From the IMG/VR virus record IMGVR_UViG_3300021962_000218, positions 1 through 42,466 of that record: 42,466 bases of DNA, one strand, 5' to 3'. Made by a program: the position numbers and the translations under genes. Positions 1 to 42,466 of this stretch are shown here, piece by piece. Every line of letters begins with the position of its first letter. Position 1 is the stretch's first letter. The stretch is from a virus. The notes beneath the pieces were generated by a model. That model was not told where the DNA came from, made no database searches, and saw only the letters and a list, made by a program, of their open reading frames with translations.

Positions 1-140
1 TTACTCACCCCAAGGGTTGCCAAGGGCAGCGATGTCCTTAACAATCTCGGCGGTAGAGCGATTCTTCCCGGCTGTAGGCTGAGCCTTTGCCGGCTTATTT
101 GGATCTACGAACTGCTCGTCCTGCTTTCCACCGGACTTCA
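1..140. repeat. Terminal direct repeat, left copy
   Basis: These 140 bases recur at 42327-42466 with one mismatch (T at 127, G at 42453). The repeat lies within the scaffold gene, and the mismatch is synonymous there (Gly GGA versus GGC). Joining the copies restores an uninterrupted gene order, with scaffold directly upstream of the capsid gene. I read it as the overlap of a circular assembly rather than a packaged terminal repeat, but the sequence alone cannot exclude the latter. Confidence 0.95.
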
Positions 141-516
141 TCAGTGCCTCAAACTCACGGGCCCGGTCTTCATCGGACAGGCTCGCTGACTTCTCAGCCC
201 ATTGAACGTACGTTGGAAATTCTTTTGCAAGACGGGACTTCGTCTCGGACTCCCGAGTAGCCTTGAGCTCCTGCTCAAGCTTTGCAATTTTGTTCTGAGC
301 CCTCTCGAACTCAGTCAGGCTGGCCTCTTCCATCTGAAGCTTCCAAGCTTGAACCTTTTCGTATTCAGACTTGATATCATCAAGCTGCTTCTTGGTAGCC
401 GTCAGTGCCTGGTCCTTACCAGCCAAACGCTTCTTCCAAGTGGTGATGTCGTTATCCTGGTCAGTGGCAGGCTCTACCTGCGACTGGTCCTGGTCGTTCA
501 ACACGACTTCGTCCAT
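1..516 (-). CDS. Capsid scaffolding protein
   Basis: Predicted 171-residue, acidic, largely helical protein. Residues about 25-100 are rich in Lys, Glu and Gln with heptad-like spacing, as expected of a coiled coil; the C-terminal third is Pro/Ala/Lys-rich with a short final helix. Size, charge and position, just upstream of the major capsid gene on the closed circle, match scaffold proteins that template procapsid assembly and then leave. The start ATG has a GGAG ribosome site about 7 bases upstream. The function rests on composition and synteny, not on a sequence motif. Confidence 0.75.
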   Translation of the reverse strand: MDEVVLNDQDQSQVEPATDQDNDITTWKKRLAGKDQALTATKKQLDDIKSEYEKVQAWKLQMEEASLTEFERAQNKIAKLEQELKATRESETKSRLAKEFPTYVQWAEKSASLSDEDRAREFEALMKSGGKQDEQFVDPNKPAKAQPTAGKNRSTAEIVKDIAALGNPWGE

Positions 517-526
517 GCGTGTACTC

Positions 527-3500
527 CTATCTTGTTAGGTCAACCTCTTGGGATTCCCCATAAGGTGCCTGTACTCTTACGCCCTTTGATGGGCCCAACA
601 ATAGACCGAGCTGATCAATGGCACGTACGCTGCTCTGGGCAAACCCGAGAACGCCAGTGTTGGTGATCGACCCAATCTGATCCGTAGTGAAGTTCTGAAG
701 GGTATATCCGCTAGCACCAGGTTGGTTTTGAACGGTCATGTTCTTCAGTGGCCTCGATACGAACTTAGATACTCCTGCCGTAATGTCGCTCGGCAGACCC
801 GGGAATAGCTGGGTAAGTAGGTTCACAACGTCAGGCGCCGCCTTCAGCTTGTCCCTAAGTGCCCAGTTGTTCTCGAGCTCATTAGATACATAGTTGCGTA
901 CATCTGCATAGGCTGCATACCCAGCGCCAGGTGCAATTACGCCAAATGGTTTATAGAATAGAAACTTGACAGCCTCTGGAAGAATCTTGTGGAACATGTA
1001 GGAGTATGGGTATACTCCAAGCACCGGATGGTTAATGGTGCGCTCAAAGAAACTTCGGTCTGGATTGAAGTAGTGAATCCGGTTCGCTTCCTCAAGTGCC
1101 TTACCGTGCACGTATTGGAATGCTCGGAATACTTTCTCCTCGCCGGCGTGCCGGGTAATAAGCTGGTAGTTTGCATTGCGTAGTTCACGTACAAACTGAG
1201 GACCGCTCTGTCCATTGAGAAGATCTGACACTAACTGCTTCATCTTAGCTGGGTCCTGGATGTCTGATGAAAGCATGGTGCGACCGCCAGCAAACTGACG
1301 GTAGTCAGTTACGACAATGCCACCTGCCTCGTCGATGATGTCGTCCAGTCGCATGGACAGGGTAGTAAGGTGCTCTCCATACGTATGGCCAAGAGCCATA
1401 GCTTCTGCAATACGCATGTGCTCAAACGAAGGGGTGGTACCGTGGATCTGAGCAAGCATCTCAGCAACAACGTCACGCTTGACTACAGCCTTAAGCCGGT
1501 CCTGCTCAACCGAAGCGAACGTCTTCTTTACATCTTCGAGCGCCTCATTGAAGTCGTCAATTGGATCGAGCACGGTTGCATTGGTGCCTTCAACGATCTT
1601 GCCTGAGTCAGTGACCACCAGCTCTTGTACGTTTACCGGGGCATCCTTTGCCCATCTTGCTTCAGAAATGATTTCGCTCTCAGGGATGGCAACTCCAAAC
1701 TCGTCAACTGAGACAGGCGCGGCCCTAAGGTTTCTTCGTCCAACTCGTTGAGCTGCGGTGCGCAGTCGCTCAAGCTGCGGTCGGAACCTACGAATGTCAT
1801 ACCCATTGTGCATTAGGTGGGAGATTGTTTCGTCAATCCTGTCAGCTACCAACTGTGCACCTTCGTATGTTCTGTTTCCGCCAAACAGTTCAACCATGTC
1901 CTGGTCAATGCCCATCTTCAGTGCGGCTTCATTAAGCCCGATACCATTCTTGTCAGGGATAACTGCCCATCCGAAAGCAAATGGGCGAGTCCTATTTGCT
2001 GCGTCTACAAGTCCGGTTACCTTCGATTGCATCTTCCGGTCATGCAGATACATGATCATAAGTGACCTATTGTTGGTAGTTCCGTAATGGTCTACTAGCA
2101 TTGAGTATGCTTGTGGGTCCTCCTTAGCCAGAGTGCTGACAAAATCACGAGCGGTGATTTCAGACACCATCATGTTGCGCTGCTCTCTCTTGGTATCGGA
2201 TAGCCACTCCCACTTGTCGCCGGATAGCCACTCGCTAAGCCTGCCAACCCTGGTAGCTTCTGTTCCTAGGGCAGACTGCCAAGCCTTCTCTCGGAAGATA
2301 GACGTGTAGCTGACGTGGTCAACAAGCATCTTGGTCTCAGGCCCAAGGCCTGCGAGCTGGTTAAGCTCTGCAGATGTAATGCTTACCTTGCGACCGTCTT
2401 CCATGATGGAGCTCAGAACCTTGGAGCTAACTCCGTTGAGCGCGTTAAGAGTTGGTGACTCCAGAAGTTCCTGGGTGTAGAAGAATGGGTTTTTGCTGTA
2501 CTTAATAGCAGGCCAGAAGCGATCAGTAAGCTGAGCGATACCAGGGATTGCAATCTTTACGTTTCCTGTAAAGTTCTGTGTAAGCCCAACAAGTTCTTTC
2601 TCTGATCGGAAAGCGATCATGACTGCCTTGGTCGGATCGAAGTAGAGGTCTCTAGTTGGTACCATTCCCGGTCGGCTTGACAGGCTTGCCCATGTAGCCT
2701 TGAACGCCTCGTACCTGCCCGGGCTAGTGCCGTCAAACGCACGCTTGAATGCCTGCTCGATTACCTTGCCCTCAAGTCCCCTTGCCCCAACCTTGCCGTC
2801 GAGAGACGCTTGCAGCAGCTCATCCATCACGCGCTCAGTCTCGTCCTGGCTGGCGCCGGCCTTAGATAGCACAGCCCCCATGCGGATGAACACTGAGTTG
2901 GTCAAACGATTCTGAGTAATTGGATTGAACAAGTTTGCATACGTATGCTGGAACCAGTTAGCAGTATAGCGGTCAACCCTTGGTACTAGGTTATTAATAA
3001 GAGGAGACGTCATGTCAACGAACGGCATGATGTGCCGTGAGTAGATGACCTCTCCGGTCTTTGGATCGTTGAATCGACGTACTCGGCTGATGATGTTCGT
3101 CTTAGGGGCACGAGCAAGCTGGTACCCACCGGCAGTAATCTGCTCGTATGTCTTAAGCCCTCCGTGCCCAAGTGCGCGACCAATAACGTCTCGAACAGAG
3201 GACTGCTCCCCAAATGTAAGTGGGGACATGTGTACGCCCTCGTTCATCATCTGCTCAAGAACTTCAGATACTGATACTACGTCTCCGTAAACGCCCTCTG
3301 CTCTCGGAGATGTGTACCCAGGGAACGCCGCCCGGATGTCGTCAAACCTATCTCGCACGACTTCCACGAAGACGCGGTTGACATCCTCAAGTGTCTTAAC
3401 TGAGGAGGTGTCAGAGATTCGGTTGATGAACCTGGTAACGGCACGGATGTCTTCCTCTGAAAGCATCTCTCCGGCCCGGATTGAGTCTTCAAGATCCTGG

Positions 3501-5767
3501 CTTACCGACCTGGCTAGGTATGTGAAGTCGTCAGTGTAGAGCTCAGGATGGTGTGGGTTAAGCACGCCTGTGCGCTCAAGTGATTTGAGGGCATAGTGCA
3601 TCTTGTTCTTAATTCTGATGAACGCCTTCACGCCTGCCAGTGTGGATGAACCCTTAGTGACTAGTGTCAAAGGTACGTCGAATGCGTCGGTCAGAGAGCG
3701 AAGTAGTTCGCGGTCGTCAGCTGTAGCGTCCCCAAGCTTGACCAACTTCTTAAGTCGCTCGATCTCATCGTTGATTCTAATCTGCATATTTGCTAGGCCC
3801 GTGTTGGCCTTGCCGTATCCGGTAGCTTCAAAGAGTGTCATCCTACGAGCGGCGTCGACCTGAGCGTCAACGCTCTTGACGTTTCCGTCTGGAAGGTAGG
3901 TATCCTTAAACACTTCGTCGAATAGGTCGTTCTCTTTAAGGATGATATCGGATTCTGCAATGCCTGCCTCATCGGCAAACGGTCGGAAGAACTTGCTGAA
4001 CATGATCTTGGCCTGCGCCCTGGTCAGCATCAGTGGGACGTTCCTTTGGGTAACTGTGTCTAGCTCCTGGTAGATTGCCCTCTCGGCCTTGAACAGTGGG
4101 GACATATCGTCTGAGCCCTGCACTACCGCTGCGTACTTCGCCGCGGCCCCACCTTCTGTAATGGCCAAACGCTGAGCCATTCCTTCAATGCTAGGAGTTC
4201 GGATGTCCTCGATGAGTGCGGACACAGCACGTGCTGAGCTGCTAGTGCCATTGCCGGTAACGGCCTGAGCAATAGAAACTCGTCGCGTGAGCAGGTCGAT
4301 GTCGTCAGTGCCGAATACAAGGCGTGGATCTTCACCGGCGTCTCGTACCTTCGCGAGCATGTCTTCAGCAATGGTGCGCGATGTTAGCTCTGCTGCACCG
4401 CCGATGCTACGCTGAACTCCAATGTTAGTGCGAGATGCAATGATTGCCTCGTTGGTGCGAGCTGCGATGTCTGCGGCTGCGTTGTCAATGGTTGATCCAA
4501 AGATCTTCTCTGCCGACATAATGAGGACTCGGCTTAGGCCGTGGCCAAGAGATACTCTCCAGGACTCTACGCCAGTAGTTCCAAGAACCCTTTGCATTGC
4601 CGTGTCAACCATGTTGATGTTTTTTCCGCCGGCAGCTCGAACGATACCCATCTCAGCTGGCATCTCTGTGGCCCTGGCGATTGCCTTAAGTGGGTATGTA
4701 GCAAGATCCTTAGCTCCGACCATAGCGTCGTACATCCCCATAAGTGTGCTACCGGCCAAGGTGCCTTCTGCCCTAGACTTCTCGATTGCGCCCATAGCTG
4801 TGCGCTGCTCTACGAGTGCCTGGTTCTTTGCTAGGGCGGCCTCCTCAGACGTAATCCTGCCTGAGTTCAAGTCATCTTCGATAGATGCAAGCTTTGCCGT
4901 TGCGTTCTGAGCTGAGATTGTAAGTGCATGTGTTGATGTGGCCTTTGCCTTTAGGTCAAGGCCGACTGGCCTATTCAGCTTGCGAACAATGTCGTCGACT
5001 GTAGAGCTACCAGACTCTAGGAGCTTGGCCTCTGTTCCAACAATCTTACTGATGTCGTCTCCTCGACGAGCGGCAGCGCGTAGATTGTCTAGCTCTTCGG
5101 CCTTGTTAATAAGCTGGCCAATCTTCCTGCGGCTTAATGCTGCTCCGGCGATAGCTCCTGCAACCCCTAGTGCTCCACCGCCTAGGGCGCCCCCGATGTT
5201 GGCTCCGGCCACACCTCCTGCGATAGTGGCAAGAGGCTTAAGCATACGTACCTTAGCCAGTGCAAATGGAGTAAGGTTTAGCGGGTCTAGCAAGAGCTGG
5301 AAAGCTAGGTTTGCAGTGCGGTCGTTAGCAAATCCGCGGTCAGTTGAAACAAGGTAGCTAGCAACTTCGTTGAAGTCTCTGCCGCTATCAAGCATCCACC
5401 TGACGTCGTCTGGCATACTATCCTTAGACGACAGCAGAAGCCTGGCCCTGGCCCCGGCGTGCTCTACAATCTTTCCTGGTACGCTTAGCCCGGTAAGTAC
5501 TGCTCCGCCGATAGCTCCAAGAGGGCTGTCCTGGATTGCATCTGCGACTGGTTTAATTCCAGGAACTCCTGATACAACCTTGACTGTTTCCCCCATTCCG
5601 GTCTGAACGGCAGTACCGAACTGTGCGGCAATACGCTCCTGGTACGAGGCGTTAGGATCAATCTTCGGCTCCTTCTGAGCCCCGATGTCTAGCCCAACAC
5701 GGAAAGAACCATCTGCGGCTGGGCTAGGAGTTACCTGATCCTGGCTGTGACGGTACTCGTACGGCAT
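527..5767 (-). CDS. Large internal virion / DNA-ejection-type protein (1,746 aa)
   Basis: Very long, mostly helical protein with no recognised enzyme motif. Residues about 175-212 form a Gly/Ala-rich hydrophobic stretch followed by a basic-acidic helix, which could insert into a membrane. The rest is charged, helical and soluble-looking. It starts on a TAATG shared with the stop of the preceding 905-residue gene and is followed 10 bases later by the scaffold gene, so it sits between portal and capsid genes. In short-tailed phages this place is often taken by core or ejection proteins that leave the head with the DNA. A tape-measure role is an alternative, but no tail tube gene is present. I looked for motifs of single-subunit RNA polymerases and saw none convincing. 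Confidence 0.6.
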   Translation of the reverse strand: MPYEYRHSQDQVTPSPAADGSFRVGLDIGAQKEPKIDPNASYQERIAAQFGTAVQTGMGETVKVVSGVPGIKPVADAIQDSPLGAIGGAVLTGLSVPGKIVEHAGARARLLLSSKDSMPDDVRWMLDSGRDFNEVASYLVSTDRGFANDRTANLAFQLLLDPLNLTPFALAKVRMLKPLATIAGGVAGANIGGALGGGALGVAGAIAGAALSRRKIGQLINKAEELDNLRAAARRGDDISKIVGTEAKLLESGSSTVDDIVRKLNRPVGLDLKAKATSTHALTISAQNATAKLASIEDDLNSGRITSEEAALAKNQALVEQRTAMGAIEKSRAEGTLAGSTLMGMYDAMVGAKDLATYPLKAIARATEMPAEMGIVRAAGGKNINMVDTAMQRVLGTTGVESWRVSLGHGLSRVLIMSAEKIFGSTIDNAAADIAARTNEAIIASRTNIGVQRSIGGAAELTSRTIAEDMLAKVRDAGEDPRLVFGTDDIDLLTRRVSIAQAVTGNGTSSSARAVSALIEDIRTPSIEGMAQRLAITEGGAAAKYAAVVQGSDDMSPLFKAERAIYQELDTVTQRNVPLMLTRAQAKIMFSKFFRPFADEAGIAESDIILKENDLFDEVFKDTYLPDGNVKSVDAQVDAARRMTLFEATGYGKANTGLANMQIRINDEIERLKKLVKLGDATADDRELLRSLTDAFDVPLTLVTKGSSTLAGVKAFIRIKNKMHYALKSLERTGVLNPHHPELYTDDFTYLARSVSQDLEDSIRAGEMLSEEDIRAVTRFINRISDTSSVKTLEDVNRVFVEVVRDRFDDIRAAFPGYTSPRAEGVYGDVVSVSEVLEQMMNEGVHMSPLTFGEQSSVRDVIGRALGHGGLKTYEQITAGGYQLARAPKTNIISRVRRFNDPKTGEVIYSRHIMPFVDMTSPLINNLVPRVDRYTANWFQHTYANLFNPITQNRLTNSVFIRMGAVLSKAGASQDETERVMDELLQASLDGKVGARGLEGKVIEQAFKRAFDGTSPGRYEAFKATWASLSSRPGMVPTRDLYFDPTKAVMIAFRSEKELVGLTQNFTGNVKIAIPGIAQLTDRFWPAIKYSKNPFFYTQELLESPTLNALNGVSSKVLSSIMEDGRKVSITSAELNQLAGLGPETKMLVDHVSYTSIFREKAWQSALGTEATRVGRLSEWLSGDKWEWLSDTKREQRNMMVSEITARDFVSTLAKEDPQAYSMLVDHYGTTNNRSLMIMYLHDRKMQSKVTGLVDAANRTRPFAFGWAVIPDKNGIGLNEAALKMGIDQDMVELFGGNRTYEGAQLVADRIDETISHLMHNGYDIRRFRPQLERLRTAAQRVGRRNLRAAPVSVDEFGVAIPESEIISEARWAKDAPVNVQELVVTDSGKIVEGTNATVLDPIDDFNEALEDVKKTFASVEQDRLKAVVKRDVVAEMLAQIHGTTPSFEHMRIAEAMALGHTYGEHLTTLSMRLDDIIDEAGGIVVTDYRQFAGGRTMLSSDIQDPAKMKQLVSDLLNGQSGPQFVRELRNANYQLITRHAGEEKVFRAFQYVHGKALEEANRIHYFNPDRSFFERTINHPVLGVYPYSYMFHKILPEAVKFLFYKPFGVIAPGAGYAAYADVRNYVSNELENNWALRDKLKAAPDVVNLLTQLFPGLPSDITAGVSKFVSRPLKNMTVQNQPGASGYTLQNFTTDQIGSITNTGVLGFAQSSVRAIDQLGLLLGPSKGVRVQAPYGESQEVDLTR

Positions 5768-8484
5768 TATCTACCCCTTGTCCTAATCGTTGTATTGATA
5801 GGCGTGACCGGAGGCGGCTTGATTGTCGTCTCAACCTTTACAGTAGGAGGAGGGGTAATCTTTGTGTTCTCCCGTTCTCCCATTCTAAAGTTTCTAAAAG
5901 CCCTATCCGTAAAATCAGTTGTGATAGTTGCAGGAGGCTTAATAGAAGTGGATGGCGTGTACCCTGCTGCTGGCCCGGCATTAAACCCGGTCGACCCAGG
6001 CCAAGCACCAAGTGACCCAGCAGAATTCAAGAGTGGGTTTATGAAGAACCCCTTAAGGTCAATGCCTGTAGGCAGAAGGCCGAATCCGCCGCCGCTATCC
6101 ATCTTGTATTCTGGGAACGCGGCATTGAACGCGTCCATGAACGGCTTAGACGTCTTCCTAGTCTCTGTTAGAAGAAGAGTATTTGCCCCTTCGTACATAG
6201 GTGGGAAGTTTGCCATAACAGCTTCCATTAGGTCAGGGCCCTTTAGGTCTCTGCCCTGAGCTGCTGCGATCTCCTTAGCCCTAGCAATGATGCCGTCCTT
6301 GTCCGAGAAAGCATCAGTAATAAGCTTCCGAGTTGTCGACCCACTGCTTAGTGAACCTGTGTTATACGTATCGTACTCGTCCATATTAGAAGAGTCAGGG
6401 ATTGTCCATACTGAGCTAGAATTAGATCGTAGCCACATGTCCTCAAGGAACTGACCGTTACCAATCTTTTCCCCAACGTCCATACCCTCAGTGATCTTCA
6501 TTCCAAATGTACCATCACCAAGGTCCGTAATCCCGTCAGTAGGTACGCCGTTCTTCTCTAGGTACTCAGTCCAAACTCGCAAAGGAACCTGTCGTACCTG
6601 ATCGATGCTGGACCCGTCTGGCTGCTTGAACTTTCCCTTAACGGTTACAATGTAGTTTCCGCCACCGAACTCATCCGAAAGCTGCGTGTTGCCTGGAGTC
6701 TTGTAGATTGCAACCGTGAATCCTGCTGGCGGCCACTCGGCTGGACCGGCGCCTGTGCTGTCCAGATACATCTTAGCAGGCTGGGCGTAGGCAGTTACAA
6801 GCTTGCCCTTGTACATTGTGTAGTAAGGCATGGCCTGGCTTGCGCCGCCGCCCTTGAACGGATTGTCCGTAACCTCAACCATGCCGTTAGGGCGAACGAC
6901 CATAACGTCACCCATAGAGATACGTGCCTGGTTGTATACCGCATTCATTGCTGCGTTGACGACGCTGATTGCGTCTACTCCGCCGCCAGTGCTTCGGTTT
7001 GGCATGTACAAGTTTTGAGATGAGATGGTGATTTGATCTTGAAGGTTTTGGTATTGCTCGGCGCTAATGGTGCCGTCGACAATTGCCTGTGAAAGTTCAT
7101 CAAATGATACCTTGCCATCGGCTCCACCGTACTTTTTGCCGTCAATCACTGAGCCTGGGATGAACCCATCGGCCAACTCATTGAGCCACCCTGTCTGCCC
7201 GGCCCCGCCGGTTGAGTCCCTAAGGGCCTTGAATGCTCCGAATACCAGGTCTGGCTGTCCACCGATCATCAGGTTTCTACCTGTCTCAGGGTCAAACTTC
7301 TGAACCATTCCAGCTGCGCCAAGGTCGTCTGTAAGCTTGTCTGTACCGACAGCGTATCCGCCATCAATATTGGAGCCGGCGTTGACCACAAACGTAGTCA
7401 TGTCGTTCTTGTACTTCCAGATGAATGCGCTCAGAACTCGTTTCTGCGTAGCGCTGATTCCTGACAGGTCGCCGTTGTTTAGGTCTGCAAGGCCACGAGC
7501 TGCGTCAAGAGTGGCCTGCGCGAACTGGTCCTGAATGTCTACGCCAACCCCGGTATCGGATGTTGCCATCACGTCTTTTAGGATTCCGGCATAGTCGCCG
7601 TTCTGGTCCCCAGCAGCAAGAGCCTGGAGCAAGGAGAAGGCAGGGAAGTCTCCGTCCATCTTCGCGCCGAGCTCTGCAATTTTCTCCTTGAACTGGCCAT
7701 TGGCCCCGCTGTAGTTCTCAAGAAGCTGCCGAGCTACCTGCTCAAGCGGATCAAGGAAAGCATAAACCTGATCCTGATAGGATTCAAAGTTCTTGTTCTG
7801 CCCCTCTGTCTTTGCTGTCTTTGCATACTGTCCAGCAAGTGTAAGGATATCTCGGTATGCCTTGCTGTCCTTAGTCATTCCTCCGGCAAGAGCTTCCTTA
7901 AGCTGTCCGTTTAGCCAGCTGGACATCTGCCCAGCGGTAATGTCTCCACGGTAGTATGCCGCTTCCTTGCCGTCCCTGGCAACGTTGAACTCTGCAACGA
8001 AGAGTGTTCCCTTGAGTGCGTCTGCCTCTGTAATCTGGCCATTCTCTTCCAGCATTGCAATGCGCTCATTCGCCCAGGCCTGCATGTCGCTTAGTGTGAC
8101 TTCAGCAATACCCTTGTTTGAGAACGTGTCTCCAAGGAGGCCGAAGTCGATCTGGGTCCCGTTCTGCATTGCGTTCACAACAAGGTTTTGAATGTCGTTC
8201 TCATAGCGCTGCTCGAATGCTCGAAGGCGAGATGCAATCGTCTCGTACTCAGTTGACCCTTGTGGGAAACCTGCAAGCATCTTCTGATAGTAATCAAGCA
8301 CAAACCTACCGTCAACGTTCTGTCCATTGTACTGAGCTGTGTACCGGCCAGCTGACATGTTAGTCTCATAGGCCGTGATGACAGACTGCAAGTCCGTAGT
8401 CATCTGGTCCTTTAGGAGAGAGTAGATGAGTAGCGATAGGTTCTGGCTACCGCCGCTCCTGCCGAAAGATCCCTTGCGTGCCAT
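5767..8484 (-). CDS. Putative internal virion protein (905 aa)
   Basis: Predicted 905-residue protein. The first ~370 residues are helical and rich in Gln, Ala and Glu. The middle is Gly-rich, with one segment resembling a calcium-binding loop (residues about 470-485, ADGKVSFDEL). The last ~80 residues are Pro/Thr-rich with repeated TTIKPPP-like units, typical of an extended tail. The start ATG overlaps the portal stop, and the stop overlaps the start of the 1,746-residue gene, so the three are translationally linked. Position suggests a structural protein inside the head or at the portal vertex. No family was recognised with certainty. Confidence 0.55.
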   Translation of the reverse strand: MARKGSFGRSGGSQNLSLLIYSLLKDQMTTDLQSVITAYETNMSAGRYTAQYNGQNVDGRFVLDYYQKMLAGFPQGSTEYETIASRLRAFEQRYENDIQNLVVNAMQNGTQIDFGLLGDTFSNKGIAEVTLSDMQAWANERIAMLEENGQITEADALKGTLFVAEFNVARDGKEAAYYRGDITAGQMSSWLNGQLKEALAGGMTKDSKAYRDILTLAGQYAKTAKTEGQNKNFESYQDQVYAFLDPLEQVARQLLENYSGANGQFKEKIAELGAKMDGDFPAFSLLQALAAGDQNGDYAGILKDVMATSDTGVGVDIQDQFAQATLDAARGLADLNNGDLSGISATQKRVLSAFIWKYKNDMTTFVVNAGSNIDGGYAVGTDKLTDDLGAAGMVQKFDPETGRNLMIGGQPDLVFGAFKALRDSTGGAGQTGWLNELADGFIPGSVIDGKKYGGADGKVSFDELSQAIVDGTISAEQYQNLQDQITISSQNLYMPNRSTGGGVDAISVVNAAMNAVYNQARISMGDVMVVRPNGMVEVTDNPFKGGGASQAMPYYTMYKGKLVTAYAQPAKMYLDSTGAGPAEWPPAGFTVAIYKTPGNTQLSDEFGGGNYIVTVKGKFKQPDGSSIDQVRQVPLRVWTEYLEKNGVPTDGITDLGDGTFGMKITEGMDVGEKIGNGQFLEDMWLRSNSSSVWTIPDSSNMDEYDTYNTGSLSSGSTTRKLITDAFSDKDGIIARAKEIAAAQGRDLKGPDLMEAVMANFPPMYEGANTLLLTETRKTSKPFMDAFNAAFPEYKMDSGGGFGLLPTGIDLKGFFINPLLNSAGSLGAWPGSTGFNAGPAAGYTPSTSIKPPATITTDFTDRAFRNFRMGERENTKITPPPTVKVETTIKPPPVTPINTTIRTRGR

Positions 8485-10764
8485 TTATTGGCCTCCCTGC
8501 TGTGGTACTTCACCTTGTGCTGATTGCAGCATTGACATTAGGTCCGCTCCGCCACCCTGCGCGTTCTGCGGTAGTGACTCTTGCGGTGGATTTCCCTGCT
8601 CCGTTGGACCGTTCAGCATCTCAGTGCCAGGAGCGCCAGGGTTCATGCTGGCCATGGCCTCCATTGCGCTGTTCTGTGCCTGCTGGGCTGATGCACCAAG
8701 GGCCTCAGGAGGCTGCTGCTGCATCTGGTTGAACATCTGGACTAGCGTGCCCATCGTCTGCACTGCTGCAGGGTTGAGCGTTGCGTCTGTCTGCTCATCT
8801 CGGATAAGGTCCTTCTCGCCCTCAGGGTCAGTCACGCCCATGCGATCCATCGCACGCTCGGCAGACCAGAGTCGGTTCTGGACCAGGTTGATTGCCGTCT
8901 GGGCAAGCTCGATTGTGTCTCGTGGTGTAAGCTCAGGTGGGGTGATCTCGATGGTGTACTCACCTTCGATGATGTTGGAGACCGCCTTGTCCTTGAGCTC
9001 CCACACACGTGCGCACTGCTCCCATACTTCCTTAACCCAGGAGTAGAGTAGCTTTCGCTTAGGCGCAATGCGTGCTTCGTAGTTCGCCATGAGCTGTGCA
9101 ATAGCTCGGCTAGATCCGAGTACGCTGGATGGCGCAAGGCCAAGGAGCAACTCGTTAAGTCCTGAGACAACTGCGAGCTCGCGGTCGATGCGCTTGTTGA
9201 AGTCTTCAACCTGGAACTGAGGGATGAACGGATTGATTGATTCGATTCGGTTCCCGGCCCCAGGGGTAGCGACCTGGTTTGGCTTTGGGATAGCGTTGGC
9301 CGGGACCTCATCCGGAGCCTCGGAGCCTACGAGCTGCCACATCTGACCGCCAACGACTGAGTGGATCATCTGCGCCTGGGCGGTGATCTTCTCGTCCTTC
9401 TCCCGGAGGAGCTGCTCGATGTCGTACAGTTCAGGCTTGCCGTATGGGCTGCCTGGGATCATGCTGTTCCGGAGCATGACGTAAGGAATTACACCCTCAA
9501 ACTCTGGGTGCTCTGAGCGCTTGACCACAGTGTTACCCACAATGACTGCGTTGCAGACGAGTGGCGGCTTACCTGGGGCGGTAGGGTGCTTGTACCAATA
9601 GTCCATGACTTCGATCTTCATCTGGTCATATGCTGTCTGGTAGCGGATAGGGTCTCGGTGATAGCTATTTAGGTAGATGCTAGCGATTGGGTCGTCATGC
9701 GTGCTAGCAGATGTGTATGGGAACCACTTGTTGCCATCGTTTACAGGGATGACATCTACGCCCCACTCTTCGAGCACAGCCTGCGGCGATAGGCCGTAGC
9801 TGTACAGGGCCCAGTCAACTCGACTGTAGTCAGAGCTGCCGTAGCCAAGGTAAAGGTTCTCAGGGGTGTCTACAACTGTAATGCGTGGGAGCTTCTTAAT
9901 TGGGTCCCAGAAGATCTTGGCAGCTGTGTTTCCGTAAAGCGCCTTGAGCAGACAAGCCTCTTCCATCTTAAGGTCGAAGTTGTTTGCGTCCCACCATGCG
10001 TAGAATAGGCGCTCTCGTCGAGCTGCCTGGGTTCGCTCCTCCTCGCTTGGTCCGGTTGGAACGTAGTTCACAACTGGGGTAACGGCCTGGAGTCCTGCAG
10101 GGATGTTCACGTAGGCAGCGTGTACGTTGACTGATACGTGGGACCGTCCTGACAGTCGTGCGCTTGGGTCCTCTGCCCAGTGGTCTGCACCGCCAAGGGT
10201 GAAGGTCTGTGGATGGTAGTAGTGGTCGAACCGTCGATACAGAGCGCGCATTCGGTTCTGCTCTGGCTCCACGAGCTGCTTGCGGTTCATTGCCTCAAGG
10301 GCCAACAGGTAGTCCTCGTTCTCTTCAGCAACCTCACCGAGCTGGTTTAGTCGCTGCTTAGCTAGGGACATTCCCTTCTTCTGCTCTGCAGTTAGGGCCG
10401 TTAGGGAGTCAAACTTAGGATTGATCTTAGACGTGCGTACCTTGCCGCCGGAGATAATGGCATCATTTACGGTACGGCCAGAGCCGGCACGAGTCGAGCG
10501 TCCGTTGGCAATCGCGCTTGGGGTTACGCGCTGCTTGCGGCCACTTGTCGAAGCTGGCTTGAGCTCTGTCTTAACCGGTGTTCCGGAGGACGCTACTTTA
10601 TTAGTCTTCTGGCCGCGGATCTCTTTGCGAGCCGTGGCAATGGCAGCCTTGATGCCTTCGATGTTCGCCTTAGTGACGACGTTAGGGTCAGTCGTGATCA
10701 TGGAAGGAACTTCCTTACCATCCACGAAAGACCCTGAGCTAATCTTCAGTTTGTCTTTAGGCAT
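8485..10764 (-). CDS. Portal protein
   Basis: A 759-residue protein overlapping the terminase large subunit gene by 8 bases, the classic order. It has the length and layout of portal proteins of short-tailed phages: a basic N-terminal extension, a central alpha/beta region with aromatic-rich segments, a long helical region after residue ~500 and a Gln/Met/Pro-rich C-terminal tail from residue ~680. The portal forms the ring at the unique capsid vertex through which DNA enters and leaves and to which terminase docks. A GGGGAG ribosome site precedes ATG. The assignment rests on synteny and overall composition. Confidence 0.85.
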   Translation of the reverse strand: MPKDKLKISSGSFVDGKEVPSMITTDPNVVTKANIEGIKAAIATARKEIRGQKTNKVASSGTPVKTELKPASTSGRKQRVTPSAIANGRSTRAGSGRTVNDAIISGGKVRTSKINPKFDSLTALTAEQKKGMSLAKQRLNQLGEVAEENEDYLLALEAMNRKQLVEPEQNRMRALYRRFDHYYHPQTFTLGGADHWAEDPSARLSGRSHVSVNVHAAYVNIPAGLQAVTPVVNYVPTGPSEEERTQAARRERLFYAWWDANNFDLKMEEACLLKALYGNTAAKIFWDPIKKLPRITVVDTPENLYLGYGSSDYSRVDWALYSYGLSPQAVLEEWGVDVIPVNDGNKWFPYTSASTHDDPIASIYLNSYHRDPIRYQTAYDQMKIEVMDYWYKHPTAPGKPPLVCNAVIVGNTVVKRSEHPEFEGVIPYVMLRNSMIPGSPYGKPELYDIEQLLREKDEKITAQAQMIHSVVGGQMWQLVGSEAPDEVPANAIPKPNQVATPGAGNRIESINPFIPQFQVEDFNKRIDRELAVVSGLNELLLGLAPSSVLGSSRAIAQLMANYEARIAPKRKLLYSWVKEVWEQCARVWELKDKAVSNIIEGEYTIEITPPELTPRDTIELAQTAINLVQNRLWSAERAMDRMGVTDPEGEKDLIRDEQTDATLNPAAVQTMGTLVQMFNQMQQQPPEALGASAQQAQNSAMEAMASMNPGAPGTEMLNGPTEQGNPPQESLPQNAQGGGADLMSMLQSAQGEVPQQGGQ

Positions 10765-12259
10765 TTGTCATCTCCCCAAAATAGCTGAACACCGGCTTCT
10801 CTACCGGGTTCGAAGGATTCCTGGTCGCGTGCCTTACCGACAACGCCAGTGCCATTACAGCATCAGTCTCCAGCTTCTTGTCGTCTAGTTTGTAGCCCAG
10901 CAGCTGGCGCCGGAGCTCCATCCAAGCACCCCTACGTGGGAACTTGACTTGTCCTCTGTCAATCACGGCCTTTAGGTCTGATAGAAGCTCTAGCTTCTTG
11001 GCCCTAGTGCCACCGAAGTCGTAGTCTCTAAGTGGCTTGATGATGCTGAACTCCTGTCGGAAAAGCTTTCCGCCGAATCCAGTTGAGTCAATAGTAGTCG
11101 TGCATGCTGCACCGTCCTGGTTGTAGAGAAGGTGACCTTCTCGTACCATGTTCACCACAGCTGGGATTGTCTGCTTGCCAACCTTCCGGCGGCACCTAAC
11201 CCCTACCAGCATGTTTCGTTCGGTGTAGTCAATAGTCACTGCCCATGTAGCGTCCGAAGAGATCCCTGGGTCTACACCCTGGGAGTACCTTCTGGCCTTA
11301 GCCGGTGGTAGTTCCTCTTCGAAATCAACGAAGCAATCGTCAATCATGTTGGCATTGAAGTAGGCGTCCCTAGACTCGATGAAGAACCCGTCGATGTTCT
11401 GCGCAATCAGGTACTCTGCCTGTTGGCGTACGATAGATTCAAACGTTGATGAGTTAAGCCCGTACCCAACGTTGGCCCTAGTGGATAGACGGAAGCTCAT
11501 AAACTGCTCGTCTCTGTTAGGGTTATCTGGATTGCCCAGCTCCCACAGGTCAGCATAGTCGTTGATGCCCTCTGTTGGTGTGCCGATAAAGTGCAGCTGT
11601 CCACCGGTCGAGAGTCGTCGAAGGTTCAGGACCTCTTGATAAATCATCAGAAGGTGCGGCTCGAATGCCGCCTCGTCGAACGAGATGCCATTCATGTCCT
11701 TGCCCAAGAGTGCCTTAGCCTTGTCCTGGGTTGTTCTAAAGTGGATGTTGGCCCCTCCGAAGATTGGGTCAACTTTAATCCACAGGTATTCCCCACGATA
11801 CTTCTTCTCGAAGTTGTATACCTGTCCGATATCTTTCACCATTGGGCACCCCCTGCCTTTCTGGGCTGGGTGAGCTCCCTGAAGGAGCATCGACAATTCC
11901 CTATGCACCAGTTCCGCAGTTTCCTGCTGGATGCCAATGTGATACCATTCGTAAGGCTCGGTAGTCCAACGCTCAGCATCCTCATCGGAGCCTTGAGTCG
12001 GGGGGCGAAGCCCCAGCTTGTAGGTGGCAGAGTGCAGGACTCCAACGGCCATCCCCAAAGTCTTACCGGCCCGGTTACCAGCGCTGCATACAGTGGTCAG
12101 GTATTTAGGCCTGTATCCTGTCTCATCGCGAGCAACCATTCCTTCTAGCCAGGCCAGTTGGCCCGGATTGAGATTGACACCTAGCCAGCGAGAGGCGAAG
12201 AAACCGATGTCGGTCCTGCCTCTGGCCAAGTCTTGGGCAATCTCAGCATTAATGTTCAA
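10757..12259 (-). CDS. terL: Terminase large subunit (packaging ATPase/nuclease)
   Basis: A 500-residue terminase of usual length. The N-terminal ATPase domain shows a Walker A loop SAGNRAGKT (residues 59-67) and a Walker B-like GISFDEAAF near residue 190. The C-terminal RNase H-like nuclease domain starts with GVDPG near residue 325 and ends with the DAVMALALS helix that carries the last acidic residue. It pumps DNA into the procapsid and cuts concatemers. The start overlaps the preceding small basic gene by 4 bases, and the end overlaps the portal gene. Confidence 0.95.
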   Translation of the reverse strand: MNINAEIAQDLARGRTDIGFFASRWLGVNLNPGQLAWLEGMVARDETGYRPKYLTTVCSAGNRAGKTLGMAVGVLHSATYKLGLRPPTQGSDEDAERWTTEPYEWYHIGIQQETAELVHRELSMLLQGAHPAQKGRGCPMVKDIGQVYNFEKKYRGEYLWIKVDPIFGGANIHFRTTQDKAKALLGKDMNGISFDEAAFEPHLLMIYQEVLNLRRLSTGGQLHFIGTPTEGINDYADLWELGNPDNPNRDEQFMSFRLSTRANVGYGLNSSTFESIVRQQAEYLIAQNIDGFFIESRDAYFNANMIDDCFVDFEEELPPAKARRYSQGVDPGISSDATWAVTIDYTERNMLVGVRCRRKVGKQTIPAVVNMVREGHLLYNQDGAACTTTIDSTGFGGKLFRQEFSIIKPLRDYDFGGTRAKKLELLSDLKAVIDRGQVKFPRRGAWMELRRQLLGYKLDDKKLETDAVMALALSVRHATRNPSNPVEKPVFSYFGEMTNA

Positions 12260-12561
12260 GCAGTCTTCTTCTTTCCCTTGTTGCGAGAGCTGATTGCCTT
12301 AGCCTTGGCCTTGGCATCTGCCTTGCTGCTAGCTCCCCACGCTTGAAGTGAGAGCAGGAGACGCGTCGGTCGCCCCTTGGAGTCCCGCTCCGGCCCTGGC
12401 ATGTTACCCATGCGGGCCAGGAACGACGCACGACGCGGATTGTTGCCTGACTTAACCGGCGCCTTGAGCGTGCCACCCTTATAGGAGGCACGCCCCTTAG
12501 CGTTTAGCCCGCCCGTGGGGCTCTTGCCCTCTTTGCGGGTCCAGGCTGGAGTCTTAGCCAC
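12256..12561 (-). CDS. Small basic phage protein (DUF6321-like)
   Basis: About 101 residues, strongly basic. The segment TPAWTRKEGKSPTGGLN followed by LKAPVKSG and NPRRASFLARM matches, from memory, a small conserved family (DUF6321) often found beside terminase genes in environmental phages; its role is unknown to me. I place the start at GTG 12561, because the family normally begins a few residues before the TPAW motif. A TTG at 12585 is the alternative and has a slightly better upstream AAGGG. It overlaps its neighbours at both ends, so it belongs to the packaging gene block. Confidence 0.7.
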   Translation of the reverse strand: MAKTPAWTRKEGKSPTGGLNAKGRASYKGGTLKAPVKSGNNPRRASFLARMGNMPGPERDSKGRPTRLLLSLQAWGASSKADAKAKAKAISSRNKGKKKTA

Positions 12562-12700
12562 GCTGGGCTGCGGTGCGCTGGCCAACTTTACCCTTAGGCT
12601 TGGCCTTTCCTGCCTTACCCTTAGGCTTGGCCTTTCCTTTATCGCCCTTCTTGGCGTACATGTTCATAAGGAAGGCTGGCATCTTCTTCTTGCCTGGCAT
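12554..12700 (-). CDS. Lysine-rich 48-residue peptide with internal repeat
   Basis: A short frame starting at ATG 12700, overlapping the stop of the preceding gene (TGATG), and ending in TAA within the start region of the next gene. The peptide is extremely basic and contains the unit GKAKPKGK twice. Perfect tiling between two overlapping genes supports it being real. It may bind DNA or RNA non-specifically, perhaps condensing or guiding the genome during packaging; this is inference from charge and location only. Confidence 0.6.
   Translation of the reverse strand: MPGKKKMPAFLMNMYAKKGDKGKAKPKGKAGKAKPKGKVGQRTAAQRG
12588..12638 (-). repeat. 27-nt tandem repeat inside basic peptide gene
   Basis: Two adjacent units of 27 bases begin at 12588 and 12615. 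The first 24 bases of each are identical. The repeat encodes the doubled Lys/Pro-rich unit of the 48-residue peptide and looks like a recent in-frame duplication. Confidence 0.9.
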
Positions 12701-13098
12701 CAGTAGGCCTTCTTCTTTGCGCCTGTCTTGCGAGTTCCTGAACCACGGTTGTGCTGGACTTCACTCAGTACCTTGGTCTTTGTGGTTCGTCCGTAGTTCT
12801 CTGTACCACCTTTATTCAGTTTTTCTTGAATATCATAGGTTCGGCTGCCAGAGGTAACCGTGTTTTCGCGTCGGCCACCCTTGCCCAAGGTAGTAACCTT
12901 TGTGGTGTTCTTACGCTCAAGTGGACTTACTCGTGACTGCGAGTATGTCGTGATCTTGTTACCAACCTTCTTTGAGCGTACAGCTCCAGTGGAAACTCGC
13001 TTTCCATCTCGACCGCGATCATTAACGGGATATGGAACGTATTCGTTGCTCGAGGCCTTAGCCTTTTGCTTTGGTGACTTCTTCTTTGGTGCTGCCAT
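12700..13098 (-). CDS. Basic hypothetical protein (132 aa)
   Basis: Unrecognised 132-residue protein, very rich in Lys, Arg, Ser, Thr and Gly. The N-terminus is a Lys/Pro run, and the remainder looks weakly structured with beta-prone Thr/Val repeats. The start ATG has an AGGAG site 7 bases upstream. It lies between the holin-like and packaging genes and is one of three successive highly basic products, so a role in nucleic acid handling or as a minor virion component is possible. Nothing more can be supported. Confidence 0.75.
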   Translation of the reverse strand: MAAPKKKSPKQKAKASSNEYVPYPVNDRGRDGKRVSTGAVRSKKVGNKITTYSQSRVSPLERKNTTKVTTLGKGGRRENTVTSGSRTYDIQEKLNKGGTENYGRTTKTKVLSEVQHNRGSGTRKTGAKKKAY

Positions 13099-13100
13099 GG

Positions 13101-13313
13101 TTATTCTCCTTTATTCCCGAACGCAACATCGTTCGGATTAAGCCAGCGAAGGACTACCGGTAGAACAGCGGCAAGGCCTGCAGCCGCGAGTGCGCGAACG
13201 CCATCACGGTCAAGGTCGAGAACGCCATCCCCAAGCACAATCAGCTGGGCGACTACTGCGGCTAGGAACGAGCGCCCCCAGGACGCCAGTACTGCCTTAA
13301 GTTCCTTGTTCAT
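13101..13313 (-). CDS. Holin-like membrane protein (70 aa)
   Basis: Seventy residues with two hydrophobic segments: one around residues 13-28 (SFLAAVVAQLIVLGDG) and one around 40-57 (ALAAAGLAAVLPVVLRWL). They are separated by an acidic turn, and the protein ends in LNPNDVAFG with a charged tail. This two-span layout and ending resemble small holins of actinobacterial phages. A holin would accumulate in the inner membrane and open it to trigger lysis. The start lies within the end of the preceding gene (17-base overlap). No endolysin lies next to it; lysis-type candidates are at 31807 and 35707. Confidence 0.65.
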   Translation of the reverse strand: MNKELKAVLASWGRSFLAAVVAQLIVLGDGVLDLDRDGVRALAAAGLAAVLPVVLRWLNPNDVAFGNKGE

Positions 13314-13749
13314 TGTCTACCTCCTCTGCGATCAGAGTATATGATCCGCCACCTAGGATTCCAGCCATTGCGATGGCCAGGCCACGGTCTGCGTTCTTTT
13401 CAGTTCTTCGGTCCAGCATTTCCTGGGCCCGGAGTCCCTCCGACAGAGTCGGAACTAGATCCCCATTTTCAACCATCTTGAAGACGTATCCGCTTACAAG
13501 CTTGGCCAAGTCGCTGTTAGTAGCCTCAATCTTTACCGCCTGCTGCACCTTCTTGGCTACTTCCCTACGAGCATTCATGTGCTCTTCGGTAAGGTGCTGG
13601 CGCTTGTGGTTTCCTAGGGTGATCCTGCTGATGTAGGCGTTCTCCGCCTTTAGCCAGGCGCTGATCCGGATATCGGACATCCCTTCGGTCATCTTTCGGT
13701 TGATGACGTCGACTAGTGGGCTTGAGCATACTGCGCACTTGCTTAGCAT
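13297..13749 (-). CDS. Putative terminase small subunit / DNA-binding protein
   Basis: About 150 residues. The N-terminus has a CxxC pair (residues 5-8) followed by a helix-turn-helix-like stretch (about 20-55) that ends in a conserved-looking HKRQH; the second half is helical. This organisation, a small zinc-knuckle-plus-HTH protein followed by an oligomerising helix, is seen in phage terminase small subunits. It lies a few genes ahead of the large terminase. The ATG at 13749 shares TGATG with the tail fibre stop, so translation is probably coupled; a TTG one codon upstream is the alternative start. Confidence 0.5.
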   Translation of the reverse strand: MLSKCAVCSSPLVDVINRKMTEGMSDIRISAWLKAENAYISRITLGNHKRQHLTEEHMNARREVAKKVQQAVKIEATNSDLAKLVSGYVFKMVENGDLVPTLSEGLRAQEMLDRRTEKNADRGLAIAMAGILGGGSYTLIAEEVDNEQGT

Positions 13750-15821
13750 CAAGTCTTAATAATGTAGTTGACCCGTGTCCTCTTTTGCGTTGGGGACACA
13801 GTCATTGCGCTTGAGCCAACAGAGGCAGGGTTTACAGTGTGGGTGTGAGCGTCGCTAGACGACGTTGTTGACGCAATGTTTGTAGAGTGCGTGTGAGTCG
13901 TGCTTGCAAATGCAGTGTTTGTAGAACCGCCAGTATATGCAAGACTTGTCGTAGTGCTTGGTCCTCCAGACGTTGTAGCAATTGGGTCAACAGTGTGGGA
14001 GTGGGAGTCAGATGATGTTGTAGTGCTGGCTACATCGACATTGTGGTCGTGATCCCACGTGGCATTGAGGTACGCGTCTTCTGTTCCCGTCTGGGTTGCT
14101 GCCGTCACGCTTGCGCCTACCAGCATGTGTCCGGTTAGGTTTGGCAATCCGAACGTTGTGCTGCCGTCTCCGGCCCCGAACGTAGTGCCGATTACAGAGA
14201 ACAGGTCAGAGTAGGTTGACCTGGAGACTGTCGCTCCAGCGCACATTAGCCATCCGGACGGAACGCTTGCGTTAGATCCTAGCCATGCAGTCACGGATCC
14301 TGCTGGCGTAAGCTGGCTTGTTAGCGCAACTGTTCCGGAAGAGTCAGGCAGGGTAATAGTCCTGTCGGCAGTTGCGTCTGCGGCGGTAAGGATTACTTCA
14401 GATGAGTCGTTACTCGTTCCCTCGAACATGACTGTTTTTCCAGGGGGAATGTATAGGCCAGATGCAATGACCGATGCGCCTACTGCCCCGCCAGCAATGA
14501 AATCTAACTGGCTTGCGTGGATAATGTCTCCGCCAACCGTAATGTCTTGTCCAACGTCTAGATTATCGTCTGTTGCTAGGGTGTTTGCTGCGGATCGGTA
14601 CAGATTAGTGTCTCTGGCCGCTGTCCCATCTCCCCATGCTTGGAACCCATCTGCGCGAACTCCCCACCTGGTAGAGGAATCTCCGTCAACTCTGGTAGTT
14701 AGTTGAGTATTTGCTGTTGACGTTGCGCCGAACAGACCGATTGACCCAGTGTTGGAAACAGTAAGTGCGCCAGTTAGTGTGTCGCCTGAATCTTCAAGGT
14801 ATGCTGCATGGGTGTGTACAGTGGCCGCGTATGCCGCGTTGCCTTCTGTGGAAGTTAGATAGGTTGGGTGTGGGTCTGCGGCTGCTTCATGTGAAACAAT
14901 CGCAGCTGCAGCTGTACCGGCTGGGTCATACACCCCCGCGTGCGCGTGACTCGTGGCAGAGATACCGGCATTTGCAAGCGTCTCGTTCTTCCAGTATCCG
15001 GTAGCGCTGTCAAACTGGATGATGTCGTTGTCGGCAGGTGAAGCGGCAGACACGTCGTGTAGCTCAGTGAGCTCGTACCCGTTCTGGACCTTTATGAACA
15101 CCTCTCCGTTGCTGACGTTCTTCCTGGTAACCACTCCAATGTATACTGTGTGATTCGGCTCAGCCGGAGCGGTACCGTAGACCAGGTTCCCGCTGGCCCC
15201 TAGCCATACAGGCACACCCGCAGCTGAGGCTGCTGTTGTGTCAAACCCGGTAAGTTTACCCTGCGTTACAACGTACCCAAAGCCATTGTTGGCTACCGTC
15301 GACTCCATAAGTCCAAGGGTCTTGGAGGAAGTTTCGTCTGAGTCGTAGTCTGCCAGTTTCACTAGGACGTTAGTGCCGTCTGCGCCGCTTACGTAGACAG
15401 CCTGGCCCTTGTTGATGGTGGCTCCGGAGTCGTTCTTCACGTACTCTCTAACTACTTCAGATACGGCAGATGGTGCCGTCCAGGCCAACCCGGTGGCCGT
15501 GCTGGAGTTCGCCGTGAGAACCGTGCCGTTGGCACCAACCCCCAGCCTAGCTGCAGTGTTGTCTGCGGTGGCTGAGATGAGGTCACCCTTGGCGTCAAGG
15601 ATGGCAAATGAGGTAGAGGCAAGCTCAAGGGCTGAGATTCGTGCCCGGATGGTGTCTCCCTCGTCCTGGTCCACCCACTCGAATGTAGGCTCAACGAGCA
15701 TGGCAGAAGCTAGTTCGTCGTTGTATTCATCAGGAACCTCGAACACGGTAAGAGCTGGCCCCTCGAAAAGGAGGCCATTCCACCGGAGCGAGACTGGTCT
15801 GTTGAACCTGAACTTTGCCAT
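13749..15821 (-). CDS. Tail fibre / receptor-binding protein with collar domain
   Basis: A 690-residue fibre. The N-terminal ~75 residues are a unique, probably particle-attaching domain. Residues about 125-270 resemble the EYVKNDSGATINKGQAVYVSG repeat domain common in phage fibres. The middle is Thr/Ala/Asp-rich, typical of a trimeric beta-structured shaft. The C-terminal ~180 residues form a phage tail collar domain (PSGWLMCAGATVSR... FGLPNLTGHMLVG) followed by a tip with repeated His-x-His motifs (HDH, HSH, HTH, HTH). In T4 gp37, such HxH motifs coordinate iron along the receptor-binding needle. ATG follows AAGGAG by 6 bases. A promoter-like motif lies directly upstream. Confidence 0.9.
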   Translation of the reverse strand: MAKFRFNRPVSLRWNGLLFEGPALTVFEVPDEYNDELASAMLVEPTFEWVDQDEGDTIRARISALELASTSFAILDAKGDLISATADNTAARLGVGANGTVLTANSSTATGLAWTAPSAVSEVVREYVKNDSGATINKGQAVYVSGADGTNVLVKLADYDSDETSSKTLGLMESTVANNGFGYVVTQGKLTGFDTTAASAAGVPVWLGASGNLVYGTAPAEPNHTVYIGVVTRKNVSNGEVFIKVQNGYELTELHDVSAASPADNDIIQFDSATGYWKNETLANAGISATSHAHAGVYDPAGTAAAAIVSHEAAADPHPTYLTSTEGNAAYAATVHTHAAYLEDSGDTLTGALTVSNTGSIGLFGATSTANTQLTTRVDGDSSTRWGVRADGFQAWGDGTAARDTNLYRSAANTLATDDNLDVGQDITVGGDIIHASQLDFIAGGAVGASVIASGLYIPPGKTVMFEGTSNDSSEVILTAADATADRTITLPDSSGTVALTSQLTPAGSVTAWLGSNASVPSGWLMCAGATVSRSTYSDLFSVIGTTFGAGDGSTTFGLPNLTGHMLVGASVTAATQTGTEDAYLNATWDHDHNVDVASTTTSSDSHSHTVDPIATTSGGPSTTTSLAYTGGSTNTAFASTTHTHSTNIASTTSSSDAHTHTVNPASVGSSAMTVSPTQKRTRVNYIIKT

Positions 15822-15837
15822 TAAGACTCCTTAATAC

Positions 15838-15863
15838 TCTCTATATATATCCAGTCTTGTCAA
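15838..15863 (-). promoter_or_regulatory. 26-nt promoter-like motif, copy upstream of tail fibre
   Basis: On the minus strand the site reads TTGACA, four variable bases, then TGGATATATATAGAGA. The same arrangement occurs at 23902-23927. The first six bases equal a bacterial -35 box, but no good -10 box follows at 16-19 bases. The TATAGAGA end instead resembles the initiation part of promoters used by T7-type polymerases. The site overlaps the end of the metallopeptidase gene and would drive the tail fibre and downstream late genes. Confidence 0.6.
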
Positions 15864-16258
15864 GACTTTGGTAACACTTCCTGTGGTAGAGGAAGAATTG
15901 GGGCCAAAACCTTGGACAGGGAGTCTGCCCCGCGCTCGGTCTCTACGTCAAAAAGCTTCTCGAAGATGGCAAACCCCTCACTGCCGAGCACGCCATTGAG
16001 CATGTTGACTGCCCTCTCGACCCCGGCATAGTGGATGTGGATCAGCTCGTGGGCAATAACCCTGCGCTGCTCTAGCTGGGTCTGGTCAAAGAAGTCGGCA
16101 GACACACGCAAGGTGGCCTCCCATAGGTTGTCGCTCACCTCGATATCGGCCCAGGCGTCGTCGTCGGATGTGTCCTTGTCTACCTCAACCTTCCAGTGGG
16201 AAAGGCCAAGCCTAGTCTTGCAGATGTCTACGTACCACTGAAGCGAATCTCTATCCAC
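15860..16258 (-). CDS. Zinc metallopeptidase-like protein (HExxH)
   Basis: A 132-residue protein with the zinc-protease motif HELIH at residues 70-74. The motif lies within a hydrophobic helix (RRVIAHELIHIHYAG), and a downstream FDVETERGAD segment (about 103-112) can supply the third acidic ligand. The layout resembles short ImmA/IrrE-like or SprT-like phage metallopeptidases. The GTG start lies inside the end of the giant gene, with GGAGG 5 bases upstream, so the two are co-translated. It could process the giant protein or other virion parts, or act on a host protein. The substrate is not evident. Confidence 0.7.
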   Translation of the reverse strand: MDRDSLQWYVDICKTRLGLSHWKVEVDKDTSDDDAWADIEVSDNLWEATLRVSADFFDQTQLEQRRVIAHELIHIHYAGVERAVNMLNGVLGSEGFAIFEKLFDVETERGADSLSKVLAPILPLPQEVLPKS

Positions 16259-19200
16259 CGAACCCTCCCTTTGATGTAAATTCAGACTCCAGCAAGGACC
16301 TGGTGTCGCCCTCGGTGTCCTTTTTTGCTACGTTCCTTGGAATCCTGCGCGTAGGGGTCATGTCGAACGTAGAGTTCTTCCCTGTGATCTTGGAATACAT
16401 CTCGTCAGCGAACAGACCGCCAGCAATTGACCCAGGGAGGGCCCCTGCGCCGCCAGTTGCCAGGCCTCCGGCGATCCCGCCGACCGTACCGCCGACCAGG
16501 CCGATGGCAGTCCTGAGGATATCGCCTCCGGTGAGGGCAGTATAGCCCAACATGGCCCCGCCAGCCAGCCCAAGCGTGGTAATGCCTCCACCGAACTTAG
16601 CTGGGACCGGCAATCGGCTAATTGCCTCAGTACCGGCCACCATTCCTACCAATGGGGCGTACTGTGCGCCCTTGTTGTACAAGCCCTCGAGGGATGCCTG
16701 CTCATTTTCGTCGCTAGAACCGTTCTTCATCTCGTTAATCAAGGCCATAAGCGCCACGGCACCAGTTGTGCCACGCAGAACGCCCTTGCCGTACCTGGAG
16801 AACTTGGATGCGACGTTGGTTGGGCCGGTCTTTGGCCCGTTTTCGTCAAATGCCTTGGCCTCATCGTACTTCTGGTAGTTGAAACCGGCAGCTTCTGCCT
16901 TCATAATAGCGGAATCCAGGATTTGCTGGGCCCTTGCCGCAGATCCGATAGCCCCACGCGCACCACCGCCACTAACTTCCATCCTTCTCTCAGCTGCTAG
17001 CATTGCGTTTGCTTCTCGTAGCGTCAGTAGGTCCATGTCGCCGGCACCGAGGACCACCTTCCTCTTCACAACCTTCTCTGCCTTGCTCATCGAAGCGATG
17101 GTTCTGGCCTTAATAACGCCAATCCGGTTCTTTGCATCATTAGCAAAGGCCCCGTATCCTTCTTCAGGGGGGAGAATTCTACCATTCTCATCTACGATAA
17201 TGGCCGGTAGTACCCTTGAAAGGTCTACTCGCGGGTCTTGCGAGATAAGTCCTGATACCTCTTGGTAGAACATGTTAGAAATTGCCCCGTCAAATAGTGA
17301 CGACTCAGGGACGTCGTGCAATCGGCTGTCCGCAACGAAGTAATCTCGGTTCATTCCAAGAGTGTACCGGCCTTGCGCAATCTGAACGTCAAATGGAGAC
17401 AGGTTGTTCTTCTCGATAGCATCAGCAAGCTCTGCTGAGTACGCAGCCATAGCGGCCTGCTTCTCAACCTCACTCATGGACAAAGGCAGATCTGGCGGCA
17501 CAGGAATCTCTGTGTATGTGTCTACGTACTTGTCAAGACCCATGGAAGTAAGGGCCTCTGTCATTTCCTGGAAGCTCATTCCCCTATTGTCAACAACCTC
17601 AGGGGCCACGACGTACGTCTTGCCGCCATTTGCGCTAGGCTGCGATACAACAGGCATGATGCCGAACCTGCCGGTTCCATCTGGGTCAACTGTGTACACA
17701 AGCATGGTCTGGTTCTTCTCAATGTACTTAGACACGTGCTTCCACATAGGGATTTCGCCGTCGTCGTTGTAGTCAACTTCTACCGACCCGTTGAACACCT
17801 TGTTGTGCTGACCAAAGTCGTCGATAACATAGACTGCTCCCTCAGAATCGCTGTTTGTAACAAGCTCTGGGTACCTTGTGATGGATTCCACAAAGCTTGG
17901 ATCGGCCTCGGCCTGTACGTTTTCAGGGAGCTCGATATATCCAAGGCTCTTAATCGCAGATGCAGCAGACTGATTGGCATGCTGAGTCTCAAGAATGCGG
18001 ATGAGCTGTCCGATTACTCCCTTACGTTGAGTCCCAATGTTGTAGACCATGATGTTGTGGGCAAGGTCAAGAACTCGCTTTGCCCTTGCTGGGTTCCTGA
18101 CGGCCATATTAGCAATGGCGGTTTCTGGGTCATCGACCGAGACAAATGCCGGCTTGCTGTCCTTACCTGGCCTCTTTGGATCTACCTTTGCCGGGGAGTC
18201 AGTAACCACTGCTCCCTCAACGGCCCTAAATTTCCTGTTCCTTTCTCGTGCTTCGAGAACGCTTTGGTCTACCGGGACTTTAAGTCTGGTACCAGGTGGC
18301 AAAGCCATTTCGATCTTGGCGTTTTCCTTTAGGTAGTACGACCCGTCTTCGTCTTTCTCCGCGATGCCCATTTCCTCAAAGAGAGGCCCGTTGGCTTGCA
18401 CTAGCGAGTTATCTTTTACAATATTTTCCATGTGCTGCATAGAGTAGCCTTCTCCACGAAGCAGTGAGCCTAATGTCTCCCCCCTCTTTGAAGGTCGAGT
18501 AAGCTCCTCTTTGTCCATTTTGCCAAATCCTGTTTGTCCTGCGGCCTGATCAGGTACGTCCGTAGACTCTGTACGAGTTACTCCGCTGTCGTCAACGTAC
18601 TGGCGTGGCGTATCGATGCTAACCACGCCCTGCTCGATTGATTCCCTAAACTTCTGCTCGAAGTCAGTAGCAAGCTTCCATGCGATTGAGATGTCTTGTT
18701 GGGATTCTTTCTTCTTTGACCCGTACGCGATGATGGCTGGGTTGGTCTCAATTGTGTAGGAGCCGTTTGTGTCTACGGGCTCTTCAACCACGTACCCAAA
18801 TGTCTGACGGCCAGGTGTTCTCTTTAGGGAGCCAAACACAACATCTGATGCTCGCGCAATCTCAGCGGTGTAGAGAACCTGGCGCAGCTCTGGGCGGTCC
18901 TTGATGAAGTTGATGATGTTCTGCGTCGCAACCCTGGCCCCATCGATATCCTGGTTCTGTGGGTTGGTCTCCCTAGCAACGGAGTAGTAGTGAAGCTTCC
19001 TTGCCGAGTACGCCTCGATGCGGAGAAGCTGCTTAAGCAACTGCTCTACTAGTTGAGTGTCCGACTTTGCGGCCTTAATTAGAGCTTCCTGAAGTTCTCG
19101 GTTGACAAGGATCTCGCCCATGTTTCCATCGTATAGCTCTTCAAGTGGCTGAACCCTAATGGATGAAGACGCCCTGCGAGCCGCTGCGCTGGTTACCCCT

Positions 19201-22200
19201 CCAGGAATCAAGGCGTTTTTCTTTGCAGTTACCCTCGCAGCCTCTTCCTTTTCCATGCGCTCGATCATCATCTTCCTTCTGGTAGGCTTGATGTCCTCTG
19301 GGATAGAAGATTCGTTTAGAAGCTTATCGATCTCCTCAATGCTTACTGCCGGCACTAGCCCTCTTAGAATAAGGCCTTTCTGATACTCGATTGCGTCACC
19401 CCTGAATAGCCGGGTTTCATCTGGCCTTGGGCCAATGCCTGCAAGGATATTTGTAGTTTCGTCAACTGGAAGTCCACCCTCAGTTGCGCCGAGTAGCTGA
19501 GCCTTCCTGAATTTTCTAAACTCGGCGTTCTCGTCATATTGCTGCTCAACGCTTTCGCTGACTTCCTGGTCACCGGTAACTCCAATACCTTCGACAATAG
19601 GGGCACCCGGGTACTTGCCACGGAGAACAACTTCATAGTCTCCCTGAAGGTCGAAAGTACGTGGGGCCATAACCTCTGCAAAGTTTACTTCTCTGCCGTC
19701 TGGAAGCATGGTCATTGCTCCCCTCCACCAGCCGGCATCGATCTTTCTCTTGATATCAGCGTACTTAGGGTTCTGAAGCAGCGGATGGTTGGGGTCTAGC
19801 TCTGGGTTAAACAGCTCTACAGGTACTGACACGTTGACGTACCGAACCGTCTCGTCAGGTACGAGCGCATACTTCTTAGCCTTGACTGTAACCACAGTGT
19901 TATCAATAGTTATCGTTGGTTCTGGCTGGCCGGGCTTTCTCTCGGGTACGTCAACAAGCTTGAACTGACGTGGGGCTTGAACGCTGATCTCGATGGTACC
20001 CTGAGGCTCCAGGAATGCATTTGCGGTGATCATGCGGTATGTCTCAACGCCATTCTTGCTGTATGGAGAAAGGGTACGCGGCATAAGTTTGGCAAACCCG
20101 TTCATCTCCTGTGAGGAGTCCAATACATCCTCCAGCGCACCAAGACCGCTTGCCCTTGCAATGCCAAACCCATTTACCCTTTGTTCTGGGTCGTACTGCT
20201 CGTCTACAACCGAAAGCTCTGAGTTGACGGTAGGCCTGTATCCGACTATGTCAGATGGCATTTCTGCAATCTCAATGCCCATTTCCCTAAGTGATTCTAG
20301 CTCCGGGGCGATCTGTTCGTCTAGAACAAAGTGTGTCTTCCCTGGCTTAATCTGAGTTGGGACTTTAGTTACAACCCGGTCTTTCTCGACCTCTAGGTCG
20401 TATTCAACAGTGTCCTCAGTGACGTTTGTAATCATGAGGATCCTGATGTTTCCAAGTCTTCGGATAGCGCTTCTGGTCAAGTCGTCAGCCTTCTTAAAGA
20501 TACCAGCCACCCCACCAGGCGTTTCGTAGTCTCCCATCGTGCTGTCGTCGATGGTGATAATGTCCATGAACCCAGACGACCTGATTTGTCCTGCTCTCTC
20601 AACAGGGAAAATCCAAGGGTGCCTCTTTGTGAAGTCCATAAATCCATCTCGCATGCTGGCCTCAAACAGCGCAGGTGCATTCTCTAGGCCAGGGTAGTAG
20701 TTAATTGTAGCCGCCTTATCCATTGCGTAGTCAGGACCAAATCCGTATCCATCGAGGTACTGCTGCTCAGGGGTAATGTACCCATTGAGGTCAAACCAAA
20801 GGTCGCGGATGCCACTGCGTCGCCCATACTTATCCTCAAGGGCGTACGCCTGCACGGTTCGTGACAGTCTGCGCACAAACTTCTTGAGCTCAGCAGACTT
20901 CTCCTCAGGGTCCGTAGTAAGATCATACTCCGGAATGTAGTCCTTTACTGTTGACTCTAGCTCAGGGCTAACTGATAGGAACTGCGCTCCGGTTTCGGTT
21001 AGCTCGACGCTAATACGACCAAGGATGTCGTCGACCTTGTTCCAGTCAAGGCCGGCCCACGCACCGCCCCGGCCCATATCCCTGATGGCAAGTCCGTAAT
21101 CAAAGGGGGTGAACTTACCTTTTTCATAGAATGCGTTGTAGTCTAGAGCCTCAGTGTCATTTAGGGTCTGCGCGTTCTGCACAATTGAGGCAATGGTGCG
21201 CTGGATAAGAGGAACGTAGTCTGAGTTCTGCGCAAAGATCATCGGCTTCCTCTCGAAGTGATCTAGAAGTGCCGTAGTTTGGTCGATTGACTGGTCCATC
21301 TGGGTGGCAGATGGAGACTCGTGCCACTTGTCCAGACCCCTGCCGAACATGGCCCCAGTGCTTGCCATGTCGCCGGCAGCTACAGATAGAGCGCGTGACG
21401 ACACCCCTGAGTCCTGAAGGGAAGCTGCAAGCTTAGACTGTAGGCTGGTAAACATTGCGGTAACAGCTGGCCCAGGATTCTTACCTGGCGCCTTTCCGGC
21501 CATGATTAAGGATACGAGGTACTTGCCTCGCACTGAGTAGGCTTGCAGGAAACGGCTCTGTGCCTCGATCTTATCGGCAACCTTGGTCTTCTTGTCCATA
21601 AGGGCACGGATATTAGCGTGCGCCCCAGGGTCAATCTGCTTGTGGCTCTCGTCTGTCTTGGCCAGCTTGGCACTGGCCTCAAGTAGCTCGATGTAGGCAT
21701 TGATAAAGTTGTTTTCAATTGGGTCTTCAAAGGATGGCTGCAGACCGGATAGCTTTAGCTTGGGCCCTCGCATTGCCTCAAGCGCACGCCCAACAGTCTT
21801 TGGCACTGGACCCGGAACGACCACCTCTGCGTTGTCAGGTAGGGACGCGGCAGGGGCAGAAACAAGGGTCTCTGGCGTAATGACCGGAGCCGGTGCCGCC
21901 GGAATCGCCTCAGATGGGGCTGGGAGCCCCGCTACGGCCTGTTCTGGTGCAATCTGGGGTGCTGGCGCCACCTGTGCAGGAATCGCGGCTCCTGGCGATG
22001 CTAGCAGGGCGCTAAGGATTTCAGCCTTTAGGGCTGGGTCCTGGATTGCCAAGGCATTTCGGAGCGCATCTGGGTTTGGCGCGAAGGCTGCACCTGGAGT
22101 GGACGGGGCAGGGGCGGCTACCGCAGCCGGGGAAGGCGCCGGTGCGGCAGCCTGAGGCATAAATGCGGCTGCAGGTGGGGTGGCAGGTGCCTCAAATGGT

Positions 22201-23834
22201 GCTATTGGGGTCTGAGTCTTGGCCTGGATAGGCTTTGGGATGTTGCGCTCTGGCACTTTGCTCATGGACCGTACAGACCTTGCGTAGCTGTCGGCGTCGT
22301 ACCCCTCGCTTGCGGCCATATCCTGTACGGACATGGTGCTCATCTGGCCTGTGGTGATGTCCTTCATGGCAACAAGGCCAGTTCGTCGGTCGAATGCCAG
22401 GATCTGGTACTTGCCAGTCAGCTGAACAAACACCTGGTTGCCTGGGGTCGTCTTGCCTACGTTGATTACATCGCCAACCTTGGCGTCAGGCACCAGGTCA
22501 ACTCGTGTTGCGCGGGTAGTTGCTCTACGTTCGCCGGAAAGGATCTTCCTAAGGTTGCTCCTCTTGTCACCAGGCCGGGCTGGCATTGGGTATCCGTCTA
22601 CCCCAGGGGTTCCGCTGTGAATAATAAAACCCTTCACCGTACCAGTCGTCACTGCGTCCTGGGGGATCAGGGTAAAGGTGTAGTGCATAGTGGCGCCGGA
22701 GCCTGGGATATCGTTCATGCCGGCTACTGGCTTAATCTGTACGGCCCCGCCTGCCGTGCGGTCGATAGGGGTGGCGGAAGGCTTGGCCGGAGCTGGCGCT
22801 ACCTGGGCTGGCTTGGCCGGGGCTGGCTGAACCTGTGCAGCAGCTTGAGCAAACAGGGGCTTTGTAAACTTATCTAGAGCTTCATTTACCTTCTGCCTCT
22901 CTTCAACTGGTGCCTCTTCGAGCCCTACCTCGTTAACAATCTTGTAGTAAAGATCCCTGACTGCAGGTCGTGCGGCGTCCTGGCCATTCTTTTTTACATA
23001 TTCAACAAGAGTTAGGATATCCTTCTCTCGTGACTTTATTGCTGAATTGATTCTGTCTTCAAGCTTAGCCGGGGCAGCCTCTTCAGAGCCTTCGTTCTGG
23101 GCGTCCTCCATGACATCGTCAACCAAGTCGTCCATTGGGCCAGGGTACGAGATGCCACCCTGCTTGTCTACCATAACACCGTCTGCAATGGCCTGCTCAA
23201 CGGTTAGTCCTGCATCCTGAAGAACCTTAACCTGCTCCGGGGTGTACGGTGAGGCTGGTGCCCCAGCTGCCGGAGCGGAGGGAGCAACAGCAGCTGGGGT
23301 TGCAATTGGCGCCGTCGCCGTTTTTTCGGGGGTAGGAGCGATTTTTTCTGGGGCCTGCTCAGCCGGGGGTACTTCTCCTCTGACGTCGGCATAGGGGTCG
23401 GCCTGGTAGTCTGGCTCACCGGTAGGCATACCAGCCTCAACAGCCGGGGCTGGAGCCGATACTGGCGCCGCAGCTGGTGCTTTCTTGGCCTCAGCCGCGA
23501 GCAGCATCTGCTTGTAGTAGACCTTCATCCCCTTGCGGACGACGGACTCAGGGAGCTTGGTGCGGTAGGCAATCAGGTCGACGAGGTTCTTGGACTTGGC
23601 TGGGTCGTTGACCTGCCCTACGTTCCAGATGGTGTCGACCAGCTCCTCCATGACCGTAATGAGGTCTTCGCGGCCAGAGACGATACCGGCGGCCTTGCGC
23701 TGGAGCATCCCTTCGCCGGGGCGGAAGTAGTCACCAGGGCGCAGCGGGGCAGGGCCAAGCGCTCGCACCTCATCTTGGAGGCCCTCGAGCTGCTTGCGAA
23801 TTCCCGCTAGGTCAAAGTCTGGTCGCTTCATCAT
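16251..23834 (-). CDS. Giant multidomain phage protein (2,527 aa)
   Basis: One uninterrupted frame of about 2,527 residues, roughly 18% of the genome. From the N-terminus: a short helical domain; Ala/Pro/Glu-rich linkers (about 118-345); a segment near 400-485 with LSGERRATTR followed by VGDVINVG, which resembles an ASCH (PUA-like) domain; a second Pro/Ala linker (about 540-670); long helical and beta-rich regions without recognised motifs; and near residues 2398-2478 a Gly/Ala-rich hydrophobic region able to span or disrupt a membrane, then a charged tail. The pattern of unrelated modules joined by linkers recalls large phage 'polyvalent' proteins delivered with DNA. I place the start at the ATGATG at 23834, because the longer frame back to 23942 would read through a promoter-like motif and a palindrome. 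The upstream AGGGG is a weak ribosome site. Confidence 0.7.
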   Translation of the reverse strand: MMKRPDFDLAGIRKQLEGLQDEVRALGPAPLRPGDYFRPGEGMLQRKAAGIVSGREDLITVMEELVDTIWNVGQVNDPAKSKNLVDLIAYRTKLPESVVRKGMKVYYKQMLLAAEAKKAPAAAPVSAPAPAVEAGMPTGEPDYQADPYADVRGEVPPAEQAPEKIAPTPEKTATAPIATPAAVAPSAPAAGAPASPYTPEQVKVLQDAGLTVEQAIADGVMVDKQGGISYPGPMDDLVDDVMEDAQNEGSEEAAPAKLEDRINSAIKSREKDILTLVEYVKKNGQDAARPAVRDLYYKIVNEVGLEEAPVEERQKVNEALDKFTKPLFAQAAAQVQPAPAKPAQVAPAPAKPSATPIDRTAGGAVQIKPVAGMNDIPGSGATMHYTFTLIPQDAVTTGTVKGFIIHSGTPGVDGYPMPARPGDKRSNLRKILSGERRATTRATRVDLVPDAKVGDVINVGKTTPGNQVFVQLTGKYQILAFDRRTGLVAMKDITTGQMSTMSVQDMAASEGYDADSYARSVRSMSKVPERNIPKPIQAKTQTPIAPFEAPATPPAAAFMPQAAAPAPSPAAVAAPAPSTPGAAFAPNPDALRNALAIQDPALKAEILSALLASPGAAIPAQVAPAPQIAPEQAVAGLPAPSEAIPAAPAPVITPETLVSAPAASLPDNAEVVVPGPVPKTVGRALEAMRGPKLKLSGLQPSFEDPIENNFINAYIELLEASAKLAKTDESHKQIDPGAHANIRALMDKKTKVADKIEAQSRFLQAYSVRGKYLVSLIMAGKAPGKNPGPAVTAMFTSLQSKLAASLQDSGVSSRALSVAAGDMASTGAMFGRGLDKWHESPSATQMDQSIDQTTALLDHFERKPMIFAQNSDYVPLIQRTIASIVQNAQTLNDTEALDYNAFYEKGKFTPFDYGLAIRDMGRGGAWAGLDWNKVDDILGRISVELTETGAQFLSVSPELESTVKDYIPEYDLTTDPEEKSAELKKFVRRLSRTVQAYALEDKYGRRSGIRDLWFDLNGYITPEQQYLDGYGFGPDYAMDKAATINYYPGLENAPALFEASMRDGFMDFTKRHPWIFPVERAGQIRSSGFMDIITIDDSTMGDYETPGGVAGIFKKADDLTRSAIRRLGNIRILMITNVTEDTVEYDLEVEKDRVVTKVPTQIKPGKTHFVLDEQIAPELESLREMGIEIAEMPSDIVGYRPTVNSELSVVDEQYDPEQRVNGFGIARASGLGALEDVLDSSQEMNGFAKLMPRTLSPYSKNGVETYRMITANAFLEPQGTIEISVQAPRQFKLVDVPERKPGQPEPTITIDNTVVTVKAKKYALVPDETVRYVNVSVPVELFNPELDPNHPLLQNPKYADIKRKIDAGWWRGAMTMLPDGREVNFAEVMAPRTFDLQGDYEVVLRGKYPGAPIVEGIGVTGDQEVSESVEQQYDENAEFRKFRKAQLLGATEGGLPVDETTNILAGIGPRPDETRLFRGDAIEYQKGLILRGLVPAVSIEEIDKLLNESSIPEDIKPTRRKMMIERMEKEEAARVTAKKNALIPGGVTSAAARRASSSIRVQPLEELYDGNMGEILVNRELQEALIKAAKSDTQLVEQLLKQLLRIEAYSARKLHYYSVARETNPQNQDIDGARVATQNIINFIKDRPELRQVLYTAEIARASDVVFGSLKRTPGRQTFGYVVEEPVDTNGSYTIETNPAIIAYGSKKKESQQDISIAWKLATDFEQKFRESIEQGVVSIDTPRQYVDDSGVTRTESTDVPDQAAGQTGFGKMDKEELTRPSKRGETLGSLLRGEGYSMQHMENIVKDNSLVQANGPLFEEMGIAEKDEDGSYYLKENAKIEMALPPGTRLKVPVDQSVLEARERNRKFRAVEGAVVTDSPAKVDPKRPGKDSKPAFVSVDDPETAIANMAVRNPARAKRVLDLAHNIMVYNIGTQRKGVIGQLIRILETQHANQSAASAIKSLGYIELPENVQAEADPSFVESITRYPELVTNSDSEGAVYVIDDFGQHNKVFNGSVEVDYNDDGEIPMWKHVSKYIEKNQTMLVYTVDPDGTGRFGIMPVVSQPSANGGKTYVVAPEVVDNRGMSFQEMTEALTSMGLDKYVDTYTEIPVPPDLPLSMSEVEKQAAMAAYSAELADAIEKNNLSPFDVQIAQGRYTLGMNRDYFVADSRLHDVPESSLFDGAISNMFYQEVSGLISQDPRVDLSRVLPAIIVDENGRILPPEEGYGAFANDAKNRIGVIKARTIASMSKAEKVVKRKVVLGAGDMDLLTLREANAMLAAERRMEVSGGGARGAIGSAARAQQILDSAIMKAEAAGFNYQKYDEAKAFDENGPKTGPTNVASKFSRYGKGVLRGTTGAVALMALINEMKNGSSDENEQASLEGLYNKGAQYAPLVGMVAGTEAISRLPVPAKFGGGITTLGLAGGAMLGYTALTGGDILRTAIGLVGGTVGGIAGGLATGGAGALPGSIAGGLFADEMYSKITGKNSTFDMTPTRRIPRNVAKKDTEGDTRSLLESEFTSKGGFGG

Positions 23835-23878
23835 ACCCCTATATAAGAGTTTAGAATAATTACTTATATCTGTTTTAC

Positions 23879-23896
23879 CACCCTTATATAAGGGTG
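23879..23896. promoter_or_regulatory. Perfect 18-bp palindrome, putative operator
   Basis: CACCCTTATATAAGGGTG equals its own reverse complement. It lies between the leftward promoter-like motif and the giant gene, in the expected 5' untranslated region. Degenerate relatives occur at 23835-23850 and, inside a gene, at 24994-25008. A dimeric regulator binding site or a short RNA hairpin are both possible. Confidence 0.55.
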
Positions 23897-23901
23897 TATT
23901 G

Positions 23902-23927
23902 TCTCTATATGTATCCAATGATGTCAA
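23902..23927 (-). promoter_or_regulatory. 26-nt promoter-like motif, copy upstream of giant gene
   Basis: On the minus strand: TTGACA, four variable bases, TGGATACATATAGAGA. It matches the site at 15838-15863 at every base except the four spacer bases and one pyrimidine. It sits about 70-95 bases upstream of the start of the giant gene and points towards it. Confidence 0.65.
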
Positions 23928-23962
23928 GCCCAACGCACACAAGATTAAGGAAACTTATCAAT

Positions 23963-24038
23963 GGGGGGTGTCCAGTGCGGAGGCCAGGTAACCCTCCTGT
24001 GGAAGGCGACCTCTGGAAATGCTGGCATCCGACCCCCC
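23963..24038. ncRNA. GC-rich foldable 76-nt element, possible structured RNA
   Basis: The ends GGGGGGT (23963-23969) and ACCCCCC (24032-24038) form a perfect 7-bp closing helix. Inside, CCAG (23972-23975) can pair with CTGG (24022-24025), and GGAGG (23979-23983) with CCTCC (23993-23997). The length and 7-bp end helix match a tRNA, but there is no T-loop sequence or anticodon arm, so it is not a canonical tRNA. It is much more GC-rich than the flanking DNA. The strand is uncertain. Confidence 0.35.
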
Positions 24039-24056
24039 GTAACAAAAATGCGCGAC

Positions 24057-24116
24057 CCACTGAGACCCGGCGGCAGATCAGTAGTGGAACTGGCTTCTCG
24101 GTTCTCCCAAAGGTCG
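24057..24116 (+). promoter_or_regulatory. Two-hairpin leader element, copy A
   Basis: Hairpin 1 pairs CCAC/GTGG (24057-24060 with 24084-24087) with an additional TGA/TCA. Hairpin 2 pairs GAACTG (24087-24092) with CGGTTC (24099-24104); one base is shared, so the hairpins may compete. The element ends in TCCCAAAG. CTCGGTTCTCCCAAAG is shared with copy B. It lies about 40 bases before the 24154 gene. It is the most diverged of the three copies. Confidence 0.55.
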
Positions 24117-24153
24117 TGAGGGGTTATCGACCGCAGTGAAGGAGGTTCGCAAG

Positions 24154-24534
24154 ATGGCGAACAAGGTGCGCCCGATGGGCAAGCCCGCAGTTGAGAAGGG
24201 CGATGTTCTCGACACACTAACGATTGCGCACGGCGTAATCCTAGGGTCATTCGACCACCCGGACGCAAAGCCCGAGGCGGTGGGTTCGGAGCGTGACGAC
24301 TTCGAGATCACCTCGAGCAACTTGAAGGGGGATCGCGTCCTCTTCACGGTTGTGTCGTTCCGGAGCGACGGAACAATCGCATCGTTCCGCCGAGCCGCTG
24401 CTCGAACTCCCGAGATGGCTGCCGCAGTCATCGCAGCCCAGTGGAAGCCTATCCAGGCGACCTTCGTGAGCCGCTATGACTCGAAGAATCGTCTCGAGTG
24501 GAACGACATCTCCGCTCTGGAGATTCTCGGCTAG
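24154..24534 (+). CDS. Hypothetical protein with highly expressed codon style (126 aa)
   Basis: Unrecognised 126-residue, mixed alpha/beta protein. ATG 24154 is chosen because GAAGGAGG lies 8 bases upstream; a GTG at 24136 would place that site inside the gene. Unlike the other plus-strand genes it uses GC-ending codons almost throughout (ATC, TTC, GAC, AAG, CGC), a style otherwise seen only in the major capsid gene. It is monocistronic, with its own leader and a UUCG-loop terminator, again like the capsid gene. This suggests very strong expression: an abundant early takeover protein or a decoration protein. No motif decides between these. Confidence 0.8.
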   Translation: MANKVRPMGKPAVEKGDVLDTLTIAHGVILGSFDHPDAKPEAVGSERDDFEITSSNLKGDRVLFTVVSFRSDGTIASFRRAAARTPEMAAAVIAAQWKPIQATFVSRYDSKNRLEWNDISALEILG

Positions 24535-24547
24535 CACTCGCAGCACA

Positions 24548-24581
24548 GTGGCGGGGTAGCCCTTCGGGGTTACCCCGTCAC
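24548..24581 (+). terminator. UUCG-loop terminator hairpin
   Basis: GTGGCGGGGTAGCCC (24548-24562) pairs over 15 bp, including two G-U pairs, with 24567-24581 around a TTCG tetraloop. There is no long T-run afterwards, but the stem is very stable and lies 14 bases after the stop of the 24154 gene. It probably ends that transcript or protects its 3' end. Confidence 0.75.
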
Positions 24582-24619
24582 TTGCACAAGGCCGCCGTTG
24601 AGTCTCAGTTATTGGATAC

Positions 24620-24640
24620 GATACCAGTTGTTAAGGTATC
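24620..24640. promoter_or_regulatory. GATACC / GGTATC inverted repeat
   Basis: GATACC (24620-24625) and GGTATC (24635-24640) are complementary arms around 9 bases, upstream of the second plus-strand block. The same hexamers form inverted repeats at 25044-25063 and 27673-27691. A weak -35-like TTGTTA and a TATACG lie around it, but with 15-base spacing. It could be an operator or a small RNA stem. Confidence 0.3.
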
Positions 24641-24703
24641 ATAACCTTTATACGAGAGCAAGCATGAGGAGGTAGGATGATAGTTGATAAGGTAAGTAGG
24701 AGG

Positions 24704-24787
24704 GGGGTATGGTGGGGTGGTAGTGTAATACCCCTCACGATTACTCTCATGGAGAGGGCCACTCGGTTCTCCCAAAGTTGTAGCATA
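24704..24787 (+). promoter_or_regulatory. Two-hairpin leader element, copy B
   Basis: Hairpin 1: GGGGTAT (24704-24710) with ATACCCC (24728-24734). Hairpin 2: GGAG and GGCC (24751-24754, 24757-24760) with GGTT and CTCC (24765-24768, 24769-24772), an AG bulge and an ACTC loop. The 44 bases 24744-24787 match copy C at 41 positions. The element ends 6 bases before the AAGGAG ribosome site of the next gene. CTCCC in its 3' part could alternatively pair with that site. Confidence 0.65.
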
Positions 24788-24806
24788 ACTGAGAAGGAGT
24801 TGATAA

Positions 24807-25106
24807 GTGTCACAGTATAGAGTTGTTAAGCACAATCCACCGGTACCTAACGAACCGGAAGAGTACACAGTGTACATGTATGGATATGATAAGCAACTGA
24901 TGTACTACTTCCTATCCATCGTGGATAGCAATGTACCAGGGGTGTTCGACCCTAATAGCGGAGAAGATACAGTCGAGCTGGTAGGTATGCTATCACCCCT
25001 ATATGGGGATAAGACTAACCTACACACTAAGATGACTGAGCATGGTATCTGGCATATGATACCAGCTGAGCATAAGACAGCTATCCTTATGGACCTTCCC
25101 TTCTAA
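24807..25106 (+). CDS. Hypothetical early protein (99 aa)
   Basis: Unrecognised 99-residue acidic protein, rich in Tyr, Pro and Met, with no membrane segment. The GTG start is supported by AAGGAG 7 bases upstream. It is the first gene after leader copy B, so probably the lead gene of the second plus-strand unit. An inverted repeat of TGGTATC/GATACCA lies inside its coding region (25043-25064). Confidence 0.75.
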   Translation: MSQYRVVKHNPPVPNEPEEYTVYMYGYDKQLMYYFLSIVDSNVPGVFDPNSGEDTVELVGMLSPLYGDKTNLHTKMTEHGIWHMIPAEHKTAILMDLPF

Positions 25107-25159
25107 TGACTAATGATTCGAATAAGAACCACAGTATAGCAACAGAAAGGGATGTAACA

Positions 25160-25291
25160 ATGGAGTGCTTTCAGTGTAACAATCCTATCGCATTGTGCAC
25201 ATGCGAATGTGTAGTATGTGGCAAGGTACATGACTGCAGCGAGACACTGCTCCCTAATGGAGAGTGCGAGTGCTGCTGGTTGAATAAGTAG
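25160..25291 (+). CDS. Cysteine-rich zinc-binding-type peptide (43 aa)
   Basis: About 43 residues with ten cysteines: CFQC near the start, then CTCECVVC, and ECECC near the end, plus a His. This spacing fits one or two small treble-clef or zinc-ribbon sites. ATG 25160 has AAAGGG about 8 bases upstream. An in-frame ATG at 25106, overlapping the previous stop (TAATG), would add 18 polar residues and is a real alternative. Such peptides in early phage regions often bind host proteins or nucleic acid; the function here is unknown. Confidence 0.65.
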   Translation: MECFQCNNPIALCTCECVVCGKVHDCSETLLPNGECECCWLNK

Positions 25292-25299
25292 GAGGATGT

Positions 25300-25782
25300 A
25301 TGTTGTATCAGAAGTATGAGTTCACAGTGGTAAGGAGAGAGCTTAACCCAAGGACAATGAGAATTGAACGGCCAGCTACAGCAGTAGAATACTTCCAGGA
25401 GTTTGCCGATGGCGCAAGCCAAGAGTCCCTATTCGTACTGATCGTAGACGCTCGCAACAATCTCATTGGTATTAAGGAGGTATACCGTGGCACGGCAACA
25501 GGTACTAGCGTACGCATTGCCGAGCTGCTATCGCCAGTGCTTATGAACAATGGCGTTGGTATGGTATTGATTCACAACCACCCAAGTGGTGACCATCAGC
25601 AATCAGATGAAGACGAGAGGCTTACTGGCGATGTTGTCCAAGCAGCTAGACTTATGGACATTGAGATGCTAGACCATCTTATCATTGGCAAGGATGGGTT
25701 CACTAGCATCAGGTCGAATAAGCCAGGGATGTGGGAGCTACCAGTTGGGTACCCCTATCCTAATGATGTATTGGAGGGATAG
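25300..25782 (+). CDS. RadC-type JAB/MPN domain protein
   Basis: A 160-residue protein with the JAMM metal motif: HNHPSGD at residues 92-98, followed by Ser102 and Asp105 (S-x2-D), and Glu60 at the usual upstream position. The surrounding sequence (VLIHNHPSGDHQQSDEDERLT, then a DIEMLDHLIIG segment) is typical of the RadC C-terminal domain. The helix-hairpin-helix domain of bacterial RadC is absent, so this is the JAB-only form found in mobile elements and phages. Metal-dependent peptidase or nuclease-like activity is possible; the biological role of this family is unsettled. An AGGAGG site lies 4 bases before ATG. Confidence 0.85.
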   Translation: MLYQKYEFTVVRRELNPRTMRIERPATAVEYFQEFADGASQESLFVLIVDARNNLIGIKEVYRGTATGTSVRIAELLSPVLMNNGVGMVLIHNHPSGDHQQSDEDERLTGDVVQAARLMDIEMLDHLIIGKDGFTSIRSNKPGMWELPVGYPYPNDVLEG

Positions 25783-25785
25783 ATA

Positions 25786-25890
25786 ATGTGCGTAACATTT
25801 GGTGAGTGGCATTTCTTGAGTGGCTTTATAGCCGGTGCGGTGGTAGCCATCGCTGCACTATGGTATGTGGCTAGAGAGGGGGTAAACTAA
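25786..25890 (+). CDS. Single-span membrane peptide (34 aa)
   Basis: A 34-residue frame with one clear membrane segment, FLSGFIAGAVVAIAALWYV, and a short charged C-terminus. GGAGG lies 8 bases before ATG and the gene starts 4 bases after the RadC-like gene stop, which supports translation. It pairs with a second membrane peptide immediately downstream. It might depolarise or modify the host membrane, but this is inference. Confidence 0.6.
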   Translation: MCVTFGEWHFLSGFIAGAVVAIAALWYVAREGVN

Positions 25891-25891
25891 C

Positions 25892-26002
25892 ATGGATATT
25901 ACACAGTTCGGATGGACATTAGTAGCTTCCATTATCGGGACAGTGATAGGCATCGTGATCTTTATGATCTTCGATAAGGCATATCCCGGTACATTTAATT
26001 GA
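25892..26002 (+). CDS. Single-span membrane peptide (36 aa)
   Basis: A 36-residue frame starting one base after the previous stop, with a GAGGGGG site about 8 bases upstream. Residues about 8-27 (TLVASIIGTVIGIVIFMIF) form one membrane span, followed by a short soluble end. Tight packing with the preceding membrane peptide suggests a two-component membrane function. It is the last gene before leader copy C. Confidence 0.6.
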   Translation: MDITQFGWTLVASIIGTVIGIVIFMIFDKAYPGTFN

Positions 26003-26009
26003 GGGTGCA

Positions 26010-26095
26010 GCCGGATGGTAGAGGTGTGGTTCGCCAGCCATCCGGCACACGCTCTTATGGAGAGGGCCGCTTGGTTCTCCCAAAGTTGTAGCATA
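26010..26095 (+). promoter_or_regulatory. Two-hairpin leader element, copy C
   Basis: Hairpin 1: GCCGGATGG (26010-26018) with CCATCCGGC (26038-26046), a perfect 9-bp stem. Hairpin 2: GGAG, AG bulge, GGCC (26059-26068), loop GCTT, GGTT and CTCC (26073-26080). Bases 26052-26095 match copy B at 41 of 44 positions. It ends at the AGGAGG site that serves the 26107 gene. Two of the three B/C differences lie in or beside the hairpin 2 loop. Confidence 0.65.
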
Positions 26096-26106
26096 GGAGG
26101 TACACA

Positions 26107-26565
26107 ATGGTAAAGGAATACGAGGTCAAACTTAGGTTTGATAGCGAGATCGCAGCGGAGAACACATACCTTGCATTGGTCACGGCCATTAGCATGTTGC
26201 GTTCATTCGCTGGTAATCCACCAAGGTTCCGTAACAATTACCTTGAGACATTCAGCCAGGCTGAGCAGATGTTTATGGAACGAGAAGGTGTAACCAATAG
26301 CGAGGCAGCTGACTGGACACACACTAACCTAGAGATTTACTTTGCCAACCTGCAGAATGCAGTTTATGCAACAGCACTGGCAATGGAAGAAGACTTTGGT
26401 AGTATTGTTCCAGTTGATCGCGACCTATTGCTTGAGATTGATGGACACGTACACGAGGACAACCCCGTATCGCAAGAGACATTGGAAGGAGGTGTTGATC
26501 TACCAGAAGAACTCCGTAAGCAGATAGAGGCTATCTTCAACGGAGCTAGCGAAGAAGGGAACTAG
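26107..26565 (+). CDS. Hypothetical early protein (152 aa)
   Basis: Unrecognised 152-residue acidic, helical protein. It begins with a short beta segment (YEVKLRFDSEIAAENTYLALVTA) that resembles a small alpha/beta fold, then is helical to the end. AGGAGG lies 6 bases before ATG. It leads the third plus-strand unit directly behind leader copy C. Confidence 0.75.
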   Translation: MVKEYEVKLRFDSEIAAENTYLALVTAISMLRSFAGNPPRFRNNYLETFSQAEQMFMEREGVTNSEAADWTHTNLEIYFANLQNAVYATALAMEEDFGSIVPVDRDLLLEIDGHVHEDNPVSQETLEGGVDLPEELRKQIEAIFNGASEEGN

Positions 26566-26566
26566 T

Positions 26567-26776
26567 ATGACAGACAAGACACAGCATATGGTGGTTGTTG
26601 ACGCAGTCACCTGGGTAGAATCACCCGGCGATGTGGATACGATTAGATTTGTGGGTGACACAGACACTATCGTGTTTAAGATCGCAGAGATCCGTGCCAA
26701 TCGCGACAAGGCCGTATCTTTTTTCATTGAGTATTGTTGCGATGATTGCCGCAATGCGGTAGAAGGAGGCAAGTAA
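26567..26776 (+). CDS. Hypothetical early protein (69 aa)
   Basis: Unrecognised 69-residue protein with a beta-rich N-terminal half and a C-terminal cysteine cluster (EYCCDDC). It starts one base after the preceding stop, with AAGGG upstream, and its stop overlaps the next start (TAATG), so the three genes are translated together. Confidence 0.7.
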   Translation: MTDKTQHMVVVDAVTWVESPGDVDTIRFVGDTDTIVFKIAEIRANRDKAVSFFIEYCCDDCRNAVEGGK

Positions 26777-27213
26777 TGGCTGACATCAGCGACTTCAAAG
26801 AGCAGCTAGAATCTGCTCAGTCTAGCATTGAATCAGCAGGTTACAATGCAGACCAAGCAGCAGATGATGCAAGGGCTGCAGTTAGCAATGCAGACCAAGC
26901 AATCTCCATCATTAGCAGTCTCATCGATGAGGTTGAAAGCATCATGGGTTATAGCAAGCATGACCTTGAGGTAGCAATGCGACACCTCAGCGTCATCAAC
27001 AAGCTACAAGCTATGTTCTACAACCGACTCGACAATGTGATTGATGGCAATTACATTGAGGATAAGATGAAGTACAATAACTTTATCTCATTCTTAGAGA
27101 TGATTACTGAGTCCGAGAATGGCCAGCTTGTATGGGAAAAAGCATACAGACTGGAAGCATACTATGTCGACTCAACATATGGATATAAGACTGTAAAGTC
27201 AGAGGAGGTTTAA
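26776..27213 (+). CDS. Helical hypothetical protein (145 aa)
   Basis: Unrecognised 145-residue protein. Residues about 5-65 are Ala/Ser/Asp-rich with the unit YNADQAADDARAAVSNADQA, suggesting a coiled coil; the remainder is helical with aromatic residues. ATG 26776 overlaps the preceding stop and has GGAGG 6 bases upstream, which decides the start against a longer frame. Confidence 0.7.
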   Translation: MADISDFKEQLESAQSSIESAGYNADQAADDARAAVSNADQAISIISSLIDEVESIMGYSKHDLEVAMRHLSVINKLQAMFYNRLDNVIDGNYIEDKMKYNNFISFLEMITESENGQLVWEKAYRLEAYYVDSTYGYKTVKSEEV

Positions 27214-27214
27214 C

Positions 27215-27664
27215 ATGGCAACCAATAAGACAGAGAAGTGTGGAGCACCTAAGCTTAAGGAACTGAAGGCTGAGTTCAATGAGCAGGTAAGTATCCAAGT
27301 AGATAGCGCAAACGTTGTTAGCTTGCTCATGCAGGCGTCACTGCCTGAACTGGCCAAGCGCGTTGCTAAGGGAAATAGTTATAGCAACAGCGTTAGTTCT
27401 GCAGTCAAAGCATTGAATGCAGCAACATCGCTTGACCTGAAGGTAACAGAAATCAATGAGGCCTGGGATGGTTATCATGGATTCAACGCTACGCTCAGCG
27501 ATGCAGGTATCCTTCGCCAGTGGCGAGCGCAACGACCAGGTTGTGACTTCACTGAAAATGTAGACACAGCTGATTTGTACGAAGGTACAGTTGCTGAAGT
27601 TCACATTACATTCAGCAAGAAGTTGAAGGACAAGAAGTTCTTGGCATCCAAGGGCGTTAAGTAA
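27215..27664 (+). CDS. Hypothetical early protein (149 aa)
   Basis: Unrecognised 149-residue, Lys-rich protein with a helical N-terminal two-thirds and a beta-prone C-terminus (VAEVHITFSKKLKDKKF). GAGGAGG precedes ATG by about 7 bases. It is followed by a short stretch containing two strong hairpins before the next gene. Confidence 0.75.
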   Translation: MATNKTEKCGAPKLKELKAEFNEQVSIQVDSANVVSLLMQASLPELAKRVAKGNSYSNSVSSAVKALNAATSLDLKVTEINEAWDGYHGFNATLSDAGILRQWRAQRPGCDFTENVDTADLYEGTVAEVHITFSKKLKDKKFLASKGVK

Positions 27665-27666
27665 TT

Positions 27667-27789
27667 ATGTCCTGGTATCATGGCGATACCAGGAATGATA
27701 GGGACAAGCACGATGAGGAGCTGATACAGTTCTTCATCGTGCTGTTCCTGTTATCTCCGGTACTAATCATATCTTGTATAGGAGGTTAG
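27667..27789 (+). CDS. Possible 40-residue membrane peptide overlapping hairpins
   Basis: An ATG frame of 40 codons with a charged N-terminal half and a hydrophobic end, FFIVLFLLSPVLIISCI, that would span a membrane. It fills the gap between two genes and its TAG precedes the next ATG by one base. It lacks a convincing ribosome site. Its sequence is also constrained by two long hairpins, so it may not be a gene at all. Confidence 0.35.
   Translation: MSWYHGDTRNDRDKHDEELIQFFIVLFLLSPVLIISCIGG
27671..27743 (+). ncRNA. Tandem hairpins, structured RNA segment
   Basis: Hairpin 1: CCTGGTATC (27671-27679) pairs perfectly with GATACCAGG (27685-27693) around 5 bases. Hairpin 2: 27707-27723 pairs over 17 bp, with two G-U pairs, with 27727-27743 around the loop ATA; a GGA/TCC helix extends it beyond a 2-base mismatch. 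No T-run follows, so a simple intrinsic terminator is unlikely. Candidates are an RNase III processing site, an mRNA stabiliser or a small RNA. Confidence 0.6.
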
Positions 27790-27790
27790 C

Positions 27791-28084
27791 ATGTGTAAAG
27801 AGTACAATGGATGGACTAACTACGAGACATGGAACATTAAGCTATGGCTAGACAATGAACAGTGGATGTATGATACAGTCATTGATGCAGCCAAGAACAT
27901 GTTAGATGAATACGAGTTCAAGTCTTGGCTAGTAGACTTTGCTTGGAACGCATACATGGAGGATGAATACCCCAAGATGGTAGGCCCTATGAGCGATGCA
28001 ATCAACAGCTATTGGAAGACCATCGATTGGTACTCGGTTGCTCGTGCATACCGACAAGAAGTAGGTATTGAGGAGGAGTCATGA
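27791..28084 (+). CDS. Conserved phage protein with NYETWN motif (97 aa)
   Basis: A 97-residue, Trp-rich acidic protein starting YNGWTNYETWNIKLWLDNEQW. That signature marks a small family that recurs across phages and some bacteria and has no known function to my knowledge. AGGAGG lies 6 bases before ATG. The stop overlaps the next start by 4 bases. Confidence 0.8.
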   Translation: MCKEYNGWTNYETWNIKLWLDNEQWMYDTVIDAAKNMLDEYEFKSWLVDFAWNAYMEDEYPKMVGPMSDAINSYWKTIDWYSVARAYRQEVGIEEES

Positions 28085-28683
28085 ACAACGTTATAGAAGC
28101 TGGAGTAACAGAGTCAGGCATTCATTGGCAAACATATATGGATGACGACCATGAACTAGAGAGAGACTTTTGGATCATTGCATCTAGAGGTACCAACAGG
28201 TACCTTCCAGTAGATGAGGTATGCGATAGCATGGATGAGTTCGATGCTGCGCTTAAGTCAGAAGACATCGTGTACTACCAGCCGTTGTTTATGCTAGCGC
28301 ATAGCGGTGTAAGCATCAGCCTTGGTGGATACAATGACCCATGGGACAGTGGACAATGTGGGTTTGCTTGCATCACACGAGCAGATGCAGACAACTACAA
28401 CATGTTACCTCACGAGTACAAGGCATACCTAGAAGGAGCAGTGCTGCACTATGATGCTGGCCTTAGAGGTGAGGTGTTCCGGTTCGACATCTACTTAGAG
28501 AACAAGTGCAAGGAGTGCGGACACACTGGCACTGAGACGTTGGATGGAGTAGGTGGGTACGTGTACCCCGGAGGGTACAGTAAGTTCTTCGAGGAGGTAG
28601 TGCAACCAGCTATTGATGAGTGCGAGAAGAAGCTATCTGAAGCAGAGCATCAGTCAGAGAAAGGGGTTAAGTCAGATGATTAG
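28081..28683 (+). CDS. Conserved phage hypothetical protein (200 aa)
   Basis: A 200-residue acidic protein. The central segment AHSGVSISLGGYNDPWDSGQCGF is, from memory, a conserved block of a phage protein family of unknown function. A CxxC pair (residues about 139-142, KCKECGHTG) suggests a zinc site, and the C-terminal 35 residues are helical and charged. GGAGGAG precedes ATG, which overlaps the previous stop (ATGA). Confidence 0.8.
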   Translation: MNNVIEAGVTESGIHWQTYMDDDHELERDFWIIASRGTNRYLPVDEVCDSMDEFDAALKSEDIVYYQPLFMLAHSGVSISLGGYNDPWDSGQCGFACITRADADNYNMLPHEYKAYLEGAVLHYDAGLRGEVFRFDIYLENKCKECGHTGTETLDGVGGYVYPGGYSKFFEEVVQPAIDECEKKLSEAEHQSEKGVKSDD

Positions 28684-28894
28684 CCGCAAGTACCACGAGT
28701 GGACAGAAGAAGAAGCAGATGAGTTCATAGCGACAGGAGACATCAACATCCCAGCTATGTTGATTAAGAGTTTGTTCTGCTGGGAATGCGACCAGCTCAT
28801 CGAAGAAGATGACCGTGGGTATATTACGCCAGACTATGAAGCCTATTGCAAGGACTGCTGGCGTACAATGGAGAAGGATAAGAGGGGGTATTAA
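28676..28894 (+). CDS. Small zinc-finger-type protein (72 aa)
   Basis: About 72 residues with CWECDQLI near residue 30 and CKDC near residue 60, two CxxC pairs that fit a single zinc-ribbon. ATG 28676 is supported by AAAGGGG upstream and by overlap with the previous stop; a longer frame is less likely. The target is unknown. Confidence 0.7.
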   Translation: MISRKYHEWTEEEADEFIATGDINIPAMLIKSLFCWECDQLIEEDDRGYITPDYEAYCKDCWRTMEKDKRGY

Positions 28895-28895
28895 C

Positions 28896-29060
28896 ATGGT
28901 GAAGGTAGAGTACCTACACGTAGAGAAACTCTTTCCGTCCGGTGTCTGGCAGGTAACTGCTAGTATAAATGGGAAGTATACGAGCATAACATACTTCTTT
29001 TATACCAAGCGAGAAGCAGAACGAAAGTTCAGAAGGGATGCTAAGAATGGTAGAATTTGA
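28896..29060 (+). CDS. Small basic hypothetical protein (54 aa)
   Basis: A 54-residue protein with beta-prone residues about 1-38 and a basic C-terminal helix (KREAERKFRRDAK). It starts one base after the previous stop, with GAGGGGG upstream. The fold is reminiscent of short nucleic-acid-binding proteins, but no family was recognised. Confidence 0.65.
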   Translation: MVKVEYLHVEKLFPSGVWQVTASINGKYTSITYFFYTKREAERKFRRDAKNGRI

Positions 29061-29325
29061 TGCGATGAGAGAGCTAGAGAATCAGAATAAGCTGAAGCAT
29101 ATCGAGGCAGAAGCAGCATACATCATGAAGGAGATGGTTGAACCTCTCCTTGGCTGCAAGTTGATTCGCGGATACGTAGACAGCTCAGACCTAGACGGTA
29201 TGCCGATGTTTAGCAACCCATTTCCAGTGCTGGTATTCCAGCGACCGGATGGCCTCGAGATGCACTACATTATCTCAGCAGATGATGAGTGCAATGAAGG
29301 CGGCAGACTGCTGCAGTGCAGATAG
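29047..29325 (+). CDS. Hypothetical early protein (92 aa)
   Basis: A 92-residue acidic protein overlapping the preceding gene by 14 bases. ATG 29047 has AAGGG about 9 bases upstream; an ATG at 29038 would leave no room for it. Residues 1-30 are helical and the rest alpha/beta with VLVFQRPDGLEMHYII. No function is recognised. Confidence 0.65.
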   Translation: MVEFDAMRELENQNKLKHIEAEAAYIMKEMVEPLLGCKLIRGYVDSSDLDGMPMFSNPFPVLVFQRPDGLEMHYIISADDECNEGGRLLQCR

Positions 29326-29333
29326 GAGGTAGC

Positions 29334-29705
29334 ATGAAGATACTAGACATAGAGCTAAGCGACCTAGAGGTAGTGAACATCTACACTACAGCACTCGAAG
29401 GTGGCATTGGATACTGGGCCGTTGCAGACGAGTACAAGTGGCAGTACCTATATGAAGATTGGGAGAAGCGTATTGTTAAGCCACTCGAACCAGACCAAGT
29501 ACTAGTAGTTCTATCAGATACAGAGGACGATCACTTCAAGGATGAGAAGCTTACACCGGCTAAGATTAGAGCTGGCGTTAAGCTTCTGATCGAGAGGCAT
29601 CCTCACATGTATCAGATCATTAACGACAACGAGTTCCACGTAGACGCAGATGGAGCAGATGCAGTAGTGCAGCTGGGCCTATTCGGTGAGCTAGTCTACG
29701 GTTGA
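29334..29705 (+). CDS. Hypothetical early protein, last gene of plus block (123 aa)
   Basis: An unrecognised, strongly acidic 123-residue alpha/beta protein. AGGAGG lies 6 bases before ATG 29334. It is the terminal gene of the plus-strand unit and is followed by a small hairpin and then a strong terminator. Its high acidity would fit a protein that mimics nucleic acid or binds a basic host factor, but this is only a suggestion. Confidence 0.75.
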   Translation: MKILDIELSDLEVVNIYTTALEGGIGYWAVADEYKWQYLYEDWEKRIVKPLEPDQVLVVLSDTEDDHFKDEKLTPAKIRAGVKLLIERHPHMYQIINDNEFHVDADGADAVVQLGLFGELVYG

Positions 29706-29736
29706 TACAGCTGGTGTGGATGGGCACCAGTACCCG

Positions 29737-29777
29737 AATCCCCAGGGGTTGAGAAGCCAACCTCTGGGGATTTTTTT
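29737..29777 (+). terminator. Strong intrinsic terminator between converging units
   Basis: AATCCCCAGGGGTTG (29737-29751) pairs over 15 bp, with one G-U pair, with 29758-29772 around the loop AGAAGC and runs into seven T's (29771-29777). A second small hairpin (CTGGTG/CACCAG, 29711-29730) precedes it. The element ends the plus-strand block just before the minus-strand genes end at 29833. Confidence 0.95.
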
Positions 29778-29832
29778 GCACGCCTATCGAGAAAAGGGGG
29801 GTGGTGCGCGATAGAAAACGAGAGCAACTTTA

Positions 29833-30099
29833 CTAGTTGATTAGCTGCTCCTTCTTCCTCGCCTTCCGTGACGCAGGTACCACGACGCCGGACCTGCCTG
29901 GAGGCGGCGGTGCGATGAGGTCTTCAACCCCCGGCACACCGGCCTCGACCATGGCCTCTCGCATGTGTTCATACGCAGAGATCCATCCCTCATCATACCC
30001 ATCATCGAATGTTTCTTGAAGAAGCTTGCTCACTTCCTTTGCTGCGTGGTCACACAAAGATGTGTCGCACTTGCAGTTGATTACTAGTTCCTTATGCAT
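29833..30099 (-). CDS. Hypothetical protein (88 aa)
   Basis: An 88-residue protein with an N-terminal Cys/His cluster (CKCDTSLCDH, residues 9-18) that could bind zinc, an acidic helical middle and a Pro/basic C-terminus. It begins 3 bases after the DnaB stop, with a G-rich ribosome site. It is the last gene of the minus-strand sweep. No function was recognised. Confidence 0.65.
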   Translation of the reverse strand: MHKELVINCKCDTSLCDHAAKEVSKLLQETFDDGYDEGWISAYEHMREAMVEAGVPGVEDLIAPPPPGRSGVVVPASRKARKKEQLIN

Positions 30100-30102
30100 A
30101 GC

Positions 30103-31395
30103 CTACCCCCTAAACGTAGCTGTCGACCGGACAAACTCAAGGTCGCATGTCCCGGTCGGACCGTTGCGATGCTTAGCAATCTTGCACTTGACATCCTGGA
30201 TTGGTGACTCCATTGACGTGGAGTCAGGTCGCCACAGCATGAGCACTACGTCTGCATCCTGCTCGATAGCACCGGAGTCACGCAAGTCTGATAGACGTGG
30301 CTCCCCGGTATCACGGTACTCACTCATGCGACTGAGCTGGGACAGTGCGATGACCGGAACGTTAAGCTCTCGGGCAATAGCCTTCAGCCCACGGCTGATG
30401 TCGGCCACCTCGTTGACCCGGTTCTGATCCTTGCCGCTCTTGTCCGCAGTCATGAGCTGGAGATAGTCGACGATGATCATGTCAACGCCATGCTCAACCG
30501 CAACCTTCCTGCACTTGGACTTCATGTCAGCAGGCGCACCGCTTGGTGAGTCGTCGACGTAGATGCCAAGCCTACCGATACGCTCAGCTGCTGACTCAAG
30601 GTCTGCTAGCTGGGCAAGGGTAAGGCCGCCATTGCGGATGGCCTGCAGGGGAACGCCGCTCACGGATGAAAGGATACGAGAGCCCACTTGCTCAGAGCTC
30701 ATCTCGATTGAGAAGATTGCAACCTTCTTACCTGCAAGTGCAGCTGATACCGCCATGCTAGTAGCGAGTGCAGTCTTACCAACGCTTGGCCTTGCTGCCA
30801 GGATGACTAGGTCTGACCGCTGCCAACCACCAGTGATGGCGTCGATCTGGCTGATGCCGCTTTGGATGCCTGGCTTGATGCCGTCAACAGAGATAGCCTT
30901 GATGCGCTGCTTAGCCTCGCCCATCATGGACATGGCATCAACCCACCTGGCAGAGCGACGGCTAGCTGAGACTGAGAAGACCCGGCGCTCAGCCTGGTCG
31001 ATGACAGATGCGACATCGTCACCGCCTGCATAGGCCAGCTTAACGATGTCAGTGCCGGCGTCAATGATCTTCCTGAATGTGCATAGCCGGTCAAGGATAC
31101 TGGCGTAGCTCTCAGCATGCGCAGATGTGGGGGTCATAGACGTCAGCTCAGACAGCCGCGAGTACCCGCCGATATCCGCCAGGTTACCTGACGACTCAAG
31201 CTCCTCTCCCACTGTGATCGAGTCAGCCGACATGCCCTTGCGGTGCACGCTGATGATGGCGTCAGCAACCATGCGATTGCGTGAGTCATGGAACCAGTCA
31301 ACGTTGACGTCGATGAGCGACAGCACGCTGCTGTCAATCATAATCGAACCAAGCAGTGACTCCTCTGCTTCTCTACTAAACGGTGTCTTCTGCAT
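30103..31395 (-). CDS. dnaB: DnaB-like replicative DNA helicase
   Basis: A 430-residue protein with the full DnaB layout. The N-terminal helical domain starts SREAEESLLGSIMIDSS, followed by a linker and a RecA-type ATPase domain with Walker A ARPSVGKTALA (near residue 200), Walker B MIIVDYLQLM (near 308), the LSQLSR motif, and the DSGAIEQDADVV arginine-finger region. It unwinds DNA at the fork as a hexameric ring. No fused primase domain is present and no phage primase was found, so host DnaG is the likely partner. The start lies within the end of the preceding gene. Confidence 0.95.
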   Translation of the reverse strand: MQKTPFSREAEESLLGSIMIDSSVLSLIDVNVDWFHDSRNRMVADAIISVHRKGMSADSITVGEELESSGNLADIGGYSRLSELTSMTPTSAHAESYASILDRLCTFRKIIDAGTDIVKLAYAGGDDVASVIDQAERRVFSVSASRRSARWVDAMSMMGEAKQRIKAISVDGIKPGIQSGISQIDAITGGWQRSDLVILAARPSVGKTALATSMAVSAALAGKKVAIFSIEMSSEQVGSRILSSVSGVPLQAIRNGGLTLAQLADLESAAERIGRLGIYVDDSPSGAPADMKSKCRKVAVEHGVDMIIVDYLQLMTADKSGKDQNRVNEVADISRGLKAIARELNVPVIALSQLSRMSEYRDTGEPRLSDLRDSGAIEQDADVVLMLWRPDSTSMESPIQDVKCKIAKHRNGPTGTCDLEFVRSTATFRG

Positions 31396-31699
31396 CTAAC
31401 CCTCCAAATATATCTTCTGCCCTATCCCAGGCCATGTCATAGTCTACCACAATCTTGGGCACATTGCCACAGCTGTACTCGAAGATGGACCCATGCATAT
31501 CATGCCTGCCGGACTTACCATCCGGGAACTCAGCGCACCCACAGTATTCGCATGTGATGCAGAAGAAACCTATGGCCTCGTCGTCATCCCTGATGGCCTG
31601 AGGTTCGTGGCCAAGTGACACTAGCTTGTCTACTGCTAGCTTCTCCAGCTTGCCGATGATGCTGCGCATACGGAAATACTCATACCTATTCTTCTTCAT
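31376..31699 (-). CDS. Small zinc-site hypothetical protein (107 aa)
   Basis: A 107-residue protein starting MKKNRYEYF; this ATG has GGTGGAG 8 bases upstream, while a longer frame does not. The middle carries CITCEYCGC and a later SCG, which fit a zinc-binding site, followed by an acidic C-terminus. It overlaps the DnaB gene at its end and the 47-residue zinc-ribbon gene at its start. Confidence 0.65.
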   Translation of the reverse strand: MKKNRYEYFRMRSIIGKLEKLAVDKLVSLGHEPQAIRDDDEAIGFFCITCEYCGCAEFPDGKSGRHDMHGSIFEYSCGNVPKIVVDYDMAWDRAEDIFGGLDAEDTV

Positions 31700-31829
31700 C
31701 GGTATCTCCACCCTTCTTGCGATCCCACATGAAGCAGGGCTTAAGCTCGCCTGCATCTATCTGCTTCCGGTACTGGCCGCAGATGGGACACTCGCCCACC
31801 CCGATGTCAGCGTCCTCTGTCTCGTACAT
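31686..31829 (-). CDS. Zinc-ribbon micro-protein (47 aa)
   Basis: A short frame found by reading the gap between two genes. The 47 residues contain CPICGQYRK and a third cysteine in KPCFMW, then an acidic tail. ATG lies 9 bases after a GGAGG site inside the end of the RlpA-like gene, and the stop lies within the start of the next gene, so it tiles exactly into the operon. The function is unknown; the CPxCG form is a typical rubredoxin-like metal knuckle. Confidence 0.65.
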   Translation of the reverse strand: MYETEDADIGVGECPICGQYRKQIDAGELKPCFMWDRKKGGDTDEEE

Positions 31830-32220
31830 ATTCGTATGCCTCCATGGTTACTAGCACCCTGCCTGTTGCCAACGTGGACAGTCGCATGAATGCTGCCGGA
31901 GACAAGTCTATCATATTCCTAGTCTTCTTGCTGCACAGGCAGTCCCTTACCACAACCACAACGCACCGGTCCGGGTACTTGACCCGGCATACCTTCACCT
32001 TGTATGGCTTGTCGTAGAACCCGAAGCCTGGCACAGCTGCGTACATAGTAAGCTCCCCTCCTCGTCCGCCATTGGCCTTAGACAAGTAAGGGGAGCAGGT
32101 GCGGGGATAGCCACCGTAGCACGCTTCCGTACTACGGCGGCCATACCACGTGGCGTAGCCAGTCTGAACTCCCGTAGTTTGAAAGGCTAACACCACTGCT
32201 AATACTAATGAGCTAATCAT
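31807..32220 (-). CDS. Secreted RlpA-like double-psi beta-barrel protein
   Basis: A 137-residue protein with an N-terminal hydrophobic signal (SSLVLAVVLAFQTTG). It is followed by GYATWYG, then a beta-rich domain with VVVVVRDCLC and NMIDLSPAAFMRLSTLATGRVLV. The WYG, the Asp-containing VRD strand and the IDLSPAAF helix are hallmarks of RlpA-like double-psi barrels, a fold that includes peptidoglycan lytic transglycosylases. It could weaken the cell wall at lysis or serve as a virion-independent lysin. GGAGG precedes ATG by 6 bases. The chemistry is inferred. Confidence 0.75.
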   Translation of the reverse strand: MISSLVLAVVLAFQTTGVQTGYATWYGRRSTEACYGGYPRTCSPYLSKANGGRGGELTMYAAVPGFGFYDKPYKVKVCRVKYPDRCVVVVVRDCLCSKKTRNMIDLSPAAFMRLSTLATGRVLVTMEAYEYVRDRGR

Positions 32221-32440
32221 TTATATCCTCCGTGCTTCTTCCGTTGAGGATGGAGTTCATCCTACATACGTCACAAGCACGGTAATCTGTATGCTCATGC
32301 TTTGTCAAGGGGTCTACCCTATCCCTGCCGCCGAGTGATTCGTACTCGATGCCAAACTTGCGGCAGTATTCCCGGAGGCCCAAGCCCAACCGCTTGGCAT
32401 CCTCCTTGAAAAAGTCTAAGGCGCTAGGTTCTTTGGGCAT
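32213..32440 (-). CDS. Small zinc-knuckle hypothetical protein (75 aa)
   Basis: A 75-residue protein with a charged helical N-terminal half and a KHEHTDYRACDVC segment (residues about 48-60) that could bind one zinc ion. ATG 32440 lies inside the end of the preceding gene. It overlaps the RlpA-like gene by 8 bases at its end. No family was recognised. Confidence 0.6.
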   Translation of the reverse strand: MPKEPSALDFFKEDAKRLGLGLREYCRKFGIEYESLGGRDRVDPLTKHEHTDYRACDVCRMNSILNGRSTEDIND

Positions 32441-32654
32441 CTCGCCACCTAGCAGCCAGGGCCAGGGCAATCTCTATCGCCCTCTCCTTGCCGATCAGGT
32501 CAGTGCCACGCTCCATAACTACTGAGCTGTGCTCCGTCTTGGTGTTGATTGCCAGCTGGGCAGACCAACCTTCGTTAGAGTACATGACTACAACTGCAGC
32601 TACTCGTTTGCCACCGATAACTATAGGCACTGTCTCGTGCTCGACCAGGGGCAT
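32424..32654 (-). CDS. Hypothetical protein (76 aa)
   Basis: A 76-residue alpha/beta protein: beta-hairpin VPIVIGGKRVAAVVVMY, a second strand, then a helix (RAIEIALALAARWRDA). ATG 32654 has AAGGAG 6 bases upstream and immediately follows the previous stop, which decides against a longer frame. The function is unknown. Confidence 0.65.
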   Translation of the reverse strand: MPLVEHETVPIVIGGKRVAAVVVMYSNEGWSAQLAINTKTEHSSVVMERGTDLIGKERAIEIALALAARWRDAQRT

Positions 32655-32655
32655 G

Positions 32656-32985
32656 CTACTCCTTGTCCCTCGAGATGTTGCTCCACTTACCCTGGCCAAG
32701 GGCGATCATGATGGCGCAGTAATTGATGGTATCAATCAATGCGTCATGAACCTCCGGCGAGTACCAAGATGGATCGATCTCGATCTTTCCGTTAACTACT
32801 GTGCCGTTCATCGAGTTGGCGATGCGGCCTACCTTGTCCATGCCAAGCCTGGTAAATACACCTACTGGCCCAAGCTGCTCAACGTTTACCGGACCATACG
32901 ATTCCTGCCTGCTCACCATAATAGTGAGGGCCTCCTCGAACAGGTCAGCAAAGTATCTTGTGAATACAGCTGGGACTTCGCTCAC
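32656..32985 (-). CDS. MazG-like / DUF1599-type nucleotide-associated protein
   Basis: A 109-residue all-helical protein. The segments VSRQESYGPVNVEQLGPVGVFTRLGMDKVGRIAN and HDALIDTINYCAIMIAL resemble the phage DUF1599 (Nmad1) and MazG-like families: a Y-G motif, a D-K-x2-R helix and a final D-x2-N-Y-A-like helix. Related proteins act on nucleotides or occur with DNA-modification genes. The GTG start has AAGGAG 7 bases upstream and overlaps the preceding stop (GTGA). Activity is uncertain. Confidence 0.6.
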   Translation of the reverse strand: MSEVPAVFTRYFADLFEEALTIMVSRQESYGPVNVEQLGPVGVFTRLGMDKVGRIANSMNGTVVNGKIEIDPSWYSPEVHDALIDTINYCAIMIALGQGKWSNISRDKE

Positions 32986-33182
32986 TTGATTCTCCTTACC
33001 GCCAGATACGTGACAGCAGCGAACGGTACTGCTGAACTGGGTTCCCCCGCAAAGATTGCCAATCCCACAGCGACAGCAAGTGCCGCCGGATACCCATTCG
33101 CTGAGCTGTACTTCTGGACTTCTTGAATGACTTGGATAGCTTTAGATCCTTTTCGTTTCTCTTCATCAGGCTGCGTCGCCAT
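32982..33182 (-). CDS. Small membrane protein (66 aa)
   Basis: Sixty-six residues with a charged N-terminal half and a hydrophobic C-terminal half of one or two short spans (YPAALAVAVGLAIFAG and VPFAAVTYLAV), ending in RRIK. GGAGG precedes ATG by 6 bases. It could be a second holin-type protein or an unrelated membrane factor. Confidence 0.6.
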   Translation of the reverse strand: MATQPDEEKRKGSKAIQVIQEVQKYSSANGYPAALAVAVGLAIFAGEPSSAVPFAAVTYLAVRRIK

Positions 33183-33348
33183 TGGCGCCCTCCTTAGCTA
33201 GTACATCGGCTGCGCTAGCTGCAATCTTGTCCGCGTCTGGAACCTCTAGCTCCACTAGCCGTGTGCGGATTAGCTCAAACGTCTTAGCCCAGGCAACAGC
33301 CAGGTCAAATGTCGTGAGCTTTTTCTTCGGTCGTGCCATCTGTGCCAT
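33166..33348 (-). CDS. Hypothetical protein (60 aa)
   Basis: A 60-residue, mainly helical protein with a basic N-terminus (ARPKKK). ATG 33348 is favoured because GGAGG lies 8 bases upstream; a TTG at 33363 is the alternative. It overlaps both neighbours, as do most genes in this tightly packed stretch. No function was recognised. Confidence 0.6.
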   Translation of the reverse strand: MAQMARPKKKLTTFDLAVAWAKTFELIRTRLVELEVPDADKIAASAADVLAKEGANGDAA

Positions 33349-33670
33349 GATCTTCTCCTCCAACTAGATCGAGGAAGTCGGACTCCTCGATAATAACTAC
33401 TACTCTTCGCTTGCCACCAGAACCTGGGGCATCCCCGACTACGAGCAGCGGAATCTGATCCGCCTTCCTTGGCACCGCTTGTAACCAGCGCCAATACTTT
33501 TCACTAAACATCTGGCCACACTTGGCCTGGATGTTGAACTGCCCGGCAGCTACATCCTCAGGCCCACCGTACTGGCCAACGCGCTTACCACCAAACTTCT
33601 TGGCGACCTCCCGCTCGAAGGCATTACCCCTCGAGCGGTTGAGCCTGCCTCGACGAGCAGCGTCACTCAC
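33305..33670 (-). CDS. Putative Holliday-junction-resolvase-like PD-(D/E)xK nuclease
   Basis: About 121 residues. SRGNAFEREVAKKFGGKRVGQYGGPEDVAAGQFNIQAKCG matches the start of PD-(D/E)xK nucleases of the phage resolvase type: an N-terminal Glu helix, a Gly-rich beta-turn, an acidic residue, then a strand with QxK where ExK is usual. GTG 33670 has AAGGAGG 6 bases upstream and overlaps the previous stop, which decides against longer frames. It lies with ERF, SSB-like and Cas4-like genes, so branch cleavage during recombination is likely. The Gln substitution could alter activity. Confidence 0.6.
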   Translation of the reverse strand: MSDAARRGRLNRSRGNAFEREVAKKFGGKRVGQYGGPEDVAAGQFNIQAKCGQMFSEKYWRWLQAVPRKADQIPLLVVGDAPGSGGKRRVVVIIEESDFLDLVGGEDHGTDGTTEEKAHDI

Positions 33671-34019
33671 CGATGGCCTCCTTGACTGCGTCAGGATAGG
33701 TGTCCTCCAGGAACACCGGCATCCCACGTCCGATGTACGCACCGGCGATGTTGTAGTCGAAGAACTCCGTGGCATCATCATAGGCTGAGCTAGCAAGCAC
33801 AGCTCGCTCCTCATCCGATGTGTTAACCCGGTTGCCAATCTCCTCGACGATATCGTTGGCGATGCTTTCGATGATCGACTTCTTGCTGTAGATGAAGATG
33901 AATACCTGCCCACCCTCAGTGAACTGCTGGCCTACGCCAATGATGCAGTCATCAAATCCATCAGCCTTCCATGCGTCGATGCTATCCACTAGCTTTAGCG
34001 AAAGCTCGCGCCTACCCAT
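33663..34019 (-). CDS. Hypothetical protein in recombination module (118 aa)
   Basis: A 118-residue acidic alpha/beta protein. The N-terminal half shows FDDCIIGVGQQFTEGGQVFIFIYSKKSIIESIANDI, a beta-hairpin followed by a helix. It is translationally linked to the SSB-like gene upstream and the resolvase-like gene downstream. I do not recognise the family. Confidence 0.65.
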   Translation of the reverse strand: MGRRELSLKLVDSIDAWKADGFDDCIIGVGQQFTEGGQVFIFIYSKKSIIESIANDIVEEIGNRVNTSDEERAVLASSAYDDATEFFDYNIAGAYIGRGMPVFLEDTYPDAVKEAIGE

Positions 34020-34392
34020 TGCGCTTACGCAGTGGGCCGTACTTCAAGGGCGAGATGTCTGACACCAACATGGTGTAGTACTGCTTACCCTGGTACTCCC
34101 GGTCCTCATTCAGAGAGCCGACAACGTGTACGTTAGGACGCGGGTCCTTCTCCTGCGAGATGGCCCAGTCATACACCTTCTGTGCATGGTCCCGGCCCTC
34201 AGCGTCAAAGAACCGAAGCGTAACGTACGCGTAACGGTCAGGCGCTGCGGATGACTTGTCCGTATCAAGCCACTCATCATACGCCGGTGTCTGAATGCTT
34301 CCGTAAACTTCTAGGTAATCATTACCATTCTTAGATGTCTTGATTACCGGTGCCTTCTTATCACTCATCCATAGATCAAGTCGTGATGCCAT
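34012..34392 (-). CDS. Single-stranded DNA-binding-like (OB-fold) protein
   Basis: A 126-residue protein with a beta-rich pattern: short strands with KNGNDYLEVYGSI, DRYAYVTLRFFD, PNVHVVGSLNEDREYQGKQYYTMLVSDI. Residue spacing and the VxGxL-then-YQGKxY order resemble OB-fold SSB proteins, though the usual acidic tail is missing. It sits immediately after the ERF annealing gene, whose substrate is SSB-coated DNA. The assignment is from pattern and context. Confidence 0.6.
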   Translation of the reverse strand: MASRLDLWMSDKKAPVIKTSKNGNDYLEVYGSIQTPAYDEWLDTDKSSAAPDRYAYVTLRFFDAEGRDHAQKVYDWAISQEKDPRPNVHVVGSLNEDREYQGKQYYTMLVSDISPLKYGPLRKRNG

Positions 34393-34940
34393 TAGAATTC
34401 AAACTCCTCTCCAATGACCGCCTTCTTAACGGGGTCAGTCTCAGCCTTCTTACTAGTGGCAGGCTTATGTACCACACCGTCGAATAGATCCTTAGCCTTA
34501 GCTGAGATGAGCTCTTCGTCCGACTTGTGGTCAGCCTCAGGGTCATCGCCAGTTGGGATAAGGAACGCAGTGAGCAGCGCATACTTCAATGCGCCGGTAG
34601 CTGCCTTATACGCAGCCTTGTCGCCGCTGTCTGCACCAGTACCAATGGACTGGAACTCAAGCGTCTCACCGCTATCACCGTCAACGAGTCGCCACGTGTA
34701 CCGAACGGTAAGCAGTGACTGCGTACCCTTAGGTGTGAGGCCCTCGCTGATGACGTCAATGTTAACAGGCAGCATCGCAACGTTGAGCTTGCCCAGCTCA
34801 TGTCGAACTACCTTGGCCACGTCGGTGGCCTGAACGAACTTGTATCCCTGAGAAGTGTTGGTACCACCCTTGTTGATGTACTCAACTGCCTGCATGATCA
34901 TTGCCACCTTGGTGGCTAGGTTAAGCTTCTCTTCTGCCAT
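34392..34940 (-). CDS. ERF-family single-strand annealing protein
   Basis: A 182-residue protein of the ERF recombinase family. The N-terminal core (LATKVAMIMQAVEYINKGG...GYKFVQATDVAK) and the signature GTGADSGDKAAYKAATGALKYALLTAFLIPTGDDPE are diagnostic. The C-terminal ~40 residues are a charged, flexible tail ending GEEFEF, a likely SSB-contact or regulatory tail. It anneals complementary single strands during phage recombination and concatemer formation. The gene follows the Cas4-like nuclease at one base, an exonuclease-annealase pair. Confidence 0.9.
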   Translation of the reverse strand: MAEEKLNLATKVAMIMQAVEYINKGGTNTSQGYKFVQATDVAKVVRHELGKLNVAMLPVNIDVISEGLTPKGTQSLLTVRYTWRLVDGDSGETLEFQSIGTGADSGDKAAYKAATGALKYALLTAFLIPTGDDPEADHKSDEELISAKAKDLFDGVVHKPATSKKAETDPVKKAVIGEEFEF

Positions 34941-34941
34941 A

Positions 34942-35622
34942 CTACCCCCTGCACTTTGTTAGCCATTGGCAACCTGCACATGGCCACATCTTATTTGGGT
35001 TCTTGCCCTCCGGCACCGGCAGCCGGAACGGAATCCGCCCCTGCTCCTTAAACTTATTGCCGACCTCGAGAACCCTTAGAGCCCTATCATACCACTCCCT
35101 GTCAAGAGCATACTCACTAATCAGGAAGTCATCCTTGCTAACATAGACCACTCGAGCTGCGACCTTGACACTTGGGTCCAGCGTACGCTCAAGGGCCATA
35201 GCGTAGCTGGCTGCCTGGATGGCATGCTCAGGCTTCGGACCCTTCAGGTACTTGAACCCATTGGAGTTCATCGACTTCATCTCGATGACCTCAAGCTGGC
35301 CGCTCTCCTTCCATTGAACAAGGTGGTCGATGTTGCCGGAGAAGTCGTACTCCTCGATGGTTACTGGCACCTCAGACTTAAAGACTGAGAACATGCCGGA
35401 CGACTTGAGGTTCCTCTCGAAAGCCTCAGCGATGACGTGCCCCTGCTCGAAGATACGGTACAGCCTATCCTCAAAAGGATTGGTGACCGGCTCGCCTGTT
35501 GCCTCGTAGTACTGTTGACGTAGGCACGAGCCAAGCTTACTGCCGCGGAAGAACGTCGACGACGGTCGATCCTTTCGGTTGGCCTTTAGCCCTGTGTCAA
35601 ACGCCTTTGCTATCGATTCCAT
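34942..35622 (-). CDS. Cas4-like PD-(D/E)xK nuclease with iron-sulfur cysteines
   Basis: A 226-residue protein with four cysteines placed as in Cas4/AddB-type nucleases: Cys33 in GSCLRQQYYE and Cys215, Cys218, Cys224 in CAGCQWLTKC. The nuclease core has His62, Asp99 (GNIDHLV) and Glu114-x-Lys116 (VIEMKS). Such proteins are metal-dependent DNA exonucleases stabilised by a 4Fe-4S cluster. With ERF next to it, the likely job is resecting DNA ends to single strands. No cas genes or CRISPR array were seen, so this is a replication/recombination enzyme. AGGAGG precedes ATG. Confidence 0.85.
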   Translation of the reverse strand: MESIAKAFDTGLKANRKDRPSSTFFRGSKLGSCLRQQYYEATGEPVTNPFEDRLYRIFEQGHVIAEAFERNLKSSGMFSVFKSEVPVTIEEYDFSGNIDHLVQWKESGQLEVIEMKSMNSNGFKYLKGPKPEHAIQAASYAMALERTLDPSVKVAARVVYVSKDDFLISEYALDREWYDRALRVLEVGNKFKEQGRIPFRLPVPEGKNPNKMWPCAGCQWLTKCRG

Positions 35623-35632
35623 GAACCCTCCT

Positions 35633-35675
35633 AAAACTATAAGATCCCCAGTGGATCTCGTCCACTGAGGATCTT
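35633..35675 (-). terminator. Intrinsic terminator before Cas4-like gene
   Basis: On the minus strand AAGATCCTCAGTGG (35675-35662) pairs over 14 bp, with one G-U pair, with CCACTGGGGATCTT (35654-35641) around 7 bases, followed by ATAGTTTT. It lies between the C39-like gene stop and the Cas4-like gene start, so it probably limits read-through into the recombination module. Confidence 0.75.
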
Positions 35676-35699
35676 ACATCACCCCACATAGGGCGTCAA
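35671..35699 (-). promoter_or_regulatory. Candidate sigma-70-type promoter for recombination module
   Basis: On the minus strand TTGACG (35699-35694) and TAAGAT (35676-35671) are separated by exactly 17 bases. The -10 box overlaps the first arm of the terminator hairpin, so this would re-initiate transcription where upstream transcripts end. The arrangement is good, but partly dictated by the hairpin sequence. Confidence 0.5.
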
Positions 35700-35706
35700 G
35701 TCTGTC

Positions 35707-36291
35707 TCACTTCTTTGTTGCGATTAGGCACCTCTTGTGAGGCATGTCCCCCTTCGAGCGGGCGATCTGCTTGATCTGCGCCCAGGTTGCCGGCACTGCG
35801 TACTCCTCGTTGCCCTTGCCGCTCATGGTAGGGTCGGCCCACTCGTAGCCATCCGCCGTCTTAACAGCGCATGTCATGTGGCCATAGGTGCTACCAGGCT
35901 TGCGCTTCTGGTGTTCGGTGTGCCACTTGCTCATGCGTACATCAGGGTAGTTCTTAGCCTGCTGTACGTTAATGAGGATCACGGCGCCCTTCTCGACAGC
36001 AGCTTCAACTGCTGACCAGTTCTTAGGCCACGTTACTTTTAGGCCAGCCAGTGGCCCAGCCTTTACTAGCTGGGACAGCGAGCTAGGATCTGGCAGGCCA
36101 TCGCGGTCGTGCCGCCCTACCTTCTCCCCCCACTTAACAGCATCGAACGACGTGTACTTAGACCCTGTCAAATGGTTAGCTGCACAGGCCAGCGTGGCCC
36201 ATGCGCAGTCATCCATCCAGTTGTCTAGCACAGTCTTCGTGCCCTTGCCCTCGATGTTATCCGTCTGAGTTACGATCTTAAGCTTGCTCAT
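35707..36291 (-). CDS. C39-like cysteine peptidase (possible lysis enzyme)
   Basis: A 194-residue protein with a papain-like triad pattern: Cys29 in WMDDCAWATLACAANHLTG, His138 in STYGHMTCAV and Asp153 in YEWADPTM. This matches the C39_2/papain-like fold found in cell-wall amidases and endopeptidases and in some processing proteases. No signal peptide is present, as usual for an endolysin that relies on a holin. It could be the endolysin of this phage or an intracellular peptidase; no cell-wall-binding domain is visible. The ATG overlaps the HAD gene stop (ATGA). Confidence 0.7.
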   Translation of the reverse strand: MSKLKIVTQTDNIEGKGTKTVLDNWMDDCAWATLACAANHLTGSKYTSFDAVKWGEKVGRHDRDGLPDPSSLSQLVKAGPLAGLKVTWPKNWSAVEAAVEKGAVILINVQQAKNYPDVRMSKWHTEHQKRKPGSTYGHMTCAVKTADGYEWADPTMSGKGNEEYAVPATWAQIKQIARSKGDMPHKRCLIATKK

Positions 36292-36656
36292 ACTTTTCCT
36301 TTCTCCAAAATGAGGCGAACAATATCTAGCCAGTTGTCTGAGAACCTAAGCCCACGGTCATCTACATACGCCATGGCCGGTGGCTTCCCTTTGCCGGTAT
36401 AGATCTCGTCGTATGGAATTTCCCAATGGTCAAGCAGATTGACCATCTCGTTCTCTCTTTCGATCTTATCCTGCCACTTGTCCCATGACCTGGCAGAATG
36501 GATTACGATCCTATACCCTTGCTCCCTCAACATATGGAGTCCCTCTACGCAATCCTTAGCAGGGACCAAAGTGCCGAAGACCCTGACGACAATCGTGTCG
36601 TCAAAGTCAACGGCAATGGTCCGGTCAAAGTGCGACTGCACTTCGTCTTCGGTCAT
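36288..36656 (-). CDS. HAD-superfamily phosphatase
   Basis: A 122-residue protein with the catalytic DFDDT motif at residues 17-21 (Asp17 nucleophile, Asp19 acid/base), motif II Ser in IVIHSARS and the late acidic pair in AYVDDRG. The small size and lack of a cap domain fit phage HAD proteins acting on nucleotides or polynucleotide ends. It overlaps the exonuclease gene upstream and the C39-like gene downstream. The substrate is unknown. Confidence 0.85.
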   Translation of the reverse strand: MTEDEVQSHFDRTIAVDFDDTIVVRVFGTLVPAKDCVEGLHMLREQGYRIVIHSARSWDKWQDKIERENEMVNLLDHWEIPYDEIYTGKGKPPAMAYVDDRGLRFSDNWLDIVRLILEKGKV

Positions 36657-37369
36657 CGGTGAAGGATGTGCACCATCGGCTTAAGCTTGGCATACACGTC
36701 ACGGAGAACCAAGACGTCTGCCTCGCAGTGCTCGATGATCTTCGCGTACTTGGCCTTATCGCCGTGGTCCGCATCGTCCCACGTGCGTGGGTCAAGCGGG
36801 GTCTTCGAGTTCTGAACACCGAAGTACTTCGATACGTTCTCAAGGGACTTACGTCCGATAGAGATCGATGAACCTGAGGCCTTATACATAAGGTCCAAGT
36901 GCATGCGTGGCTCGTACGGTCGCATGTTGTGATACAACAGTCGAGCGTTCAGTACCGGTACGTCGAACAGCTTCGAGTTCCAACCAACGATCACATCGAA
37001 GGTATCAAGGTACTCGCAGTAAGCCTTGACTAGAACGCTGTCGTCCTGCCAATTCTTACCTGGGTGTGTGTCGTGGCTGTACGTAACCACGTTACCGAAT
37101 GAGTCCGCCACCGATCCGCATAGCACACGGCGCCAGTTGCTGAACGTCGACTCGATGTCGAAGAACGCAATCTTGATCCCGACGAAGTCGGGTGTCTTCT
37201 CCTTGCTATGGCGAGCTGGTAAGAAGTCCTCCGGGATGCTTGCCACGTAGCGCTTGTGAAACTTCTGGACCTGATCCTTGCTCATGTTGAGCATCTCACC
37301 AATCTTGGTGAAGGACAAGCCGTCTTCCTTGAGCGCACCTACGCGCTCTACTAGGTTGGCCTTTGCCAT
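36653..37369 (-). CDS. DnaQ-like 3'-5' exonuclease with N-terminal HTH
   Basis: A 238-residue protein. Residues about 17-45 form a helix-turn-helix (LSFTKIGEMLNMSKDQVQKFHK). The rest is a DEDD exonuclease: FFDIEST (Asp71, Glu73), IVGWNSKLFDVPVL (Asp136) and IIEHCEADVLVL (Asp218 with His214). The domain resembles the proofreading domain of family B polymerases, but no polymerase domain follows and no gene for one was found. It could proofread for a host polymerase or trim ends in recombination. GGAGG precedes ATG. Confidence 0.8.
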   Translation of the reverse strand: MAKANLVERVGALKEDGLSFTKIGEMLNMSKDQVQKFHKRYVASIPEDFLPARHSKEKTPDFVGIKIAFFDIESTFSNWRRVLCGSVADSFGNVVTYSHDTHPGKNWQDDSVLVKAYCEYLDTFDVIVGWNSKLFDVPVLNARLLYHNMRPYEPRMHLDLMYKASGSSISIGRKSLENVSKYFGVQNSKTPLDPRTWDDADHGDKAKYAKIIEHCEADVLVLRDVYAKLKPMVHILHR

Positions 37370-37593
37370 TAGTTACCTCCGTTTGTCAAGGCTTCGTACA
37401 CCTTGGCTACCAGGGTTAGCACGCCTCCTAAAATGGAAGCAATGATCCCTGCACGCCACTTTACATCAAGCTGGTTGTCCTGTCTTGCCCTACGCACAGC
37501 CCTTGCCCCGGCAGATTCGACCTCAACCTCACGCAACCGGGCGTCAATGTCGTCGAGCCTGGACAGTAGGATTTCAAACTGACCCCTGGTCAT
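37369..37593 (-). CDS. Small coiled-coil membrane protein (XhlA-like)
   Basis: A 74-residue protein with an amphipathic N-terminal helix (LLSRLDDIDARLREVEVE) and one C-terminal membrane span (AGIIASILGGVLTLVAKVYEAL). This coiled-coil-then-span layout resembles XhlA-type haemolysin/holin accessory proteins. The start overlaps the end of the tail hub gene and the stop overlaps the exonuclease start. It may assist lysis or be a membrane anchor. Confidence 0.6.
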   Translation of the reverse strand: MTRGQFEILLSRLDDIDARLREVEVESAGARAVRRARQDNQLDVKWRAGIIASILGGVLTLVAKVYEALTNGGN

Positions 37594-39761
37594 AGGTTGA
37601 ATCTCTCTGGCCTGTTGTTGATGCGTGGGGCGTTAGGCCTTGCCGTTCCTGATGAGCCTGTCCTTGGCGGGGTAGGCGCAGTCCTAGGCTTAGGATTTGG
37701 CGGCGTAGGTACAGTTGCTGGAGTGGTCGGTCCTGGGTCAGGGGTTGGGGCAGGAGCAGCATCCCAGGTAATGGCTGGCCCCTTGAACTTGGTAGGCTTA
37801 ACCAGGTCAAGGACTAGCTTCTCTGTGCCGTCGATCTTTGCTGTCCACTCCATGCCGCCTACGTTATAGTTACCTTCCAGCTGGTCGCCGCCAACGGTGG
37901 CACTCTTCCGCCTGACTACAACCTTAACGGTCTCGCCAAGCTTGGGCGTACCGGTTACACCGATAGGGCCATATAGGTCTGTCCGCAAAGACACCTTGAT
38001 AGCCTGAACGTCTGCGTCTGTGCCGTAGTCATTGATGATACCATTGGCATGGTTGGTTGCAGCCTGGGCGGAAAGGAACCCACCCTGTGCAATGACAGAT
38101 GGCAGGGCAGGGCTTGATGATGTAACGCTAGCCTCCTTGACAACTGACCCCTTGGTCTTAGAACCTGAAGCTCCTTCAGTACTGGCACCGATCAGGAAGT
38201 CGGTGGTTGGGATGACCCTGGCAGAGGTAATCTTCTTGCTTCTCTTGTTTGTTACATTGAAGTCCCTGATCTGGCCTGGGTAGATAAGCGTCGCTTGTGG
38301 GTTGGACGAGACAGAGTAGTTTATACTCAGCTTCTTACCGTCGGAAGCGCCGGAGGGAACCCCATAGAAGTTAAAGACAACCTTTTCCCCGTTAGACCTA
38401 GACCCCATTTCGATGTCAGCTAGATCACGCATAAACTCTACTGGTCCTTGCCCGGCAGAAACGTAAGGATGAATAGTTGTTGGATTAGTACCTAGATGTT
38501 CTAGTGACATAAACTTAGTAAGAGGTAGTGGGGCGGGGGTGATGCCGGGGTAATCATCTTCCCTATTCATAACGTTGGCAGGGTCAGTCAAATCCAATAG
38601 GTCAATGAAAGCCTCTTTAATGTTATTTGTCTGAAGCCCAGCTGTGAAGATAGACTCCGGAGCCCTAGTCGTGGCACCCCAGATCGTTTGATTGAATGCA
38701 CCAGTAGACGCGGTAAGTCGTCCCTGATAGTATGGTGTTACATAGAACTCATAACTAACGCCTTCAGACAGGACAGACAAGGTCCTGTTTAGGTCTGTTC
38801 CTGTGTGGTCCTCAGTGCCAGAGTCATAGTTAGATACCGGTCGAAGCTTGACGTTAAAGTTAAGAGCTCCGTATCCACCGCTCGTATATCCAATGTCCAA
38901 TTGCCCTGCTGCAATGTAGACATCGAACTCTACCTTGGCAAGTGGACCGCCAGGGTTTGCTGAAATAATAAATCCGATCTGGCCCTTAGCCGAAGAGCTT
39001 GTCCCGATGGCAAAGTCCCCGTTGATAAGTTTTCCAGTTTCACCGTCCTGGAATTTGTTGGAGGATGCCGCTCTCCAAATATACATAGCTCCCTTTAGAA
39101 TGACTGTCCCTGTCTTAACTCCCGAGACCTCCTCGTACTCCACAGTCAGCGCATCCCTTGATCCGCTTGGCGGTGCGTCTCCTCCACCACCGCCTGCTGC
39201 CTGAGCCACTCCGGAATAGATCGATACCTTACCAACGTTTGGGTAGGTAGAGTCAGTAGTAGAGACAGCGAAGCTCTCAGATGCCCTAAGGCGATCTTTC
39301 GCGCTAGCTACTTCGATGACAGACTTAGGAGTAATGTCTGGAGTTGGTGCGGTGTTGTCAACTAAGATTGTTGTATCAGTGTTTGGGATTGCCTTGGCCC
39401 CAAGATCGGGGCCGTGGATGGGTGTGTAATACTTGTTGAACGTGGTCATGTAGTCAACGCCGGTAATCACTACCTCGTTTGGAGCTGCGTCATAGTCAGT
39501 AATAAACCCAGACTGGATTACGTCATAGGAGCTACCGTTCCAACGCTCGATAGAGTAGTGCTGGTTAATAGGGTCGATCAGCGGAAGTGCCGGGTGGTCA
39601 ACAGGTAGAGTGAAGTAGCATGATCCATTGTCGTTAGCGAACAGGCTAACGCCTACGTCCCTGGCGTCCTTGATTACAGCAACAACAGGGCCCTGCCAGA
39701 ATGGGTCAGCGGCATTGTATGCTGCTCGAGAGCGGATTACTACAATCGTTTTTGCCGGCAT
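37590..39761 (-). CDS. Tail hub / minor tail protein, Gp37-like
   Basis: A 723-residue protein. The N-terminal ~115 residues and the region from about 385 to 640 resemble the baseplate-hub fold of 'ReqiPepy6 Gp37-like' minor tail proteins (GFITDYDAAPNEVVITGVDYMTTFNKYY; later MRDLADIEMG and NYNVGGMEWT). Between them lies a Gly/Ser-rich inserted region (about 185-375) that may be a carbohydrate-binding or immunoglobulin-like domain. The last ~60 residues are Pro/Thr/Arg-rich and unstructured. It lies directly behind a Dit-like gene, the usual order. It probably forms the tip of a short tail and contacts the cell surface. Confidence 0.7.
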   Translation of the reverse strand: MPAKTIVVIRSRAAYNAADPFWQGPVVAVIKDARDVGVSLFANDNGSCYFTLPVDHPALPLIDPINQHYSIERWNGSSYDVIQSGFITDYDAAPNEVVITGVDYMTTFNKYYTPIHGPDLGAKAIPNTDTTILVDNTAPTPDITPKSVIEVASAKDRLRASESFAVSTTDSTYPNVGKVSIYSGVAQAAGGGGGDAPPSGSRDALTVEYEEVSGVKTGTVILKGAMYIWRAASSNKFQDGETGKLINGDFAIGTSSSAKGQIGFIISANPGGPLAKVEFDVYIAAGQLDIGYTSGGYGALNFNVKLRPVSNYDSGTEDHTGTDLNRTLSVLSEGVSYEFYVTPYYQGRLTASTGAFNQTIWGATTRAPESIFTAGLQTNNIKEAFIDLLDLTDPANVMNREDDYPGITPAPLPLTKFMSLEHLGTNPTTIHPYVSAGQGPVEFMRDLADIEMGSRSNGEKVVFNFYGVPSGASDGKKLSINYSVSSNPQATLIYPGQIRDFNVTNKRSKKITSARVIPTTDFLIGASTEGASGSKTKGSVVKEASVTSSSPALPSVIAQGGFLSAQAATNHANGIINDYGTDADVQAIKVSLRTDLYGPIGVTGTPKLGETVKVVVRRKSATVGGDQLEGNYNVGGMEWTAKIDGTEKLVLDLVKPTKFKGPAITWDAAPAPTPDPGPTTPATVPTPPNPKPRTAPTPPRTGSSGTARPNAPRINNRPERFNL

Positions 39762-40612
39762 TATAGGATTGCTTCCCTAATAGTAACCGTTACCGTCTCG
39801 CCAGCCTGTCCGACTATGGTTACGGACGTATTGCCAGGTGCTAGACTAAAGAACTCGTAGGATGTTAGGGTAGATGAGCTAGTAGATCCAGCATCCTTAA
39901 ACGTGTCTGTAACGTTAGTTGATACACCTGTGTGCTCAACCGTGTTTCCGCTACGAGAGAACGACACGGTGCTAAGTGACGTTACGTTCCAAGTAACCGT
40001 TGGCCAGGCAACAGTTGTCCCGGTATTGGAGATAGTAAGAGTTCCACTACCAACCCTAGAAAAAGTAGACTCTGTTTCAAAATACTTGTACGGGTCTTCA
40101 GCCATAAGGCTTACACTGCACCGGACCGAGTACCCCCTAGACGAGTCTCCAGCAGAAGATGATGAGTCTGTAACGAAGCGCGGCAATGCCATAGGCCTTA
40201 CCATCATGTACAGGCTGTATGATCCTGACGCCTTAGGCTGGCTGAATGACAGCTTGCGCTTGCCATCTGCGTCTAGGGCTGGGTAGGTTCCGGTGTTGGC
40301 AGCTTTCGGCTGGGCCTGCAACGCTGCAGTCAGCGCGGTAATCTTATCCCAGAAATCCCCATAAGAACTTCCGTACACGGACATGACAATGTTAATGGAG
40401 CGAGCAGACAGGTAAGGGTCATAGCTATCCACACCGTCTACTAGAGGGGTGTCCTCAGTGAAGGCGGTGATTGGCACCGACGAGAAGTCTACCTGTTCAA
40501 TCAGGTACCCTGACATAGGAGCAGAGCCAATGGTGTCAGGGTCTCGCAGGCTATTGATGTCCAGTGGTGCGGCCCCAGGCCGCTGGATAGTTACTGCTGC
40601 GCTAAGATCCAT
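39761..40612 (-). CDS. Distal-tail (Dit)-like protein
   Basis: A 283-residue beta-rich protein. The N-terminal half carries the ring-forming pattern, and a VRPMALPRFV...VRCSVSLMAEDPYKYF block in the middle is typical of Dit-like tail proteins. The C-terminal ~100 residues are Ser/Thr-rich beta-sandwich-like (galectin-like in the family) with a possible adhesion role. Starts and stops overlap neighbours by TAATG. Such a protein is more familiar from long-tailed phages, so its presence without a tail tube gene is notable. Confidence 0.7.
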   Translation of the reverse strand: MDLSAAVTIQRPGAAPLDINSLRDPDTIGSAPMSGYLIEQVDFSSVPITAFTEDTPLVDGVDSYDPYLSARSINIVMSVYGSSYGDFWDKITALTAALQAQPKAANTGTYPALDADGKRKLSFSQPKASGSYSLYMMVRPMALPRFVTDSSSSAGDSSRGYSVRCSVSLMAEDPYKYFETESTFSRVGSGTLTISNTGTTVAWPTVTWNVTSLSTVSFSRSGNTVEHTGVSTNVTDTFKDAGSTSSSTLTSYEFFSLAPGNTSVTIVGQAGETVTVTIREAIL

Positions 40613-41247
40613 TAGGGATTCTTCCTTACTCGGCGGATCGACTTAGAGATGCTGGACCAACGTCGGTCTGCCGCACTGTATAGCTGGGCCAGCTGGATGC
40701 TGTTAGTGTCTGAAGATCCGGAGGCAACCTGCCATTGCTGGAATCGGACGCGGTCCGCGATCAGCATGAACATCGCTTCCTTCTGGACCCAGGCACGCAC
40801 GGCGTTAGTAGCATCGTCGTCGAGCTCGATAGAGGACGCGTCAACCGTTGGCTGGGTATAGTGCTTGTATCCAAACACCCGCAGCGTACATCCGTCAGGC
40901 ATGACGTAATAGGGTGGCAGGTGCAGCTTTCCATTGAGGAAGTCCCATCCACCATTAGCCGAGGCGTCTTGAGAGAAAGGGATTTCAGCGATGTACTTAG
41001 AGTTCTTGTATACGTCAACACGATAAACAGTGTCCAGCGTGAGCGTGTTGATAGTAAAGAATGCTCCAACAGCAGGAGCAGTGTACGCAACTTCTTCATA
41101 AGTCTCCTGTGGGCGGATGCGCGAGACCTCCTGAGTACCCCACTTAATCATGTCGTTGAGCTCATCATTGCTCCATGTATTAGTGGCACCGGAGTCACGC
41201 AGGTCCCGCCGGACGATGGTCCTGAGTGCTTGTAGAGTGATAGCCAT
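40612..41247 (-). CDS. Head-tail adaptor-like protein
   Basis: A 211-residue protein starting with a helical segment (LRTIVRRDLRDSGATNTWSNDELNDMIKWGTQEVSRI) typical of phage adaptor/connector proteins that sit beneath the portal. A beta-rich middle and a helical C-terminus with Trp/Arg residues follow. It is the first gene after the capsid gene, separated by a hairpin terminator, and precedes the tail genes. This order agrees with a connector role. Confidence 0.7.
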   Translation of the reverse strand: MAITLQALRTIVRRDLRDSGATNTWSNDELNDMIKWGTQEVSRIRPQETYEEVAYTAPAVGAFFTINTLTLDTVYRVDVYKNSKYIAEIPFSQDASANGGWDFLNGKLHLPPYYVMPDGCTLRVFGYKHYTQPTVDASSIELDDDATNAVRAWVQKEAMFMLIADRVRFQQWQVASGSSDTNSIQLAQLYSAADRRWSSISKSIRRVRKNP

Positions 41248-41266
41248 AAGGTCTCCTTGTGGTTGC

Positions 41267-41292
41267 GGGGGCCGGGCCGAAGCCCGACCCCC
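41267..41292 (-). terminator. UUCG-loop hairpin downstream of capsid gene
   Basis: On the minus strand GGGGGTCGGGC (41292-41282), loop TTCG and GCCCGGCCCCC (41277-41267) form an 11-bp GC-rich hairpin with one G-U pair. There is no T-run. It lies 16 bases after the capsid stop and would partly terminate transcription or protect the capsid mRNA, letting the capsid be made in excess over the tail genes. Confidence 0.75.
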
Positions 41293-41307
41293 ACTCCCTA
41301 GTTACGA

Positions 41308-42312
41308 TTAGAGCGTCGAAGCAACCGACTCGACTCGGATGTAGCGTGGCTGGCCAGTCGAGGTATTGCTACCATCGAACTCGCCGGTCGCACCTTCACC
41401 GCGAAGGATCGCACCGAAGCGCATCTTGAAGCCAAGCGTTGCGATCTGCGAAATCGGATCGCTGTGATCGCCGCCCGGAGCTACGAAGTAGCTCTGGAGC
41501 GTCTGGCTGTCGCCTACGATGTAGGCGTCTGGGCCGAACACGAACGTCGAGTGGATCGTAAGCGCCCCGCCTACACCACCGGTGAACGTTGCAGCCGCTG
41601 GCGATACCATGAAGCGGACACCTGCGTAGGCCCCGATCTCCCCGTTGAGGAGCTCAAGGTTCTTGGTGTACTTAGAAGCTTCGAGGAAGCCGTTCGGGCT
41701 GGTGTCGGTCAGGATGTCGAACTCCACCGAAGGGTGGATGATCGCTCGGTAGAAGCCGTCAGCGAACGTAGGAACGTTTGCTGCCTTGAGCTTAGCTACC
41801 GTCTGCTTGATCTCGAGACCAGTCAGCTTGTCGCCAGCCTGGATAAGCGCACGAGAAGCGCGGCCTGCAGCGTAGCGAACGTTCGTGCCCTGCTTGAGAA
41901 CGTCACGAATGATCGTGTCCATCGACTCAGTTGCAGCACGAGCAAGGCGCTCCGACGCGATTGAGATCAGGTCATGAGGGCTGTCGAGCTGAGCCAGGTC
42001 GGTGATCTTGAGGACCTTACCGTACTGACGAGGAACGAAAGACTCAGTCGTGATCGTCAGGTCATACTCAGCTGGGGCAAGCCCTTCGCCAAGTGTGTCT
42101 GAGATTCCGAGCGGCGTGAGGTCTGGGTAACGAGCGTAGCGGATCTCGTTGCTGCCCTTCTGGAAGCGGCCCGAGGTATAGTTCCCCGGCATCGCATGGA
42201 CCAGTCGGTCGCGCAGGTTCTCCTGAGCCTGCTTGGAAACGAGCTCCGTAATGAGCGCGCTATAGGCGTTGCTTGAGTTAGTATCAAGCAAGGCACGGGT
42301 CTGGTTAGCCAT
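41308..42312 (-). CDS. Major capsid protein, N4-gp56 family
   Basis: A 334-residue protein with features of the N4-gp56 family of HK97-fold capsid proteins: an N-terminal QENLRDRLVHAMPG segment, SFVPRQYGKVLKITDLAQL, and a C-terminal part with YAGVRFMVSP...FGPDAY...GFKMRFGAI. It forms the icosahedral shell. Codons are strongly biased to GC-ending, translation-efficient forms, consistent with the most abundant virion protein. AAGGAG lies 6 bases before ATG, and a stable hairpin follows the stop. Confidence 0.9.
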   Translation of the reverse strand: MANQTRALLDTNSSNAYSALITELVSKQAQENLRDRLVHAMPGNYTSGRFQKGSNEIRYARYPDLTPLGISDTLGEGLAPAEYDLTITTESFVPRQYGKVLKITDLAQLDSPHDLISIASERLARAATESMDTIIRDVLKQGTNVRYAAGRASRALIQAGDKLTGLEIKQTVAKLKAANVPTFADGFYRAIIHPSVEFDILTDTSPNGFLEASKYTKNLELLNGEIGAYAGVRFMVSPAAATFTGGVGGALTIHSTFVFGPDAYIVGDSQTLQSYFVAPGGDHSDPISQIATLGFKMRFGAILRGEGATGEFDGSNTSTGQPRYIRVESVASTL

Positions 42313-42326
42313 TGTTTACTCCTTTG

Positions 42327-42466
42327 TTACTCACCCCAAGGGTTGCCAAGGGCAGCGATGTCCTTAACAATCTCGGCGGTAGAGCGATTCTTCCCGGCTG
42401 TAGGCTGAGCCTTTGCCGGCTTATTTGGATCTACGAACTGCTCGTCCTGCTTGCCACCGGACTTCA
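42327..42466 (-). CDS. Scaffold protein, partial (right copy of terminal repeat)
   Basis: The last 140 bases repeat the first 140 and encode the C-terminal end of the scaffold protein again, cut off by the window edge. The only difference (G at 42453 for T at 127) is synonymous. On the closed circle this and the 1-516 gene are the same gene. Confidence 0.9.
   Translation of the reverse strand, partial: KSGGKQDEQFVDPNKPAKAQPTAGKNRSTAEIVKDIAALGNPWGE

Follow-up and report, generated by a model that had tools for sequence, protein, structure and literature searches.

The early region and its repeated element

The stretch of DNA analysed here (the window) is a virus record of 42,466 bases with the look of a complete phage genome. 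The gene for a 171-aa protein (1-516) is at one end of the contig and the major capsid gene (41308-42312) at the other, yet in a relative, G002, they are neighbours; joining the contig ends would make them neighbours here too, so the genome appears complete. Structural and replication genes make up a long leftward unit, and a short rightward unit (24.1-29.7 kb) holds small genes, including one for a RadC-like protein. Because of this gene content, the rightward unit is probably an early one and is called so below. Three giant late proteins (2527, 1746, and 905 aa; 16251-23834, 527-5767, and 5767-8484) had no family match by sequence, and the 2527-aa protein (16251-23834) is <20% identical between relatives whose terminases are >85% identical. 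The divergent region preceding the leftward unit (23835-23930) contains an AT-rich inverted repeat, ACCCTTATATAAGGGT, and, on the minus strand, TTGACA-18-GACAAT. The features of the early region on which the analysis centres are as follows:

24100-24112, plus strand: core of copy A, GGTTCTCCCAAAG (window scan)
24154-24534, plus strand: gene A, first early gene, predicted SSB-like OB-fold protein of 126 aa (AlphaFold2 model and PDB fold matches)
24547-24582, plus strand: strong hairpin resembling a terminator, separating units A and B (-30.8 kcal/mol)
24765-24777, plus strand: core of copy B, GGTTCTCCCAAAG (window scan)
26073-26085, plus strand: core of copy C, GGTTCTCCCAAAG (window scan)

The 13-mer GGTTCTCCCAAAG begins at 24100, 24765, and 26073, always on the plus strand, and occurs nowhere else in the 42,466 bases. 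All copies are inside the rightward unit, just 5' of ribosome sites that read AAGGAG or AGGAGG: copy A is followed by a site at 24139-24145 and an ATG at 24154, copy B by a site at 24794 and a GTG at 24807, and copy C by a site at 26095 and an ATG at 26107. A search of the window with a 19-mer, allowing up to 3 mismatches, gave 3 matches vs. 0.08 expected. The first-pass annotation had described an element repeated before three plus-strand units, with copies B and C matching at 41 of 44 bases, and both statements hold (93% identity between B and C; 61% for copy A). It had also placed the element in no named RNA family, which agrees with our finding that no Rfam covariance model matched at the gathering threshold in the window or at E<=10 within 23840-26300. 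When the exact core was searched in viral contigs, 12 matches were returned, none with the element's surroundings and apparently by chance. A search of the rest of the window for an antisense match to the core gave 15/20 at best, equal to the sense control.

A sequence search with gene A (24154-24534) gave no family match. Its AlphaFold2 model (pLDDT 74) has the strand and helix order of an OB fold, and the best PDB fold matches were mostly single-stranded DNA-binding proteins, at weak scores (E about 0.01-0.05). In relatives whose early region was read, gene A is preceded by at least one copy of the element; G010 and G023 each have two copies of gene A. From position and fold alone, the SSB-like product could be a candidate binding factor, whether the element is read as leader RNA or as promoter. 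T4 gp32 represses its own leader.

Folding of the element

The hairpins predicted around the three cores are listed here:

24086-24105, plus strand: copy A hairpin 2, GGAACTG / CGGTTCT with a 6-nt loop (-7.2 kcal/mol, no better than shuffles)
24112-24132, plus strand: small hairpin right after the copy A core, GGTCG...CGACC, 5' of the ribosome site (from the sequence)
24704-24734, plus strand: copy B hairpin 1, GGGGTA...TACCCC, homologous to unit B hairpin 1 in relatives
24750-24774, plus strand: copy B hairpin 2, TGG.AGAGGGCC / GGTTCTCCCA (-13.4 kcal/mol; z -3.1 vs. shuffled 5' side)
24762-24793, plus strand: copy B alternative stem across the core end, CTCGGTT (24762-24768) with AACTGAG (24787-24793) (score 15.8; p 0.03 by shuffling)
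26010-26046, plus strand: copy C hairpin 1, GCCGGATGG...CCATCCGGC, homologous to the hairpin preceding the 27791-gene orthologue in relatives
26058-26082, plus strand: copy C hairpin 2 (-13.4 kcal/mol; z -2.1 vs. shuffled 5' side)

In copies B and C, hairpin 2 is formed by GG.AGAGGGCC pairing with GGTTCTCCC, and since CTCCC is therefore its 3' arm, only AAAG is left free; the description of TCCCAAAG as an unpaired segment was thus wrong for these two copies. Copy A can form a 7-bp hairpin with changed bases in the 5' arm (GGAACUG/CGGUUCU), with A-U pairs in the coding strand replacing the G-U pairs of B and C. The proposal that copy A keeps the fold with altered stem bases is accurate as far as the hairpin goes, but that hairpin is no more stable than those of shuffled sequences (z = -0.5). 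For the whole leader, stability exceeds that of shuffles by far in copy C (z -3.45) and somewhat in copy B (z -2.05); in copy A it is that of random sequence (z 0.12). The small hairpin just after the core of copy A has counterparts at that position in relatives, and the alternative stem of copy B ends directly 5' of the ribosome site.

The two-hairpin architecture said to be common to all three copies survives only in part: B and C have a stable hairpin 2, but in copy A hairpin 1 overlaps hairpin 2, and hairpin 1 of copy C is homologous to a coreless hairpin found before a different gene in relatives. Hairpin 1 is a module separate from the core element. The copy C version (26010-26046) shares 92.6% identity over 54 nt with a coreless hairpin that stands before the gene 27791 orthologue in G002. 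Its 14-nt ends do not vary among six genomes, and it shows one compensated change; several core copies, in turn, have no hairpin 1 at all. At 27665-27790 the window is without the GCAGCCGGATGGG hairpin that most relatives have before gene 27791, and since the counterpart of that hairpin precedes unit C in the window instead, movement of the module is suggested.

Differently spelled elements in related phages

Queries with the terminase and with the 723-aa protein encoded at 37590-39761 found some 35 related viral contigs, all from uncultured viruses, and the region homologous to 24-30 kb could be read in about 12 of them. Protein searches with the genes adjoining A and C found no relatives, a search for a terminase relative in genome contigs found none, and, at the sensitivity used, isolated phages yielded no relative of the terminase or of the 1746-aa protein. 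In the approximately 12 relatives, equivalent elements occupy matching places in the operons, at early-gene starts and on the early strand; in scans covering the whole window and the full-length G002, they occur on that strand only. The spelling of the core varies between genomes and is nearly constant within each; genome-specific forms include GGTCTGCCCCCCG[A/T]AG, GGACTCCCTTGTATAG, and CCCTCnCCCGTA, and those assigned to particular relatives are:

G002, G015, G024: CTGCCCCCC[G/T]AA, next base G
G012, G014: CTGCCCCCCGTA, next base G
G018: CGCTGGACTnCCCTCCATA
G017: CGCwGGACTCCCTTGTATA
G010, G023, G004: CCCTCnCCCGTA

In unit B the downstream gene can differ between relatives while the element persists. 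Region A of most relatives has an upstream copy that is not adjacent to a gene start. The two-hairpin structure is absent from many copies, and single-hairpin copies are common.

Hairpin 2 arises from pairing of the C-rich core with an arm on its 5' side, and it is well supported. To score this pairing, G-U and A-C were treated alike and only the 5' side was shuffled; among 22 non-redundant copies, the best stem in the 32 nt ending with the core averaged 18.3, compared with 13.3±0.6 after shuffling, and none of 100 shuffles reached the observed value. The paired fraction of cells in the G010/G023/G004 group is 87% (79±1.9 in shuffles) and the covariation score is 0.198 (0.087±0.027 in shuffles, 0/500); related sequences can exceed such shuffles, and slid controls, with 49-65% paired, agree with the result. 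Covariation in homologues, which the first-pass annotation had named as a check, is present in this group. A covariance model built from the group returned 27 matches, all in the early regions of those genomes and none elsewhere within 306 kb. The element is real and under selection as a hairpin; it is repeated, confined to early regions on one strand, conserved in its pairing and specific to each genome in its core. Because relatives carry differently spelled versions at the same places, we regard it as a real, evolving control element with a putative function.

Possible roles: a structured leader RNA or a phage-specific promoter

The interpretation that we favour, tentatively and at somewhat less than even odds, is a structured leader RNA that is recognised by a phage or host factor and sets early-gene expression. 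The element would then be a cis-acting control hairpin at early-gene starts, most likely working in the 5' leader of early mRNAs. It consists of a hairpin with the C-rich core as its 3' arm, followed by a short tail ending in A and lying 2-47 nt 5' of the ribosome site; a trans-acting factor, coded by phage or host, would read the genome's own core spelling and set the translation or stability of early mRNAs. We infer the action as RNA, the binding of a factor and the direction of the effect. Alternatively, the core and its inverted repeat may be read as DNA, as a phage-specific promoter whose transcripts start at the A or purine ending the core. Such a promoter would work in the manner of those used by single-subunit phage RNA polymerases, or of the promoter hairpins used by the virion RNA polymerase of N4, with the small hairpin after the core forming the 5' end of the mRNA. 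This is the main rival, less likely than the leader RNA, and several features speak for it. All 28 copies have A as the base before the core end, and a purine usually follows (G in 17 and A in 5 of the 28); the genome-specific endings TATA|G, AAA|G, and GTA|A resemble T7 and Syn5 promoters, the latter being ATTGGGCACCCGTAA+G (PMC3950665). Copies of the element follow terminator-like hairpins, tandem copies sometimes precede one gene, and the small hairpin often begins within a few bases of the core end. Furthermore, the early promoters of N4 are also conserved hairpins whose stem bases can be exchanged; they serve early genes only and need SSB (PMC4496689), and gene A is predicted to be SSB-like.

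Stems that extend past the 3' end of the core, and would therefore cross the putative transcript start, speak for action as RNA and against the promoter. In unit C, such a stem (GCTGG:CCAGC) is paired in 30/30 cells and in 6/6 distinct sequences, and the unit C of L118 has GCGGG with CCCGC, a compensated change from T-A to G-C; the shuffle control for this stem is weak (90/500) because only one sequence varies. Crossing stems are also found in the B units of the window and of L122 (CCGTTCG:TGAACGG in the latter). The exchange of G-U for A-U pairs on the coding strand between copies A and B of the window is a further point in favour of RNA. Taken over all copies, crossing complementarity is in modest excess, with 4/300 shuffles reaching the observed value, and crossing stems are absent from many copies. 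The promoter is also disfavoured by the search for an enzyme to use it, since family, motif and PDB-profile searches and one fold model revealed no recognisable RNA polymerase gene: the large proteins searched had no Pfam or PHROG match, the RxxxK..YG motif was not found, and profiles against PDB gave no N4 relative, although a very divergent polymerase could escape such a search. The 1746-aa protein gave no usable fold match, and its model (pLDDT 53) is too poor, so that this result does not count against a polymerase. In N4 the hairpin is on the template strand; here, the fold of the coding strand is no weaker than that of the template strand, being better by 1.4 kcal/mol on average (26 vs. 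7 copies; composition control -0.4, sd 2.7). A strand test that compared G-U pairs with A-C mismatches (28 to 6) gave a fraction of 0.82, which is not significant against the 0.72±0.08 from composition alone; this wobble asymmetry does not decide between RNA and DNA. The specific version in which a divergent, virion-carried RNA polymerase uses hairpin promoters, i.e., N4-like early transcription outside the N4 family with an SSB-like product from the first early gene, is improbable in our estimation; its polymerase would perhaps sit in a giant late protein of about 1750-2530 aa. If the element is a promoter, these small phages hide a polymerase invisible to current models.

A leader RNA, for its part, has to accommodate copies away from gene starts, such as the one lying upstream in region A in most relatives, which are odd for a translation element; and the sharing of one core within a genome could instead reflect recent copying of a module. 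We think it improbable that the element is a put- or nut-like antitermination site, in which hairpins of the nascent RNA modify RNA polymerase to read through terminators between early units. Such a site would fit the strong terminator-like hairpins between those units, the two stem-loops of about 70-85 nt in early transcripts, as in HK022 put (PMC9378689), and a boxA-like string, CGCTCTTA, in copy C. However, that string is not conserved and in copy C is part of ACACGCT, the invariant flank of the hairpin-1 module; the two-hairpin structure is missing from many copies; antitermination would not call for a copy close to the ribosome site of each unit, such as most early units have; and put acts without a factor, so that genome-specific spelling is not predicted. 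A lambda-type nut site was rejected as a candidate, as CGCTCTTA occurs only in copy C and is not a conserved boxA before the hairpin.

Least probable by far, and in our judgement very unlikely, are the two mechanisms that the first-pass annotation had raised for the window copies: a switch in which CTCC of the core masks the ribosome site (AGGAG), and a leader peptide. The complementarity behind the switch does exist in the window (5-7 nt), but it is lacking in most relatives, the CTGCCCCCC core of the G002 and G012 types pairing with only 2-4 nt of the ribosome site, and we rejected the switch. The open frames MERATRFSQ, MERAAWFSQ, and VELASRFSQ are present in the window copies; however, the relatives have no common start, frame or peptide, and in some G010 copies the stop codon of the upstream frame falls inside or beside the hairpin, so that the leader peptide was abandoned as well. 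If the element does work as a leader RNA, the factor acting on it in trans would be a tractable new regulator, and the element itself offers a clear handle on early-gene control in an uncultured phage lineage.

Comparison with known systems

Among known systems, the closest is the ESAS of cluster K mycobacteriophages. The element is best described as a start-associated early-gene hairpin; it belongs to the general class of ESAS and differs from it in size, layout and sequence. ESAS and SAS, whose function is unexplained, are also repeats just 5' of the starts of non-structural phage genes and nearly all in one orientation (PMC3203893, PMC11373665). ESAS are imperfect inverted repeats with a consensus that differs between subclusters, as the core here differs between genomes. 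In contrast, ESAS are 17-bp repeats mostly 4-13 bp apart, whereas the stem here has 7-10 bp and the loop 3-6 nt; the fixed 13-bp SAS at the start codon, GGGATAGGAGCCC, holds the ribosome site, which here lies outside the element and has no SAS flanks; and ESAS contain SigA-like -35/-10 hexamers, none of which was seen within the present element. Unlike in ESAS, the 3' arm is the conserved part. The element represents a second, independent case of an unexplained start-associated inverted repeat of the ESAS type.

The promoters of the N4 virion RNA polymerase share with the element a hairpin of fixed and exchangeable stem bases, present in few copies and at early genes only, but they have a stem of 5-7 bp and a 3-nt loop, on the template strand, and are used by the virion polymerase (PMC4496689); the stems here are longer, show no template-strand preference and come with no recognised polymerase. 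As in T7 and Syn5 promoters, a short core is fixed within a genome, differs between genomes and ends in TATA, AAA or GTA before a purine (PMC3950665). T7 promoters, however, are without a conserved inverted repeat, and here no such polymerase gene was found and no copies precede late genes. HK022 put RNA is similar in having two stem-loops in early phage transcripts (PMC9378689), but the present element has no Rfam match, its copies lie at ribosome sites, and two stem-loops are clear only in B and C.

Other sequence signals in the early regions

Relatives also have a motif, AACCTGGCGAATGC or near variants, shortly 3' of terminator-like hairpins, and it is absent from the early region of the window. 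Its sites are at 2368, 3009, 4298, and 7673 in L094 (G010), at 2275, 2921, 3746, and 7411 in L092 (G023), and at 9410 and 8189 on the minus strand in G002. The motif also follows the last convergent terminator, where no early gene comes after. A promoter and a terminator-associated signal are candidates for its role. The unit B leaders of L093 (G012) and L098 (G017) contain, 5' of hairpin 1, a perfect DnaA-box-like sequence, TTATCCACA or its complement, beside TGTTGATAAG repeats, and the two together make a possible replication origin. A GGATACGATA box (24613-24643) is conserved 5' of unit B hairpin 1 in several relatives and is a candidate host-type -10 element for a leader transcript.
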